Assembly: GCA_918797485.1 (NCBI GenBank)
Contig: CAKKNE010000003.1
Span: forward strand, 620,001-684,000
Length of the DNA: 64,000 bases
Direction: 5' to 3'
Origin: Pelagomonas calceolata
Lineage: Eukaryota; Sar; Pelagophyceae; Pelagomonadales; Pelagomonadaceae
The translations under genes and the position numbers were made by a program. Below the pieces are notes generated by a model. It made no database searches. It saw only the letters and a program-made list of their open reading frames with translations, and was not told where the DNA came from. Below are positions 1 to 64,000 of this stretch, one piece after another (position 1 is the first letter of the stretch; each line of letters starts with the position of its first letter).

Positions 1-3000
1 CGCGGCCGTGTCCTCAGCCGCACCATCACCAGCGCCGCCTCCGCCAGTGCCGCCTCCGCGCGCGGCGCGCCGCTTCGCGATGCGCTTCTGGACTCCTATC
101 GCCGCCTCCGCGAAGGCGTCGAGCGCGACCACGACGCAGTCGTCGCCCAGCTTCATGAGCGTCTTGAGCAGCTTCTCGGCCGTCTTGTGGCCCTTTTTAC
201 CCCACTTCGCGAGGTGGCCGTGTTCCTTGAGCGCCATCGCCACCGGCACGAACAAGGCCTTGCTAAATTCGGGCGAGTCCTTTCGCATCATCGATTGCGA
301 TAGGTAGCGCAGAAACTCGTAGACGATCCGCGCGGACGGCCGGCCCGCGTCCTTGGCCTGTGCATAAATCAACCGGTGAGTCGGGTCGAGCTGGCGTCGC
401 GTCGATGGCGTGGATGTCATAATTCAGCAGTGGCGGAGATTTATGCACTGTCCTTGACAATGTCGAGCAGCGCCCGAAAGTGTTCAAGCGTGAGTTTTCC
501 GACGTGTTCCCATCGGTGGTCATCGTAGTCGTAGCCGTCCGCGCTATCGAGTCCCGCGCCAAAGTCCCAGCAATTGTCATCGTCGAACTTTGCCATGAAG
601 TCGTCAGGCAACCGCAGCGACCTAACGCACAGCAGCAGGGCGGCCACGTCCCTCACCTGCAGGCGGCCGTCATGTTTGTCATAGAAGCCGGGGGACGGGT
701 AAGCAGTAAAGACTTCGAAAATACCAACGTCCGTCGGAATTTGGATCCAATCGGCACAGCTCAAGAGCGGCAACAGGACCTCTACGGTTTCGTCGCAAAT
801 GAGCAGTGGCACAAGGCCCAGCCTTCCTGGTGGAGAGTGCGTCGTGTGCTTGATTAGCGAAGCGACGAGGACACCGGCTCTGGTACCCCCCTTCAAGAAC
901 GCGCCACCGCGGGCGAGGGCCCGCGCCATGACGTAGACCACGTCGCGCGAAGGCGGCGCGGCTGTCAGAAGCGCCAAAAGAGAATCGGTGATCAGATTTG
1001 TGCTCGCCTCATCACTGTCGGCGGCGAGCCGGCAGAGGGCAACGGCCACACGTATAAGATTCCTCAGAAGCCCCGCGTCCGTGCGCGGGGTATCCGTCGA
1101 CACGCGTAACAAATGAGAAAACGTTCCCGGAACCGCACCAAGCATGGCGGGCCTCGTGCTCTCGCGCACGATCACATCGACTAGCGCGTCAATGGTACCA
1201 CGGTCCGTCAGGTCCACCCACGTGCTGCCAGCGGATACAACATGTTCGACGAGCACAGCGACCGCCGAGTGGTAGGCCTCGTCGTCGGCGCCGTCCGCGT
1301 CGCGGGCGGCGACGCGCATGATCGCGGCGTCGACCGCCGAGAGCGAGAACTTGGCAGTCATTGAATTTATTAAATCCTTCAGATCCTGCGCCTCCGGACA
1401 AGAGGTTGTCAAGACTAGCGCACAGCCGTCGGTCGGCGCCTTTGGGACGTAGTTGACGAGCGCCACCATCGCGACGGATGCTATAACACTGTCAATCGCC
1501 ATGTCCCCGTCGCCGAAAAAAAGATCATACGCCAGCACCATCTCCGGCAATGCCGAGGCATCGTTCAGGTTCCTGAACTCATCTCTTAGCGAGGTGAGTT
1601 CATCTATGTCATCTGGGCCGACAGGGGGCAAATTGGACCGCCTACATCTAGCGGCAAGGGCGCGAGGCAGCCCGCTCGCCCGCACCGGACGCAGATTCCA
1701 GGCTTGTGCATTTGAAAGGAGCCGGGCCGCGACGGTGGCGGCGGTGTAGGCGATGCGTTGCGAGGAATCGCAGTCCTCGTCGTCGTCCTGCCCGTCGGTG
1801 CGCAGCGCGGCCGCGAGAAGGGCGCAGAGACAGCGCTGCATTTGGTCATCGAGGTCGCATGTCGCGGTACGGAGGGCGATGCCTGCCAGCGCGATCACGC
1901 TTCCCACGCACTCCCGGAGCTCTCGCCTCAGGCGGCCGGCACTTCGGCGCACAAACTCGTCCGCCAACTCGCCGCGCGCCTGCCGCCGCCGGCCGCCGGC
2001 CACGCTCAGCCCCAGGTCGAGCTCGACGTCGTCTTCGTCGTCAGTGTCCCAGGCTATCGGTGCGTCTACGCTATCGTCGACCCGGCGTGCGATCCGTGCA
2101 ATGGCGATGGTCCGAGCGCCGCAGTCGTCGTTTCTGACGTTTTCATGCACATAACACGGCTCGAGGTCGACGCACTGCAGTGCCGCGTCCCACAGCTCCG
2201 GCCACGCGCGGCGGCCGTCGGCGCGGTCGAAGAGCTCGAAGCCGTCGGCGTTCAGCTCGGGCGCCACCTTTGCATCCGCGTTCAGACCTTCGCAGACGCC
2301 CGCCGCGATCATCAGGCGCAGACGTTTGCTCTCCGCCGTATCCTTTTCCTGGAGACTGGCGTACAAGCCCGCGAGCGCGTGGCACGCCGCGAGGCGGCAG
2401 GCGGCGCAGCGACTGGCGTCGCGTATGAGCGCGAGGCAATGTGTCGCTAATCCCTCGCGCAGGTGGAGCACGGACGGGGCGCGGTGTATAATTGCCGCGC
2501 GCAGGAACATAAGAGCTTCGAACGTAGCATCGTGGTCCGCTTCGCGTTCGTCGGCCGTTCCGCGAGAGTGGCCTTCTGGCGGTATGGCTACAACGTCCAT
2601 CGCACCGCCAAACGTGCTTCGTGTCCACGCGCGCAGGCCCGGCGTACAGAGGTCCCGCGCCCGTTTGCAGGTCGCTGCCAGCGCGGCGAGCGGTCTTGCC
2701 ATGGAGCATTCATTTTCGTAATTTCCCGAAGCCTCGTCCACAACCCCCGCCAGACCTCGCGAGAGAGCCCAGATCGGCCGCGTCGCCGCGTCGCCTCGCA
2801 GCCGATCCAAATAGAAATTGCCAAGAAGGTCCGGATCGTCCCCCGCCGCTTCCGCTTCCTCGCCGGTGACGAGCTCGACGTCGAGCTGGTCACCCTCCAC
2901 CAGCCCCAGGTCCGCGGCCGTCTGCTCGGCGTGGACGCGCGAGCCTTTAAATAGGAAGCAGCGCGAGTCTACGTCCTCGCTCTTCGCGTAGGCGTCGAAG

Positions 3001-3119
3001 AGCGCTTGCATCTTGGTCGTCGAGTTGACCTTAAACGTTTGCTTCTTCCCCTGCTGGTCGCAGGCATGGACAGTGATCGCGGCGCGCGCGGCGGCCGGCG
3101 CTTGGGCCGGCGCCGCCAT
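1..3119 (-). CDS. SUMO-like/F-box-like large protein, partial at left edge
   Basis: Reads leftwards and runs off the window. I take the start at 3117-3119, giving MAAPAQAPAAARAAITVHAC; the frame stays open to 3335 but that extension is low-complexity. Residues about 14-90 look like a ubiquitin/SUMO (Rad60-SLD) fold: QTFKVNSTTKMQALFDAY, then RCFLFKGSRV, then LGLVEGDQLDVELV. About residues 140-175 (PLAALAATCKRARDL) look F-box-like. The remaining ~700 residues are helical and repeat-like without a recognisable family. The frame stops at 441, but removing an intron at 358-458 joins ...ALLDI to AKDAGRPSARIVYEFLRYL, and the coding frame then continues to base 1. A conserved promoter element lies about 220 bp upstream. 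Possible role as a ubiquitin-pathway adaptor or SUMO-like scaffold is inference. Confidence 0.7.
358..458 (-). other. Intron with terminal inverted repeats (introner)
   Basis: This 101-bp GT-AG intron restores the reading frame of the large minus-strand gene. On the plus strand GTGCATAAATC (360-370) and its exact complement (438-448) form 11-bp terminal inverted repeats. They are flanked by near-identical direct repeats, GTCCTTGGC (349-357) and GTCCTTGAC (450-458). The 5' splice GT comes from the direct repeat and the 3' AG from the element end. The interior carries CGCCATCGACGCG. This matches the published model of DNA-transposon-derived introners in Aureococcus and Micromonas. Confidence 0.8.
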
Positions 3120-3336
3120 TGCGCGCGCGAGTCGCGGTCGCGCGGCTGGCAATCCCGCACGCGGCGCCGGGACTGCTCGTTCGGGCGTGAGCCTGTCGGC
3201 ACCCCAATCGACCGAGGAGCCGGGCGGACTTGGGTGAGCACCGGTTCGTCGATCAAACAGCTCCAAGAGCGTTGCGGCGCGGGCTGCGGGGCAGCGCTTT
3301 CGCTCGCGCGGCACCGGATCCGGAGACCACTGCAAT

Positions 3337-3360
3337 TCTAGTGTCTTACAAGCGCTAGCT
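3337..3360. promoter_or_regulatory. Dispersed GCTAG-capped promoter element, copy 1
   Basis: Reads CTAGTGTCTTACA, then AG, then CGCTAGCT on the plus strand. It is one of eight near-identical elements in the window. It lies about 220 bp upstream of the SUMO-like gene and beyond the 3' end of the TTLL gene. Function is inferred from position and conservation only. Confidence 0.6.
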
Positions 3361-3440
3361 GCGCGCCGGCGCGGAGCATCTGCGGTCGGGGCAGAGTGGC
3401 GTAGACCGGGGCACGGCTAGAGAAACGAAAAGTTAGGGTA

Positions 3441-6400
3441 TCACATCGCGAACGGGTCGAACGTCTTCACCGGCACGGCGACGACGCGGCCTGGCGAGGC
3501 CGCCGGCGGCGGCGCTGACGACCGGCGCGCAGCGGCGGCGACGGCGCGACGACGGCCGGCGGCTTCGCCGTCGCGCCGTCCTCGAAGCCGTCGAGCTCGG
3601 CCATGTCGTCGTGCCGGCGAGGGGGCGGCCGCGCCGCCCGCGTGGCGTTCGCGACCTCGCGCGCTTCCGCTCCTCGCGCAGCCGCCGCGGCGGCCGCGGC
3701 CTTCGCCGCGGCGCGGGCGCGCGCCCGGATCGCCCGCGGCGCCTCCACCTTTTGCCCTCGGCGCGCGCCGCCCGTCAGCGGCACGATCGGCGTCTCGACG
3801 AAGGGCCCCTTGTGCGCGAGCTGCCAGCCGCCCGTGTCCGGCTCGTCGCCGACGGGCGTCCGCTCCCACTCGCGCTTGTCGATCGTAACCTTCAGAATGT
3901 CCACAAAGCCTTCTTCACGCACCGCTCCGTCCACGGCCGCCGAGTAGTCGCACGCCGGGCTCGAGTTCACTTCAATCAACCAGGGCCGCAGCTCCGCGTC
4001 GACCATGAAGTCGTAGCCATACAGCTCCCAGGAGTTCTTCCGGTGCTCTATCGAATCGCGCGCGGCCTGGAGCACCTCGACGGCAATTTTGCGCATCTCC
4101 GGTTGCACCACATCAGTGAAGACGTCATCAGAGTCTTTACACTTGCGTAACCTATCCGTCGTCGCGTCCGTCCGCGCCATCTTCCAGTCCAGAAAACCGG
4201 CAAAGTCCTCTTGCGTCCACATGCAGTCCTCGATGCTCACACCGTTCTCCGCTTCGATGTCATCATGGAAGTTCTCCCCATCCTTTTGTATACTATTATT
4301 CACCAGGTGCACGAAGGGATTTTCCAAGGATTCCCGCGCGTCCGTGAACTTATGGGACGTGAACCGCGCGTAGCACTCGTCATAGAAATAGATCGTGAGG
4401 GGGTTCCAGTCCGTCACGAGGACCCACTGCCTCAGGTCGAACTTCCGCTCCGCAATTAACAACTGCGACTCCATGTACTTCTGGACGATCCAGAGCGCGC
4501 CCGAGCCGCCCGTCTTCGCGTCGCAGTGGTCCAGTAGTCTATCCAAATCATCAAAGGTCGCGATGCCTCTCCCCCTTGATTTCGCGGCGGGCTTGGCGAT
4601 CCAGGTATTTCGCGTCGAGGCGGGGCCACCATTAAGCTGGTGCTGCGGGTCGAGGGAACTCAACTGCGCCAGGACCGCCTCGATCTCCTTCCTCAGATCA
4701 TCTTTCAACGGGGAGGGCGCGCGCATCAAGTTGCGGCGCGCCTCCTTGCGTCTCTCGGTGAGCTCGGCCTTCCGGATTCTCTCCAACTTGTCTTCCCGCG
4801 CGCGCGCGAGGATGGACCCGGCCTGGTCCAACGAGCTCCGCGTCTCTTCTTCGTCGGGTACGTCTTTCAAATGCAACAGATCATCCAAGGTCGGGGGCAT
4901 GTCCTTCGGCAGGGCCAGGGAGCAATCCACCCGACCCTGGGCGTGCCTCATAGCTTCCCACTCGAGGTCCGTGACTAACCTATCAGAGTAGCCCGAACCC
5001 CGTCCAGCTCCGTGTCGTCATCAACTAGCACCCGCAGCTTCTTCCGGCAGACCCGCAGCGCGATCCGCAGCAATTCCTCGTTGAACAACAAGGGCGCCTC
5101 CTTGTCTCCTAAGACACCGTCGAGTTCGTCCATCTCCAGACTATCAATGTCCGACGCGTCGTCGGCCGGCGCGGGCGCCTCGGCGACGGGCGCCGGCGCC
5201 GGCGCCTCCGCGACGTCGTCGGTCGACTCCATGTTCATTTCGTCGGCGGACGCGGCGGGGTCCGTCACCTCCGAATCTGACTCGGACGAGTCCTCCGAGG
5301 ACGACTCGTCGCTGGACGAGGCCCCCGCCAGGCTCCTGATCACGTTCTTGAGGCACTTCTCCGCTTCCAATCCGCGAAAGTCGTCGAGGAAGCCCGGGCG
5401 CATGCGGGGACGACAGGTCGTAGGCCCGCGGGTAGACGTGGTCGCTGTGGTCGTCGCAGTGCCAGTGCAACTCACACAAGCTACGCGTCAGGCCCGCCTT
5501 CGTCGTAATCGCCGTGTTTTTGAGGAAGTGGTTCGTGAGCTGGTTCGGCTTGATGCCTTTGTCGATGTCGTTGCTCCGCAGCGTCCACTTCAGGTCGTAG
5601 AACGTCGACTCGCGGTCGTCATTGAAGTGCCAGCCGCGCTCGAGCAACGCGTCTTTCACACAAGGGTACCAGCCCGTCATGCAAAAAACCTTCGTGTCCT
5701 TCGATAACCCTAACTTGCGCTTGTAGTCCTTGAAGTCCCTTCCCACAGCACCGGTGGGCTGGTCCTTCTCGGACACCTTGTTGAGTCTAGCTATGGCCTC
5801 GGCCTGCTGCTCTCTTCTTAGTCGTCTTCGTTCTTTCTCCTCCTCGGTCAGCACGGGCTTCGCGGGCGCTTCTTCCTTGGCCGCGACCTTGCGCACGGGC
5901 TCGTTCTCCTTGTCCTCGCCCCTGTCAACGAGTTCCTTGGGCGCTCGCGGTTCAGGACGCGCTCCCTGACTAATTCCTGGCGTCGTAGTAATCTCTGGGC
6001 CTTTTTCTGCTCGGCCTCGACCTTCGCGCGCTTGTCCGCGGCGATCTTCTCGAGCTGGAGCCGCGTCCGCTCCTGGCGGAGCCTCGCCTGCTCGGCGCGC
6101 TTCCGCTTGAGCGCCTCCTTGGCCTCCTCGGCGTTCAGGAAGTCCTCGTCGGTCAGCACGTTCTGCTTCTCGAGCACGTTCCGCTCGGCCTGCTTCAATA
6201 AAGAGGCGGCCTTCGCCGCCGAGCCCTGGACGACGTCCGCCACCACCTCGCCCAGTTCCTCCTTCCGCTTCAGCGCCTCCTCGCGGCGCTGCCGCGCGCG
6301 CCGCAGGCCGTTCTCGCGCACTTTGCGCTTGAACTCGTCCTCCTTCGCCTTGTCGCCCTCGGCGGACGCCAAATCCTGCCGTCTTTTAAGAGCCAGCGTC

Positions 6401-6955
6401 TTCATCAAGCGTTTGTACTGCTGCTTCTGGCGCCGCCGCGTCTCGCGCACCCGCGCCTCCTTCGCGAGCTGCTCCTCCTCCGGGTCCGCCTCTTCTACCT
6501 CTTCTTGCGGGCCGGCGGCGGCACCTCCGCATGGCCTTGCGCGCTTCCGCCGCCGCTAATAACTTCGCCTGCTTCTTCTTCCGCCTTCTAGCCTCCTTCT
6601 TGGCCCGCAGGAGCTCCTCCTGCTGCGCGCGCTGCTTCTCGAGCTGCACCTTCTGGAGGTACTGCTGGTGCCGCTCCGACGCGTCGAAGCCGTGCCGCTG
6701 CGCGTCGGCCTCCTCCTCATCCTCGGCGAAGAGCTCGCGCGGGTCCTCATCAAAATCGTCCATGGCGTCGTCGCTCCCGGAGTCTCCATCGTCGTCCCAC
6801 GGCACGATGGGAATGGGATCCTTGGCGCCGGGCACCTCCGGCGAGAATCCCGTGAAGACGCCCATGGTCGCGAAGACCGCCGCCGGCGCCGCGTCCCCAA
6901 CACCGGGTGGGGACGGGAGGAGCCGGTTGGGGTCGAGGTCCTGGGCCAGGGCCAT
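3441..6955 (-). CDS. TTLL3/8-like: Tubulin glycine ligase, TTLL3/TTLL8-like, with frame breaks
   Basis: ATP-grasp tubulin-tyrosine-ligase-like enzyme, probably adding glycine side chains to axonemal tubulin. Start at 6953-6955 (MALAQDLDPNRLLPSP). The N-terminal ~350 residues are acidic, then a long charged coiled coil. The catalytic part has hallmark stretches of the TTLL3/8 group: GWYPCVKDALLERGW, PGFLDDFRGLEAE, TWIAKPAAKSRGRGI, WIVQKYMESQLLIAERKFD, RQWVLVTDWNPLTIYFY, and SWELYGYDFMVD followed by PWLIEVNSSP. The protein is spread over overlapping frames: single-frame changes fall near 6520, 5935, 5410 and 4997, and probably one near 3540. The gaps are too small for introns and several sit at runs of C or G, so assembly indels are more likely than decay. 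The likely C-terminus is PVKTFDPFAM at 3441. A TTLL3/8-like enzyme suggests a flagellate stage. Confidence 0.8.
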
Positions 6956-7267
6956 CCTTGTACGGCGGCGTGGGGCTGCCCCTCGCACGGCTCGCGGGCG
7001 CGTCGGTGTGGTCCAGCGCCAGAAGCCGTCACCGCGCGAGCGCTGCGGTCGTCGAGAAGCGGATTTTGGCAGCTCGGCCTTGGCAGCCAAATAACCGCCG
7101 GACGGGTTTTCTCAAACGCTGCCCGCTAGCCAGGCGTCGAGGGGCGCCGAGGAGCAGTCGGAGGACGCCTCGTTTGTTGAGCCCTGGGCGCGCGCGCACC
7201 GGGCGGGTTTGGTTTGGTTGGCGCCAGTACGAGCTTAAGCGCTTGTAATCGGGCCGCGAAGGACCGC
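6956..7267. other. Divergent intergenic region
   Basis: Shared 5' region of the TTLL gene (minus) and the next plus-strand gene. No copy of the GCTAG element and no RNA gene was seen. GC-rich with no clear TATA box. Confidence 0.4.
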
Positions 7268-7969
7268 ATGGATCCCGCGAGGGAGCCCCGAGACCCCGTG
7301 CCGGAGGGGCAGCCCGGGGCCGCGAGCACGGATGCGTCCCGGGAGCCCGCGAGGGAGCCACGCCCCGCGACGCCGCCGGGGCAGCCCGGGGCCGCGGGGG
7401 ACCGCACGGATGCGACCCGGGCGCCTACGCAGCACCGCGTCGTGTTCGAGGTGCTGGCGGAGCCGCAGCCGAAACCGATGAAGCGGATCGAGTTCGCGAT
7501 CGACGGCCGGGCCGCGGAGGAGGAGGAGGCCCAGCGCATGTCGATGCGCGAGTGGTTCGCGGGCGCGGGCGACGACGTCCTGACCTACGACCAGGTCATG
7601 GCGCGCCTGCCGCCGCCGCTGCCGCGCGACGACGCCGCGGCGCGGGCCTACGCGGCCGCGGACGTCGACGCGGGCGCGCCGCCGCGCGTCTGGGCCGGCG
7701 CCGGCGCCGAGGCGTGCTCGCCGTGCCGCGCGCCGCACGCTGAAGCCGTGGACCTCGGGTCGCCGGCGAGCCCCCGCGTCGAGGACGTGCCCGCGCGCCG
7801 CGAGGTCGACATGGCTCGCATGCCCGAGCCCGACGTCGAGACCCTCGAGGCGTCCATGCGTGCGCTGCAAGCCGAGATCGAGCGGCGCGAGCGGCGGCGC
7901 GGCAAACGTCCTCCGCCGCGGCCCGGGGCCCGGCGCATCTTCGGCGACGTGAAGAATCGCGTGGCGTAA
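7268..7969 (+). CDS. Hypothetical protein, 233 aa
   Basis: ATG at 7268 follows a short leader. The product is not recognised. Residues 1-50 are a Pro/Arg/Glu-rich stretch with two copies of an AREPR-type motif. Residues ~58-110 look more ordered (HRVVFEVLAEPQP, SMREWFAGAGDDVLTYDQVM). The C-terminus is a probable short helix (VETLEASMRALQAEIERRER) followed by a basic tail, GARRIFGDVKNRVA. No signal peptide or membrane segment. The frame is open with codon use like its neighbours, so it is probably a real gene, but no function can be assigned. Confidence 0.55.
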   Translation: MDPAREPRDPVPEGQPGAASTDASREPAREPRPATPPGQPGAAGDRTDATRAPTQHRVVFEVLAEPQPKPMKRIEFAIDGRAAEEEEAQRMSMREWFAGAGDDVLTYDQVMARLPPPLPRDDAAARAYAAADVDAGAPPRVWAGAGAEACSPCRAPHAEAVDLGSPASPRVEDVPARREVDMARMPEPDVETLEASMRALQAEIERRERRRGKRPPPRPGARRIFGDVKNRVA

Positions 7970-8487
7970 TATGGCTGTTCTGTGGATTCTTCTCGCCGCG
8001 GTTTCTTCGGTCGCCGATCGCAGCGGTCGGTCGTGCAGAATCTTGCGTGGAGGTCCGGGTACCGCGACGCGTAGCAGGCGGGCGACTCGTCGTGCGTGAA
8101 GGCGTACGCCACGGAAGCGACCGCGAGGAGGCTAGCGCGCGCGCCATCCTAGGCTCGGAGCCTGGCGACCTGTCTTGCTTGTCGGCGAAGTCTGGAAGAG
8201 AGCACCGCCCCCGCGTCGCCGCTCGCGCGAAACGTGCGACATTACGCGCTAGCGGCTGTAAGACACTAGCAAATGGGCTGGAGCCGAGGGCTGTGCTGCG
8301 CAGGCGGGCGGGCGGGCACGCACGAGATTCGCTTTGACTGATTTTCGACGCAGGAGCTGCACCACTCTTTGGTCCGGTAAGAACCCGCACTAGTTAAGAC
8401 GTCTGGCGTGTAGCACAAGCATCGGAGCAGTGCAGCCTGTGTGCAGAGCTTGCCGCGGGCGGCCCGAGAGACGCAACGCAAGCACCC
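7970..8487. other. Intergenic region upstream of the La-motif gene
   Basis: 518 bp between two tandem plus-strand genes. It contains one copy of the GCTAG promoter element at 8248-8270. Overlapping minus-strand reading frames are low-complexity and unsupported. No tRNA-like structure seen. Confidence 0.5.
8248..8270. promoter_or_regulatory. Dispersed GCTAG-capped promoter element, copy 2
   Basis: The minus strand reads GCTAGTGTCTTACA, GC, CGCTAGC. It lies 218 bp upstream of the ATG of the SAP/La-motif gene. Confidence 0.65.
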
Positions 8488-9707
8488 ATGGACGCGGCCC
8501 CAACACAAGCAATGGTGGAGCCAAAGAAACTGAAGGTCGTCGAGCTGCGCGCCGAACTGAGAAGGCGGGGCCTGGCCGCGGACGGCCTCAAGGCCGTGCT
8601 CGTCGACCGCCTCCAGGCGGCGCTGGACGAGGAGGAGTTCGGCCTCGGGGCACCGTCGCCCGCGCCTGAGCCCGCAGCCGAGCCGGCGGCCGCCGCGCCG
8701 CCGCCGCCCGAGCCGGCCTCGAACGAGGAGCCCGCGCCGCCGGTTTCTGCACAGGTCCAAGCCGCACGGGCCCTTCGCGCCCGGCGGGCCGCCGCGGCCG
8801 GGCCCGAGCCAGTCGAGGCCGCGGGCGCGCCGAGCGAGCGCGACCTGATGGCGGCGATGGGCCTGCCGACAGCATTGGGTGGTCCCGCGGCCGCGCCGAC
8901 GCCCGCCGCGGCGCCGGCGGATGAGCCAGGGACGCAGAAGACGTGCAAGCACTGCGGCCAGGCACGGTCGCAGAGCATGTTCGTCGAGAAGCAATGGAAG
9001 AAGCCCCGGCCGACGTGCGTCGACTGCGCCGCGAAGCTGTCGGCGCAGAACGAGCCGACTCGGACGAAGCCGCCTCCGTCCGACGGCGGGGTCAGCGTGC
9101 GGCAGCAGCTCGAGTACTACTTCTCGCCGAGGAATTGGGGCCAGGACGCGTTTCTCAAGAGCCTGGCGGACGAGGACGGCGCGGTCGCGCTGGAGGCCTT
9201 CTTCACGTTCCCGCGCATCGCGGCGCTGCTCTGTGTGGAAATCAAAACTGCACGGCGTATTCGTGCCGATGCCGGTCGGGTTATCGCCGAGAAATTATTT
9301 CTATATAGGCGCTCCTCCCGACGACGGTCGACGCGGCGAAGACGGCGGACGACGACCGGCGCGTGCTCGCGGCGGCGGTCCGCAAGTCAAGCCAGCTGGA
9401 CCTGACGGCCGACGGGCTGCGCGTGAAGGCGCGGCGGAAGCGCGAGCGCGCCGAGAAACCCCCCGCCATCGCGGGCCTGGAGCTGTCCGAGGAGGAGCTC
9501 GCGCGGCGCGCAAAGCGGGCGGGCCGGTTCGCCGCCGACGCGGCGCGGCCGCCACCGCCGCCGCCGAAGCGGACGTTCGCCCACCCCGGCGGCAAGATCA
9601 CGTCGAACAAGGAGGAGGCGACGATGAATTTCCTGAAGAGAAAGGTGGAGGCTGAGCAGGAGCCGCCGGCGCAGCGGCCAGCGATCTATGACGAAGAACC
9701 TGAGTAA
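8488..9707 (+). CDS. SAP-domain and La-motif RNA-binding protein (LARP-like)
   Basis: Start MDAAPTQAMVEPKK at 8488. Residues ~12-48 are a SAP helix-extension-helix (LKVVELRAELRRRGLAADGL). A Pro/Ala-rich linker follows, then a small CxxC...CxxC zinc motif (CKHCGQ ... CVDCAAK, ~150-180). A La motif begins SVRQQLEYYFSPRNWGQDAF and continues FFTFPRIAALL. The frame then breaks; removing a 74-bp intron (9235-9308) rejoins ALLPTTVDAAKTADDDRRVL and the expected end of the winged helix (AAAVRKSSQLDLTADGLRV). The spliced length is 381 aa. No RRM is visible after the La motif. Likely binds RNA; SAP plus La motif plus a zinc knuckle is an uncommon combination. Confidence 0.8.
9235..9308 (+). other. Spliceosomal intron in the La-motif gene
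   Basis: Begins GTGGAAATC and ends CTATATAG, phase 0, 74 bp. Its removal gives a continuous La motif and a total CDS divisible by three. It lacks the CGCCATCGACG palindrome of the introner group but contains AGAAATTATTTCT near its 3' end. GCGCTGCTC before it and GCGCTCCTC after it resemble each other. Confidence 0.75.
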
Positions 9708-10256
9708 TATGCCAATTCCCGCAGTTTCACTAGACGCGTTGATGGCGTGATAGAGACCTCATCGACGAGTCGGGGGTCAGTCGGAGAGGTCTGTTTTCAA
9801 AAGCCATCCATCCCTAGGCGCCTTAAGCGCTATATATGCGCGTGTACATACACGCGGACGCGCATACATGGCGTATATACGAATCCTAGTATGTTGATAC
9901 GCTAGATCACTAGGTCTTGCGGCTCGCCAAAATACACCAGCGATTGACGGTGCCTTCTACCGTCCAAATGGTACATCATATCAACTCCAGCCCAGTTTTC
10001 ACACAAAATCGACGGAACCGGAGCCGACGGCCCGCGCTCGGAGGGCGGGAGAAGAATTCTACTAGACAACTCTCGCGTTTATGTTCGTTTCCTTCCGTTT
10101 GTTAGTGGTAGATTCCATCCAGCCCGCCTCGGCGACCACTGAGCTATTTTAGATATTCCGTTAGAGCCTCGCGATTCGTCGTCTTGGCGACCACGCGTTT
10201 GTGCAAAAATGGGCTTAATACCTAGACCCGCGAGTATCAGCGACGACACCATCCAG

Positions 10257-10600
10257 ATGGACCATAACACCGTTGTTCTATTCACGATCGACCGACTTGC
10301 CCGTTCTCCGCGGACGACGGTGCGTACGCGGGGCACTGAATTGGCCCCAGACCCGTGAGTTATGAAATAAACTCGCGTTTCAGGCGCTTTAGTAGTGGGA
10401 CGGGCCAGGTAACCGGCCTGATCGTCTACTACATTGGATTACCTGTCCCGTTTACAACTCGCGCCTTGTCGGTCTCGCGAGCCCACCATCTGGCTTAGAT
10501 GGGCACCACACCTGGATCTGCGGCCATCAGCCCGTGTACCTTCCCCATGGACCATGACGCGATCATTTGTTTCATGATCGACGGACTTACGCGAGGTCCA
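10257..10600. repeat. Two diverged copies of a ~54-bp segment
   Basis: Copy 1 (10257-10310) and copy 2 (10547-10600), about 290 bp apart, share ATGGACCAT followed by TCA(C/T)GATCGAC(C/G)GACTT with scattered changes. The sequence upstream of each is also weakly alike (ending ATGGGC and ATCAGC), so the duplicated unit may be longer. A shorter ATGGACCATTAGCGATC match occurs near 11152. Probably remains of an old repeat; family unknown. Confidence 0.4.
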
Positions 10601-11278
10601 GATAAAGATGTTCACGTCCCGAGCGTGGGCAGCCAAAAGTACCCTTCTTATAATGTAGATGTCATATACTTGTAATTGACTATCGGTGGGGTAGTATGGG
10701 GTCCAACGAGACCGCTACGGCGACTACTGGTGGCCCTCGGGTAATTGCGTATTTGACGGTGACGGGGCGCCATCGGGCCCAAAGTATTTACTTTTTGTGG
10801 ATGCAGATCGGCCCTCGGACTGCCGGGATAGGTCTGGGGTCGGGTGGTCCCCTAGACCGCATGCGCCGATTCTTGGGGCTCCCCAGAGGCCTGGATCGAA
10901 AACTTTGGGGATCATGGCGCTGTCCGCGCACTGCTGAGGACCTGTCTTGATTTGTATCCACGATCGAAGCGCCCGCGCATGCGGGCGCGCGATTTGCGTG
11001 CCCAGGACAGATCCTAGGCGACCCCAGGGAGACCTCGGGACCACAGAATCGACAGGATTCCATCGACGCGCCCGCCCTGGTGGCGTCGTCAATATCGCGA
11101 ATTAAAAAATTAAATTTTTTCGCCCCCCAGGAAGAGTCCCATTGATGTCTATGGACCATTAGCGATCCGAACGATACTCAAACAATTGCATGCCGCGTTT
11201 CTTGAATCTTCAAAAACAGGTTCCGCAGTGCATGCAAACACCGTTCACGGCCACAAAGGCCGTCCAAACTGCGGCATT

Positions 11279-11338
11279 GATCGAATAGGGCCGCGAGGCA
11301 GCCCAACCGATCGAACAGGGCCGCGAGGCAGCCCCATC
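11279..11338. repeat. 30-bp tandem duplication
   Basis: Two adjacent 30-bp units, each beginning GATCGAA and containing AGGGCCGCGAGGCAGCCC, differ at only a few positions. Confidence 0.75.
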
Positions 11339-13154
11339 AGTTGCCCGGGGCCGATGCCCAGCGCACCACATAACATGGGGCACCATGACGCCTTGCCAAG
11401 CGCCAAACGGCAAGCGATGCATTACGCTGCTGCGGCGATTGATTGCTGCTCCGTACGCAAAGTGAAGCCAAGAAACGATGCAGGACACCACCACTCTCTA
11501 AAAAATGACGCGAGCTGACTGCGGCCAAGCGGGCTCTCGAGGGTCACACCTCGTCAGCCGTTGACCCCCGCCACTGAAATCGCGCTCGCTGGCGAGCGAA
11601 ATCGCTCATCCGGGTGTTGCGGTTTCAAGGGTTGGATCCGCGCCTGGTTCAAAGAGCAGTCACCTCTATTGCGTTTTTGAGAGATGGAGGACGTCTCCTA
11701 CTCGATGACGGCGAGCGCTGGCGCGTTCTGTCCGCCCGAGACGCGAGCTTCCATCACGCAGCTTCAATCGACAATATAGAAACAAATACCACCGCCGAAA
11801 GTCTTCCAACGGCTCTCGATACATCATGAAAAATAATTCATGCAAGACTTGAACTGGGAAGTAGTAAGCGCCATCAGAACCACTCGAAAGAAAGTTCAGG
11901 AGCCGCCGATCTACATCACAAAAAACTCTTTTCTTTATATAATCGCGCGGTACCGCAGTTACGGCGAGGCCTACTGGCGGGGTAGAAGGGCGCTCGAAGA
12001 CGACCAAGGCCATGCCATCGTCGCGACGGCGCCTCACGCACCACGCCCTCCGCCTCTCGCCGATATGCATCTACGCGACGAGGCCGCCGAACGCGATGAG
12101 CACACCAAATGTTCGCGAAGCCGCTCTGGCAAATGATCACCGGCAGGCCGTGAACGCGAGGTGACTTAAATAGTCGGATCTGCGAGCCATGCCCCGGGAC
12201 GGCGGCTTTCTGCGCGAAGTCGCGGCCCGCGACAAACTTGGGTCCCAGCAAGCCGGGGACCTCTACCTACCTGTCCTGGGCGCCGGAAGACATTTGCGCC
12301 GATTTCGGGTACGGCACAGTCGTGAGCCAAAGTTTAGCACAGAGGGCAAGGACAACCTTTGTGAGCTAGCAGTGGGGACCGGCGTCCTCAAATTCAAGCT
12401 TTGAACAAACCGCAGGACTCGCATAAAAACGTTCGAGAGAGCTCACCTTGAAGACGTCGCCCGCGCGAGCGCGGAGCTGGGCGACTTGGAAAAAGTGACA
12501 CGTATTGCGCGTCGCCCCAGCCTCGCGAGGCGCGCGCTTCACGAGGTCTTCATGACACACCTTTCCGACGCCTGACAGCGCGAGAGTCTACGAAACCGCC
12601 GTGAGAGCGAGCTCGGCCGGTCGCCGGCGCCGCGCGACGCTGTAGCGGCCGAGCCGCGCCCGTGCGCCCGTGGCCGTCGACGCGAGAGCTGAAACGGTCG
12701 CGCGTCGAACTGTCGTGAGAGCGGAGCGACCCTCGCGCCTCCTTCGCCGCATCGGCGCGACGGTTTCGCGCACAGGTACAGAAGAAGCACACAAGCGACC
12801 ACGAGACGGGCGGCGCTGCAGCAACTCTTGAGTCGCTGCAGCTGCTCGTCGAAGCACCGGGTACAAAATCGACGTCGTCAATTATCTTTATTGAGGAGGC
12901 CTTCGCCGCTCTGAGACGCGCACGCGCCCTCTACCTTTCCTCGAGCGGCCTTGCGAGGCGACGGCCGCGGACGTCGAGACTCTCGGTCGCCGTCGCCGCG
13001 AGAGGTCGCATCGGTCGAACGAGAGCCTTTTTGAGGTACCCGGCCGCTCGGCGCTCGTGACCCGTTGACAGCGCCGGGCCATCGAAAGTTGCCGTCGCGC
13101 GCAGGCACAGGAAGAAGGCACGCATACCAAAAACAAAACAAAAAAGAAAAAATA

Positions 13155-16100
13155 ATGCGTGTCGTCCTCTTCTGCCTCGTTGTCTCTGCGAACGCGCTCC
13201 CAGAAGCGCACCTCCGCGGCCGCGTCAAGGACCACCTGCGCGACCGCGACCTGAGCGTCCCCGAAGACGCCAAGAACCACTACGCGAACACCGACGCGTC
13301 CTCCGATGAGATCTCGGCAACGAACTTGGAGGAGGGGCGGCCGCCTCGGGCTGCGCCGCCTCTTCGGCCTCGCGTCCATCAAGGGCACGCTCTCCCACGA
13401 GGGCGCGTCAAAAGACATCAAGTCAAAGGCCGAGACGGCCTACGCTACGGGCGGCCACGCGCGGCCCGTGCTCGAGACGGAGGTCTCGCCGCGGGACCAG
13501 GACACGGTCTCGCAGCACGAAACTCAAGGCGCCGACGCCGCGCTCGCCGAGCTCGCGGACGCGCACAACAAGGGCGGAGACGCCATCGACGCGGCGGCGC
13601 ACGGGGATGGCGACCCGGCCGCGTCCATCAAGGGCACGCTCTCGCATGTCGAGGACGCGCCCCAAACTATTACGTCGGAGGCCGCGGCCTTCGACACTGA
13701 AGACATCGAGGGCGTCGCCGGCGAGGGCGAGGCGCTCTCTGGTTCGACGGCGCGCAACGCCGCGGCCGAGATGGTCAAGAGCAGGCTGGCGACGCAGACG
13801 ACGCGGCCGGCCTACACTGCGCGACACGACGCCGGATCTGCATCACAACGGCGTCTTCAGACCTGCGACTCCGGCCAAGTCCCGGACTGCTCCGGCGTCT
13901 GCTGCCCAGCGAGTTGGATCGGCGACGGTGTCTGCGATGATGGCAATTCCGGTTGCGACTTCAGATGCGAGGATAACGACGGCGGGGATTGCGGCCCGCT
14001 GCCAACACCTTTCCCGACTGCCGAGCCGACGGTGGCTACGCGGCCGGAGCCGTGCGTGTGCAAGGCTTCGTGGAGCAACACCGACTGTTCTACTATTCAG
14101 GAGGGATGCCCGGCGGAAGGCTCAGAGTGCGAGACGGTTTGGGGGTACCGCTGGTGCGAGGTGGATCCGTCGGAATGCTCCTCGGCGAAGGAGCATGGTG
14201 ACTATCATTACATAGAGTGCGACGATACGAACGTGGCTACGCGGCCGGGCCGTGCGCGCGTGCCTTGACACGTGGAGCAACGCCGACTGTACTACTATTC
14301 AGGAGGGATGCCCGACGGGCGCCGCGACGGCAGCCCCTACCGCTGGTGCGAGGTGGATCCGTCGGGTGCTCCACGGCGCTTCCGTATGGTGACTACTTAC
14401 ATAGAGTGCGACGATACGAACGTGGCGCCGCCGGGCATTGCGTGTGCCTTGACACGTGGAGCAACGCCGACTGTTCTACCATTCAGGAGGGATGCCGACG
14501 ACGGCGCGCGCGACAGCAGCCCCTACCGCTGGTGCGAGGTGGATCCGTCGGGTGCTCCACGGCGCTTCCGTATGGTGACTACTATTACATAGAGTGCGAC
14601 GAGACGAACGTAGCTACGCCGGAGCCGACGGCCGCGCCCGACGCCGCGCCCGACGCCCAAGCCGTCGCAGCCGCCGACGGCGTGCCCGACGGTGGCTAAG
14701 CGGCGGCCGTGCGCGTGCCTTGACACGTGGAGCAACACCGACTGTTCTACTATTCAGGAGGGATGCCCGGCGGAAGGCTCAGAGTGCGAGACGGTTTGGG
14801 GGTACCGCTGGTGCGAGGTGGATCCGTCGGAATGCCTCGGCGAAGGAGCATGGTGACTATCATTACATAGAGTGCGACGATACGAACGTGGCTACGCGGC
14901 CGGAGCCGTGCGCGTGCCTTGACACGTGGAGCAACGCCGACTGTACTACTATTCAGGAGGGATGCCCGACGGACGCCTGCGACGGCAGCCCCTACCGCTG
15001 GTGCGAGGTGGATCCGTCGGGTGCTCCACGGCGCTTCCGTATGGTGACTACGCCACATAGAGTGCGACGATACGAACGTGGCGCCGCCGGCATTGCGTGT
15101 GCCTTGACGTGGAGCAACGCCGACTGTTCTACCATTCAGGAGGGATGCCCGACGGACGCCTGCGACGGCAGCCCCTACCGCTGGTGCGAGGTGGATCCGT
15201 CGGGTGGCCTCGGCGCTTCCGTATGGTGACTATCATTACGCGAGTGCGACGAGACGAACGTAGCTACGCCGGAGCCGACGGCCGCGCCGACGCCCGCGCC
15301 GACGCCAAGCCGTCGCAGCCGCCGGCTTACGTGCTCCGACGGTGGCTAAGCGGCCGGCCGTGCGCGTGCCTTGACACGTGGAGCAACACCGACTGTTCTA
15401 CTATTCAGGAGGGATGCCCGGCGGAAGGCTCAGAGTGCGAGACGGTTTGGGGGTACCGCTGGTGCGAGGTGGATCCGTCGGAATGCCTCGGCGAAGGAGC
15501 ATGGTGACTATCATTACATAGAGTGCGACGATACGAACGTGGCTACGCGGCCGGAGCCGTGCGCGTGCCTTGACACGTGGAGCAACGCCGACTGTACTAC
15601 TATTCAGGAGGGATGCCCGACGGACGCCTGCGACGGCAGCCCCTACCGCTGGTGCGAGGTGGATCCGTCGGAGTGCTCCACGGCGCTTCCGTATGGTGAC
15701 TACGCACATAGAGTGCGACGATACGAACGTGGCGCCGCCGGGCATTGCGTGTGCCTTGACGTGGAGCAACGCCGACTGTTCTACCATTCAGGAGGGATGC
15801 CCGACGGACGCCTGCGACGGCAGCCCCTACCGCTGGTGCGAGGTGGATCCGTCGGAGTGCTCCACGGCGCTTCCGTATGGTGACTACTATTACATAGAGT
15901 GCGACGAGACGAACGTAGCTACGCCGGAGCCGACGGCCGCGCCGACGCCCGCGCCCGACGCCCAAGCCGCTGCAGCCGCTTACGGCACGCCTCGACGGTG
16001 GCTAAGCGGCGGCCGTGCGCGTGCCTTGACACGTGGAGCAACACCGACTGTTCTACTATTCAGGAGGGATGCCCGGCGGAAGGCTCAGAGTGCGAGACGG

Positions 16101-18375
16101 TTTGGGGGTACCGCTGGTGCGAGGTGGATCCGTCGGAATGCTCCTCGGCGAAGGAGCATGGTGACTATCATTACATAGAGTGCGACGATACGAACGTGGC
16201 TACGCGGCCGGAGCCGTGCGCGTGCCTTGACACGTGGAGCAACGCCGACTGTACTACTATTCAGGAGGGATGCCCGACGGACGCCTGCGACGGCAGCCCC
16301 TACCGCTGGTGCGAGGTGGATCCGTCGGAGTGCTCCACGGCGCTTCCGTATGGTGACTACTTACATAGAGTGCGACGATACGAACGTGGCGCCGCCGGAG
16401 CATTGCGTGTGCCTTGACACGTGGAGCAACGCCGACTGTTCTACCATTCAGGAGGGATGCCCGACGGACGCCTGCGACGGCAGCCCCTACCGCTGGTGCG
16501 AGGTGGATCCGTCGGTGCTCCACGGCGCTTCCGTATGGTGACTACTATTACATAGAGTGCGACGAGACGAACGTAGCTACGCCGGAGCCGAGCCGACGGC
16601 CGCGCCGACGCCCGCGCCCGACGCCCAAGCCGTGCAGCCGCCGACACGCCTCCGACGGTGGCTAAGCGCCCGGCCGCGCGCGTGCCTTGACGTGGAGCAA
16701 CACCGACTGTTCTACTATTCAGGAGGGATGCCCGGCGGAAGGCTCAGAGTGCGAGACGGTTTGGGGGTACCGCTGGTGCGAGGTGGATCCGTCAGGAATG
16801 CCTCGGCGAAGGAGCATGGTGACTATCATTACATAGAGTGACGATACGAACGTGGCTACGCGGCCGGAGCCGTGCGCGTGCCTTGACAGCGTGGAGCAAC
16901 GCCGACTGTACTACTATTCAGGAGGGATGCCCGACGGCGCGCGCTGCGACGGCAGCCCCTACCGCTGGTGCGAGGTGGATCCGTCGGGTGCTCACGGCGC
17001 TTCCGTATGGTGACTACTGCCACATAGAGTGCGACGATACGAACGTGGCGCCGCCGGCATTGCGTGTGCCTTGACGTGGAGCAACGCCGACTGTTCTACC
17101 ATTCAGGAGGGATGCCCGACGGACGCCTGCGACGGCAGCCCCTACCGCTGGTGCGAGGTGGATCCGTCGGAGTGCTCCACGGCGCTTCCGTATGGTGACT
17201 ACTATTACATAGAGTGCGACGAGACGAACGTAGCTACGCCGGAGCCGACGGCCGCGCCGACGCCCGCGCCGACGCCCAAGCCGTCGCAGCCGCCGACGAC
17301 GTCTCCGACGGTGGCTAAGCGGCCGGAGCCGTGCGCGTGCCTTGACACGTGGAGCAACACCGACTGTTCTACTATTCAGGAGGGATGCCCGGCGGAAGGC
17401 TCAGAGTGCGAGACGGTTTGGGGGTACCGCTGGTGCGAGGTGGATCCGTCGGAATGCTCCTCGGCGAAGGAGCATGGTGACTATCATTACATAGAGTGCG
17501 ACGATACGAACGTGGCTACGCGGCCGGAGCCGCGCGCGTGCCTTGACACGTGGAGCACCGCCGACTGTACTACTATTCAGGAGGGATGCCCGACGGACGC
17601 CTGCGACGGCAGCCCCTACCGCTGGTGCGAGGTGGATCCGTCGGAGTGCTCCACGGCGCTTCCGTATGGTGACTACTATTACATAGAGTGCGACGATACG
17701 AACGTGGCGCCGCCGGAGCATTGCGTGTGCCTTGACACGTGGAGCAACGCCGACTGTTCTACCATTCAGGAGGGATGCCCGACGGACGCCTGCGACGGCA
17801 GCCCCTACCGCTGGTGCGAGGTGGATCCGTCGGAGTGCTCCACGGCGCTTCCGTATGGTGACTACTATTACATAGAGTGCGACGAGACGAACGTAGCTAC
17901 GCCGGAGCCGACGGCCGCGCCGACGCCCGCGCCGACGCCCAAGCCGTCGCAGCCGCCGACGACGTCTCCGACGGTGGCTAAGCGGCCGGAGCCGTGCGCG
18001 TGCCTTGACACGTGGAGCAACACCGACTGTTCTACTATTCAGGAGGGATGCCCGGCGGAAGGCTCAGAGTGCGAGACGGTTTGGGGGTACCGCTGGTGCG
18101 AGGTGGATCCGTCGGAATGCTCCTCGGCGAAGGAGCATGGTGACTATCATTACATAGAGTGCGACGATACGAACGTGGCTACGCGGCCGGAGCCGTGCGC
18201 GTGCCTTGACACGTGGAGCAACGCCGACTGTACTACTATTCAGGAGGGATGCCCGACGGACGCCTGCGACGGCTTGGTGCCTCAAAAAAAAAGTTTTTTT
18301 TTTCGACTCATTCCTGAAAACGGCCCCAGAGACGCCGTGCACGCGTGGAGCGGCCCCGGTGTGATGTTCGGCTAG
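13155..18375 (+). CDS. Secreted Cys-rich protein with Notch-like (LNR) module and ~19 tandem modules
   Basis: Starts at 13155 with a signal peptide (MRVVLFCLVVSANALPEAHL). A charged propeptide-like region has two LASIKGTLSH / AASIKGTLSH motifs. Near 13860-13995 is a module resembling a Lin-12/Notch repeat (WIGDGVCDD...CDFRCEDNDGGDC). From ~14036 come tandem ~60-residue modules with the Cys pattern CxCLDTWSNxDC, TIQEGC, YRWCEVDPSEC and DYYYIECD, in three types (A, B, C). C-type modules end in a Thr/Pro-rich spacer (PTAAPTPAPTPKPSQPP). One frame shift lies near 13330 at GGGG, and many small indels split the modules between frames from ~14240 to ~17060; the last part, 17029-18375, is continuous for over six modules. 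The array ends in mid-module at 18272. Likely a cell-wall or extracellular adhesive protein (inference). Confidence 0.65.
14036..18272 (+). repeat. Higher-order tandem repeat, ~660 bp (A-B-C) x about 6.4
   Basis: A-type units start near 14040, 14700, 15355, 16010, 16670, 17330 and 17990, giving a period of 655-660 bp. Each period has three ~200-bp submodules. A carries CPAEGSECETVWGYRW; B and C carry CPTDACDGSPYRW; C adds the Pro/Thr spacer. Copies are almost identical apart from small indels. The last copy is cut in its B unit at ~18272. Confidence 0.9.
18284..18303. repeat. A10-G-T9 self-complementary tract at the array breakpoint
   Basis: Ten A, one G and nine T lie a dozen bases after the repeat array stops. 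The tract can form a hairpin and marks the junction between the array and the transposase-bearing segment. It may belong to a transposon end, but no matching right end was found. Confidence 0.6.
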
Positions 18376-18494
18376 ACTCGATGCCGAGACGATCTGGGCC
18401 GCGGCGTGAACGCGTTTACGCGTCCAAGCGCGCGGATAACGCTGGTCCTGCTTGATGCAGTGCGCCGCACGTACTCTACGGATGCAGCGGAACG

Positions 18495-19564
18495 ATGACG
18501 TTTGGGCGCCACTACCGTCGGATACTGGTGCTGCACTACTACCAGAGCGGCCTAGGCTGCAAGAAGCTCGCGCAGCTCACTGTTCCGCCCGTGTCCTACT
18601 CCACGGTCCGGCGGATCATCCGACGGTTTCGGCGGTACGGTGACTACGATACGCCTGCCAACAGCCGGCGTCGACGCGCCGGCCTCATTCCCAGCGATCG
18701 CGTCGATTGGCTCGTCGCCTTTCTCAAGGAGCGGGACTGCACGCTGTACCTGGATGAGATGGTGGAGCAGCTGCGGGACCAGTTCGGCACGACGTACAGC
18801 ACGTGGTCGGTCTGCCGCGCGCTGCTGCGGCGCAAGATCACTCGCAAGAAGATCAGCGTCATTGCGGCGCGGCGCAACGTTTTGGAGCGCGCGGTCTTCA
18901 AGGCGAACATGGCCAAATACGGCCCGCACCAGCTCGTCTTCATCGACGAGACGCGCAAGGAGCCGCGGACGCTCAATCGGCGCTACGGCCGGGCAAGAGC
19001 CCGGGCGCTGCACAGCCTCCCGTTCACGCGCCACGCGAGCGGCTACTCCGCGCTCGGCGTGCTCACGGTCCGGGGCATGATTGACTGCGCTGTGACGGAC
19101 GCACGCGGCGTCGACGCCGAGACGTTCATCCGGCATCTCGCCGAACACGTCGTGCCGCGCGTCGCGCGGCGTCCTCGTAGCCGCCTCGCAGTCTCACGGT
19201 GCGCGTCCCGCGCAGGCACCTGAACCCGTTCCCCGGAGACCGGTCGGTCGTTGTCCTGGACAACGCCTCGGTGCACTGGGACGACCGCGTCCGGCGCCTC
19301 ATCGAGGGCGAGGGCGCGATCCTCCTCTACCTGCCCGCCTACTCGTACGACTTCAACCCCATCGAGATGGCCTTCAACGAGGCCAAGGCCACGCTCGAGC
19401 GCCTCCACGGCACCGACCGCGCCTACCTCGAGGCCATGCCTGAGGAGGCCCTTAGGCAGGCGCTTCTCTCGATCGACTCCGAGAACGCCGCCGCCTACAT
19501 GCGCCACTGCGGCTGGCGCGCGACGCCCTTCCTCCCGGGGCTCCTCGACGAGGTCTATATGTAA
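18495..19564 (+). mobile_element. Tc1/mariner-IS630-like DDE transposase gene
   Basis: DNA transposon. The first frame (18495-19223) has an N-terminal helix-turn-helix region (GLGCKKLAQLT, STVRRIIRRFRRYG), then the DDE domain with the first catalytic Asp in QLVFIDETR. The second frame, ending at 19564, supplies the second Asp (SVVVLDNASVHWDD) and the third acidic residue in YSYDFNPIEMAFNEAKA. A frame break lies near 19190-19200. A short intron there is possible but no clean GT-AG pair in the right phase was found, so the copy is probably damaged or contains a sequencing indel. No convincing terminal inverted repeats or TA duplication were identified. The element sits against the truncated end of the Cys-rich repeat gene. 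Confidence 0.8.
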
Positions 19565-19766
19565 GCATTTTTGTCTGTTTCCGACTTGGGCGCGGCGGTC
19601 TACCGCGGGACGCGGTGCCCCTCAGGAGTCGAACATGAACGTTGTTATACAGTCAGGTGAGAGAGGGGCGGGCGCTTGTCGCCGCCGAAGGCCCTTTTGG
19701 CTCCCCTCGCCGCCCTTGTGGCGGTAACGAGCGTCTCCGCCGACGACGCCCTCGGCCGGCCGCGCC

Positions 19767-21842
19767 CTAAGCGTCGGCCGCGGCGACCTCCGCGGCCGCG
19801 GCCGCGTCGGCGTCGGTCGGCGGCGCCGGAGGCGGCGCCGCGGCCGGCGGCGCCGGCGCCGGCAGCGCGCCGCCGGCGGCGTAGTGGCCGCTCGAGCCGT
19901 AGTAGTGCTGCGGCGGGAAGGCGAAGGGCGTCGTCGCGGCCGAGTAGGGCGCCGCCGGCCAGAAGCCGGAGCCCCCAGGCGTCGCCGGCGGCGCCGTGTT
20001 CTCGGCGCCGGCCGCGGGCGCGCCCAGGGGCGGCTTCTCCGTCCCGACGGCGGGGGGCTGTGCCGCCGCCACGTTGTGCGTCGGCGACGCCACCCCGGTG
20101 AGGCTCGTGCGCCGCGCCGGCGCCGGAGCCGTCGCGCCGTCGGTCGCGGGGGGCGGGCCGCCGGGGGTCGTAGTGGCGCCCGCGGCCGTGTCCGTAGCGG
20201 CGACGGCCGGAGCCGCCGTCGTGGTCGCGGGCGTGGGCGGCGGCGGCGGTCGAGGCGGCGCGGCGCAGATGTAGGGCGGCGGCGCGCCAGGGTACGGCGA
20301 GGGCGGCCACGGGCTCCCCTGCGGCGGGTAGCCCCCGAACGCCCCCGGCGGCGGCGCGAACGGGCTGTAGCCCGGCGGCGCGCCGTAGCCGTAGCCCCCG
20401 GCCGTCCAGTGCGGCGGCGTCGCGTGCGGGTGCGGGCCGCCGTAGGGCGACAGGCCGCCGGGCGGCGCGCCGGCCGCGGCGTGCGGCGGCGGCGGCGGCG
20501 TCGCGGTCGCCGCGGTCAGCGCCGGCGTGCCGGGCGCCGCGCCGTGCGCGCCCGGCGGCGTGCCAGCGGCGCCGGCGCCCGGCGGTAGCGCGTGCGGCGG
20601 CGGCGGCGGCGCGTAGGCGTAGTGCGCGGGCGGGTAGCCCAGCGGCGGGCCGTAGCCGTAGCCGCCGTAGGCCCCGCCGAAGGGCGGCGCGTAGCCGTAC
20701 GGCGGGTAGCCCGGAGGCGCGACGGCGTGGAACGGCGGCGGGCCGCCCGGCGCCTGCTGCTGGGCCTGGGCCTGGGCCTTGACGATCGCCGTCGCGAGCC
20801 CCTGCATCTGGTCGGTCGCATGCGACGCGCCGCCGACGCCCTTCTTCTTCTTCGTCGCGCTGCCCTTGATCCCGAGCGCCGCCAAGTCGTCGACCGTGGG
20901 CAGCGGCGCCCCCGGCCTCAGCACGAAGCCGTCCGTCGCGACGTCCCTCTCCAGCAGATCCTCGAACACGTCGGCCCGCGCGTCGTCCTTCTCGAGCAGC
21001 TCCCTAATCCGGAAGGCCGCGGCCGGGTCGATCGACGGCAGGTCCGCCGCGGCCCACCTTTCCGAGTCCTTCGACGCCTCCGAGAGTGCGAGGACCCAGT
21101 CCGTCCGCTCCTTCCGCTCCGCCCGCTTCTCTTCCCCCGTCTTCGCGACGGGCTTCGGCGCCAGCGCCGCGGCCAGCGTCGGCGCGGCGACGGCGCCGGC
21201 GCTGGTCAGGCCCGTCTCGTCCACAAAGGCCGCCACCGCCGTCGCGGGCGTCGCGACCCAGACCACCTTGCCCTCCTTCCGGTCGAGCTCCACGAGATCG
21301 GCGCTCCGTCCGACCACCCGCACGCGCACGAGGCTCAGCTGCTTCTTCGTCGCGCCGGCGACGAGACCCAAAGTGTCTCCGGCCACATCCGCCGCTTTCA
21401 TCAGGTCCTCGAGCCTCACAGATCGTACGCCGCTCTGCTCGTCGAGGACGACGCACGTCCAGGGGATCGAGCGCGTCCGGGGGGGGTCCAGCGGCGCTAG
21501 CGTCCAGCTATTCCCGCCGCGCGCCATCGTGCACTTCACGACGACGGCGCACCCCTTCGTCCGCTTCTCCAGCGCCTTGGCCGCCGCCTCGGCCTTCTTC
21601 TTGGCCGCCGCCAAGGCGCGGGGGTCGTCGAGCGCCTCGGCGTCGGACGCCTCGGCGTCGGACGCCTCCTCTTCGAGGGGCTCCGCCGCAGCGTCGTCGC
21701 CAGCGGCGCTTGAGTCGTCGCCGTAGCCGTCGTCGAACTCGCCCGCGCAGTCTTCGGTGTCGGTGATCGTTCTAGCCCGTTTTGGCGCCGCGGCGGCCCT
21801 CGCCGCGGGTGGTCTGCGGTCCGTGGGCTTGGTTCTAGCCAT
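19767..21842 (-). CDS. Pro/Gly/Tyr-rich low-complexity protein, 691 aa
   Basis: Start MARTKPTDRRPPAARAA at 21840-21842. The N-terminal basic, then Asp/Glu-Ala region (EEASDAEASDAEALDD) leads to an ordered segment of ~130 residues (CAVVVKCTMARGGNSW, IPWTCVVLDEQSGVRSV, KEGKVVWVATPATAV) that may fold like a small beta-rich reader domain. The C-terminal ~350 residues are low complexity with repeated GYPPYGYAPP-, GYGYGPP- and APPPPP-type motifs, a composition typical of phase-separating RNA-associated proteins. No known family was recognised. A nuclear or RNA-granule role is inference from composition. Confidence 0.65.
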   Translation of the reverse strand: MARTKPTDRRPPAARAAAAPKRARTITDTEDCAGEFDDGYGDDSSAAGDDAAAEPLEEEASDAEASDAEALDDPRALAAAKKKAEAAAKALEKRTKGCAVVVKCTMARGGNSWTLAPLDPPRTRSIPWTCVVLDEQSGVRSVRLEDLMKAADVAGDTLGLVAGATKKQLSLVRVRVVGRSADLVELDRKEGKVVWVATPATAVAAFVDETGLTSAGAVAAPTLAAALAPKPVAKTGEEKRAERKERTDWVLALSEASKDSERWAAADLPSIDPAAAFRIRELLEKDDARADVFEDLLERDVATDGFVLRPGAPLPTVDDLAALGIKGSATKKKKGVGGASHATDQMQGLATAIVKAQAQAQQQAPGGPPPFHAVAPPGYPPYGYAPPFGGAYGGYGYGPPLGYPPAHYAYAPPPPPHALPPGAGAAGTPPGAHGAAPGTPALTAATATPPPPPHAAAGAPPGGLSPYGGPHPHATPPHWTAGGYGYGAPPGYSPFAPPPGAFGGYPPQGSPWPPSPYPGAPPPYICAAPPRPPPPPTPATTTAAPAVAATDTAAGATTTPGGPPPATDGATAPAPARRTSLTGVASPTHNVAAAQPPAVGTEKPPLGAPAAGAENTAPPATPGGSGFWPAAPYSAATTPFAFPPQHYYGSSGHYAAGGALPAPAPPAAAPPPAPPTDADAAAAAEVAAADA

Positions 21843-22229
21843 ATTACCCTCGCCTTCAGTCGTCTTCGACGCGCGCGTCCCGTAGCGGTGCATCCGGGCG
21901 GCCAGAGTGCGCTGCAGCAGACAGAGCGGTCTTGCAGGCTGGAGGTGCCTCGCGGCCGTCCAAACGCGTCCACGGGTGCTGGGACGCCCGCCCCGGACGC
22001 CTGGAAGGAGACCCCTGCGACGTTTGCAAATTTTTTTTTTTTTTGGTGGGGGGCTCTTTTTATCTGCAAATTGCTTTAGCTACGCTTGGTTTACGCGGAC
22101 CAAATACGGGGGGAGGGTGCAGCTGCTAGGCAAGCTGAGCGCGGCGAGGGGAGGGGGGAGGCAAGGGTGCGCCGGCGCGTTTGATTTCATGTCACGGAGA
22201 TGGCGATGCATGCCCGCGTGCAAGCTTCT
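21843..22229. other. Intergenic region
   Basis: 387 bp between two minus-strand genes. It contains a T-rich run (about 15 T, from ~22028) followed by a G-rich run. No gene, RNA or GCTAG element seen. Confidence 0.4.
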
Positions 22230-22511
22230 TCAGTACGAGCCCGGCGGAGCTCCGGGACCGGGCGGCAACTCCCACCCACCGGTCACGGGCGCGTCGAAGT
22301 TAAAGTCGCGCGGCATCGCCGGCGGCGGCGGGATCGGGGCCGACGCAGATCGCTGCAAGTCGGGGACCGGCGCCCAAAGAGCACGGAGCTCGGCAAGCGA
22401 CATCTGGGGCACGTCGACGAGGCGAACCTGGCCAGAATAGAGCGGCTGGAAGGCGGCCGCCGGGTTCGCGGAGACTTGGGGGAGCGGCGGCGGCGGTGCC
22501 TGCGCGGTCAT
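22230..22511 (-). CDS. Small Pro-rich hypothetical protein
   Basis: The clearest reading begins at ATG 22509-22511 (MTAQAPPPPLPQVSANP) and gives 93 aa ending PPGPGAPPGSY. The middle (YSGQVRLVDVPQMSLAEL) looks ordered. A palindromic introner-like segment (22500-22596) abuts or overlaps this start. If it is an intron, the protein instead joins in phase to an upstream frame ending FGDRVPSG, whose own start codon I cannot find. Product unknown. Confidence 0.45.
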   Translation of the reverse strand: MTAQAPPPPLPQVSANPAAAFQPLYSGQVRLVDVPQMSLAELRALWAPVPDLQRSASAPIPPPPAMPRDFNFDAPVTGGWELPPGPGAPPGSY

Positions 22512-22596
22512 CGCGTGACGCGCGTCGATGGCGCATCGGCGGCGTCGACGCCCCACGGCCACGCCCACGCCATCGACGCGGCGCGTCTTGCTCGAC
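22500..22596 (-). other. Candidate introner at the 5' end of the small Pro-rich gene
   Basis: 97 bp beginning GTCGAGC and ending CCGCGCAG, containing the inverted pair CGTCGATGGCG ... CGCCATCGACGCG seen in the other introners. Splicing would be phase 0. Whether it lies in coding sequence or in the 5' UTR is unclear. Confidence 0.45.
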
Positions 22597-23258
22597 GCCC
22601 GACGGCACTCTGTCGCCAAAGAAAGAATTCGACGCAGAACCAAACCGCGCGTGGCGTCGGCGCCGAGCGAGCCCGTAGATCAGGTTGGAAACCTGGAAAG
22701 GTGCAAGGTCTGGCCTCTCGCAGCGATAGGCTTTGGTGTTCAAACTCTTTTCTGTGCGGTACTATGCTTATTTGACGGCGAATGCCGCGCCTTGAGTCAC
22801 ACAAATACACGGTGCGAAGAGATAGCGGCCGGATGAGACGGACGACACACTCCTGTAAACCGGCAATGAAGCTGCAAAGACACCAACGAGGAGGCGTCTC
22901 CGAGTCCTCAAGGCGGTGGCGAGCACGAGTGTCGCGGGTTGAGGCGATTTGGGGATGTGCTAGTGTCTTTACATGCCGCTAGCTCGGCTTGCCCGAGCAA
23001 AGCAAAACAAGCGTGGAGCTCCCTGTGAACACGAATAAGGCAAAACGTTTTTTCGTTTCGACATATCTTGCTGGGACAGTGAACGAGCACCGCCCAGAAG
23101 CGCCAGCAAAATCACACAAGCAGAGCTCAGAGTGCAGTGCGAGTGCAGTGCAGCAGCAACCTCACGCGGCGCCGCACCGATCACGCCATCGACGCGAAGC
23201 CACAGCAGAGCAGTGCAGCAACCTCACAGCAACAATAACGCCATCGACAAAAAACAAG
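22597..23258. other. Divergent intergenic region with duplicated 5' leader
   Basis: About 660 bp. It carries GCTAG element copy 3 at 22959-22984. Just before the next start codon, two related segments (about 23142-23195 and 23208-23248) each contain CAGCAACCTCAC and CGCCATCGAC, so the 5' leader is internally duplicated and carries the introner core motif. Confidence 0.5.
22959..22984. promoter_or_regulatory. Dispersed GCTAG-capped promoter element, copy 3
   Basis: The plus strand reads GCTAGTGTCTTTACA, TGC, CGCTAGCT, with one extra T. It lies 275 bp upstream of the ATG at 23259. Confidence 0.6.
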
Positions 23259-23774
23259 ATGCACCGCCCGCTCACAATACTAGCAATACTGACCGCGACC
23301 ACGAGCTCCATGGCGCCGCGGCGCACCGCCAAGCCACCACCAGTGCTCCCACCGTACGCAAGAGGCTTCAATTTCGCGCCACCGCTCTCATTAGAAAAGT
23401 GGGACACGATGCAGTCGAAAAGGGTCAGGGTGCAGATTCTGTACACCGTTGGCGACGAGAAGGACCAGACGAACCACGAGCGGACCTTTCTAAGGACGAA
23501 GCGCGTCATCCAGGACCGGTACCCGGACTGTTTCATCGAGGGCGTCGTCTTGACCAATCAAGATGATGCGTTCAAGATCTTGGTGGACGCGAAGGGCGTC
23601 TACTCCAAGCCGCGCGAGCGCGAGGGCGTCTACCTGTCGACGAAGGTGCTGGATCGGGAGATCGCGCGCGCTCGCAAAGCAAGACGGCCGACGACGACCG
23701 TGTATGGAGGCGCCGACGACCTCGAGAACTTCTCGAACGGCCGGGCCGCGGCGGACGTGCCGAAGTACGACTGA
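23259..23774 (+). CDS. Small secreted or organelle-targeted protein, possibly Rdx/thioredoxin-like
   Basis: 171 aa with an N-terminal hydrophobic leader (MHRPLTILAILTATTSS). The body reads VRVQILYTVGDEKDQT, then RTFLRTKRVIQDRYPDCFIE, then DDAFKILVDAKGVYSK and GVYLSTKVLDREIARAR. The order strand-helix-strand-strand-helix and the FxIxVDxxxVYSK stretch resemble the Rdx (SelW/SelT) thioredoxin-like fold. The usual CxxC/CxxU is replaced by TVGD, so a redox role is doubtful. The assignment is tentative. Its stop lies 78 bp from the stop of the convergent helicase gene. Confidence 0.6.
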   Translation: MHRPLTILAILTATTSSMAPRRTAKPPPVLPPYARGFNFAPPLSLEKWDTMQSKRVRVQILYTVGDEKDQTNHERTFLRTKRVIQDRYPDCFIEGVVLTNQDDAFKILVDAKGVYSKPREREGVYLSTKVLDREIARARKARRPTTTVYGGADDLENFSNGRAAADVPKYD

Positions 23775-23832
23775 GCATTGCGCTGATGGCGTCTGGGGCG
23801 GCTCGTACGCCGTTTTTGTGAGTTAATGTACA

Positions 23833-23849
23833 TATATAACAAATCACGT
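23833..23849. terminator. Shared 3'-end motif between convergent genes, copy 1
   Basis: TATATAACAAATCACGT lies in the 78-bp gap between two convergent stop codons. A near-identical sequence lies in another convergent gap at 34381-34399. Possibly a bidirectional 3'-end-processing signal (inference from two copies). Confidence 0.35.
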
Positions 23850-23852
23850 GTC

Positions 23853-26473
23853 TTACTTGGAGAGGAGCAAGCGCAGCGCGCGCGTCGAGTAGGTCCCGTC
23901 GATGATCTGGATCTGGTTCGACCGGACCTTGTCGTGGAGCTCGCAGATCGCGTCCTCGATGGTCTGCTTGTAGACCTGCGTGGACGTCGCGTCGATGGCG
24001 TAGCGGGCGCGACTCTCGGCGTGCGTCGTCGTGTGAGCACCATCGAGCCGACGTCGCGTCGACGGGCGTGGCGGTGGACGAGAAGATTTGACGCGACGCG
24101 GGTCCGTACGAAGCGGACGATGTGCACGTCCTTGAGCTGGCCCAGGCGGTGCACACGGCCGGCGGCTTGGATCTCGTGGGACGGGTCCAGGCAGGGCTCG
24201 AACAGGTAGAGCCGCGTCGCCGCGGTGAGCGTGACGCCGCACGCGCCGGCCTTGAGCGTCAAAACAAACACCTTGGCCTTCGGCTCGAATTTCTGGAATT
24301 CCCTAATACAGCGGTGGCGCTTCGTGATGGACGTGCTCCCGTCCAGGCCCGTCACCTCCCAGTCGTTCTCGGCCTCGAGCATCGCCACGATCTTGGCGTG
24401 CGCGCCCGAGTGCTCCGTAAACACGATGCAGTGCGCGTGCGGCTCGCGCTGGCGGACCGACCGCAGGTCGTCGCGGAGCGCGTCGAGCTTCGCGGTCGTC
24501 GCGCAGTGGATCTGATTAGTGAACGGCGTCGGCATCCAGGCGAACCTCGCCTTCGGCTTGTCGTCCACGTGCGCGTCGGCGCACGCCCTTCTAACTTTTG
24601 CCAAGTCCATGTCGAGCTGCAATTGCTTGACCATGCCGACGCGGCGGCGGACCTTGTCCGCGCAACTCGCGCGGAGCTGCTCGTAGCCCGCGCGTGCCGC
24701 CTGAGGAAGGTCGATGCGCACGGTGCGCGCGTCCAGCTTCGGGAGCGATAGGGCGCGCCCGCCGTTAATAACCTGGTCCTTCGTGTGGCGGATCATGAGC
24801 GCGCGGAGCGCGTCCGCGGCCGCGGCGAAGATCTTAGGCCGCTGCGTCCGGCCGTCGAAGGTCGCCAGCTTGCCGCTCCAGCACCCGAGCGCTTGGGCGC
24901 CGGTCTTCATCTGGCTAAGGCCCGTCGTGAAGGGCGTACCGGTCACGAGCCAACAAGAATCGAAGCGCGGCGTGAACGTGCGGCGCGAGTAAGTGTTGCC
25001 GGACGGCGGGGGGTCGACGAGAGCGCTCTCCCTCAGGAATCGCTCGGTCGCGCCGCGCGTCGCGTGAGCCTCGTCGACGATCAATCTATGAAAGCGCAGC
25101 TCCCGGTGGACAAGCAACGAGTCGCCGCTGAGCCGCGTGTTCGGCGAACAGATGATTACGTCGTAGTCACGGAGGCTCGCGTCGAGCTTGCCCCTGTTGA
25201 GGTTGTTGCGGTCCTTGCTCGAGCCGTGGTTCACCAGAATTCGGAGTTCCGGCGCCCACCGGCGGATCTCGTCCTGCCACTGGCCGATCAAAGTGACCGG
25301 GCACGAGATGACGGTCGCCTTGAGCGTGAGCGTCCTGGCGCCGTCCGGCAACTTGGGCGCCGCCCTGAAGCCCACGCGCTCCGGGTTCAGGACTTCGCGC
25401 TCCGTGCAGAGCGCTGAGATCTTCGGATTCGAGTCCCGCATCTTCTTCCACCAGACGTCGTACGGGACCTCCTTGCCCTTATAGAGGTGCTGGTGGAGGG
25501 TCTCCGGCGGGCCTTCTACCGTCGCGGCGTAGGGGTGCCGCCGCTGCAGCGCCCGCCACTGGGCGTCCGTCGGAAGCTCGTTCGCCGCGCGGGGCCGGCT
25601 CAATATCAGCGAGATCACGGACAGCGTCTTGCCCATCCCAACTTCATCACATAACCAGCCGCCGCGCAGCGTCCGGGCACCGCCCCACCTCGTGCTTCGG
25701 AAGACGCGCGAGTCGCTGTCCGGCGCGTTCTCGATGTCGAGCATAAATGCAAGTGATTGCCGCTGGTAGGGCCGCAAGACGGTGCCCGTCCTGAGCCCGT
25801 GCGGCGCCGGCGCTTCGACGGGCCACACCTGCGTCACGGCGCGCAGCAAAGCGCCCATGCTCGTCGCGGCGTCGGGCTGGTGGAGCTCCCTCGTGATCGT
25901 GAAGCGGGCCGGCTGGGCGACGGCCCCCGCCGTCGCCGTCGGCGTCGGCGTCGGCGCGGGCGCGCCGCCCGCCTGTTGCAGCAGCGCCGCGGCACGCGCT
26001 TGTTTGCGGAGGCTTTGCGTCGACGGGTCGGCATACTTCAGGCGGCAGTGCTGCGGCCACGCCGCACACCGCGAGGCCGGCACGTCGCAGACGACGCAGA
26101 AGCAGTTCGCGCAATGCTTCGTCGGATCCGTCGCGAACAGGTGCACGACGCAGTTCTCGCGGCAGTGCGGGAAGTGCTGGAGCGCGTTCTGGCCCTTGGA
26201 ACCCGTGATCGCGACGTCCTCGCCGTCGTCGTCCTCATCGTCCGCCTCGGGCTCGGGCAGCGGCGCGGGCGGCGCGAACGGATTCTCGTCGAGAAATTCC
26301 ACGTCGTCGTCGTCGTCGTCGGCCGGCTCGATGCGCGGCTTCTTGTCTACGTGCGCCGCAGCCTCCGCCGGGCCGCTGGGCCCGATCGTCTGCTGCTTGA
26401 CGCGGCGCTTCGGCGCCGGCGCGGCGGGCGCCTCGTCGTCGCTGCTGATGGTGCAATCGATGATCTCGGCCAT
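23853..26473 (-). CDS. SNF2-family helicase/translocase, Rad5/HLTF-like
   Basis: Start MAEIIDCTISSDDEAP at 26471-26473. The N-terminal 110 residues are acidic with a nuclear-type profile. Residues ~115-175 hold a Cys/His cluster (HFPHCRENC, HCANCFCVVCD, CAAWPQHC), probably zinc-binding. SNF2 motifs follow: I in LCDEVGMGKTLSVISLIL, II in LIVDEAHATRG, III in WLVTGTPFTT. In the C-terminal lobe motif V is LTLKAGACGVTLT and motif VI is IQAAGRVHRLGQ. Removing an intron (23976-24097) joins HIVRFVRTR to VYKQTIEDAICELHDKV, giving 832 aa and the usual C-terminal helicase sequence. No RING finger lies between the lobes, unlike classic Rad5/HLTF. Likely a chromatin or DNA-repair translocase. A GCTAG element lies 195 bp upstream. 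Confidence 0.85.
23976..24097 (-). other. Introner in the SNF2 gene
   Basis: 122-bp phase-0 intron beginning GTCGCGTC and ending CCACGCAG. It contains CGCCATCGACGCGAC near its 3' end, whose GACGCGAC is complementary to the 5' terminal GTCGCGTC. Excision restores helicase motif VI and the downstream helix. Confidence 0.8.
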
Positions 26474-26667
26474 TTTTCGTAGGGAGCAACGACAGTTCGG
26501 CAAGGGTCAGCGCGGCGATATCAAAATAGCACAGCTGCGAGCCTCTTTCGTGCGGAATCGATCAAAGGGCAGCGCAACACACTGCGAACAGCGTGTATTT
26601 AGGCGGCAGCTGCTACTTTGGCGCAACTGCGGCCTCGTACGTCGCGCCGCGCTTGCTTTTCAATAAT

Positions 26668-26691
26668 GCTAGCGGCATGTAAGACACTAGC
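26668..26691. promoter_or_regulatory. Dispersed GCTAG-capped promoter element, copy 4
   Basis: The minus strand reads GCTAGTGTCTTACA, TGC, CGCTAGC. It lies about 195 bp upstream of the helicase start and 50 bp inward of the 3' end of the next minus-strand gene. Confidence 0.65.
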
Positions 26692-26718
26692 CGACAGGAA
26701 AAAAGCGGCTACACATAA

Positions 26719-29700
26719 CTAGAACTTAGACCCAAGCTTCCGCGCCGCGAGCGCCCCGACCGTACCACTAGCACCGCCCTCGCCCATGCGCTTCCGGCCG
26801 CGCTGCGCCTCGTCGTCGTTGCCGCTCCAGGCGCCCTTCGTGAACATTCGCATGCCCTTGGCGAAACCGCCACCAGATACAGAGGACATGCTTCGCGACG
26901 CTTCGATTCTCCGCTCCTGCTCCGGATCAATTTCTTTAACCTTCGTCATCCGCGCCCACCGCTCCTCCGTCTGCTGGCGCTGGAGTCGCTCCGCCAGGAC
27001 CTGGTTGCCCGTGATGCGACCATGTTTCCAGTTCATGTAGTCGTCGCGCTGCGCTTTGATGGCAGCTTCGCGCTTCGCCCTCGTCGCTCGTTCTTCCCGA
27101 GCCGCCATGTTGGCGTTGAATAGGTCTCTTCTTTTTTGGTCCAGCTCCATGTTCGCCGCGTACCGTTCTCGTTCCTGGTCCATCTTGACACTGTGGATCT
27201 CCTTGAGCGTCTCCTCCGGGGCGTTATTGGCCTCCGCTGCTTCCAAAACCGTCCTCCCGTTGCAATCTCTTACTAAGATATTGGCGCCGTGCCTTAGGAG
27301 CATTCTACAGATAGATCGTTTCGTAGTATAATGTAAAGGTGTGGCCCCAAATTTGTTCTGGATCGTCGCGTCCGCGCCTGTGTGTGGAGGATGAGACGCG
27401 GCGTGGAGACGATGGCGTGGAGACGCGGCGATGGCGTGGAGGTGGCCTAAACGGACGCGGTTCTACGGACCGGCCTGGCACAACAGGAAACACGCCTTCC
27501 TATGACCTTGTTGTGCGGCCAAATGCAGCGGCGTGTCCCTCCCCAATAACGAGCGCGGGTTGCACGGCGCCCCAAAGTCGTGCAACAAGACATCCAAGCA
27601 CTCGAGCTGATTGTTCAGCGCGGCGACATGGAGCAATCCGCGGCCTCTTGAAGACCCGCGCTCGTTCAGGGCCTGCCGGAGTCTCCCTTCGCGCTCCGCC
27701 TTCTCCAAGTAATTTCGGACCTGGTCCGCGAGGCCCGCGGCGCACTCGCGGTAGATGCCTGCGTGATATAGCGTCGTCGCCGGCGCGGCGCCGCGGCGAT
27801 GGCGTCACCGCGTGCGTATACTCTCGCAATCCCACGCCATCGAGCAGACGCAGCCACAGGGACGAGTCGCAAAAAAAAAAGACGCCGCTCCAAACCGTCG
27901 TCGGCCTCACTTTCCTTCAGAATCTCAGGTAGCGTCTCCTTCCGCTTCTCAACCAATTCCTCGAGATACACCCGAGCCCTCTCGGCAGCCGCCGCCGCCA
28001 TGCGCGCGTCGCGCGCCAATGCCTCGGCGATCCTCATCCTCCTATCTCGATCCTCGGCCAGCTGCATCAAATATTGTTGCGCGTTCTTCGCGGCTTGCGC
28101 GGCTGCCAATCGATCTTTGGAGTGGGGGTCGAAGAAGCGATCTAGCTCCTCGTTGTACCGCAGCATAAACCGCACCTCGACCGCACCACCCGCAAACTCC
28201 TCCGCGTACCCTTCGTCCTGCAACGAGACCCACTCCGTGTGCACCCTGCGGTCCAATCCCAGTCGTAGCGGTAGGTCACCCCGTCCAAGGGACATGCCTC
28301 GCGAACGGACCCCGAGCTGAACCACTGGAGGGTGCTTCCGCAGAAAGGGGTCCTCCAATCCCAGAAAGAAGGCCTCCTTCCAGGCCGGCTCGCTACCGGC
28401 TCTTGCTTTCGTCTCGACCTCGTGTTCTATGTCTTCCCCATCGGCGGTTGGTACCGCTAGTAACACAGAAGCGTTACTTTCACCGTCGGGCGCGTGTAAA
28501 CCTCTCGCGCGCACGACAGCTATACACAGCTCGTTCGGGTACTGCTTCGTGTTCTCACTCTTTGAGAGCGAGAAGGGCTCGTAATGCAACACGGGATTAT
28601 GGGACCAGTGGAGCGCGACGAAAACACCGCACCGCCACTTATCTAGGTGGTTCTCGGCTTCGGAGTTCGGAGGCGCCCGCAACGCCACCCAGCCTTGGAA
28701 GGTTCGTCTGGGTCTAGAATCACAGAGATTCGCCAATGGCACGGCGCCCCGCCCCAAAACATCATTATCTCGTAACACGACTTCAATTTCATAGTCTTGC
28801 AGCGTCTCCCAGTTGTTCTGCGGGTTCTCGCCGTCGTACTCGGTCGGTGCAGATAACTCAACGGTCTTGACGGCGCGCCATAAGGGAGCGCCCGTTCTTT
28901 GTCGCGACCCGATCCGGAGCGGTTCGCCGCCAGGAATGATGAGCTCTATCGATACATCTGTTGCTGGTGCCAAGCGGTCGTAGGACTTTGGTGGGGGCGG
29001 TGGTACTCCTCTAGCGCGAAAAACAGCGACGGATAATTGATTGGGAGGAAACGGCCCCAGATCTCTATCCCCAGACACGTCAAACGGTACAAACACATGT
29101 GAGGCATCATACACGCACTGGGCCTCCATGAGGCACCTCCCAACAATATTGTCAGACTCATCCAACAGGGGCACCCAGGCCCGGCCGACTTGCCCCGGCT
29201 CTCGAGCTAATGCACCTAAAGGCATCAGGGCCCGCCCTATGAACGCATCATCACCATCCACGCCGTCCCGCGCGTAGCAAGAAGCCACCACGACCGTATT
29301 CGCATGATCCTCGGCCTCCGCGACTGTCGCACCGTCAATTTCAAACGCGAACGCTTCGTTGTAAATGGGATTCAATTCAGCAAATTTCGTGCGCGTGCGT
29401 TGCACGAAGCCGTCGCCTGGCTCGACACTTACAGACACGTAGGGGTTCGCTTGCGGGACCGTGCGTTGCAGCTGGCGCCACGCCGCTGAAATTTTGGGTC
29501 GTAAGTTTTCGCATCTCAACACGGCCACTCGCACCTCGTTTGGCGTTTGAAGCATCTCTTCATCAATGGCTTCCTCGGAGAAGAAGGCCGACTCCCCGAC
29601 TTTGATGAACGACGGCTCATGTACCAATCTACAAGCGAGTAGGATCTCGCCCCGGTCGTCGTCGTCGATGTCGTCGGGCCCCGGCCCCAGCGCGTACCAC

Positions 29701-30653
29701 TTTGCTACTGAAGAACCGTCCTCCTCGAGTTGCTTCGGTAGTCTGTCTAGTCTAAAGGCCGTTTGACCCATCAATCTACGTTTCGTGATGCGGTCCTCAT
29801 CGTAATCCAAGACTCTCACTCTAAGAGCTAGCGTACGCACATCGATACTCTCAGGTAATGGTGCATTGAGAGATTGGCACCAGACGGGATCCAGGTCATC
29901 TTCTATTGTTGTTGTCTCGACCTCGTCACATAGCTGGCCAGGAGCGATCACATCAACGACCACCAGAGGATTCGACTGCTTGCGACCGATCGTACCGTCG
30001 TCGACGGCCCGCAGATCTTTCGCGCGAATCACCGCCACTTTCAAACAGTTCGGTGCGCCCTCCGTTAAATCTACCACATCGTCCGCAATCACATCAGGGA
30101 ACCACCGCGATTCAGCAGCGTCTTTGATGGCTAGTTGTTTTTCATCGATGTCGGAAGAAGGTAGCAAGTCGACCTTGAGCTCGACCTCGCCGGCCGGTTC
30201 CCTATCCCTACTTTTGATGGGATACCATTGAGCCGCTACACTACCGTGCGCGCCGCCCAATCTCTGCAGCGCTTCGAGCGAGACGTCGACCTCGCCGAGC
30301 AGTCGAGGTCTGTGGATCGGGCCGTTGTAGTCCATGACTTGGATACGGACGTAGGGTAGAGCTGGCCCCACATCATCAAAATGGAATCGTTCATCGTTCC
30401 ATTCCGGTTCCAGAGTGCCCTTGACTACTGATGTTTTCACACATCTATCGAAGGGGAAGGGCAACGGGTTTCGTTCGGCCACGTCCACCAATCGCAAAGC
30501 CACGAACGGGTCGGCGACGTCCTCGTCGGCGGGTAGATTTCTTGCGCCTAGCACTTCGACGGTGACGCGGCCCTTGCGCCAGGCCTCTTCGCGCCACTCC
30601 TTCTTGCGCGTGGCCTTGCGCGTCGGGCTGGGGCTGCGGCTGCCGTCGGACAT
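26719..30653 (-). CDS. Five-C2-domain, coiled-coil, ankyrin protein
   Basis: Start MSDGSRSPSPTRKATRKK at 30651-30653. Five C2-like beta-sandwiches begin near residues 27 (VTVEVLGARNLPADEDVADP), 205 (CLKVAVIRAKDLRAVDDG), 385 (VRVAVLRCENLRP), 540 (LSVAVFRARGVPP) and 730 (LCIAVVRARGLHAP). A helical region (AAAERARVYLEELVEKRKET) follows. Two introns (27759-27895 and 27378-27470) then lead to ankyrin repeats: LLHVAALNNQLECLDVLL, TPLHLAAQQGHRKACFLL and ATPLHYTTKRSICRMLLR. A charged coiled coil ends in LAARKLGSKF. The spliced CDS is 3,705 nt, 1,234 aa, divisible by three. No transmembrane helix, so it is not a ferlin or synaptotagmin. The C2 aspartates (DEDVADP) suggest Ca2+-dependent lipid binding for at least the first domain. 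Confidence 0.85.
27378..27470 (-). other. Introner 2 of the C2-ankyrin gene
   Basis: 93 bp, begins GTCCGTAGAAC and ends CACACACAG. It contains repeated CCACGCCATCG motifs. Splicing rebuilds an ankyrin repeat, joining LLCQAG to ADATIQNKFGATPLHY. Confidence 0.8.
27759..27895 (-). other. Introner 1 of the C2-ankyrin gene
   Basis: 137 bp, begins GTTTGGAGC, has a T10 run near its 5' end and ends ATCACGCAG. It contains the pair GATGGCGTGG and GACGCCATCG. Splicing joins KESEADDG to IYRECAAGLADQ in phase. Confidence 0.75.
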
Positions 30654-30860
30654 CGTCGCGGCTGCCCTGCGGCTGTCTCTGCTTGGAGTCGTCGAGGGCA
30701 CGATCGGCTGGGCAGCAGCGGTGCGGCTCTTGGAGTCGTCTCGGGCGGGGGCACTATCGGCTAGGTATCGGTGCGGCGGGGGGCGCCATCATCATCCAAA
30801 GCCTGCCCCTGGCGCTGGCTGCCCCAGCACGGTTTGGCTCTGGCACTGGCTGCCCGTGCT

Positions 30861-32561
30861 ATGGCTGCCCCCGCCCCTCTGGGCGACGTAACAGCGTCTC
30901 GCGACGCCGCCACGAACGCCATGGCTTCGGAGACGACGGAGGCCGCAGCGGCCGCGGTGCTCAAACCACAACCGTCTACTGAGGACGCGGTGCGCGCCGC
31001 CGCGGCCGCGCCGGCGCCGAGCCTGCCGGCCGCCGCGCCGCCCGAGGCGACGCCGGACTGGTGGCCGCCCGTAGATCATGCGGCGCCCGCGCCGGCACCC
31101 GCGGTACCGGACCCGTTCACGACGGTCTGTATGCAGCCGGCCTTCGACGCGGACGGCGTCGAGTGCGACACGGCGGCATGTGAGGATCTGGACATCACTG
31201 CCACATTGCTGGGACCGTGGAATGGGCGCCTGCCGACGAAAGAGGACGGCGTCCACCAATTCGGCTGTTCGTACGATGGGGCTTTATTAGATGCCTGGGT
31301 CAAGCAGCCGTCGCCGTGCTGCGCCGCTGCTGCCGTGGCGGGCGCGATCAATGGCTTGAGCGGGCTGCATCGGCACGACGACAACGCGTTGGGCCCGCTC
31401 GACGTGCTCGCGGCGATGCGCGGCGTGCTGAGGGATTTGGTGGAATCCAAGATTGCGTCCTTCGAACGGAAGCTCGGGGCCGATTTAGCACCGGTGCTCG
31501 ACGCGGTCGCTAGTCGTGTATCAAGCGACGGGCGGAAGTTCGGCATTTCACTAAAAAAAGACAAGGAGACGGGTGTGGACGGCAAGTACCTCCTCGCTTG
31601 TGTTCGATTGGAGGTCGAGGCGCGTGCCGAGGCGTGTCGGAGGGCAGTTCAGAGACAGCGGGCTCTGGAGCTCGGTGAAGAAGTAAGCGAGGAGGAGGAA
31701 GAAGCACCTGCATTAGCCTTCTGTAGGTTATGGGAGCTGTACGAAGAATTGAACGAGAAGAAGCGCAAGCTGGCCGAAGAAGCCGGTGAAGATGATGAGT
31801 CCTCCGACGAGTCTGACGAAGACGAGGAGCCCGACGAGGATCTCCCAAAGAAGACGAAGCCCGCGCGGCCGAGGCAACGCATCGCGGCGGCGCGCAAGGC
31901 GGCCAAGCCCTGGAACTGGAAGAATGAATTGGGCGAGATCCTGCGCAAGGCCGACGGCGTCGCCAAGACCTGCGCGTCCAGGCCGTCGACGGCCCCCTTT
32001 GGAAATTGGGGCCTCATCAAGGGCGCCCAGCGGTTGCGGGAGGATGCGCGACGCGCCGCGCGGGAGGCTGAGGTTCAGGCGCTAATCGAGGATGCTGACG
32101 ACGCGACGGCGCCCGTCTCCTCGAACGAAGACGAGCGGCAGCTGCCCACGCGGACTTCTCTAGGATTCCTCGGCCTTCCCCAAGACACGTTGTTCGGCTG
32201 CCCGAAGGCGCCACCCACCCATGTCGTCATCAGTTTACTCGCGGGCGGCGGCCGGGCGAAGATCCCCATCCCCCTCAAAAGAGATGATAGTGACGAGGTT
32301 ATCGAGAGGCAGTGGGGCAAGCTCTCGGCGGCCTTCAACCGGCCCGACGCTTCATTGATCTTCCACCTCAAGAACCACTACGCGCTCATCTACGCGCTGC
32401 GCGAGTGGACGTCTGATGGAAAGCGCGTCCGCCAGCTGCTCTGCGCGCGGAAAGGGCAACGCCCCTCGGCGTGGGTCGACTGGTTGGAAGCGCGGGAGAC
32501 GATCTTGGGATGGGCGGGGTACAAGCTCATGGTCGCGGAGCGGTGTTCGCTTTTCTCGTAG
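30861..32561 (+). CDS. BIVM-like protein, possible papain-like fold
   Basis: Start MAAPAPLGDVTASRD at 30861, only 208 bp from the divergent C2-ankyrin gene start. The N-terminus is Ala/Pro-rich. The conserved part has SPCCAAAAVAGAINGL (~150), an acidic helical middle (EEVSEEEEEAP, EDDESSDESDEDEE), and a C-terminal block HLKNHYALIYALREW with RQLLCARKGQRPSAWVDW and ILGWAGYKLM. I associate this block with the BIVM family (basic, immunoglobulin-like variable motif-containing). The spacing of a Cys in a PxxC context and a His in NHY recalls papain-like cysteine peptidase folds, but activity is unproven. 566 aa. Family call moderate, function unknown. Confidence 0.6.
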   Translation: MAAPAPLGDVTASRDAATNAMASETTEAAAAAVLKPQPSTEDAVRAAAAAPAPSLPAAAPPEATPDWWPPVDHAAPAPAPAVPDPFTTVCMQPAFDADGVECDTAACEDLDITATLLGPWNGRLPTKEDGVHQFGCSYDGALLDAWVKQPSPCCAAAAVAGAINGLSGLHRHDDNALGPLDVLAAMRGVLRDLVESKIASFERKLGADLAPVLDAVASRVSSDGRKFGISLKKDKETGVDGKYLLACVRLEVEARAEACRRAVQRQRALELGEEVSEEEEEAPALAFCRLWELYEELNEKKRKLAEEAGEDDESSDESDEDEEPDEDLPKKTKPARPRQRIAAARKAAKPWNWKNELGEILRKADGVAKTCASRPSTAPFGNWGLIKGAQRLREDARRAAREAEVQALIEDADDATAPVSSNEDERQLPTRTSLGFLGLPQDTLFGCPKAPPTHVVISLLAGGGRAKIPIPLKRDDSDEVIERQWGKLSAAFNRPDASLIFHLKNHYALIYALREWTSDGKRVRQLLCARKGQRPSAWVDWLEARETILGWAGYKLMVAERCSLFS

Positions 32562-32979
32562 GCCTTGGCGTGTAAGTTGCATGACTCCACCGCGTCCGGC
32601 GTTCCTTTTCGAGACGGGTTCTGCGTGATTTCTAATCATGTTACGGTGCTAGCACGGGTCCTGTGAAAAACTTGCTAGTGTCTTACAGACGCTAGCTGTC
32701 GGGTGGGTCGTCGAGTTTCATCGTCCTGGTGCGGTCCTCGGAGGCATCTGGCCGCTGGCAAGCTACGCAGTGCTCAAGTCGCAGCGCCTGCGCGCTGCGA
32801 GGCGCTCGGCTCGGCCGAAAGTGATCCGTTGCACGGCGTACATTGCTGTGGTCACAAGGCCCATATCCGGACAAACGCGGCCCAGACAGGGCCATCCGTG
32901 CCCAGGAACGCGCCGCGAGCCACCCGTGCCCAGGCGGAGCCACACGTGCGAAACCTATCGACGGAAACAGTAGTCCACG
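32562..32979. other. Intergenic region
   Basis: 418 bp between tandem plus-strand genes. It holds GCTAG element copy 5 at 32674-32697. No RNA gene seen. Confidence 0.5.
32674..32697. promoter_or_regulatory. Dispersed GCTAG-capped promoter element, copy 5
   Basis: The plus strand reads GCTAGTGTCTTACA, GA, CGCTAGCT. It lies 283 bp upstream of the J-domain gene ATG. Confidence 0.65.
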
Positions 32980-34377
32980 ATGTCGCGCGCGGAGAAAGAG
33001 GAAGGGCAATACATGATCCGTACGATCGAGCGCGCCAAGACGCACTACGACGTGTTCCAGCTCCCTGATGACGCGGACGCCAAGACCATTCGGACGACGA
33101 TGCGAGATATGCTGCGCAAGATTCATCCGGACAAGTGCGGCAACGCCGGCCTGGAGGCGACGAAGCGCGTCAACGAGGCCTACGACGTGCTCAAGGACCC
33201 GGACTCGAGAGCTGCCTATGACCTCGAGCTCCGCGAGCAGCGCGAGCAGCGCGAGCCGCCCAAGAAGCCGAAGGCCAAGCCAAAAGCGAAGCCGGCCGCG
33301 AAACCTAAAGCGGCGCCGAAGCCCCGCGCGCCGCCCAAGGCCCGCTCGGCGTCGCCGAAGCGCGCCGCGCCGGAGGACGACGACGAGCCCGCGCCGAAGC
33401 CCAAGCGTGGCCGCAAGGCCGAGGCCGAGGCGCCGTCGCCGGCGCCCGCCGCCGCGCCCGCCGCCGCGCCGCGACCCTACATGGGTAGCTGTACGTGCAA
33501 GGTCCTCACGCAGAGCAACTGGCCGTTGTCTTGCAAAGCGCGGCTCGCCCAGCATTGCAACGCGGGCGACGTCGGGCCGCACGAGTGTTCCTGCGTCGAC
33601 GCGCGGCAGACCTGGGACGGCACGGTGGCGTGCCGCGGCGACGACCACCTCTGCGTTTGCAACACCCACGCGGAAAGCATGGGCGCGGCTTTTTCTAGTA
33701 TCGGCGCCTGCCGCGCGGCGACTCACGAGTGCTCGTGCGCCGGCATGGGTCCGTTGAGTTGCCGCGCGACGGACGCCGCCCACGTTTGCACGTGCGAAGC
33801 GTCGCCGCACAATTGCAAGGCTCAGGCGCGAAAGCACAAGTGCCGTTGCGTCGAGACGAAGAATCCGGGCATTTGTAGGGCGACGCGGCACGCGTGCTCA
33901 TGTAAGGAGACCGGCAAGCCCGCCTCGTGCCTCGCGGCGACGCACGACTGCACGTGTCCAAACCACGCCGGGGGCTGGGGACGCGGGACCGCAAATTGCC
34001 GGGCCGACGACCACGAGTGCACCTGCCTTGCCGGCGGCGTGAAGACGTGCCGCGGCGGCGACGACGTCGTGCATGCGTGCACGTGCGAGGCGCTTGTCAA
34101 AGGCGCCTGGCTGGACTCGAGAAGCCACACCGCTCCCTGCAAAGCCCCCGATGCCGCGCACGTCTGCGTCTGCGGCCCTCAGGCGCACCCGTATTACGAG
34201 TACTGCCGCTCCGTCCGCGGTGCCGTGCCCCGGCTCGCGCAGGCGCCACCGCCGCGAGCGCCGCCGCCGCCGCGGGCGACGCGCGCGCCACGGGCGCCGC
34301 GCCGAGGCCGCGGCAGCCGCCCTAGCGACCCCCAGTATGTCCCAGACAGCGACGAGGACTACGACGACGACGAATGA
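32980..34377 (+). CDS. J-domain protein with CxC/His-rich repeat array
   Basis: 465 aa. Residues ~20-90 form a J domain (HYDVFQLPDDADAKTIRTTM ... NEAYDVLKDPDSRAAYDLEL) with an intact HPD motif in KIHPDKCG, so it should stimulate an Hsp70 ATPase. A Lys/Pro/Ala linker (~90-165) looks like a nuclear localisation or nucleic-acid-binding tail. From ~167 to ~410 there are about eleven CxC units of the type C-R/K-A-x(2-4)-H-x-C-x-C, such as CRATRHACSCKETG and CLAATHDCTCPN. They resemble a metal-binding array, but I recognise no named domain. The end is Pro/Arg-rich then acidic (DSDEDYDDDE). No signal peptide. Faces a SANT-domain ER protein gene, with stops 26 bp apart. Confidence 0.8.
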   Translation: MSRAEKEEGQYMIRTIERAKTHYDVFQLPDDADAKTIRTTMRDMLRKIHPDKCGNAGLEATKRVNEAYDVLKDPDSRAAYDLELREQREQREPPKKPKAKPKAKPAAKPKAAPKPRAPPKARSASPKRAAPEDDDEPAPKPKRGRKAEAEAPSPAPAAAPAAAPRPYMGSCTCKVLTQSNWPLSCKARLAQHCNAGDVGPHECSCVDARQTWDGTVACRGDDHLCVCNTHAESMGAAFSSIGACRAATHECSCAGMGPLSCRATDAAHVCTCEASPHNCKAQARKHKCRCVETKNPGICRATRHACSCKETGKPASCLAATHDCTCPNHAGGWGRGTANCRADDHECTCLAGGVKTCRGGDDVVHACTCEALVKGAWLDSRSHTAPCKAPDAAHVCVCGPQAHPYYEYCRSVRGAVPRLAQAPPPRAPPPPRATRAPRAPRRGRGSRPSDPQYVPDSDEDYDDDE

Positions 34378-34380
34378 ACG

Positions 34381-34399
34381 TATATAACAAATAACACGT
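34381..34399. terminator. Shared 3'-end motif between convergent genes, copy 2
   Basis: TATATAACAAATAACACGT occupies almost the whole 26-bp gap between convergent stop codons. Compare 23833-23849. Confidence 0.35.
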
Positions 34400-34403
34400 T
34401 ACT

Positions 34404-35270
34404 CTATGCGTCCTTCTTCCCCTCGGCCGCCTCTTTCTCCAGGATCTGCTGCAATTTATAGTGCGCCGCGCACTCCTTGTGGTCCTTGCCCTCGACCTTT
34501 TCGGCGACGAGGCGCCATCGCTCTTTTGGAGGGAGACCCAGGAGCGGCCCGAGCGCCTTCCGGAACTGCTTTTCTTGACGCGGCGTCCACTCCTCGAGCT
34601 CCTCGTTGTCGCGCCACGTCGGCGCCGGCTTTGCGAGCGACTCGGCTTTTGCTGCCGCCATCGCCTCGGCGTAGAACTGCGTCTGGCGGATGGCCTCGCG
34701 GATTTCGTCGTCCACTTTTCGCGGTCTATCCACGGCCGCCGCCGACGCCTGCAAGACCAGGAACCCTATCATTAACAACAATACCAGGGAACCAAAGGGC
34801 ACCAAAAACCCCATGATCTTCCTCCGCCGCTCGGCGTAGTACTCCTCGGACTTGATCCGCTTCTGTTCTCTGCGTACAAAGTCGTTAATCACATCAATCG
34901 CCTCCGCATTCGTGCAGCCCTTGCAGTCCAAGCCGTGGTCCTCCAACCGTCGTCGCGTCTTCTTCGTCATCTTCCTCCGCAAATCCTCTTTACGTCCGAT
35001 GCCATCTTTACTCTCCCACTGGTCCCGGACACCTTGGCTCTCTCTCTCACCTCTCGACTGCTTAATAGTTTCTTGAAACGCGGCATTCTCCAAATCTTCC
35101 AGCTGCTCCGGCGTCATGAGCTTCTTGATCTCTTCGTCGATGACCATCGTGAGGTCGAGGTCCATGTCCCTTAAAGGACCGTCGACCGGGTCCTCGTACT
35201 TCATCTCCAGCGTTTCTGGTTCTTTGGCCAGGGCTGCGACGAGCAGCATGATGGCGTGCAGGCGGCGCAT
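34404..35270 (-). CDS. ER membrane protein with C-terminal SANT domain (DNAJC1-like without J domain)
   Basis: 288 aa. The N-terminus MRRLHAIMLLVAALAKEPET is a likely signal peptide. An acidic, then basic helical luminal segment contains a CKGC pair (LDCKGCTNAEAIDVINDF). One clear transmembrane helix at ~155-175 (IMGFLVPFGSLVLLLMIGFL) is followed by a cytosolic part ending in a SANT/Myb-like domain (EEWTPRQEKQFRKALGPLLG, then ERWRLVAEKVEGKDHKEC). The arrangement signal-TM-SANT matches the ER chaperone DNAJC1/MTJ1, but the luminal J domain is absent. Possible role at the translocon or ribosome-associated quality control is inferred from that similarity. Confidence 0.7.
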   Translation of the reverse strand: MRRLHAIMLLVAALAKEPETLEMKYEDPVDGPLRDMDLDLTMVIDEEIKKLMTPEQLEDLENAAFQETIKQSRGERESQGVRDQWESKDGIGRKEDLRRKMTKKTRRRLEDHGLDCKGCTNAEAIDVINDFVRREQKRIKSEEYYAERRRKIMGFLVPFGSLVLLLMIGFLVLQASAAAVDRPRKVDDEIREAIRQTQFYAEAMAAAKAESLAKPAPTWRDNEELEEWTPRQEKQFRKALGPLLGLPPKERWRLVAEKVEGKDHKECAAHYKLQQILEKEAAEGKKDA

Positions 35271-35776
35271 GATGAATGCGCGACGCCGTGAGGTCTGGCT
35301 GCCTCAGGCTGTAGGCTGTGCGGCGCAAGCAGTGCTCGTCAGCCGCTGTCGTCGCTCAGTGATGCTGCACCGATCGAACAGACTGTGCCAACGAGCACTA
35401 ACCTCCTACGGCCAGCGGTTCGAGCAATTGCGTCGCGCTCGACGCTCATCGTCGAGGCCCTCGTCGATCGAGTGCGCAAAACCAAGCTCTGCCGGCCGAT
35501 GACACTGCTCCCGTGTAGTACTCTGGCAGCCTTTGGAAGGATCAATGTCTGCGGTGCGGGTCCGAGCTGTCCATCAGCTACGAGTTCGACGCGACCGCAA
35601 AACGCCTCAAACGCCGGCACCAGGCACGCATTGCTGGAACACGCACGATCGCGCGACCTGCCACCTACCATATCACAGACTGCTGCCGAGAAAAGCGCCA
35701 ACCAAGCCCCCAGGGCTCTTATTTGACACCTGGGCTGCTGAGAGCAGTTTCAAAACGCGGACGGCGACGCAAAACC
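35271..35776. other. Divergent intergenic region
   Basis: 506 bp between the SANT protein (minus) and the MYND-Aha1 gene (plus). No GCTAG element, RNA gene or repeat seen; several short overlapping frames only. Confidence 0.4.
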
Positions 35777-36703
35777 ATGCCGGTAGACTACTCCAAGTTC
35801 GACGCCATCGAAGATAGTGATGAAGAGAAAGATACAAAGGACGACAAGAAGATCAAAAAGGCCGCCTCGACACCGATCAAACACGTAAAATGCGCGAACT
35901 GCGGCGACACCGAGGCCGTGCTCAAGGCCTGCCAGCGCTGCAAGAAGGTCGCCTACTGCGGCGCCCGATGTCAAAGGGACGACTGGCGCTTCCACAAGCG
36001 CGTGTGCTGCCCGCCCAAAGACGCGAAAAAGAAGGAACCTCCCACAAAGCCGAAGCCGCCGAAGAAGACCACACCTGCAAAGGTGGAATCGTCGGATGAC
36101 GACGACGACGAGCCCCTGACGTGGTACAAGCACCGCGAGACCAAACTCCCAGACTCGAACGTGCAACACGTCAAGCTGCCGTCGACGCCTTCGGAAGAGT
36201 CTCTGAACAGGAAGGACTCGGCCGGAAGTGCGTGGAACGCGGCGGGCACGTGGGAGGAGCGCGACGCCCTGCCGAAGGTGCGCGAGCGCATTGAAACTGT
36301 GGTCAAGCGCGTGCCAGACCGGGACTTTGGGTCCGGCGTGATCAGTGTGGATCGGGTGAAGAGCGTGACCGGCGACGCGTCGGTCGGCGTCATTCGCGGC
36401 AAGGCGCGCCAGTTCCTCGACGTGAAGATCGAAGTGGCCTTCCGGGTCCGCGTCGGCGGCGACGACCAGGCCTACAAGGGCACGCTGACGCTGAAGGACT
36501 ACTCGGCGGACGCAGCCACCGAACCCGTGGACGTCGAGGTGAAGTTCTCCGACGCGGCGCGCGTCCCGGCGCACGTCTGCGACGCCGTCCGCGGCGCGCT
36601 GGGGCACACGGGCGCCGTCGAGGCGGGCGCGACCGGGACCTTCGCGCGGGACGTCGTCGGCGCGCTCGCGGCGGAGCTCCTGCCGGGGCTCAAGGACCTC
36701 TAG
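35777..36703 (+). CDS. MYND zinc finger fused to Aha1 N-terminal domain
   Basis: 308 aa from ATG 35777 (MPVDYSKFDAIEDSDEEKD). Residues ~40-78 are a MYND finger: CANCGDTEAVLKACQRCKK, then YCGARCQRDDWRFHKRVC, with all Cys/His ligands in place. A charged linker follows (KKTTPAKVESSDDDDDEP). Residues ~155-305 match the Hsp90 co-chaperone Aha1 N-domain: WNAAGTWEERDALPKV, then RVKSVTGDASVGVIRGKA, then FLDVKIEVAFRV and YKGTLTLKDYS. The typical NWHWEE opening appears as AWNAAGTWEE. Canonical Aha1 has a second (C-terminal) domain, which is missing. Predicted to bind the Hsp90 middle domain, with MYND recruiting a partner such as a PxLxP-type peptide (inference). Confidence 0.8.
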   Translation: MPVDYSKFDAIEDSDEEKDTKDDKKIKKAASTPIKHVKCANCGDTEAVLKACQRCKKVAYCGARCQRDDWRFHKRVCCPPKDAKKKEPPTKPKPPKKTTPAKVESSDDDDDEPLTWYKHRETKLPDSNVQHVKLPSTPSEESLNRKDSAGSAWNAAGTWEERDALPKVRERIETVVKRVPDRDFGSGVISVDRVKSVTGDASVGVIRGKARQFLDVKIEVAFRVRVGGDDQAYKGTLTLKDYSADAATEPVDVEVKFSDAARVPAHVCDAVRGALGHTGAVEAGATGTFARDVVGALAAELLPGLKDL

Positions 36704-36984
36704 TGTAATTTTAATTTAGTACAACGCGCGCGTCGACGAGAGTCAGGCATGGCCCAGTCTTTGCCACTGCCAGACTTTGGCCTACATTGAGGCTACAAGC
36801 TCGTAGCGCCTGCTTGCTTTTGTCTGCCCAGCAGCTGCCCTAAATCACAAGTGCCGCCGCTAACACACAAGCCAAAGCTAAAAACGGGAGGTGCCAATAC
36901 ACAGCGGATTGGCATTTGGGGCAGCCCTGCACTTCAGGCAAAGCCCAGAGCATCTAGATCGTAGCGCTGCGAGAACAGCCCGCG

Positions 36985-39852
36985 ATGGGCTCAGGCGCGT
37001 CGACCGACAAGAAACCGCTCACCGAAGTAAGGCTGAAAAGCGAGGTCGGCGTCCTCTTCGACGACAAGGCGAAGCGAGCCTTCGATGCCGCCGCCACTGA
37101 GGACCCGGACGGCACGCGCACGGTGCCGTGGCCCACGATAGAAGCCCACGCCAAGGAGCACGACGAGCGCGCGCTCGACCCGCGGAAATGCATGTTTCAC
37201 AACCTGAAGGCCTTCAAGGCCGCGCGGGAGCAGATCGACGAGATCGCGCGCGTGCACATCAAGGGCGCGGTGCGCGAGATCCCGTGGGTGGGCAAATCTC
37301 TCGGAGACGAATGTCGGCAGTGCGGCCTCGACGGCGAGCCGGCCGCGTCGCTCGACGCGCTGTACGAGGTCGCCGCGCTGGCGAGGGTGCAGTTCGAGGA
37401 GATTATGACGGCCGCGTGCCCTGAAAGCGGCGTAAAGCTGATGTTTGCGCCGCTGAAGGGCCGCGACCGCGCCGGTGCCAAGGCGCGCGACGAGTACGCC
37501 GATAAGACGGCTCCGTGCTACTCGTGGCTCTTCGACATTACGCGCGGTGCTGCGCTGTGCCAGACGGAGGACGCCCTGGTCAGTTTGTACAAGGCGCTCG
37601 AAGCGGACGACCGTGTGGATATCGTGCGGACGAAGAACAGGTTCGCGCCGCCGCTCTTCAACGGCTACCAGGACATTCTGATGAACGTCGCCGTGAAAGT
37701 CGAGAACGTGAAGCACTTGTGCGAGCTCCAGATCCATCTCATGCCGATCAAAGAGTCGGAGGCGCTGCACCAGAGCCACACGGTCTACGAGTATTTCCGG
37801 TCGTTTTTCTTGGGCAATTCAGACGCCGTCGCGCAGCGGCTCGAGATGTTGTGCGAGTTACCCGTCGACGACGCTTCCGATGTGGATGAGTTGGTGGACC
37901 ATGTGCTCGGGTCCGACGCGGACGCGAATTTGCTCGAGGGGCTCTGCGAGTTGCTCGAGTCGATCCAGGAGTCCGCGGGCGTCGTGAAGGTCCGGCAAGG
38001 CATCTTGGCTGAGAAGGAGCGCGCGTTCGGTGCGAGGAGCAAGGAGGTGGGTGAGGCGCTGTGGGATCTTGGGCTCGCGTACGGGGATCTTGGCGACAAT
38101 GCCAAGAGGCTTGAGGTCTTGGAGCGGGCGCTCCCGATCTACGAGCGCGAGTACGGTAGCGACCACGCGGAGGTGGCCAGCGTGTTGAATAGTCTCGGGA
38201 ACGCGTACGGCTCATTAGGCGACCACGCGAAGGGTCGAGACATGCTGGAGCGCGCGCTCGCGATCAAGGAGCGGGCGTATGGCCGCGACCACCCGGAAGT
38301 GGCCCCCACGCTGAACAACCTCGGGAACGCGTACGGCTCTTTAGGCGACCACGCGAAGAAGCGAGACGTGCTGGAGCGCGCGCTCGCGATCAAGGAGCGG
38401 GCGTACGGTCGCGACCACCCGGAAGTGGCCAAGACGCTGATGAACCTCGCGAACGCGTACGGCAAATTAGGCGACCAGGCGAAGAAGCGAGACGTGCTGG
38501 AGCGCGCGCTCGCGATCAAGGAGCGGTCGTACGGCCGCGAACACACGAGCGTGGCCCTCACGCTGGGGAACCTCGGGAACGCGTACGGCGAATTAGGCGA
38601 CCACGCTAAGGAGCAAGACATGCTGGAGCGCGCGCTCGCGATCAACGAGCGGGCGTACGGCCGCGACCACCCGTCAGTGGCCAGCGTGTTGAATAGTCTC
38701 GGGAACGCGTACGGCTCATTAGGCGACCACGCGAAGGGTCGAGACATGCTGGAGCGCGCGCTCGCGATCAAGGAGCGGGCGTATGGCCGCGACCACGCGG
38801 AAGTGGCCCGCACGCTGACGAACCTCGGGGACGTGTACCGCATGCTTGGAGACGACGCCAAGGAGCGAGACATGCTGGAGCGCGCGCTTGCGATCAAGGA
38901 GCGGGCGTACGGACCCGATCACGTTGAGCTAGCCAACACTCTCTGGAATCTTGCCGATTCGTACGGCGCCCTCGGCGACACAGCCAAGCAGCAGGAAAGT
39001 TTAAAGCGCGGACTCGCGATCAATGAGAGAACGTACGGACCAGATCATTCCGAGACGGTCGATTTCCGGAAGGAGCTCGCTTCCCTGCTGCACGCCGCGG
39101 CGGCGAAAGGCGACGTCGACGCGATGACCCAGGTTCTGGACGGCGGCGCCGCTGTCGACCAAGCTAGAGGGGACGGCGCGACGTCGCTATATCTCGCCTG
39201 CCAGAAGGGCCACACCGACGCGGCGCGGCTGTTGCTGGAGAAAGACGCGGAGGTCGATCGCGCGACGAAAAAGGGCGCAACGCCGCTATTCATCGCCTGC
39301 TTCAAGGGTCACGTCGACGCGGCGCGGCTGGTGCTGGACAAAGGCGCCGAGGTCGACCGGGCGACGGAGAAGGGTGCGACGCCGCTGTACATCGCTTGCC
39401 AGAAGGGCCACGTCGACGCGGTGCAACTGCTGCTGGACAACGGCGCTGAGGTCGACCGGGCGGACGAGGACGGCTGGACGCCGTTGCTCGTCGCCTGCGA
39501 ACACGGCCGCGTCGACGCGGCGCGGCTGTTGCTGGAGAAAGGTGCAGATATCAACAGGGCGATGGAGGGCGGCGATACGCCCCTGTTGATCGCGTGCTAC
39601 AACGGCCACGTAGACGCGGCGCGGCTATTGTTGGACCGCGGCGCCGACGTTCACCACAGGGCCGATTCAGGTCACACTTGCCTGAATACCGCCTGCTGCG
39701 AAGGTCACATCGAGATCGTTCGGCTTTTGTTAGATAACGGGGCTGTCGCTGACCTGGACGTAGCAGACGAAGGCGGCGACACGCCGAAGGCCAACGCGGA
39801 GTCCCAGGGCCACGCGGCCGTCGTCGACCTCCTCGCCCAATACACCGAGTAA
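36985..39852 (+). CDS. RelA/SpoT-like, TPR and ankyrin protein with myristoylation motif
   Basis: 955 aa. The start MGSGASTDKK is a good N-myristoylation signal. Residues ~140-275 resemble a RelA/SpoT nucleotidyltransferase-like domain: FAPLKGRDRAGAKARDEYAD, then LFDITRGAALC, then RTKNRF, then FNGYQDILMNV and HLCELQIHLMPI. The NGYQ and ExQxH positions match the fold; catalytic competence is uncertain. Residues ~350-695 are about eight kinesin-light-chain-type TPRs of 42 residues (ALAIKERAYGRDHPEVA, NLGNAYGSLGDHAK). Residues ~700-950 are ankyrin repeats (ATPLYIACQKGHVDAVQLLL). The middle TPR units are nearly identical at DNA level. Likely a membrane-tethered scaffold. Its stop is 17 bp from that of the convergent AFG3-type gene. 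Confidence 0.8.
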   Translation: MGSGASTDKKPLTEVRLKSEVGVLFDDKAKRAFDAAATEDPDGTRTVPWPTIEAHAKEHDERALDPRKCMFHNLKAFKAAREQIDEIARVHIKGAVREIPWVGKSLGDECRQCGLDGEPAASLDALYEVAALARVQFEEIMTAACPESGVKLMFAPLKGRDRAGAKARDEYADKTAPCYSWLFDITRGAALCQTEDALVSLYKALEADDRVDIVRTKNRFAPPLFNGYQDILMNVAVKVENVKHLCELQIHLMPIKESEALHQSHTVYEYFRSFFLGNSDAVAQRLEMLCELPVDDASDVDELVDHVLGSDADANLLEGLCELLESIQESAGVVKVRQGILAEKERAFGARSKEVGEALWDLGLAYGDLGDNAKRLEVLERALPIYEREYGSDHAEVASVLNSLGNAYGSLGDHAKGRDMLERALAIKERAYGRDHPEVAPTLNNLGNAYGSLGDHAKKRDVLERALAIKERAYGRDHPEVAKTLMNLANAYGKLGDQAKKRDVLERALAIKERSYGREHTSVALTLGNLGNAYGELGDHAKEQDMLERALAINERAYGRDHPSVASVLNSLGNAYGSLGDHAKGRDMLERALAIKERAYGRDHAEVARTLTNLGDVYRMLGDDAKERDMLERALAIKERAYGPDHVELANTLWNLADSYGALGDTAKQQESLKRGLAINERTYGPDHSETVDFRKELASLLHAAAAKGDVDAMTQVLDGGAAVDQARGDGATSLYLACQKGHTDAARLLLEKDAEVDRATKKGATPLFIACFKGHVDAARLVLDKGAEVDRATEKGATPLYIACQKGHVDAVQLLLDNGAEVDRADEDGWTPLLVACEHGRVDAARLLLEKGADINRAMEGGDTPLLIACYNGHVDAARLLLDRGADVHHRADSGHTCLNTACCEGHIEIVRLLLDNGAVADLDVADEGGDTPKANAESQGHAAVVDLLAQYTE
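38173..38796 (+). repeat. Tandem TPR units of 126 bp with a 504-bp duplication
   Basis: Units of 126 bp encode 42-residue TPRs. The 120-bp stretch 38173-38292 recurs apparently unchanged at 38677-38796, exactly four units (504 bp) later, whereas the units between differ. This indicates a recent four-unit duplication or gene conversion. Confidence 0.85.
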
Positions 39853-39869
39853 TTCACAAGCGAAAGTAG

Positions 39870-42215
39870 TTATGCGGGCGACAGCGGGGGCACCTTGTCC
39901 ACCTTCTCCCCCTCGGGCGCCTCCTCGGCGGCGTCCTCCGGCGCAACAGCGGTCTCCGCGCGCGCCGTGATGAACTCCTCGTACTGTTTGTTCGTCTCGA
40001 AGGGCCGCTTGCCGAGGCACTCGACGATGTCGTCGTGGTTGATCGTCTCCTTCTCGACGAGTAGTTCAGCCAGAGCTTGCAGTTGCGCCTGCTTCTCGCC
40101 CAGCAATGACAGCACCCGAGCGTAGGCATCATCCACGATCTTCTTCGCCTCCTCGTCCATGGCCTGCGCCGTCGCTTCCGAGTATGGTCGCTGCTCGAAG
40201 GGCTCGTCGGACTTCGGAAAGGCCAATTGCCCGATGCGCTCGTTGTCGCTCATACCGTAATCCCGAATCATCCCGTAGGCCATCTGCGTCACGCGTCGCA
40301 GATCATCCGACGCACCGTTTGTGACGGAACCGAAGGTCAATTGCTCGGCGGCCCGTCCCCCGAGAGCCATGCAGATCACGTCGACGATCTGCGCTCGGTT
40401 TCGTAACGCAACTTCCTTGGGCAGGTACTGGGCGAATCCCAGAGCACCACTCCCTCTCGGTACTATGGTGACTTTAAGAAGAGGATCGGCGTGCTCCAGG
40501 AACCACCCACTCACCGCGTGACCGGCCTCGTGGAACGCGACAATTCTCTTCTCCTCCGGCGTCATGATCTTATTCGACTCGAGACCCGCCAACACCCGAT
40601 CGGCGGCCACCTCGAAGTCCTTGTAGGAGATGGCGTCGGCCGCTCGTCGGGCCGCGACGATCGCGGCTTCGTTACATACGTTCTGGATCTCGGCGCCCGC
40701 GAACCCGGGCGTCAGGCCGGCCAGTCTCCCGGCGAACTCCTCGCCCGGTCCATCTAAATTTAAACCCTTCAGATGTACTAAGAATATTTCTTTTCGGCCC
40801 TTGATGTCCGGGACTCCCACGGTTATCTGTCGATCAAATCTGCCTGGTCTTGTGAGCGCTTTGTCTAAGACATCGGCTCGGTTCGTACCCGCCAAGACAA
40901 CGACCTTATTGTCGCCTCCACTCTCCGTGAAGCCGTCCATCTCGACCAACAACTGATTTAACGTATTTTCCCGCTCGTCGTTGCCGCCCGCGAACCCACC
41001 GCGCCCCCGCTGCCGTCCCACCGCATCGATCTCATCGATAAAGATCATGCAGGGCTGGTTCTGGCGCGCCTCCTTGAATAAGTCGCGGACGCGCGACGGA
41101 CCCACGCCCACGAACATCTCCACAAATTCCGAGCCGGAAATGGAGTAGAAGGGCACGTTCGCCTCGCCCGCCGTGGCCTTCGCGAGTAATGTTTTACCGG
41201 TCCCAGGAGGACCGCACAACAGAGCGCCCTTCGGGATCTTCGCGCCGAGCTTCGTAAATCTATCTGGTTCCTTCAAAAACTCCACAAATTCCATCACTTC
41301 CTTCTTCGCCTCGTCGCAGCCCGCGACGTCGGCGTAGGTGACGTTCACGTCTTCCTTCTTGATCTTCTTGGCCTTGCTCTGGCCGATGCGGAAGATGTTC
41401 GACATGCCGCCACCTCCACCCGATCCACCGCCGCCGCCTACTGATCTCATCACATACAACCAGGCCCCGATAATGAGCAGAGTAGGTAAGAATTTCGCCC
41501 CTTCCGCGGCCCAGTTCGTCTCCGAGACGTACTGGACCGGAACAAAATCCCGCGGCTCGATGCCCAACTGCCGTTGGGCCGCCTCGAGCTTCCTCTCAAA
41601 AATTTCCACGGACCCGATCGCAAAATGATAGGAAGGCGCCTGCTGCGGACCGCTCGACCCGATGCGCGGGTACCGCGTCTTCGGCTGCTCTTGGGGCGGT
41701 TGCTGCTGGGAATCCCAGGCGTAGGGATCCCTCAATTCATCGGTCTTCTCCTCCCTCTTAGATAACGAAACAGATGCGTTGGGCCGCAGCAAAACTTCTG
41801 CTACCTTGCTGTTCGTCACGATGATCCTGTCCACTTCTCCGGACTCCAACAACACGGTGGCGAACTCCTGCCAGTTGATCTCCGTGCCCTGGTTCTCGCG
41901 GCTCGAGAGCCAGACGACCCCCAGGCCTATTGCTGCTAGCGCGGAGACGATCCTCGGAATCCCGTCTGGAGGCAGGCCGCCACCTGGATCACCACCTCCA
42001 CCTGAACTACTCTTCTTCGTGGACGAGGCCTTGGCGCCCCCGCTTGTCTTTTTGCTACCGGTGCCTTTGGTCGTCGTTTTGCCTTTCGGGTAAAAATGTC
42101 CGAAGCCCTTCGGCGCGTTGTTGCCGCTCCCGAAGAGGAAGAAGCGGCGGCGCTGGATGGCTTGCGTTTGTCTTGCGGGCGCCACGCGGGCCGCCAGGCG
42201 CCGCGCTGCGAGCAT
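39870..42215 (-). CDS. AFG3L2-like: Mitochondrial m-AAA (AFG3/FtsH) protease
   Basis: ATP-dependent inner-membrane metalloprotease for quality control and processing. Start [20 protein letters not shown] at 42213-42215 gives an Arg-rich mitochondrial presequence; 781 aa. Domain order: presequence, [12 protein letters not shown] motif typical of AFG3 proteins, Gly/Ser-rich linker, TM helix 1 ([17 protein letters not shown]), intermembrane-space domain, TM helix 2 ([15 protein letters not shown]), AAA+ domain with Walker A GPPGTGKT and Walker [13 protein letters not shown] ([15 protein letters not shown]), then the peptidase domain with HEAGH. All catalytic motifs are intact. The C-terminus is acidic. 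A GCTAG element lies 280 bp upstream. Confidence 0.93.
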
Positions 42216-42841
42216 GGCCGAATGTGCTTCGAGCTGGCAGGGAGGCACTGACAGTGCTGTGAACTCAGCACCGCTACCGGTCGTGGGGCGTGGGCGCGTC
42301 GCCTTTGGTAATTTGATGAAGCAAGCGCACAGTTCTGTGGCCGTCGTACCTTCAAGCGCAGCACGGTACGCACTTTTTGCTGTGCCAAGCTGGAGCATGC
42401 TTTGTTGTCAAACTATCGTGGAATGAGCTGGAAGGATCCGTTTCCCGCTCGTTGATGGCGCGCAAGACTGCTCGACGGCGTGCCGCGCCACCGAGCTAGC
42501 GGTAAGACACTAGCAACAAAAAGCCGGCTCCAGCCTCGCAAAACGCGCCTGTTGCAAGGAGCGCCGACGAGCGCAGTTGCCGGGCCTGCTGCGCTTTTTT
42601 TGCGCGCGCCCAGCAGTGCTAAATCCGCCGCGCGCGCGTGAAACGCCGCCGCACGCGGCGCTTGGACCCCGGGGGTCCCCGGCCGCGCGGCAGCGCAGGA
42701 GGGCCGTGGCGCAGCGTCTGCTTCGACGGCGCACGCACCGAAATAATCTGAGTGGTAAGCCAGGGGATTTCGGGCGTGCGACAGGAAGCCGACCGCGCCG
42801 CCTACCTTATTTGTTTTTTTCGAGTCGTTTGTAATTAAATC
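42216..42841. other. Divergent intergenic region
   Basis: 626 bp between AFG3-like (minus) and delta-COP (plus). It contains GCTAG element copy 6 (42495-42514) and a T-rich tract just before the delta-COP start. The 42216-42398 segment is open in the AFG3 frame but lies before a better presequence start. Confidence 0.5.
42495..42514. promoter_or_regulatory. Dispersed GCTAG-capped promoter element, copy 6
   Basis: Shortest copy: the minus strand reads GCTAGTGTCTTAC then CGCTAGC, with no spacer. It lies 280 bp from the AFG3-like start and 328 bp from the delta-COP start. Confidence 0.6.
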
Positions 42842-44592
42842 ATGGTGATCCTCTCGGCCGCCGTGACGACGAAGAACGGCCGCGCCCTGCTGTCGCGGCA
42901 ATTCGTCGACATGAACCGGTTGCGGGTGGAGGGCTTGCTGGCCGCGTTTCCCAAGCTCCAAGGGACAGGCGCCGCGCGGCGCCCAAATCAAGACCACGGT
43001 GCCTTCATTTGCTGCTGACCGCCACGCCATCGACGCGCCTGCGCGATGGCGACGCCATCGACGCGCCTGCGCGATGGCGTACCGGCGGCGGCGCGTCCGT
43101 TGATTGAGCCACGAGCACCCAACTCACCGGTCGAAACACAGGCAACAAGCAGCACACCTTCGTAGAGACGGATAGCGTACGATACGTCTACCAGCCCGTC
43201 GAAAGTATATTCTTGTTGCTCATCACGAACAAGGCGTCGAACATCGTCGAGGACTTGGAGACGCTACGATTGTTAAGCAAGGTCGTCCCCGAGATCGCCG
43301 GAGGGACCAGTGAAGACAAGGTGAGCGACCACGCCTTCGAGCTAGTTTTTGCGTTTGACGAGGTCATCACGACGGGCGGCTACCGCGAAACTATTGATAT
43401 GAGGACCATCCGGCAAAACCTCGACATGGACTCGCACGAGGAAAAACTCGCCAATATGGTCAAGAAGTCGAAACTCGACGCGGCGAAGGACCAGGCCAAG
43501 CACATGTCCCAGGTCATCAAGCAGAGACAAAGGGATGCGATGAAGACCGGGATGGGCGGCGGCGGTCCCATGGCCGGGATGGGCGGTGGAGATATGGATG
43601 AAGACGACGAGTATAACGGTGGCAGTCCCTTCGGCGGCCAGCAGAACGGCGATAGCGATTTCATGGATGCCTACGCGAATCCGGCGCCACCTCCCGAACC
43701 GGAACCGATTATTCAAGTCCAGGGCATGAAGCTGGGCAAGAAGAAGAAGGGGAAAGTGGATCTCATGTCGAAGATGGCCGCGGAGGACGGGTTAGATGTG
43801 CGCGCTTCCATGCCTCAGGAAGAGATTGCGGACGCGCCGCCGCCGCCGCCTGCCGCTGCGACGTCCCAACCCATCGCTTTGAGTGTTGAAGAGAAATTAA
43901 CTATCTCCCTGTCGCAGGAGGGCGCCTTGGAGGCCTTTGATTTGAAGGGTACTCTATCTCTCACGGCGAACGATGACGTCGCCGCAGCTTGCAGATTAAC
44001 GGTCGCTCATAAGACGGCAGCTGCGGGCACGACGTTCGCGACTCACCCGAAAGTGGACAAGAAGGCCTGGGAGAGCGACGGCATCGTGCAGATGAAGGGC
44101 AACGCGAAGGGCTTCCCCGTCGGTCGGGCCGTGGGTGTGGTGCGATGGGCTTTATCTACCACAGATGAACAACAGGTACCTCTAACGATCAACTGCTGGC
44201 CGGAAGACGAGGGCGACGGCCAGATGAACGTGAACATCGAGTACACGGCTGCTCGTAGTGGTATGGAGTTGTATGATGTCTCGATTAAGATTCCCGGGTG
44301 TGCTTCGAACCCGGAGATCGTCTCGGTAGATGGCACGCACCAGCACGATGCTCGATCGGAGATCTTGGACTGGCAGCTCGACTGTATTGATTCCGGGAAC
44401 CCTACTGGTACGCTCGAATTCAACATCGCGCAGAAGGACGAGGGCGCGTTCTTCCCCATCGAGGTCTCCTTCCGGTCCAAGTCCCTCTACTACGACGTGC
44501 CTATCAGCAGCGTCGAGAGCACGGAGGGCCACGGGTCCATCGGCTACTCGCTCGACAAGAAGGTGACGGTGGATTCCTTTAGAATCGCTTAG
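42842..44592 (+). CDS. ARCN1/RET2-like: Coatomer subunit delta
   Basis: COPI coat subunit for Golgi-to-ER retrograde transport. Exon 1 (42842-42968) encodes [20 protein letters not shown] and ends [12 protein letters not shown]. Exon 2 (43142-44592) continues [20 protein letters not shown], exactly as in delta-COP orthologues. 525 aa, close to the usual ~510. The N-terminal longin-like domain is followed by a charged linker ([33 protein letters not shown]) and a mu-homology domain from ~280 to the end ([10 protein letters not shown]). The only intron is a GC-AG type. The protein is otherwise unremarkable. Confidence 0.93.
42969..43141 (+). other. GC-AG introner in delta-COP with 28-bp tandem hairpins
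   Basis: 173 bp, phase 1. It begins GCGCCGCGCGGCGCC and ends GAAACACAG. ACAGGC occurs at both exon-intron boundaries as a direct repeat. Two adjacent 28-bp units (43024-43051 and 43052-43079) each hold CGCCATCG ... CGATGGCG, an 8-bp inverted repeat. Near its 3' end AACTCACCGGTCGA matches the introner at 358-458. Confidence 0.8.
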
Positions 44593-45179
44593 GAGGTCGC
44601 GCGCCTTCCCGCGCGTCGGCTAAGTGGGGCAACCAATTAGTCTGGGGAGCGTAGCCCTCCAAGGTGTCTCTAGCAAACGGTGTCGAACGACTCGTCGGCG
44701 GCGTCGCGGCGGCGGCGTCGCGGCGAAGCACATAGAAAGGACCTCTCACAAGTACCAGCCACGGAATTTGCTCCTGCGGTTGCGTAGGTCTCGGGATAGG
44801 ATAGGCGGCCGCGCCGCCGCGCGCGGGGGTCTGTCCAGCGGCGGGGTCCTTGGCCGCTGATAGCCGTCTCTGGCCGGCCCCGGCGACTCCGTGGACATCT
44901 CCGGGCGTCCGGAGACGTGCGCCGCGCGCAAAAGGTACTAGCCAGTACTAGCCTCGTTCGAGTTTGGGAGCTGGGCACCGGTCGCAGTTGGGCCAGCCGC
45001 ACGGCGCAAGAAGCCGTGCCGGCGGCCGTCGGGCGCGACGAGCACTGCTACAGTAGTGCCTCGGCACCCATAACAGCGCGGCAGCGTGCACGCAGTGCAA
45101 CGTCGCCCTAGGCAGCCAGTGGGCAGCCAAAAACCAGCCCGTGGGCAGCCCGTAGGCAGCCCGTGGGCAGCCGGAGACG
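44593..45179. other. Intergenic region upstream of the giant FHA gene
   Basis: 587 bp between tandem plus-strand genes. No GCTAG element. Includes the 11-bp-period GGCAGCC tract just before the ATG. Confidence 0.5.
45111..45172 (+). repeat. 11-bp-period GGCAGCC repeat in the 5' leader
   Basis: GGCAGCC occurs at 45111, 45122, 45144, 45155 and 45166, mostly at 11-bp steps, ending 8 bp before the start codon of the FHA gene. Confidence 0.8.
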
Positions 45180-48100
45180 ATGCCGAGCTTCCTGCGCCCA
45201 CTCGGCGACAACGCCGGCCAGCCGCTGACGCTACGGAAGCGGACGACGTCGCTGGGACGGGCCGAGGACAACGACGTGCAAGCTTTACCGAGAAGTGTCT
45301 CGGGCTACCACGCCGAGGTCGAGCTGCTCGATGGAGGCGGCGCCGTGCTCCATGATCGGGGCGCGGACGGTTCTGGATCTAGATTCGGGTCTTTCGTCGG
45401 TGACGACCACTTCACGGGCGGCTGGCGGGAGGTGTGCCACGGCGACATCATCCGGTTGGGCACCTTGCAGCACGGCGTCGCGTTCCGCTATGAAGAGTCG
45501 GAGGGCGCGCCACTCCCACCGCCTCCTAGACCAGAACAATTTATTACGGAGCCCGAGACGCTCCAGAACGCGGCCAAACGGGCGCTGCGGGAGCGTAATG
45601 GCTCACCAAAAGAAAGAGCTGTCAAGGACGAGGTGCCGGCTGCCGGTCGTAGATCAAAAACAGATGTTCCTGTATCTGTGTCCTACCAGGTCGCGGACGG
45701 CATTCGCGTCGACGACCAGAATAACAATTTGATCGGGCGTAATAGAATCAACACGTCGTATGATGATGACCTACCTCTGCGAGAACAGAAGCGCCAGGAG
45801 CTCGAGAAGGAGCGGTTGAGGTTAGAAGAAGAAAAACGGCAGCGCGACAACGAGAATAAATTAGCGCAGTTGCGGGAGAAGCGCAAACCTGTTAACGAAT
45901 CGTTGTCACCTCGAGGAGCTCCACTGAAACATTCTATAAGATATGAGGATCTAGAAGACGAGGCCCCGGAGCGGCCGTCGCAAGTACAGGAAGTAGACGA
46001 CGCGCCGTTCTCGCCACCGCTGCCGGACCCGCCCTCGCTACCTTCTCTGGCAGAACGGTTCGAGTCGCCGCGACTCCCTGCGGTTGTCCATCAAGGCTCC
46101 GTTTTGGTAGTCGAGGAAGAACAGCCACCGGCGCTACCGCCGAAAGAGCAAAACGCCGTCCTGGAAGCGAGGGAACGCGCCGCGGCGTCGATGCGGCGCT
46201 TGAACCAAGCGTTGGCCGGTGTGAGACCGTTCAGCGACCTGCAGAGCGACCTCGTACCGGGCCCGGCGCCCGCCGCCGGTGACGAGATCGAGGAGCTCCG
46301 TAGTAAAGTCCAGCAGCTGACCAACGGCATGGACGAATCATCTCGTGAAGAATTGAAGGCGTTGCAGGAGCAGATTTCCGCCCTCGCCCCGAAGGTCGAC
46401 GGGCTCGTGGCCAAGGAGGGTACCGGCGTCGATGTTCAGGAGCGCATGGAATCACTCAGGGAGGAGCTCTGTGCGGCTCTGCGGGATGACGTGCGCCAGA
46501 TGCTCAAGAAGGAGAAGGCGCGCGTCGAAGAGGACGAGCCGTCGACGGCCGCGCAACTCAGAGAGATGAAAGCGTCCATGGACCGCGACCGCAAGGAGCG
46601 GCGGCGCGAGCGCAAGCGCGACGACCACAACGCCCTCAAAGAAAAAGTGAACGAGGTGCTCCTGAGGCAGCAGATCGGCGGTGGAACGCGGCCCATGATC
46701 GGAGGTGGCGTGAACCTCGAGGAGCTCCAGGCCAACCTCGAGCAGCCCATGATCGACCTCCTCCAAAGGTTGGACGCGCTATCTACGGATGTCAAGTCCC
46801 TGAAGAATGGGACCCCGAAGAAGTTACAGGGCGAGCTCTCGGCCTATAAAAAAGCTGTTGCTGAATTGGCGTCGAAGGCGCCGTCGTCGGCGCCCAATGA
46901 CGAGCTGATCCACCGCATGCGCGCGCTCGAGGAGGAGGTCCGCCTCTTGCGGGAGGAGGATGTATCGCCTCCCACGCCGTATCGCACGGCTGTGGTAGAA
47001 GCTCCAGCTCCCAGGTTCCAGCCCGACGCGATCATGAGTCCCGCGAAGCCGCGACGAAGTTTAAGAGGCGTCGCGCGCGGCTTGGGCGCCTTCGGGCGGC
47101 GCTCGCAGGCGGGCGACGACTACCGGCGGGATCTAGCTGCTGTCAGGCGCGAGGTCGACGCGGCGCATGAAAGAATAGCCCAAGTCGACCCCCAGGCTTT
47201 CGAGAGGATGAAGAGCGACCTGGAGAAGTCTCATCGGGAGGCGGAACAGCGCCACGATTCGTTATTGAAAGCTCTGACGGCCAATCAGCCCATTGACGTA
47301 TCCGGTCTGAACGCCGGCGTGCAGAAAGCGCATCAACACGCCGTGGACCATCTCCAGAACATCCCCGGCGTTTCTGTGGAGGATGTCGACGCCGTGAAGA
47401 AGGTGCTCGAGACCGGTACTCATACCATGGAGCAGCGCCACGAGAACTTGTATGCGTACCAGGCGCCCGTGCCGGCGCCGTCCATGTCAGTCGTGCTGCA
47501 GGACCCCGTATCGCACGGCCAAGCGGCGACGTCCTACTGGTCGAAGCTCCGCGCGAACGTCCGCTTGGGCAAGGCTTCGGGTCAGGAAGTACAAAAAGAA
47601 CTACAGAAGCAGCGCGCTGCATTGGACAAACGCCTCGAGTCGGACAACGACCCTCATCTCCAAAGGTTGGACGAGGAATTGAGGAAGACGGAGCAGGCCG
47701 CCATTGCCACGCCGACGAAGCGCGCGGCGCTCCAACTCGCTTTTGACGCGTGCGACGGGAATGACGTGGAAGCCTACAAGGGAGCTTTGTCTGATGCATT
47801 GAAGGATCCGGCGACGGACATTAACGAGGTGCGCCAGCAAGTTGAAAGTTTAAATGATCCTATCCTCCGAGAAATGGTCCGGGCGCCACAAATAGCGCAG
47901 GACCGGCGGCGGTCGCTCTGTGCCGCGTTGAAGGCGGACCTCCGCGAGGACAATGATGATGCCAAGAGGAGGGCGGCCCGCGGCCTCAAGCTCTACGCGA
48001 AGGAGGCCCACGTCCAGCTGGTCGACGCGCCTCCGGAACTGCGAGAAAAGATCCGCACTGAAGTTAATTCCCTGATCGAAGTGGCGACGGGAGACGTCCG

Positions 48101-51100
48101 AGAAGGTTTATCTTTACTGTTAGAGGACTGTTCAGAAGTAGCGGCACCAGCAGCCGCCCCGGAATCCCGGAGGCTCGACGCGCTGGCCGACCTCCAGAAT
48201 GAGATGGCCGCAGTCGCCAACGGTGCAGATGCGTCTAAAGTAAAGCGCAAGTTCCGGGCCTACGCCAAGAGAGCTAGACTGGCGCACCGCGACGAGGTCG
48301 AGCGGGAGCTAGCTCAAATAAAAAGGCAGGTCGCGCAATGCGCCGAGGCCGAGGCGCCCGTCGCGGCCATTTCTGCTGCTTTAGATGAGTTCGACGCCAT
48401 CGCCGAGGCGCCGGCGCCCGCTTTAGAAAGAGAAACGACGTATGCCAAGGTCTTTGATGATCTGGAGACGTTGCGGCGGGAAGTGTCCAGTAAAACGAGA
48501 TCCGATGAAGCTGTTTCGGAAGCGGTGCGAGCGTTGGAGTCTCGATTACAAACCTACTTCGTATCCTTAAGGGCGGATGACGTCCAACCGGAGCGCGACG
48601 AGTCCGAGCTCGACGCGCTGCGAACTCAAGTCCGCGAGTTGAAGGCGGCACGCACGCTGGCGAAGTTCGGCTTCGGGAAGAAGCGCAAACCGACGAAGGC
48701 CAAGGAGGACGCGAAGACCCTGGATGCCTTGGACGCGAAGATCCAGGCGGTGCAGGCGGAGCTAAGGAGTGCTCGGCCCGTCGTCGAGGCGCCCGCGCCG
48801 CCTCCACTTGCATCGCCCGTGCGGCGCGTGCTGTCGGCTGCTTTACAGAATAACCAGGACGCGGCTCCCGCCGACGACGCGTCGGTGGCCAAGTCGGACG
48901 GCCTGAAAAGTGCATTGTTAGCGCAGGCCCAGGCCCTGTCCCAGCTGACGAACGAGATCCGCCAGGACCGTTCTTCGAAACGAGGCTCCTTCTCAGACAA
49001 ACCCCGGAGGCAGGCCTGGGGCGCGCCACAAGACGATCTTAACGAGCTGGAGGAACAATGTCTGCGACTGCTGGACGAGGACTACGGCACCTCGACGGAA
49101 CAACCCCTATCTTCCTTAGTAGAAGCCCTGCGTGCGTTACGAGCGGTTCAAGATCGAACGAAGGCGCGAGCCGAGCTGCGGTTGTTGCGCCAGCGGTCCG
49201 AAGAGCTGCGAAGGGTCTCGACGGGCATCGAACAGTACGACCACCTGTGTTCCCAAGTCGATGCGTTCGTCGATCAAATCCGCAAGTCCGTCAAGCGGCC
49301 GGTGCCGGCGATCCGGTTTTCTCAGGACGACCTCACTCCGCCCCACTCGCCATCACGTAGACGCTCCTTCGAGACGAGTCCGCCGCAATCTCCTACACGC
49401 TCGGAACTGTCCGTGACCTTCCGCGATGATAGATTCAGGCAGGACCGCTCGGAACGGCAACAACGGCTCACGGAGGACATCGAGGGCCAGGCGCGCTTAT
49501 TACAGGAGGAGCTGGCCCATGTCCGGGAGGACAACTGTGCCACGGCGATTGATGTTATACGAGGTTTACACGACTTGGTCGACCAATTGAAGGCGCCTCA
49601 TTCCTTGCGTGATCTCGCGGCTCAGTTACGGGATCATGCGGACTTTATCCGGGAAGAACTCCAGCACTCGTCGTCAGCCGAAGAAGATGAATATAGGGAA
49701 GGGTTGAGGACCCTTGAGAATTTAGTGATACAACAATTGCGAAGTCTGCAAGCGACCCCGTCGCCGTCGGAACGCGCCTTGCACCAACAGCTCAAGCAGC
49801 ACCAGGGGAACTTGTCGGAAGCCATGGGCTATCTACGAGAAAGTACGGCGCGAGACACGGCGGCCGACGAGTTGCGCGCCTTGAATTCGAAAGTAGGGGT
49901 CCTGGCGCATTCGCACTCCGAGACCAGTGAACGTACTGTGCGAGCGGTGGACGCGGCCCTAGCGAAGCACGCCGAGCGATTGGAGAGGGCCCAAGTCCCC
50001 TTGAACGACGTCCACTCTCGTAGAGAGCTAGATGATCTACGACATTTGGTGGACGCGGCTCGGAGCCATGTGGGCGAAGCGACAGAAAGACAAATTAGTA
50101 GACACGCCCAAGCGTTGCGCGAGGAGATGGCCCAGACCATAAGGAACGCGCGCCACAAGGAAAGAGTACAGAATGAACTGAAAGAGTTGAAAGCACAAGT
50201 GTCGGCATTGCAAATGAACCCTCGAGATGCGTCTACGTTGTTAAGGGACTTCAAGAAGCAGTTGTCGGATCATGTCGAGCAGATCGCCGATAAGTTAGCA
50301 CGAACGCAGAACCAGGAGACGCGCGGGCACCTGCACGAAGTGCGATCGGAGCTGAAGTCGGTCCAAGCCCTCGCGTCGACCAATTCCTTGGAACAATCTA
50401 TCGCTAGGCATGCGTCCCAACTACGAAGCGAGCTGAATCAGAACAACGCGCGGGAGGCGGCGGACGAGGTGCGGCTGCTGAAGGATCGCCTGTCGAAGGT
50501 CGACTCTGTGCCTTCGACACTGGAAGTTCAGTTGAGAGAGCACTACCAGCAAGTATCGGAGGCGCTGCGGCGGAACCATGATTCTGATTTACAACAACTG
50601 AAAGTGGAGCTGAAGGAGTTGCGGGAGCAACTGAAAAGACCGGTCGACGATCATCGCATGAATAAACTCGAGCAGAGGATGGAGGCCCACGCTACCGCTC
50701 TCAGAGATGATTTCCGGCGGTTGCGGGAGGACGGCGTGTCGCAACGGACGCAACTCGAGATCCAGGGTCTGCGGGATACTTGTGCCGAACTAAGTTCCTA
50801 TCGCAAGGAGATGCCCGATACATTACGAAGAGAATTACAGCAGCACTCGGAGGTCATTCAAGGTAAGACAGAGTTTAGTGAGTTAAGGAAGGAGTTGCAA
50901 GCGGTCCGCGAGTTATGCGGGTCTACTCAGAGAAACTTAGAACAAGCCATCCAGCAGCACGCCGTGGCCTTGCGCGACGAGATGCGCCATCTACGTGAAA
51001 GTAGTGGTGCTCGTGGTCGTGCGGGTGACGAATTGAGGGCTTTGAGGGACAAGGTGCGCGAGACGACGAATGACGACGTCGTCCGGAACCTGGAGCGACA

Positions 51101-53756
51101 ACTGGCCCAGCACGCTTCTAGAGTTGAGAGAGCTCAAGAAACAGCTGACAGAGAGGTGAAAAGTGAACTGAAGGCTCTGGGGGAGCGCATCGAAGCTGTT
51201 AGAAACGCCGCGCAAACCAGAGAGTCTCTACAGCAAAATGTCGAAGCGAACGCGCAGTTACTGAGGGAGGAATTGCGGTCGCTGAAAGTGAATAATGACA
51301 CAATCAACGCCCTGAAATCTCAAGTCGAGGAGCTCCGGCACCGCGGCGAGCACGGCCTCATGGAACGGTTATCGTCCGAGCTCGGGAGTCATACGCAATC
51401 ATTGAAGGAGGCTATTTTGTCTGGGCAAGGTGGTTCGGAGTTGAGGGACCTCCAGAGGCAATTGCTCGAGCTGCGGGAAGCGTCGAAGCGGGACCTCGAA
51501 CTGATCATCGCCCGAACGCCCAAAAAAGAGGACATCTCGTCGCTCATCGAGGAGAAGACCTCAGCTCTCAAAGAAGACATCACGCGCATGCGCGACTCCT
51601 TCGCGCGGGATGCTGCGTCCGACGAAGTGCGGGCGCTGAACGAGACGGTCCGCGACCTGAAACAGCGGTCGTCCGCGGACGATTTGAAGCTGCAGCGGCT
51701 CGAGGAGCGATTGAGGGCGGCGGACTCTTCTCACGTCGTACAGAACACCCAGTTGGATCAGTTGAGGGAAGAAGTCAAGCGCCAGCTGTCGGCGCGGCGG
51801 GACGAGTCCGTCGAAGCGAAGCTTGCGGAGCACGCTTCACGTCTGCGGGAGGAGCTCCAGCATGCATTGTCCGGAGCGGCGAACAACACGTCCACTGAGT
51901 TGAAGAGCCTGGCCGCGAAGATCTCGTCCCTCGAGAGCGGTGGTGATAAAGTAGCGGCGGCGTTATCTTCGCTAGAGAAGCAGCTCAGCGGCCATTCCAA
52001 AGCATTGCAGGACACGGATCTCACGACTTTAAGAAGGGAGGTCGAAGCCGTGAGGGCCGACGCCGCGCGTGTCCGTGAGGACAGGTTCCAAACGCTGCAA
52101 CGGCAGATCGACGGGAATTCGGCCCAGGCCCAGTTCCTCGAGACGCAGAAGCAGTTGAATGACGTCAAAGAACGTTTTGAGGCGAAGGACAAGAGCATCG
52201 AAAAGCTGTCGAAGGAGCTTTCCGAGTTGCGACGCGCGAAAGAAAACGAAGCGCAAGCGGCCCAAAGGGCCGAGAAATTAGCTTTGGAACAGTCGGTCAA
52301 ACAGAGGGACGCGGAGATCGAGTCGCTCAGGAAGCAGTTGTCGGAGGACGATCTGAGCACGCCGCGCGACCGGGGGGCGCTGTTCGCGTTGCGACGCCAG
52401 TTGGCTCGAGCATCTAGAAGAGATGCGAGGAGGTTAAGAAGGGACCTGGATGATTTGCGAAGAGTAAGGGCGGCGGACGCGCGGGCAGCTCAAAGCGCTT
52501 TGAACGAGATCGCCCGAAGTCTGTCGGGCGCGCCGGCGCCGGCGCCGTCCTTGCGACGTGATTTAGCGGAGTTGAGAGAAGCTCAAAAGCGCGACGCCGA
52601 CATTTCGAGGAGGGCCATCGACCAGATCGAACGGCATTTGGACGGCACCGCCGTCGCCGAGGCGCCGGCGCCGGCCGACCTCGATTCCATCGCGAGGCAG
52701 GGTGATAGGGCTTTCGAGAACGCGAATCTCGATGCGGTGCGACGGCGGCTGCGAGAACTCGCGGAGGCGGCGCAGCGCGGTTCCATGCGAGCGGATCGGC
52801 TCGAAAGAGATGCATTGCGACGGTTGAGCGACAAGGCAGAGAACAGCGAACTGTTGGACGCCGTCTTAGATCAGGTACAAACTTTGAATCAGGCGGTCTT
52901 CACGCCGAGGTCTGATGAAGAGGACACGCCGCGAACAGACGCTCTCAGAAGGCTGACGTCCATCGGTCGGCGGGACGAGCTCGCCGACCTAAGAAAAGAG
53001 GTCGAGCGCCTGAAGCAAACGTCGGTGATCGGTGACGACATGGCGCGCGACGACACGGATCCGGAACGGGACCGAGCGTTAATACGCTCGTTGCGGAGGC
53101 AATTGGTACGGAGCGACGCGGAGCGCGATAGGGCCGTGCGGTCATTAGCTCGGAATGCGAAGGGCGCCGACGCCGTCAATAACTACGCCGAGAAGCAGAG
53201 GGAAGCGCTTACGAAACTTGAGCACGAAATTGATATATGGCGGGAGCGGGCCGAAAACAGTGAAAGGAACTGGGCCCAGCTCGTCCAGGAGCGCGACGCG
53301 GCGTTGAATGCCGCTCAACGTGAAGCGGAGGCTTCGGCGTTGCGAGACGAGCAGTGGGCGGAGCAGCTTCAGGAGCGGGACTTGCGGGTCGAAGAATTGG
53401 CGACGCAACTGGCGGAGCTTGAGGAGGGCGGGTCGGCTGCCGAGGCCGCTAGAGCGTTACGCGACGCTCTGTTGGAGCAGCAGGCGGCGGATCTTAATAG
53501 GATGAGAGCCGCGGCGGCTCGAGCGCGCGAGGCGCTCGCGGAGAGAGATGCCGTCGAGCGGCGCGCCGGAGACGCCGACGGCGCCGCCTGGCGCGCGACC
53601 GCTCAGATGAATCAGACTAAATTGCTGGCGGCACAGGCCGCGCAGGGCTCGGTCGGCGACGTCGTGGCCGCGCGCGCGGACGCGGACCGGCTCAATCTCG
53701 AATTGGCTAAAACGTTGTCGTCGACGACGCGGAGCGGCGTGCTGCGGGCGAGGTGA
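45180..53756 (+). CDS. Giant FHA-domain coiled-coil protein, 2,858 aa
   Basis: A single uninterrupted 8.6-kb frame. Residues ~18-105 form an FHA domain (TTSLGRAEDNDVQALPRS, then VSGYHAEVELLDGGGAVLHD), with the GR and SGYH positions needed for phosphothreonine binding. Residues ~150-330 are Pro/Asp-rich and probably disordered. From ~370 almost to the end are long heptad-rich helices with recurring motifs such as HASRLREELQHA, ELRDLQRQLLELR and LQQHSEVIQGK. Two basic Ser/Pro patches (KPRRSLRGVARGLGAFG, SPSRRRSFETSPPQSPTRSE) could be phosphorylation or microtubule-binding sites. The end is ...LSSTTRSGVLRAR. Length and composition recall centrosomal, basal-body or flagellar-rootlet scaffolds. 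The absence of introns over 8.6 kb is notable. Confidence 0.8.
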   Translation: MPSFLRPLGDNAGQPLTLRKRTTSLGRAEDNDVQALPRSVSGYHAEVELLDGGGAVLHDRGADGSGSRFGSFVGDDHFTGGWREVCHGDIIRLGTLQHGVAFRYEESEGAPLPPPPRPEQFITEPETLQNAAKRALRERNGSPKERAVKDEVPAAGRRSKTDVPVSVSYQVADGIRVDDQNNNLIGRNRINTSYDDDLPLREQKRQELEKERLRLEEEKRQRDNENKLAQLREKRKPVNESLSPRGAPLKHSIRYEDLEDEAPERPSQVQEVDDAPFSPPLPDPPSLPSLAERFESPRLPAVVHQGSVLVVEEEQPPALPPKEQNAVLEARERAAASMRRLNQALAGVRPFSDLQSDLVPGPAPAAGDEIEELRSKVQQLTNGMDESSREELKALQEQISALAPKVDGLVAKEGTGVDVQERMESLREELCAALRDDVRQMLKKEKARVEEDEPSTAAQLREMKASMDRDRKERRRERKRDDHNALKEKVNEVLLRQQIGGGTRPMIGGGVNLEELQANLEQPMIDLLQRLDALSTDVKSLKNGTPKKLQGELSAYKKAVAELASKAPSSAPNDELIHRMRALEEEVRLLREEDVSPPTPYRTAVVEAPAPRFQPDAIMSPAKPRRSLRGVARGLGAFGRRSQAGDDYRRDLAAVRREVDAAHERIAQVDPQAFERMKSDLEKSHREAEQRHDSLLKALTANQPIDVSGLNAGVQKAHQHAVDHLQNIPGVSVEDVDAVKKVLETGTHTMEQRHENLYAYQAPVPAPSMSVVLQDPVSHGQAATSYWSKLRANVRLGKASGQEVQKELQKQRAALDKRLESDNDPHLQRLDEELRKTEQAAIATPTKRAALQLAFDACDGNDVEAYKGALSDALKDPATDINEVRQQVESLNDPILREMVRAPQIAQDRRRSLCAALKADLREDNDDAKRRAARGLKLYAKEAHVQLVDAPPELREKIRTEVNSLIEVATGDVREGLSLLLEDCSEVAAPAAAPESRRLDALADLQNEMAAVANGADASKVKRKFRAYAKRARLAHRDEVERELAQIKRQVAQCAEAEAPVAAISAALDEFDAIAEAPAPALERETTYAKVFDDLETLRREVSSKTRSDEAVSEAVRALESRLQTYFVSLRADDVQPERDESELDALRTQVRELKAARTLAKFGFGKKRKPTKAKEDAKTLDALDAKIQAVQAELRSARPVVEAPAPPPLASPVRRVLSAALQNNQDAAPADDASVAKSDGLKSALLAQAQALSQLTNEIRQDRSSKRGSFSDKPRRQAWGAPQDDLNELEEQCLRLLDEDYGTSTEQPLSSLVEALRALRAVQDRTKARAELRLLRQRSEELRRVSTGIEQYDHLCSQVDAFVDQIRKSVKRPVPAIRFSQDDLTPPHSPSRRRSFETSPPQSPTRSELSVTFRDDRFRQDRSERQQRLTEDIEGQARLLQEELAHVREDNCATAIDVIRGLHDLVDQLKAPHSLRDLAAQLRDHADFIREELQHSSSAEEDEYREGLRTLENLVIQQLRSLQATPSPSERALHQQLKQHQGNLSEAMGYLRESTARDTAADELRALNSKVGVLAHSHSETSERTVRAVDAALAKHAERLERAQVPLNDVHSRRELDDLRHLVDAARSHVGEATERQISRHAQALREEMAQTIRNARHKERVQNELKELKAQVSALQMNPRDASTLLRDFKKQLSDHVEQIADKLARTQNQETRGHLHEVRSELKSVQALASTNSLEQSIARHASQLRSELNQNNAREAADEVRLLKDRLSKVDSVPSTLEVQLREHYQQVSEALRRNHDSDLQQLKVELKELREQLKRPVDDHRMNKLEQRMEAHATALRDDFRRLREDGVSQRTQLEIQGLRDTCAELSSYRKEMPDTLRRELQQHSEVIQGKTEFSELRKELQAVRELCGSTQRNLEQAIQQHAVALRDEMRHLRESSGARGRAGDELRALRDKVRETTNDDVVRNLERQLAQHASRVERAQETADREVKSELKALGERIEAVRNAAQTRESLQQNVEANAQLLREELRSLKVNNDTINALKSQVEELRHRGEHGLMERLSSELGSHTQSLKEAILSGQGGSELRDLQRQLLELREASKRDLELIIARTPKKEDISSLIEEKTSALKEDITRMRDSFARDAASDEVRALNETVRDLKQRSSADDLKLQRLEERLRAADSSHVVQNTQLDQLREEVKRQLSARRDESVEAKLAEHASRLREELQHALSGAANNTSTELKSLAAKISSLESGGDKVAAALSSLEKQLSGHSKALQDTDLTTLRREVEAVRADAARVREDRFQTLQRQIDGNSAQAQFLETQKQLNDVKERFEAKDKSIEKLSKELSELRRAKENEAQAAQRAEKLALEQSVKQRDAEIESLRKQLSEDDLSTPRDRGALFALRRQLARASRRDARRLRRDLDDLRRVRAADARAAQSALNEIARSLSGAPAPAPSLRRDLAELREAQKRDADISRRAIDQIERHLDGTAVAEAPAPADLDSIARQGDRAFENANLDAVRRRLRELAEAAQRGSMRADRLERDALRRLSDKAENSELLDAVLDQVQTLNQAVFTPRSDEEDTPRTDALRRLTSIGRRDELADLRKEVERLKQTSVIGDDMARDDTDPERDRALIRSLRRQLVRSDAERDRAVRSLARNAKGADAVNNYAEKQREALTKLEHEIDIWRERAENSERNWAQLVQERDAALNAAQREAEASALRDEQWAEQLQERDLRVEELATQLAELEEGGSAAEAARALRDALLEQQAADLNRMRAAAARAREALAERDAVERRAGDADGAAWRATAQMNQTKLLAAQAAQGSVGDVVAARADADRLNLELAKTLSSTTRSGVLRAR

Positions 53757-53765
53757 CATACTAAG

Positions 53766-53875
53766 TAGATTTACAGTCCACATCTTATGACAGCGCCCCC
53801 AGCATACCCTCGAAGTCGGGTAGATTTACAGTCCACATCTTATGACAGCGCCCCCAACACATCCTCGAAGTCGGG
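53766..53875. repeat. 55-bp tandem duplication of a gene 3' end
   Basis: Copies 53766-53820 and 53821-53875 match at all but a few positions (AGCATACCC versus AACACATCC). The right copy holds the last codons and stop of the minus-strand peroxiredoxin-like gene; the left copy repeats them downstream of that stop, including an in-frame LPDFEGMLGALS stop version. Confidence 0.9.
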
Positions 53876-54799
53876 CAGGTCGCACAACCCTCGGTCGAGC
53901 CACGCGTACTCGGGCTCGCCGCCGGCGCCGACGACGACCATGCCTCCGAGCTGCGTGAGGCACCGCGGGTCCTTCGGTCCCAGTTCGCCATACCGTGAGA
54001 TCTGCATGATCAGGTTCTGCAGGCGCATCGTCGCCAACTCGAAGGGCCGCACGCCCCAGTCACTGGCGAGTGGCGTGTCGTCGAACCGGTTCTTCGCGAT
54101 GGAGCCGTCGGCGGCGAGCTCGAGCGGTTGGGGAAAACGGCCCGCGCGTTGCGCCTGCTGCATACACGCCTCAATCCAATCCCGCTTCCCGCTCGGAGCT
54201 CCCACGTAGCCGCGGAGCACGGGTAGGAGCGTGCCCCACGGCGGACCGAGGCCGATGCCGACGACGAAGAGCTTCACGTAGGGGCTCAGTGCGTCGTCGT
54301 CGGGCCGGAAGCCGCGGCTCACGCCGAACTTGCGCCCGGCCTCGCCCGTGGGGTCGGAGAAGAGTTCCACGTCGTCCGGCACGTCTAATAACTCGGCGAG
54401 CATCCGGCACTGCGCCGCGTCCGCGTTGAGGACGCAGGCGACTCTGCTTACTCCCGCGTCGCGCAGCCGCGGGAGGTAGAAGCGTACCTTTTGTAAGTAC
54501 TCGATGGCGTTGAAATCCTGTGCAAAAATCAACCATTGAGAGTCAAGTCGATTGAGTCGTGCGCGGAGACCTGTCGCGACATTTGATTCACGTGCACTGG
54601 CGCGAGCAGCCGCGTGCGTCCCGAAGCACAGCAACGTCCGGTCCGTCGTCGCCGCGAGCGCGTTGCCGAGGTGCACCGAGGCGCCGTCGCTGACGCGCGG
54701 CAGCGTGATATCGAGCGCTTGCGCGGGTCGCGCCGGTTGCAACGGGACGACGAGCGCTGCTCCAGTGCTGCACAGCAGTGCAGTGATTGCGGAACGCAT
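53840..54799 (-). CDS. AhpC/TSA-like (peroxiredoxin-like 2) plastid-type protein
   Basis: Start MRSAITALLCSTGAALVVPL at 54797-54799, a hydrophobic leader that could be the signal part of a bipartite plastid target. The core resembles the chloroplast AhpC/TSA-family (PRXL2-like) proteins: DITLPRVSDGASVHLG, TLLCFGTHAA, DFNAIEYLQKVRFYLPRLRD, SRVACVLNADAAQCRMLAEL, ELFSDPTGEAGRKFGVSRGF, PPWGTLLPVLRGYVG, LGGMVVVGAGGEPEYAWLDR. The CxxC of classical peroxiredoxins is missing at CFGTHAA. Between HAA and DFNA lies a 30-codon stretch absent from the family, which I read as an in-frame introner (54518-54607); spliced length 289 aa. The stop lies inside a tandem duplication. Confidence 0.75.
   Translation of the reverse strand: MRSAITALLCSTGAALVVPLQPARPAQALDITLPRVSDGASVHLGNALAATTDRTLLCFGTHAAARASARESNVATGLRARLNRLDSQWLIFAQDFNAIEYLQKVRFYLPRLRDAGVSRVACVLNADAAQCRMLAELLDVPDDVELFSDPTGEAGRKFGVSRGFRPDDDALSPYVKLFVVGIGLGPPWGTLLPVLRGYVGAPSGKRDWIEACMQQAQRAGRFPQPLELAADGSIAKNRFDDTPLASDWGVRPFELATMRLQNLIMQISRYGELGPKDPRCLTQLGGMVVVGAGGEPEYAWLDRGLCDLPDFEDVLGALS
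54518..54607 (-). other. In-frame introner in the peroxiredoxin-like gene
   Basis: 90 bp with no in-frame stop. The 3' end GGTTGATTTTTGCACAG is almost identical to that of the introner at 358-458 (GGTTGATTTATGCACAG). An imperfect inverted copy (GTGCACGTGAATCAA) lies at its 5' end. A phase-0 donor would have to be GC; the obvious GT is out of phase, so the exact 5' boundary is uncertain. Retention would leave the frame open. Confidence 0.6.
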
Positions 54800-54916
54800 G
54801 GCTGCCTGCTCGCACAGTTTGCGCAGCACACACGTTGCACTGCTACGCGCACGTCTGCACGCAATTATGTGCAGGCTTAAGCTCGCGACGTGGCCGTAGT
54901 TGACGCGCCGCGATTA

Positions 54917-54939
54917 GCTAGCGGCATGTAGACACTAGC
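54917..54939. promoter_or_regulatory. Dispersed GCTAG-capped promoter element, copy 7
   Basis: The minus strand reads GCTAGTGTCTACA, TGC, CGCTAGC (one T fewer). It sits between divergent genes, 118 bp from the peroxiredoxin-like start and 72 bp from the MYND-RING-TPR start, so it could serve both. Confidence 0.65.
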
Positions 54940-55010
54940 AAGACAAAGGCGCCTAGGCACATAGCTAAAACAAAGCCGCGCGAGCTCAAAACGCTCCAGC
55001 GACAAGTAGA

Positions 55011-56174
55011 ATGATCCTCACAAACTGCGCCGCCTGCGCTGCCCCGCTCCCACACCCGGCGAAGCAATGCAGCCGCTGCAAGACCCTCTACTGCGGTCCA
55101 GCTTGCCAAAAGCAGCACTGGGACGGCGGGCACAAAGACCTCTGCAAAAAAATAAAAAAAACAGGCGGCGCTGAGCCGTACAACGCAAATAAGAAGTACT
55201 CGGAGGCGGTCACGGTCGCGGTCGAGAAGTGCGCGGACGATACGAAGGGCCAGACTTGCTTCATCTGCACGCAGGCCCTCCACTGGAAAACGAAGGAGGG
55301 CCTCGTACGCGGGTGCGCGTGCCGCGGGACGGCGGGCCTCGCGCATGTTTCGTGCTTGGCGGAGCAGGCGAAGATTTTGTACGCGGAGTCCGAGGAGAAC
55401 AATTTGACCTTTAAGGTGCAGAATGAGAGGTGGAAACGGTGGTACTCGTGTAGCTTGTGCGAGCAAGATTACCACGGCGTCGTGCGGTGCGCACTCGGGT
55501 GGGCGTGCTGGAAGACGTACGTTGGTCGGCCGGAGGCGGACTGGGCTCGGGGAGCCGCGATGACGGAGCTGGGACTCGGTCTATCCGCCGTATACCAGCA
55601 CGAGGATGCGTTGTCCGTGGGAGAGGCCGAGTTGTCTACGCTGCGGCGCCTTGGCGGTACACCAGACAACATTCTTTCCGTGATGAGCAATCTTGCGTGC
55701 ACGTATGAACTGATTGGACGAAGTAACGAGGCCCTGTCCCTGCGAAAAGATGTATACTCTGGACGTTTGAAGCTCGACGGCGAGGAAGATATCCTCAACG
55801 CAGCCAACAACTACGCGACGTCCCTTGCTGCGCTAAAGCGCTTCGAAGAAGCCAAGTCGCTGATGCGCAAAACGGTTCCCAAGGCGCGAGGCGTTCTCGG
55901 AGAGGCTCATGAGATCACGCTCGGCATGATGCAGAATTATGCGATGGCGCTCTACATGGACGATGGCGCCACGCTCGACGATCTCCGCGAAGCCGTGACG
56001 ACGCTCGAAGAGACAGGACAGATGAGGCGGCGCGTGTTTGGTGGCGCGCACCCGCTCACACAGAACCTTGAGCGCGGCCTGCGAAAGGCGCGAGCCGTGC
56101 TCCGCGCCCGCGAAGGAGACGACGTGAGCTCCGTCTGCGACGCGGTGGAAAAGATGACGCCGGGCGACGCGTAG
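55011..56174 (+). CDS. MYND, RING-CH-like and TPR protein
   Basis: 387 aa from ATG 55011. Residues 6-45 are a MYND finger (CAACAAPLPHPAKQCSRCKT, YCGPACQKQHWDGGHKDLC). Residues ~82-155 carry a RINGv/RING-CH-like Cys pattern (CFICTQALHW, GCACRGTAGLAHVSCL, WYSCSLCEQDYHG), pointing to E2 binding or ubiquitin ligase activity. Residues ~180-350 are TPRs of the kinesin-light-chain type (LGLSAVYQHEDALSVGE, NYATSLAALKRFEEAKSLM). No membrane segments, unlike MARCH ligases. The combination suggests a soluble E3 with a TPR substrate platform (inference). Confidence 0.8.
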   Translation: MILTNCAACAAPLPHPAKQCSRCKTLYCGPACQKQHWDGGHKDLCKKIKKTGGAEPYNANKKYSEAVTVAVEKCADDTKGQTCFICTQALHWKTKEGLVRGCACRGTAGLAHVSCLAEQAKILYAESEENNLTFKVQNERWKRWYSCSLCEQDYHGVVRCALGWACWKTYVGRPEADWARGAAMTELGLGLSAVYQHEDALSVGEAELSTLRRLGGTPDNILSVMSNLACTYELIGRSNEALSLRKDVYSGRLKLDGEEDILNAANNYATSLAALKRFEEAKSLMRKTVPKARGVLGEAHEITLGMMQNYAMALYMDDGATLDDLREAVTTLEETGQMRRRVFGGAHPLTQNLERGLRKARAVLRAREGDDVSSVCDAVEKMTPGDA

Positions 56175-56212
56175 TAAAAACGACAAACAAAAACCCTAGT
56201 ACAACACAAAAC

Positions 56213-57220
56213 TTACCCTCTAATCTTCGCCACGCGGTCCGCAAACCCCACGTGCCGCGACCCGCTCGCGGCGCCGAGGTAGCGCACGCCGACGATGAGG
56301 TCCCGCAGCAGCGTCCCCGCCAGCTCGGGCAGGAGCGCGTTCGTCGCGCCGCGCGTGGCGCCTTGCGTCGCGTGCGCGCCGCGGCCCACGAGGCCCAGGT
56401 AGAACACGTGGCGCGGGCCGACGTCGTTCGCCGGCGCGCGGTGGAACAGCGCCGCGTCGTACAGGACCGCGGCACCAGCGGCGTCGTAGGCGCGCAGCGC
56501 GGGCATCCCCGGCGGGTCGGGAAGGCGCCCGCCGAACGCGTCGCGCACGTGCGCGTGGAAGGTGGGCGCGTGCGTCCCGGGCAGCAGCTCCGTCGCCGCG
56601 ACGGCGCGCTCGTCGAGGTTCACCAGCAGCACGAGCTGGCGCGTGTTCGGCCGGTTCGCGTCGGCGTCGGCGTGCCAGGGCTGTGCCGCGGCGCCCGCGT
56701 CCGAGACGAGGCAGCCGAGCTCGACGATCTCCGGCTCGTCGCCGGCAAACGCGGCGCGGCACGCGTCGTAGGCCACCGCTAATTCGCCGACGACGTCGCG
56801 CACGGCCGGCGTGAGGTCGAGCGCGACGGCGTGGCGGTGCTCGGGGCTCCGGATCTTCGCGAAGCGGGCGTTCGCGGCGGCGAGCGGCAGCTTGAGCAGG
56901 CGCTCGACCTCGTGCCGCGCGTGCGTCCGCAGCGCGTTTCTCCGGTCGCGGTCGACGAGTGGGCCCAGCGCCGCGAAGCCCCGCTCCGCGAGCTGGCGCG
57001 CGCAGTCCTCGGCGAGCTCGCCCGGCGTCTGCGGCCGCGGCGGGGCTGGTGGTGGTGCTGCGCCGCAGGTCAGCTTGTGCGCTTGCTTCCAGTGCGTTGC
57101 TTGACAATCGCGGCTGCAGTAGACGACGGCGCGGCAGCGGCCGCAGCGCTTTGTTGCGGCGGGCTTGTGGCACAGGGCGCAGGGGTCGTGCGTTTGTGGG
57201 ATGATCTGGCGCGCCGCCAT
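56213..57220 (-). CDS. MYND-finger 2-oxoglutarate/Fe(II) dioxygenase (PhyH-like)
   Basis: 335 aa from ATG 57218-57220. Residues 13-52 are a MYND finger (CALCHKPAATKRCGRCRA, YCSRDCQATHWKQAHKLTC). The rest resembles phytanoyl-CoA dioxygenase-type enzymes. QPWHADAD supplies the HxD iron ligands, LLPGTH lies after the second strand, and LFHRAPANDVGPRHVFY supplies the distal His and the Arg that binds 2-oxoglutarate. All three iron ligands appear present, so it is probably active. Substrate unknown; a protein hydroxylase recruited by MYND is one possibility (inference). Its stop is 38 bp from that of the MYND-RING-TPR gene. Confidence 0.82.
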   Translation of the reverse strand: MAARQIIPQTHDPCALCHKPAATKRCGRCRAVVYCSRDCQATHWKQAHKLTCGAAPPPAPPRPQTPGELAEDCARQLAERGFAALGPLVDRDRRNALRTHARHEVERLLKLPLAAANARFAKIRSPEHRHAVALDLTPAVRDVVGELAVAYDACRAAFAGDEPEIVELGCLVSDAGAAAQPWHADADANRPNTRQLVLLVNLDERAVAATELLPGTHAPTFHAHVRDAFGGRLPDPPGMPALRAYDAAGAAVLYDAALFHRAPANDVGPRHVFYLGLVGRGAHATQGATRGATNALLPELAGTLLRDLIVGVRYLGAASGSRHVGFADRVAKIRG

Positions 57221-57570
57221 CCTTTACCGATCAATCACTCCTTTTTTGGGCTGTGCTTTGGGCTGCTGTGTGTGCTTTTGCTTTTGACATCAGTGCCGTC
57301 GCAACGATTGCGCACTTTTGTTTGGCGGTCCCCAGGGGTCCTGTTTGTGCGCGCAAGCAGTCTTCTTGAATCGCTGCGGCCGCGTGTGGCGAGCTACAGG
57401 CCTAAAGGTGTGCTGCTCTCCAAGCCAGCGAGAGCCAAGTCGACATCCCCGCCCGCTGCTCAGCCCACGGCCGGAATAAACCAACAAGCGCTCTAAAGAG
57501 CCCTTGCCCCAGCCCTGAGACCCACGTAGCGAGTTCCCCGCCGCGCGCTCCCTAAGTTGGCACTGCACTG
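57221..57570. other. Divergent intergenic region
   Basis: 350 bp between the MYND-dioxygenase (minus) and the F-box-like gene (plus). T-rich near 57240-57290. No GCTAG element or RNA gene seen. Confidence 0.4.
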
Positions 57571-59187
57571 ATGGCTGAGAAGCAGCCGCCCGCCGCCGCG
57601 GGAACGAAGAAAAGCAAGGGCGCGCTCACGAACGAGGACGTCCTCATGACGCACGTCGCGCCGTGCTTGTCCTACATGGATCTCTTCTCGCTCGTGAAGA
57701 CGACGAAGGAGATGCGGTCGCGCCTCACGCACGAGCACTCGCTGACCGCCGTCCTCTTGAATGCGGACGACAAGTTCGGCAAGAACGCCAAAGCCACCAT
57801 CCGCAACGTCATGGATCTGTACGAGAAGGGGAAGATCCACAAGCCCTCGCCGATGCGCCTGCTGCGCCTGGCCAATGGCAAGCGGTGCGAAATGGGCCCG
57901 CCGTGCGACACGCCCGAGGCGCGCAAGGTCGTCAAAACCAGACCGGACTGGGGCCTGTTCTGCTGCTGGCCGCACACCGTCGGCGGTTCGGCCGAGATCT
58001 CGCTCTCGAAGAAGTCCCTCAAGACGTGGGGCGCCACCGTTGGCGACCCCCGGACGTGTCAACACTCCATGTCCAACAAGACGTTCCTCTGGAAGAAGCC
58101 CATGACAGCAGCCGACGGCGAGAAGATAGGCCCCATCACTACCGCTACATCGCCGCACGACGGCAGCACTCCCGACCCGACCCTCGTCCAGCTGTTCCAG
58201 CGCCTCGATCGCGAGGGCCGTGAGCGCATGAGCGCCGCGGCGGCCGTGAAAGCCGACGCGCGACAGAAGAAGAAGGCCTCGAAGGACCAGAAAATTGCAG
58301 CGATCGACGCTACGGTGAAGCGACTGGCTGGAGAAGTCCAAGGCGTCGCTGGCTGCCGCGCACTCGTGGAGCAGCTCGACCCGCTGTACCTCGCGCCGTC
58401 GAAGGCGTCGCCGGCAAAGCTGCGTGCCATTGTCGACGACGTGCGGGACGCTTATGCTGCTGCGGACGCGGCGCTCGGGGATTTTTCGTTCCTCGACGAG
58501 AGCAACCTACGCGACGCCGTGCTGAAGAAGGCGCTCACTATGCGCGGCTACCCCGAGCCCGTGGCTGAGTTCGCGCCCGCCGACTTCCTGCGCTACGCGT
58601 CGCGAGAGGTGCTCGATCTGGCGGCGGCCGGCCGCCTCCGCGAGGCGATGGTGCTGCGGCTGTACAACCAGCCGGTCGTTTGCGACGCACGGCGGATGTC
58701 CCGTCAGCTGGCGAGCATCAAGTACACGAGGCGGGCGTCCCCGAAACGGCTCAAGCAAGCGTTCATCGAGCTGATGGGACGGCCGCCAGCTGATGACCGC
58801 CGGAACATCGCGCAGGGCGCCTGGCAGCACGCGGTCGAGGCGCCCGCCGAGCCCGCGCTTGTCGATCCCCTCGTGCGCGCCAACTCCCCCGAAGCCCTCG
58901 AGGCCGTCGTGAACGCGGCGCGGGACATGTACGATCGCGCGCTCGCCGACGCCCGCGAGTTGGGCCAGCGCATCGACGCGGCTCGAAACCTCGACGCGGG
59001 CGCCGGCGAGGCGTTTCTGCTCAAGTACTCACATTTGAGATATGGCTTTTTCGTCAGCGGGATCGGGTCCGACTGGACATATGCGCGTATCCTGGAGTAC
59101 TACGACCAACAGAATGCTGGCCCGGGAGGCCAAATTAGTCGGGGGTCGGCGGCGTCGCCATTGGGTTTTTGGGCCGGCGACGCTTGA
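57571..59187 (+). CDS. F-box-like protein, 538 aa
   Basis: Start MAEKQPPAAAGTKKSKGALT at 57571. Residues ~20-55 (NEDVLMTHVAPCLSYMDLFS, LVKTTKEMRSRL) resemble an F-box, with a helix-rich LRR-less region after it. Residues ~95-170 have several Cys and His (GKRCEMGPPCDTPEARK, GLFCCWPHTVGG, RTCQHSMSNKTFLW) that could bind zinc. The C-terminal ~300 residues are helical (LRDAVLKKALTMRGYPEP, LKQAFIELMGRPPADDRR), ending SPLGFWAGDA. Possible SCF-type adaptor. The substrate part is not recognised. Confidence 0.6.
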   Translation: MAEKQPPAAAGTKKSKGALTNEDVLMTHVAPCLSYMDLFSLVKTTKEMRSRLTHEHSLTAVLLNADDKFGKNAKATIRNVMDLYEKGKIHKPSPMRLLRLANGKRCEMGPPCDTPEARKVVKTRPDWGLFCCWPHTVGGSAEISLSKKSLKTWGATVGDPRTCQHSMSNKTFLWKKPMTAADGEKIGPITTATSPHDGSTPDPTLVQLFQRLDREGRERMSAAAAVKADARQKKKASKDQKIAAIDATVKRLAGEVQGVAGCRALVEQLDPLYLAPSKASPAKLRAIVDDVRDAYAAADAALGDFSFLDESNLRDAVLKKALTMRGYPEPVAEFAPADFLRYASREVLDLAAAGRLREAMVLRLYNQPVVCDARRMSRQLASIKYTRRASPKRLKQAFIELMGRPPADDRRNIAQGAWQHAVEAPAEPALVDPLVRANSPEALEAVVNAARDMYDRALADARELGQRIDAARNLDAGAGEAFLLKYSHLRYGFFVSGIGSDWTYARILEYYDQQNAGPGGQISRGSAASPLGFWAGDA

Positions 59188-59221
59188 TGAGTGTCACGTG
59201 TCACTAGATGTCTAAGTTACC

Positions 59222-59923
59222 TTACCCTTCGCCGCCAGCGCGCGCCGCCCGCCGCTCGCGCCGAGTCCTCGGCCGCGGCAGGCCCGGCTCTACAGTTATC
59301 GGTACCGGCTTCCGCCGCCGTTTCCGCGGCAGCAACGGCGCAGCGCAACGCGTAACGACGGCGGCCGCACAGGCGTCGGCCAGTTCATCACCGTCATCAA
59401 CCAAGCCCGCGGCCTCGAGATCAGCAAAGACATCATCATACGCGCGGCCCGTGACCGCGTCGAGCGCGAGCACGTGAACCCTCTGTAAATCAGCGTACTT
59501 CGCGCGCTTCTCGTCGATAGCCGCTTCGGCTACAGAAACGTCGCCGGCGAAGGCCCGGACCGTCACTTCGACGAAGGACCACTCGTCATCAACGCAGATG
59601 GAGACGTCGACGGCGCGGCGGCCGGGGCCCTTCAGGTCGAGGCCGAGGCGCCACAAGGGCGCGTCGCGGCGCACGTCGCTATGTAGTGCGCGGCAGGCCG
59701 CGGCGACGCGGCGGCAGACCGCGTCGTGGCGGTCGCGGCGTGCCGCTTGCGAGCGGATTTGGGAAGATAATTTGCGCGCGGCGTCGTCTGGAGTTAATTC
59801 GCAGCCCGGGGCGGCGTCGAGTAGTAACGCAGCCGCCTCCTCCTGTAAGCCGACCTTGTGAAGCGCCGGGCCGAGCTCCGACGGCGCGAGCGCCGCGACG
59901 GCGCTAATGACAAGAAATCTCAT
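59222..59923 (-). CDS. Leader-bearing protein with PD-(D/E)XK-like motif
   Basis: Taken from ATG 59921-59923 (MRFLVISAVAALAPSELGPA), 233 aa; in-frame codons upstream of it are not ATG. The N-terminus is a hydrophobic signal or transit peptide. The core reads LWRLGLDLKGPGRRAVDVSI, then SFVEVTVRAF, then AIDEKRAKYADL. The order D-x(n)-ExT, then a helix with KxxKY, resembles restriction-endonuclease-like (PD-(D/E)XK) folds. The C-terminus is strongly basic (PRKRRRKPVPITVEP, RTRRERRAARAGG). An organellar nuclease is a guess. Its start codon overlaps the stop of the small gene upstream (ATGA). Confidence 0.55.
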   Translation of the reverse strand: MRFLVISAVAALAPSELGPALHKVGLQEEAAALLLDAAPGCELTPDDAARKLSSQIRSQAARRDRHDAVCRRVAAACRALHSDVRRDAPLWRLGLDLKGPGRRAVDVSICVDDEWSFVEVTVRAFAGDVSVAEAAIDEKRAKYADLQRVHVLALDAVTGRAYDDVFADLEAAGLVDDGDELADACAAAVVTRCAAPLLPRKRRRKPVPITVEPGLPRPRTRRERRAARAGGEG

Positions 59924-60102
59924 GAGGGCGGCGGCCACGTCGGCGGCGCGACGTCAATCAAAGCTTCGACGAACTCGCTGAGGATGGCCTCCTCGAGCTC
60001 CTCGTTGCGCGGCATGAGGTCCTCGTCGCCGCAGTCGTCGCCGTCGACCTCGGAGAAGGAGTCGGACTCGAGGTCCTCGTCTTTTGACGTTGCGGCGCCC
60101 AT
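59920..60102 (-). CDS. Small acidic protein with myristoylation motif, 60 aa
   Basis: Starts MGAATSKDEDLESDSFSEVD, with Gly2 and Ser/Lys positions good for N-myristoylation, and ends VAPPTWPPPS. It contains acidic helical segments (NEELEEAILSEFVEALIDV). The TGA stop overlaps the ATG of the downstream gene on the same strand as ATGA. It may be a real upstream cistron, a regulatory upstream ORF, or a 5' exon of the next gene; no intron joining the two was found. Confidence 0.45.
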   Translation of the reverse strand: MGAATSKDEDLESDSFSEVDGDDCGDEDLMPRNEELEEAILSEFVEALIDVAPPTWPPPS

Positions 60103-60663
60103 TCTCCTTTGCGCTACGTGTGTTGCGTGCTATTTTGCGCGGCGGCTGGCGTGCTATTTTTTGGCAGCAGTGTGTTGGGCAGGGCTTTTGAGCGCGGCGG
60201 AGCGGCGAGCGTCCAGCGCGGCTGCTCCGGCGTTGGCGTGATATGTATTTTTCACTAACGGCGAGCTGCTCCGCGTTGCGCGCTCACGGACGGCGCCGGC
60301 TTTGTGTGTTTGCTAGTGTCTTACAGCCGCTAGATCAAAAGTCAAAGAGTCTCAATGAATCTATCCTAGTCGTTGGGAGTAGTGTAAGCGGCTACCTTCA
60401 CAATTCTTTTACATCGACTCCTCCCCCGCTGTCGATTGTACAAGCAGCAAGGGAGGCTAAATAAATGCAAATACGACGACGACAGTGCTCAAACAACCTT
60501 CGCAGGATAACTGATAGCCCATAGCGACACATTACTGAATAACTTGGCTCCGCATGCAGCAGCGCCTCAAAACAAAGCTTTGGAGAGCCTCTCCGCGCGC
60601 TTGCCGTCAGCGCGACGCCGACGCGCATCGATCACGCAAACAACCACGCAGGTCTCGAACACC
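60103..60663. other. Divergent intergenic region
   Basis: 561 bp between the small acidic gene (minus) and eIF3j (plus). It contains GCTAG element copy 8 at 60312-60333. A frame open from 60544 precedes the better ATG at 60664 and is probably 5' UTR. Confidence 0.5.
60312..60333. promoter_or_regulatory. Dispersed GCTAG-capped promoter element, copy 8
   Basis: The plus strand reads GCTAGTGTCTTACA, GC, CGCTAG. It lies about 330 bp upstream of the eIF3j ATG. Confidence 0.65.
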
Positions 60664-61206
60664 ATGGCGGACAGCTGGGAGGACGACGACGCCGACGTCA
60701 CGCTGCCCGGCGCCGCCGCGCCGCCGGCCGCGTGGGACGACGAGGAGGAAGAGGAGGACCTCGCGAACAACGACCCGCCCCCGAAGCCGCCGCCGGCGCC
60801 GGCCAGCGAGAAAAAAGTCGTCGCCGAGAAGGACCCCGACGCCGTCGTCATCAAGTTGGACAACATGAACGACCACCTCAAACTCGTACCCTTGTTACTC
60901 GAGCGCTTCGAAGCCAAAAAGTCCAAGGACAGCCACGTCTTCATGTTCGTCAAGGAGCTCCTCAAGAAGACCGAATCACGGTTCTCGGCCGCCGAGTGTG
61001 GGGACTTGGCTATTATGGCAGGGAACTACCAAAAGACGAAGCAGCAGGCCATCGACAAGCCCACCGAGTCGAACGCCAAAAAAAAGTCCAAGAAGAAGTC
61101 CAAGAAAGAAAAACTCGAGCAGAAGAAGAAGGTCGACGACTTGTTCGGCGTCGCCGAGGCCGGCGAGTACGACCACTACGAGGACCAGTACGACGACTTC
61201 TTCTGA
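60664..61206 (+). CDS. EIF3J: Translation initiation factor eIF3 subunit J
   Basis: 180 aa from ATG 60664 (MADSWEDDDADVTLPG). The acidic N-terminus with the WDDEEEEEDL motif is the segment that contacts other eIF3 subunits. The helical middle (DNMNDHLKLVPLLLERFEAK, VFMFVKELLKKTE) and Lys-rich tail (KKKSKKKSKKEKLEQKKK) end in the family-typical YDDFF. Slightly shorter than animal eIF3j (~258 aa), mostly in the first part. It regulates 40S mRNA-channel access. A GCTAG element lies upstream. Confidence 0.88.
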   Translation: MADSWEDDDADVTLPGAAAPPAAWDDEEEEEDLANNDPPPKPPPAPASEKKVVAEKDPDAVVIKLDNMNDHLKLVPLLLERFEAKKSKDSHVFMFVKELLKKTESRFSAAECGDLAIMAGNYQKTKQQAIDKPTESNAKKKSKKKSKKEKLEQKKKVDDLFGVAEAGEYDHYEDQYDDFF

Positions 61207-61298
61207 GTAACTAGAGAAACGTGTACTAGTCAGCACGACGTCGCCGCGACGCGTCGAAGAGAGACACTAGCATGTTAAGCGACGGGAGAGCGAACCGA

Positions 61299-62138
61299 CT
61301 AGTCGACGTAGTCCGCCTTGACCTTGCGCCCGAGGTGCCACGCGCTCGACGAGAAGAGCGCGACGTTCACGGAGCAGAGCATGTAGTTGATCGGGTTCAC
61401 GAGGAGCGCGTACCTCGAGAAGAACGCTCCGGTGAGCGTCAGCGCCGTGTACTGCGCGAGCGAGATCTTCTCGACGGGCCGATCCAGCTCCATCATCGAC
61501 GCGCCGGAGATGAGCCACTTGCTCATGGGCGCCCAGAAGTGGACCGTGAAGGGCCCGGCGGCCGCGCCCGCGAACGTCGAGACCGGGCCGAGGTTTGCGG
61601 CGACGAGCGCCGACTGCAGCGTCGGCCCGGCGACGACCATGCCACCCAGCGCCGCGGCGCCCACCCCGGACTTCATGAGAATGTCCTGGACCTCCTCGTC
61701 CTTGCCCTGCGACGTCTTGTACTCCACGGCTCTCCGCATCTGGTTGAACTGGGCGACGACGTTTGAGCCGTGGCATGCAGCTAACAGGAGGTTCTGGGGC
61801 TTGACGATGATGGCCCACCGGCAGAACAGGGACGAGTAGATGATCATGACGGGTGTCATCGTCATCGAGATTTTTTCCGGCGAGGAGAACTGGGCGTCAT
61901 AAATCGCCGCGCCCGTCATGCCCCAGCCCGCGAGCGCGCCGAGGCCGCCCCAGAATTCCGCGCTCGACCACCAGCCCGGTTTCGCCTCCGGCGCGGCGGC
62001 CTTCTCCGCAGCCTTCTCGGCCGGCTTCTCTGATAGTAAGCGCCGCGGTGCGCGCTGAGCGCTGCGCTGCGACGCGCGGGCGAGTAGCGCACGCGTGCCG
62101 CTCGCCGCGGCGCGGCTGGCCAGCCTGCTGAGCATCAT
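61299..62138 (-). CDS. Single-chain mitochondrial pyruvate carrier (MPC1-like + linker helix + MPC2-like)
   Basis: 279 aa from ATG 62136-62138. Residues 1-35 are an Arg/Ser-rich mitochondrial presequence (MMLSRLASRAAASGTRALLA). Residues ~61-140 match MPC1: GMTGAAIYDAQFSSPEKIS, then MIIYSSLFCRWAIIVKPQNL, then CHGSNVVAQFNQMRRAVEY. Residues ~157-190 are an extra hydrophobic segment (GVGAAALGGMVVAGPTLQSA). Residues ~199-275 match MPC2: HFWAPMSKWLISGASMMELD, RPVEKISLAQYTALTLTGAF, FSRYALLVNPINYML. In animals, fungi and plants MPC1 and MPC2 are separate ~110-150 aa proteins that form a heterodimer; here both halves are in one frame with no intron. Expected to import pyruvate across the inner mitochondrial membrane. 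Confidence 0.88.
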   Translation of the reverse strand: MMLSRLASRAAASGTRALLARASQRSAQRAPRRLLSEKPAEKAAEKAAAPEAKPGWWSSAEFWGGLGALAGWGMTGAAIYDAQFSSPEKISMTMTPVMIIYSSLFCRWAIIVKPQNLLLAACHGSNVVAQFNQMRRAVEYKTSQGKDEEVQDILMKSGVGAAALGGMVVAGPTLQSALVAANLGPVSTFAGAAAGPFTVHFWAPMSKWLISGASMMELDRPVEKISLAQYTALTLTGAFFSRYALLVNPINYMLCSVNVALFSSSAWHLGRKVKADYVD

Positions 62139-62624
62139 GGTGAGTGGCTTTGTGTGCGCTGCGCGCGCGGCGTTTTCAGAGATGAGCGACAAGCAACTTG
62201 AAAACCAAACGAAACGATGAGTTCGCTGTCGCAGCGATGCACCCGCGGCTCTGCAGCAGCAATGTGAATGGCAGTGCTGCTTTGCCCACTCAAAAGTGAA
62301 AGGGAGAGTGCCATCGACCAACCCTCGAGGCGTCTTCGCACTCGTCGGAAGGTGGAGGAGACGTCTCGCAAACGCCCAGCTGCCCGTGCCTGCGCCCCGC
62401 GGAGGAACACACCATCCTCGGAAGGAAATTTTAGCAGCGCGCAGCTCCATCGTGCAAGGCAGTGTCACGTGTTTTTGCCACGTAGTTCTCCCTATCATCA
62501 CGTACGAATAGTCGCTTTTGCATTGTTCGCCGCGGTTTGCAGGCTGCCCTTTGCCAGCCGAAATTTTTAGTGCGGTCCGCATTGCGCGCAGCGATCATTT
62601 CCGCGCGACGCAGGCGCCAGCACC
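62139..62624. other. Divergent intergenic region
   Basis: 486 bp between the pyruvate carrier (minus) and the ABM-like gene (plus). The carrier frame stays open upstream to 62582 but that sequence lacks targeting features. No GCTAG element seen. Confidence 0.4.
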
Positions 62625-63246
62625 ATGGTCCAAATCCACGAAGTGGCCGAATCCACGAAGGAAGCAACGGACGAAGGGGCCAAGGTCACCACCGTGTCGG
62701 AAGGCGCCGACGCCACGGCGGCGCCGCCGGCCGAAGACAAAAAGTCGCTATTGATGAGCCTCGGCCTGCCGGAGGAAGTGGCCGACGCGGCCATCGCGAG
62801 CGACGGTGACGGCTTCAAGGACGGGGCGTCGCGGGTGTCCATGTTCTACTCCCTGAAAGTTAACGACGACGCCAAGGCTGAATGGAAGGATCACTACCTA
62901 AATTACACAAAAGGCGCCAAGGCCTCGAAGGGCCACGTCAACGTCTCGCACTCGTACAACGAGGAGACGCGCGAGGTGATCTGCATCGAGACTATCACTG
63001 GGAAGGATGCGATGAGCAACCACATCGGCAACTGCTTGCCGCACTACGCTCAAATGCTCGGTTGTGGCGCAAGAGGCGGCGTCCGTGTTCTTGGTCGCTT
63101 CTCGCGTCTCAACGTTACTCTACACACAGGTTGTCATGAAGGAAATCATCTGCGTCTGCGACCCGGCGGAAATGGACTGGTTCAAGGCGTCCCTCGCGGC
63201 CTGGCAGCCGGAGAGAATGGTCTGCACGCCCGACCACTGCCCCTGA
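62625..63246 (+). CDS. ABM-like (dimeric alpha/beta barrel) protein with a short intron
   Basis: Start MVQIHEVAESTKEATDEGAK at 62625. Residues 1-60 are low complexity. The core (SMFYSLKVNDDAKAEWKDHY, VNVSHSYNEETREVICIETI, NHIGNCLPHYAQML) has the strand-helix-strand order of antibiotic-biosynthesis-monooxygenase-type barrels. The frame then breaks. Excising 63081-63129 continues with VVMKEIICVCDPAEMDWFKA and ends VCTPDHCP, giving 190 aa. Alternatively a small indel near 63058 would give a longer product. Likely a small homodimeric stress or metabolic protein; activity unknown. The stop lies 31 bp from the convergent FYVE gene stop. Confidence 0.6.
63081..63129 (+). other. Probable 49-bp intron in the ABM-like gene
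   Basis: GTCCGTG ... TACACACAG, phase 0 on both sides, with a pyrimidine-rich 3' half and a CTCAAC branch-like motif. It is the only GT in the right phase near the frame break. Unusually short, so a sequencing indel is the alternative. Confidence 0.5.
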
Positions 63247-63277
63247 CGAACACTAGTAACATTCCACAGTACGATTA

Positions 63278-63757
63278 TCAACTAGGCCACGCGTCGACCA
63301 CGCCCACGTTTGTCGTCGCCGGCGGCGGTGCACTCGTCCGCCGCGCGACGCGACCTCGTATGCGCGCATCCACGACGGCCGCGCAGCGCGAGCACGCGCG
63401 CACGTAGCCCTCCACGGCCTCGCGGTCGAGCGACGCCGCCGCGCGCTGTACTGAATCGGGGCCGTCGTGGCCCTGGCAGAACCGCAGGGGCAGCCGATGA
63501 TTCGAGCAGCCGTCGCAGACGCAGGCGCCGCAGCGCCGGCAATGATGCCGCCGTCGCAGCAGAAAATTGAAGTGCTTGCCGCAGATCATGCACGCCGGCG
63601 TCGACCCGTCGGGCACGCGCGTCAGGCCGCGCGTCGCGAGGTGCTTCCGCCACGGCGCGTCGAGCGGGTCGCCGTCGCCGATCGGGGCGGGGAGCGGCGC
63701 GGCCACCGGCTGCGGCGACTCGCGGCCGGCGTCGGCCAAGCTCTGGTAGCCAGACAT
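63278..63757 (-). CDS. FYVE-domain protein, 159 aa
   Basis: Start MSGYQSLADAGRESPQPVAA at 63755-63757. Residues ~45-120 are a FYVE zinc finger: STPACMICGKHFNFLLRRRH, HCRRCGACVCDGCSNHRLPL, and a final CSRC pair. The R(R/K)HHCR motif that reads PtdIns(3)P is intact as RRRHHCRRCG, and the expected eight Cys/His ligands are present. A long loop (GHDGPDSVQRAAASLDREAV) separates the last pair. The WxxD opening is degenerate (RVPDGSTPAC). N- and C-termini are short and disordered. Probably binds early endosomes as a small adaptor. Confidence 0.85.
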   Translation of the reverse strand: MSGYQSLADAGRESPQPVAAPLPAPIGDGDPLDAPWRKHLATRGLTRVPDGSTPACMICGKHFNFLLRRRHHCRRCGACVCDGCSNHRLPLRFCQGHDGPDSVQRAAASLDREAVEGYVRACSRCAAVVDARIRGRVARRTSAPPPATTNVGVVDAWPS

Positions 63758-64000
63758 TTGACGGCTCAGTTCGTGTACTCGTTGGTCGTTTTGCGCAACA
63801 ACTGATATGCGTGCGTACTCCTCGCTGTTTTGCCCAACAACTGATGTGCGATGCTTCCGTGCGCACGATTACCTCCCTCTCAGCCCAAAGCTTGTAAAGT
63901 GCCGGTGTATCGCTGCCAGCAGCGGTCACTCTAGGCGCTGAGGGCCCAAAGCTGGTGCGAGGACGCGTATCTATGCGCGTAGCTCTGCAAGCCGGCCGCG

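Follow-up and report, generated by a model that had tools for sequence, protein, structure and literature searches.

The human mitochondrial pyruvate carrier (MPC), as its structure is described in PMC12007569, has two protomers that share the same orientation in the membrane. The same description notes that SWEET and cystinosin carry an extra linking helix which is absent from MPC, and it names twelve residues around the human pyruvate pocket. When human MPC subunits were co-expressed, at least one group recovered mostly single subunits, according to PMC5823908. The side on which the MPC N termini lie is in dispute, having been assigned to the matrix in PMC6945462 and to the intermembrane space in PMC12007569. 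Some stramenopile glycolytic enzymes are reported to carry mitochondrial targeting peptides (PMC5715807), and Blastocystis is reported to be without MPC (PMC11115451).

Medrano-Soto et al. (2020) reported that several members of the MPC family have seven putative segments, arranged as 3+1+3 (PMC7176098). In C5K6B0 (2.A.105.1.8, TC 2.A.105), segments 1-3 were reported to align most closely with a homologue of MPC1 (46.7% identity) and segments 5-7 with one of MPC2 (55.3% identity) (PMC7176098). The authors favour a duplication, and their account leaves room for MPC1 and MPC2 having been fused, with the central segment inserted (PMC7176098). The idea of a single-chain 3+1+3 MPC is therefore already published, as a computational finding (PMC7176098). 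The initial annotation of the present locus had implied that such a protein was novel, a claim that is withdrawn here since MPC1-like and MPC2-like halves in a 3+1+3 MPC have been in print since 2020. No experimental study of a single-chain 3+1+3 MPC was found in the open-licence literature. We take C5K6B0 to be from Perkinsus, which is an alveolate by its taxonomic lineage. The main text of PMC7176098 does not name Perkinsus.

The gene presented here is predicted, with a probability of about 0.82, to encode a single-chain pyruvate/H+ carrier of 3+1+3 helices, which would be a complete mitochondrial pyruvate carrier in one chain. The features that are new in this case are a predicted intact composite binding site, the replacement of the human W82 by Phe, and an Arg-rich leader that is free of acidic residues.

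The gene and the surrounding window

The gene lies on the minus strand (61299..62138), from an ATG at 62138 to a TAG ending at 61299, and encodes 279 amino acids plus a stop codon with no intron seen. The plus strand of 61299-62138 is interrupted by stop codons, and the minus strand is open without a break for 279 codons. Thus, the single open frame of the initial annotation stands with its coordinates exact, and its strand is to be corrected to minus. Because the DNA is GC-rich, the open frame by itself is weak evidence for the gene, and homology is decisive. For example, the chance of 279 open codons is P = 0.0016 by a simple composition estimate, and another minus-strand frame over the gene has just one stop.

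GC3 was 0.82-0.98 across six segments of the gene, which included no non-coding control, and 0.94 in the segment between the two halves of the protein, termed the linker below. Splice donors were scanned with five patterns only (GTAAG, GTGAG, GTATG, GTGCG and GTRAG). The single match was at codon 16, in the leader, and no donor-like motif of these five patterns was found past that codon. Met codons 155 and 167 sit between the halves, with no stop ahead of either. No stop or frame break was found between the halves, which answers the possibility of a hidden break that had been raised at the outset; both halves are in one frame. The linker as an intron was rejected on the basis of its GC3, the lack of a stop and the lack of a scanned donor motif past codon 16. 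An alternative in-frame start at 62582 (427 amino acids) was also rejected. Its extra 148 residues have no Pfam match and lie in the gap before the divergent neighbouring frame, and we infer that the ATG at 62138 is the preferable start.

The window, meaning the entire 64-kb stretch of DNA analyzed, is eukaryotic by its other frames. Pfam identified tubulin-tyrosine ligase, SNF2 helicase, adaptor medium subunit, C2 and DnaJ proteins, as well as FYVE, MYND and TPR/ankyrin proteins and an FtsH-type protease. Pfam was run on 15 of the 17 window frames of at least 330 amino acids, and three of nine frames were without a match in each of two sets of nine. A tblastn search of the window with the 279-residue protein identified no second MPC-like site (best other match, E 0.49). 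The convergent neighbour at 60544-61206 (+), whose stop is separated from the MPC gene stop by 92 bases, matches weakly, with 21.5 bits against a cut-off of 28.9, the Pfam family eIF3_subunit, which corresponds to eIF3 subunit j. The divergent frame at 62625-63407 (+) has no Pfam match; 487 bases separate its ATG from that of the MPC gene, and the two genes may share a promoter region. Elsewhere, a 2858-codon open frame at 45180-53756 (+) has no Pfam match at E 1e-6, and a 955-codon frame at 36985-39852 (+) encodes TPR repeats followed by ankyrin repeats. The frame at 56213-57220 (-) encodes a MYND zinc finger together with a phytanoyl-CoA dioxygenase-like domain, a pairing that looks unusual. 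ARAGORN called a tRNA-Arg(gcg) at 20475-20547 (+), in GCG/GGC-rich DNA inside a long frame of the opposite strand, and this call is probably false.

Two halves and a composite binding site

Pfam MPC (PF03650) matched two stretches of the protein, residues 62-144 and 194-277, with 156.8 bits (E 2.4e-46; cut-off 27) and 49 residues (145-193) in between. Each half alone exceeded the cut-off, with 67.6 bits for the N half and 91.5 bits for the C half. The ranges first assigned to the leader, the MPC1-like half (61-140), the linker (~157-190) and the MPC2-like half (199-275) were correct within about ten residues.

The subfamily of each half was examined by phmmer against PDB sequences with residues 55-145 (N half) and 192-279 (C half) as queries. 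The N half scored 59.2 bits with MPC1L and 53.2, 53.0 and 49.4 bits with three further MPC1L/MPC1 sequences, four distinct sequences in all, and 14.0-16.5 bits with five MPC2 sequences; the other two of its 11 matches were unrelated chains (E >0.6). The C half scored 55.9-58.3 bits with six MPC2 sequences and 21.5-27.7 bits with four MPC1L/MPC1 sequences, and the remaining one of its 11 matches was an unrelated chain (E 1.5). Identity was 40 of 86 aligned residues between the N half and MPC1L, and 33 of 78 between the C half and MPC2. Compared with each other by BLASTP, the halves gave 27.7 bits (E 4e-06 for a single comparison), and their alignment has 18 invariant columns of 93 (21% identity).

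By these scores, which use a handful of PDB chains as references and no broad tree, the N half (residues 61-143; 61710..61958, minus strand) is MPC1-type and the C half (residues 192-279; 61302..61565, minus strand) is MPC2-type. The initial annotation had proposed MPC1-like and MPC2-like halves and had named their placement in one subfamily as the outcome that would speak against it; the halves fall in different subfamilies. A charged tail (residues 144-156; 61671..61709, minus strand), recognized from the list of charged residues, follows the first bundle. The protein is assigned to the MPC family (SLC54, PF03650), and its sequence indicates one unit of each type, MPC1 and MPC2.

An NCBIfam search of the protein returned no family. 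Relatives of the whole protein were sought in three collections, with none among 21 pattern matches in viral_contigs, none among 396 in genome_contigs and no match in phages. The two-half alignment as a query also gave no relatives in viral_contigs (29 pattern matches) or genome_contigs (49). These three collections are viral and prokaryotic, and misses in them tell little about eukaryotes.

Human residue numbers were carried over by script through the printed alignments of the PDB searches. Eight of the twelve pocket residues are identical. In the first half these are Y64, F68, L82 and H86 of MPC1L (Y101, F105, L119 and H123 here), and in the second half K49, T78, L96 and N100 of MPC2 (K207, T236, L254 and N258 here; N258 at 61365..61367, minus strand). 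The other four are changed: S35 is G71, L38 is M74, F71 is W108 and W82 is F240. Loss of H86 (MPC1L) or K49 (MPC2) is reported to abolish the pyruvate-induced stability shift fully (PMC12007569). This essential pyruvate-binding His and Lys are both kept, one in each half, as H123 (61770..61772, minus strand) and K207 (61518..61520, minus strand). Residues F68, L38 and L96 are described as having a modest effect (PMC12007569); besides L96, F68 is conserved and L38 is replaced by Met. Residue Y85, named in the docking of PMC12007569, aligns with a Tyr in the C half as well.

W82 of human MPC2 is described as part of the pocket and as stacking with inhibitors (PMC12007569). It is not kept here, where the position is F240 (61419..61421, minus strand); W82 is a residue of the human carrier and is not given as family-defining. 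A Phe is also present at this place in PDB 9o9t_B, an MPC2 chain, where it is perhaps engineered. The prolines of both H2-H3 loops (P77 and P91) are conserved. Among the residues that bend H1, G31, W36 and G37 of MPC1L and W50 of MPC2 are kept, and P32, G51 and G56 are replaced by G65, L209 and S214. In the first half the alignment also shows three additional residues close to where H1 begins, and because of them H1 bending may differ from that of the human carrier. Taken by alignment, the predicted binding site is intact and is a composite of both halves.

Linker, orientation and alternative readings

The uncharged hydrophobic linker (residues 157-191; 61566..61670, minus strand) contains a probable fourth TM helix at about residues 157-178, followed by an Ala/Gly/Pro-containing stretch. 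Residues 157-206 contain no Lys, Arg, Asp or Glu. This run of 50 residues is the longest uncharged run in the protein, and when the protein was shuffled 20,000 times, 61 of the shuffled sequences had a run of at least 50. The hydrophobic linker that had been proposed is supported, with a best 19-residue Kyte-Doolittle value of 1.53 for the linker region. The six conserved helices range from 0.55 to 1.61, and the linker exceeds five of the six when helix bounds are set by hand. Its insertion cost is the lowest among the seven segments. However, a window across the H2/H3 border of the C half (244-262) also reaches 1.52, and thus hydropathy alone cannot count helices. One straight helix along the full linker is unlikely, because the best windows (153-171 and 156-174) contain K156 and because the linker holds Pro172, Asn182 and Gly184-Pro185. 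Its hydrophobic moment of 0.09-0.11 is low, and thus it is predicted not to be amphipathic and to differ in this from the surface helices described for the N termini of human MPC. By its hydropathy and absence of charge, the linker looks like a candidate membrane span. AlphaFold2 run on the single sequence gave a pLDDT of 38.8 for the whole chain and 36.3 for residues 55-279, values too low to serve as evidence for helices. Matches of the linker to DUF6251 (17.8 bits) and PT-VENN (14.2 bits) were rejected as domains; they are below the cut-offs (26.5 and 20.3, respectively) and were read as a low-complexity match.

Since the human protomers share one orientation, a chain that joins them needs an odd number of crossings, and 3+1+3 would be the natural arrangement if the halves keep their fold. 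Loop charges give partial support for this orientation. With helix ends set by hand, every loop charge of the second half is on the side of the H1-H2 loop and C-tail. The first half is ambiguous, with six Lys/Arg and seven Asp/Glu on the corresponding side and five of each class on the opposite one. In the proposed mechanism the MPC1-type three-helix bundle would face the MPC2-type three-helix bundle as in the heterodimer, and the linking helix would take the chain back through the inner membrane, giving the two bundles a common orientation. Pyruvate would be bound between H123 of the first half and K207 of the second, and H123 would be protonated on the acidic side and deprotonated in the matrix. 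Pyruvate and H+ would thus be carried together, electroneutrally, through a rocker-switch motion, the mechanism put forward for the human protein in PMC12007569. The single TM helix in the linker, the pairing of the halves within one chain, the mitochondrial location and the transport of pyruvate are all presumed in this scheme.

The fusion could instead work as a two-chain dimer, or together with separate MPC1 or MPC2, with the MPC1-type half of one chain paired to the MPC2-type half of another and the linker acting only as a tether. The functional MPC is described as an MPC1-MPC2 pair (PMC12007569), and the 49 residues between the Pfam-matched parts leave room for an inter-chain swap. Pairing within the chain is nevertheless the simplest arrangement and fits the SWEET architecture, and we consider the two-chain form unlikely. 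Pro172 and Gly184-Pro185, together with the amphipathic and linker helices that human MPC2 is described as having right before H1 (PMC12007569), would suit a linker that is an altered N-terminal surface helix of MPC2 and does not span the membrane. The second half would then be inserted the opposite way, for which the ambiguous charges of the first half leave scope. However, the human helices have a polar side rich in Arg and Lys (PMC12007569), unlike residues 157-206, which are uncharged and have the low moment given above. In addition, the position of R39 in the helix-turn network of MPC2 is occupied by F197, and halves placed oppositely would not be expected to build the published binding site. 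This makes the surface helix quite improbable.

An assembly or gene-model artefact, in the form of two wrongly joined genes or of a retained intron read as the linker, would be consistent with a linker length of 105 bases, which is divisible by three, and with the Met codons between the halves. Against it are the unbroken frame, the linker GC3 of 0.94, the lack of a scanned donor-like motif beyond codon 16, and the report of a like architecture in other MPC proteins (PMC7176098), and an artefact is scarcely credible. The origin of the gene is a question independent of these alternatives. The halves could derive from one doubled MPC gene and have since diverged, as proposed for such proteins in PMC7176098, and they are recognizably homologous by the BLASTP comparison. 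Yet each half has 58-59 bits by phmmer to its own subfamily and at most 16.5 and 27.7 bits to the other, and the score between halves is only 27.7 bits, by a different program (BLASTP), with 21% identity; a doubling is very improbable. Because each half is nearer to its own subfamily than to the other subfamily or the other half, the comparison with these few PDB chains suggests that the MPC1/MPC2 split preceded the joining in the single-chain gene.

Import, significance and comparison with known systems

The leader (residues 1-36; 62031..62138, minus strand) is Arg-rich, with eight Lys/Arg, no Asp/Glu and a best hydrophobic moment of 0.68, and judged by composition it is likely a mitochondrial presequence. 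Cleavage may occur near the motif RRLLS. A mixed-charge Ala/Glu/Lys spacer (residues 37-60; 61959..62030, minus strand) ends in GWWSSA just ahead of the first bundle, and MPC1L is described as having amphipathic and linker helices at this place (PMC12007569). In yeast, the MPC subunits are described as having no presequence that is cleaved off, and Mpc2 and Mpc3 as imported by TIM22 and not TIM23 (PMC6945462); neither trait defines the family. Thus, the Arg-rich, acid-free leader suggests an import route other than that of the yeast MPC. That the single chain is the sole pyruvate carrier of the cell, imported through a cleavable presequence (TIM23) and not by TIM22 as the yeast MPC, is a tentative and rather doubtful proposal.

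A natural single-chain MPC would present a drug target as the product of one gene, with its two units in a fixed ratio. With its halves tied by one predicted crossing and a presequence-like leader at its start, it would make the disputed MPC topology testable on one protein. If the chain is the sole carrier and is imported by its presequence, it would be a natural test of that topology, and F240 may alter the response to inhibitors. The MPC family would also repeat the SWEET layout, as earlier proposed in PMC7176098.

The protein resembles SWEET and cystinosin (PQ-loop) in the 3+1+3 layout and linking helix predicted for it, and it may work in a SWEET-like manner in layout. It differs from them in having MPC-type pocket residues and no Pfam or PDB sequence match to either. 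Pfam up to E 1 returned just MPC and the sub-cut-off DUF6251, with no MtN3/PQ-loop family match, so by sequence the protein does not fall in the SWEET family (SLC50). SemiSWEET homodimers are given as the closest structural likeness of MPC in PMC12007569, and they differ in having two identical chains and no linking helix. Like the MPC1(L)/MPC2 heterodimer (human, PMC12007569; PDB 9giv, 8yw6 and 9mnw), the protein has both units and eight of the twelve pocket residues. Unlike the heterodimer, it is one chain, in which an uncharged linker precedes the MPC2 half, and it has an Arg-rich leader and Phe in place of W82. For C5K6B0 a duplication is preferred in PMC7176098, and the scores of the halves obtained here point to a joining of MPC1 with MPC2. 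C5K6B0 is described as a single chain with an MPC1-like half first, an MPC2-like half second and an extra segment in the centre (PMC7176098), and the present protein matches it in its two halves and in having a candidate central span.
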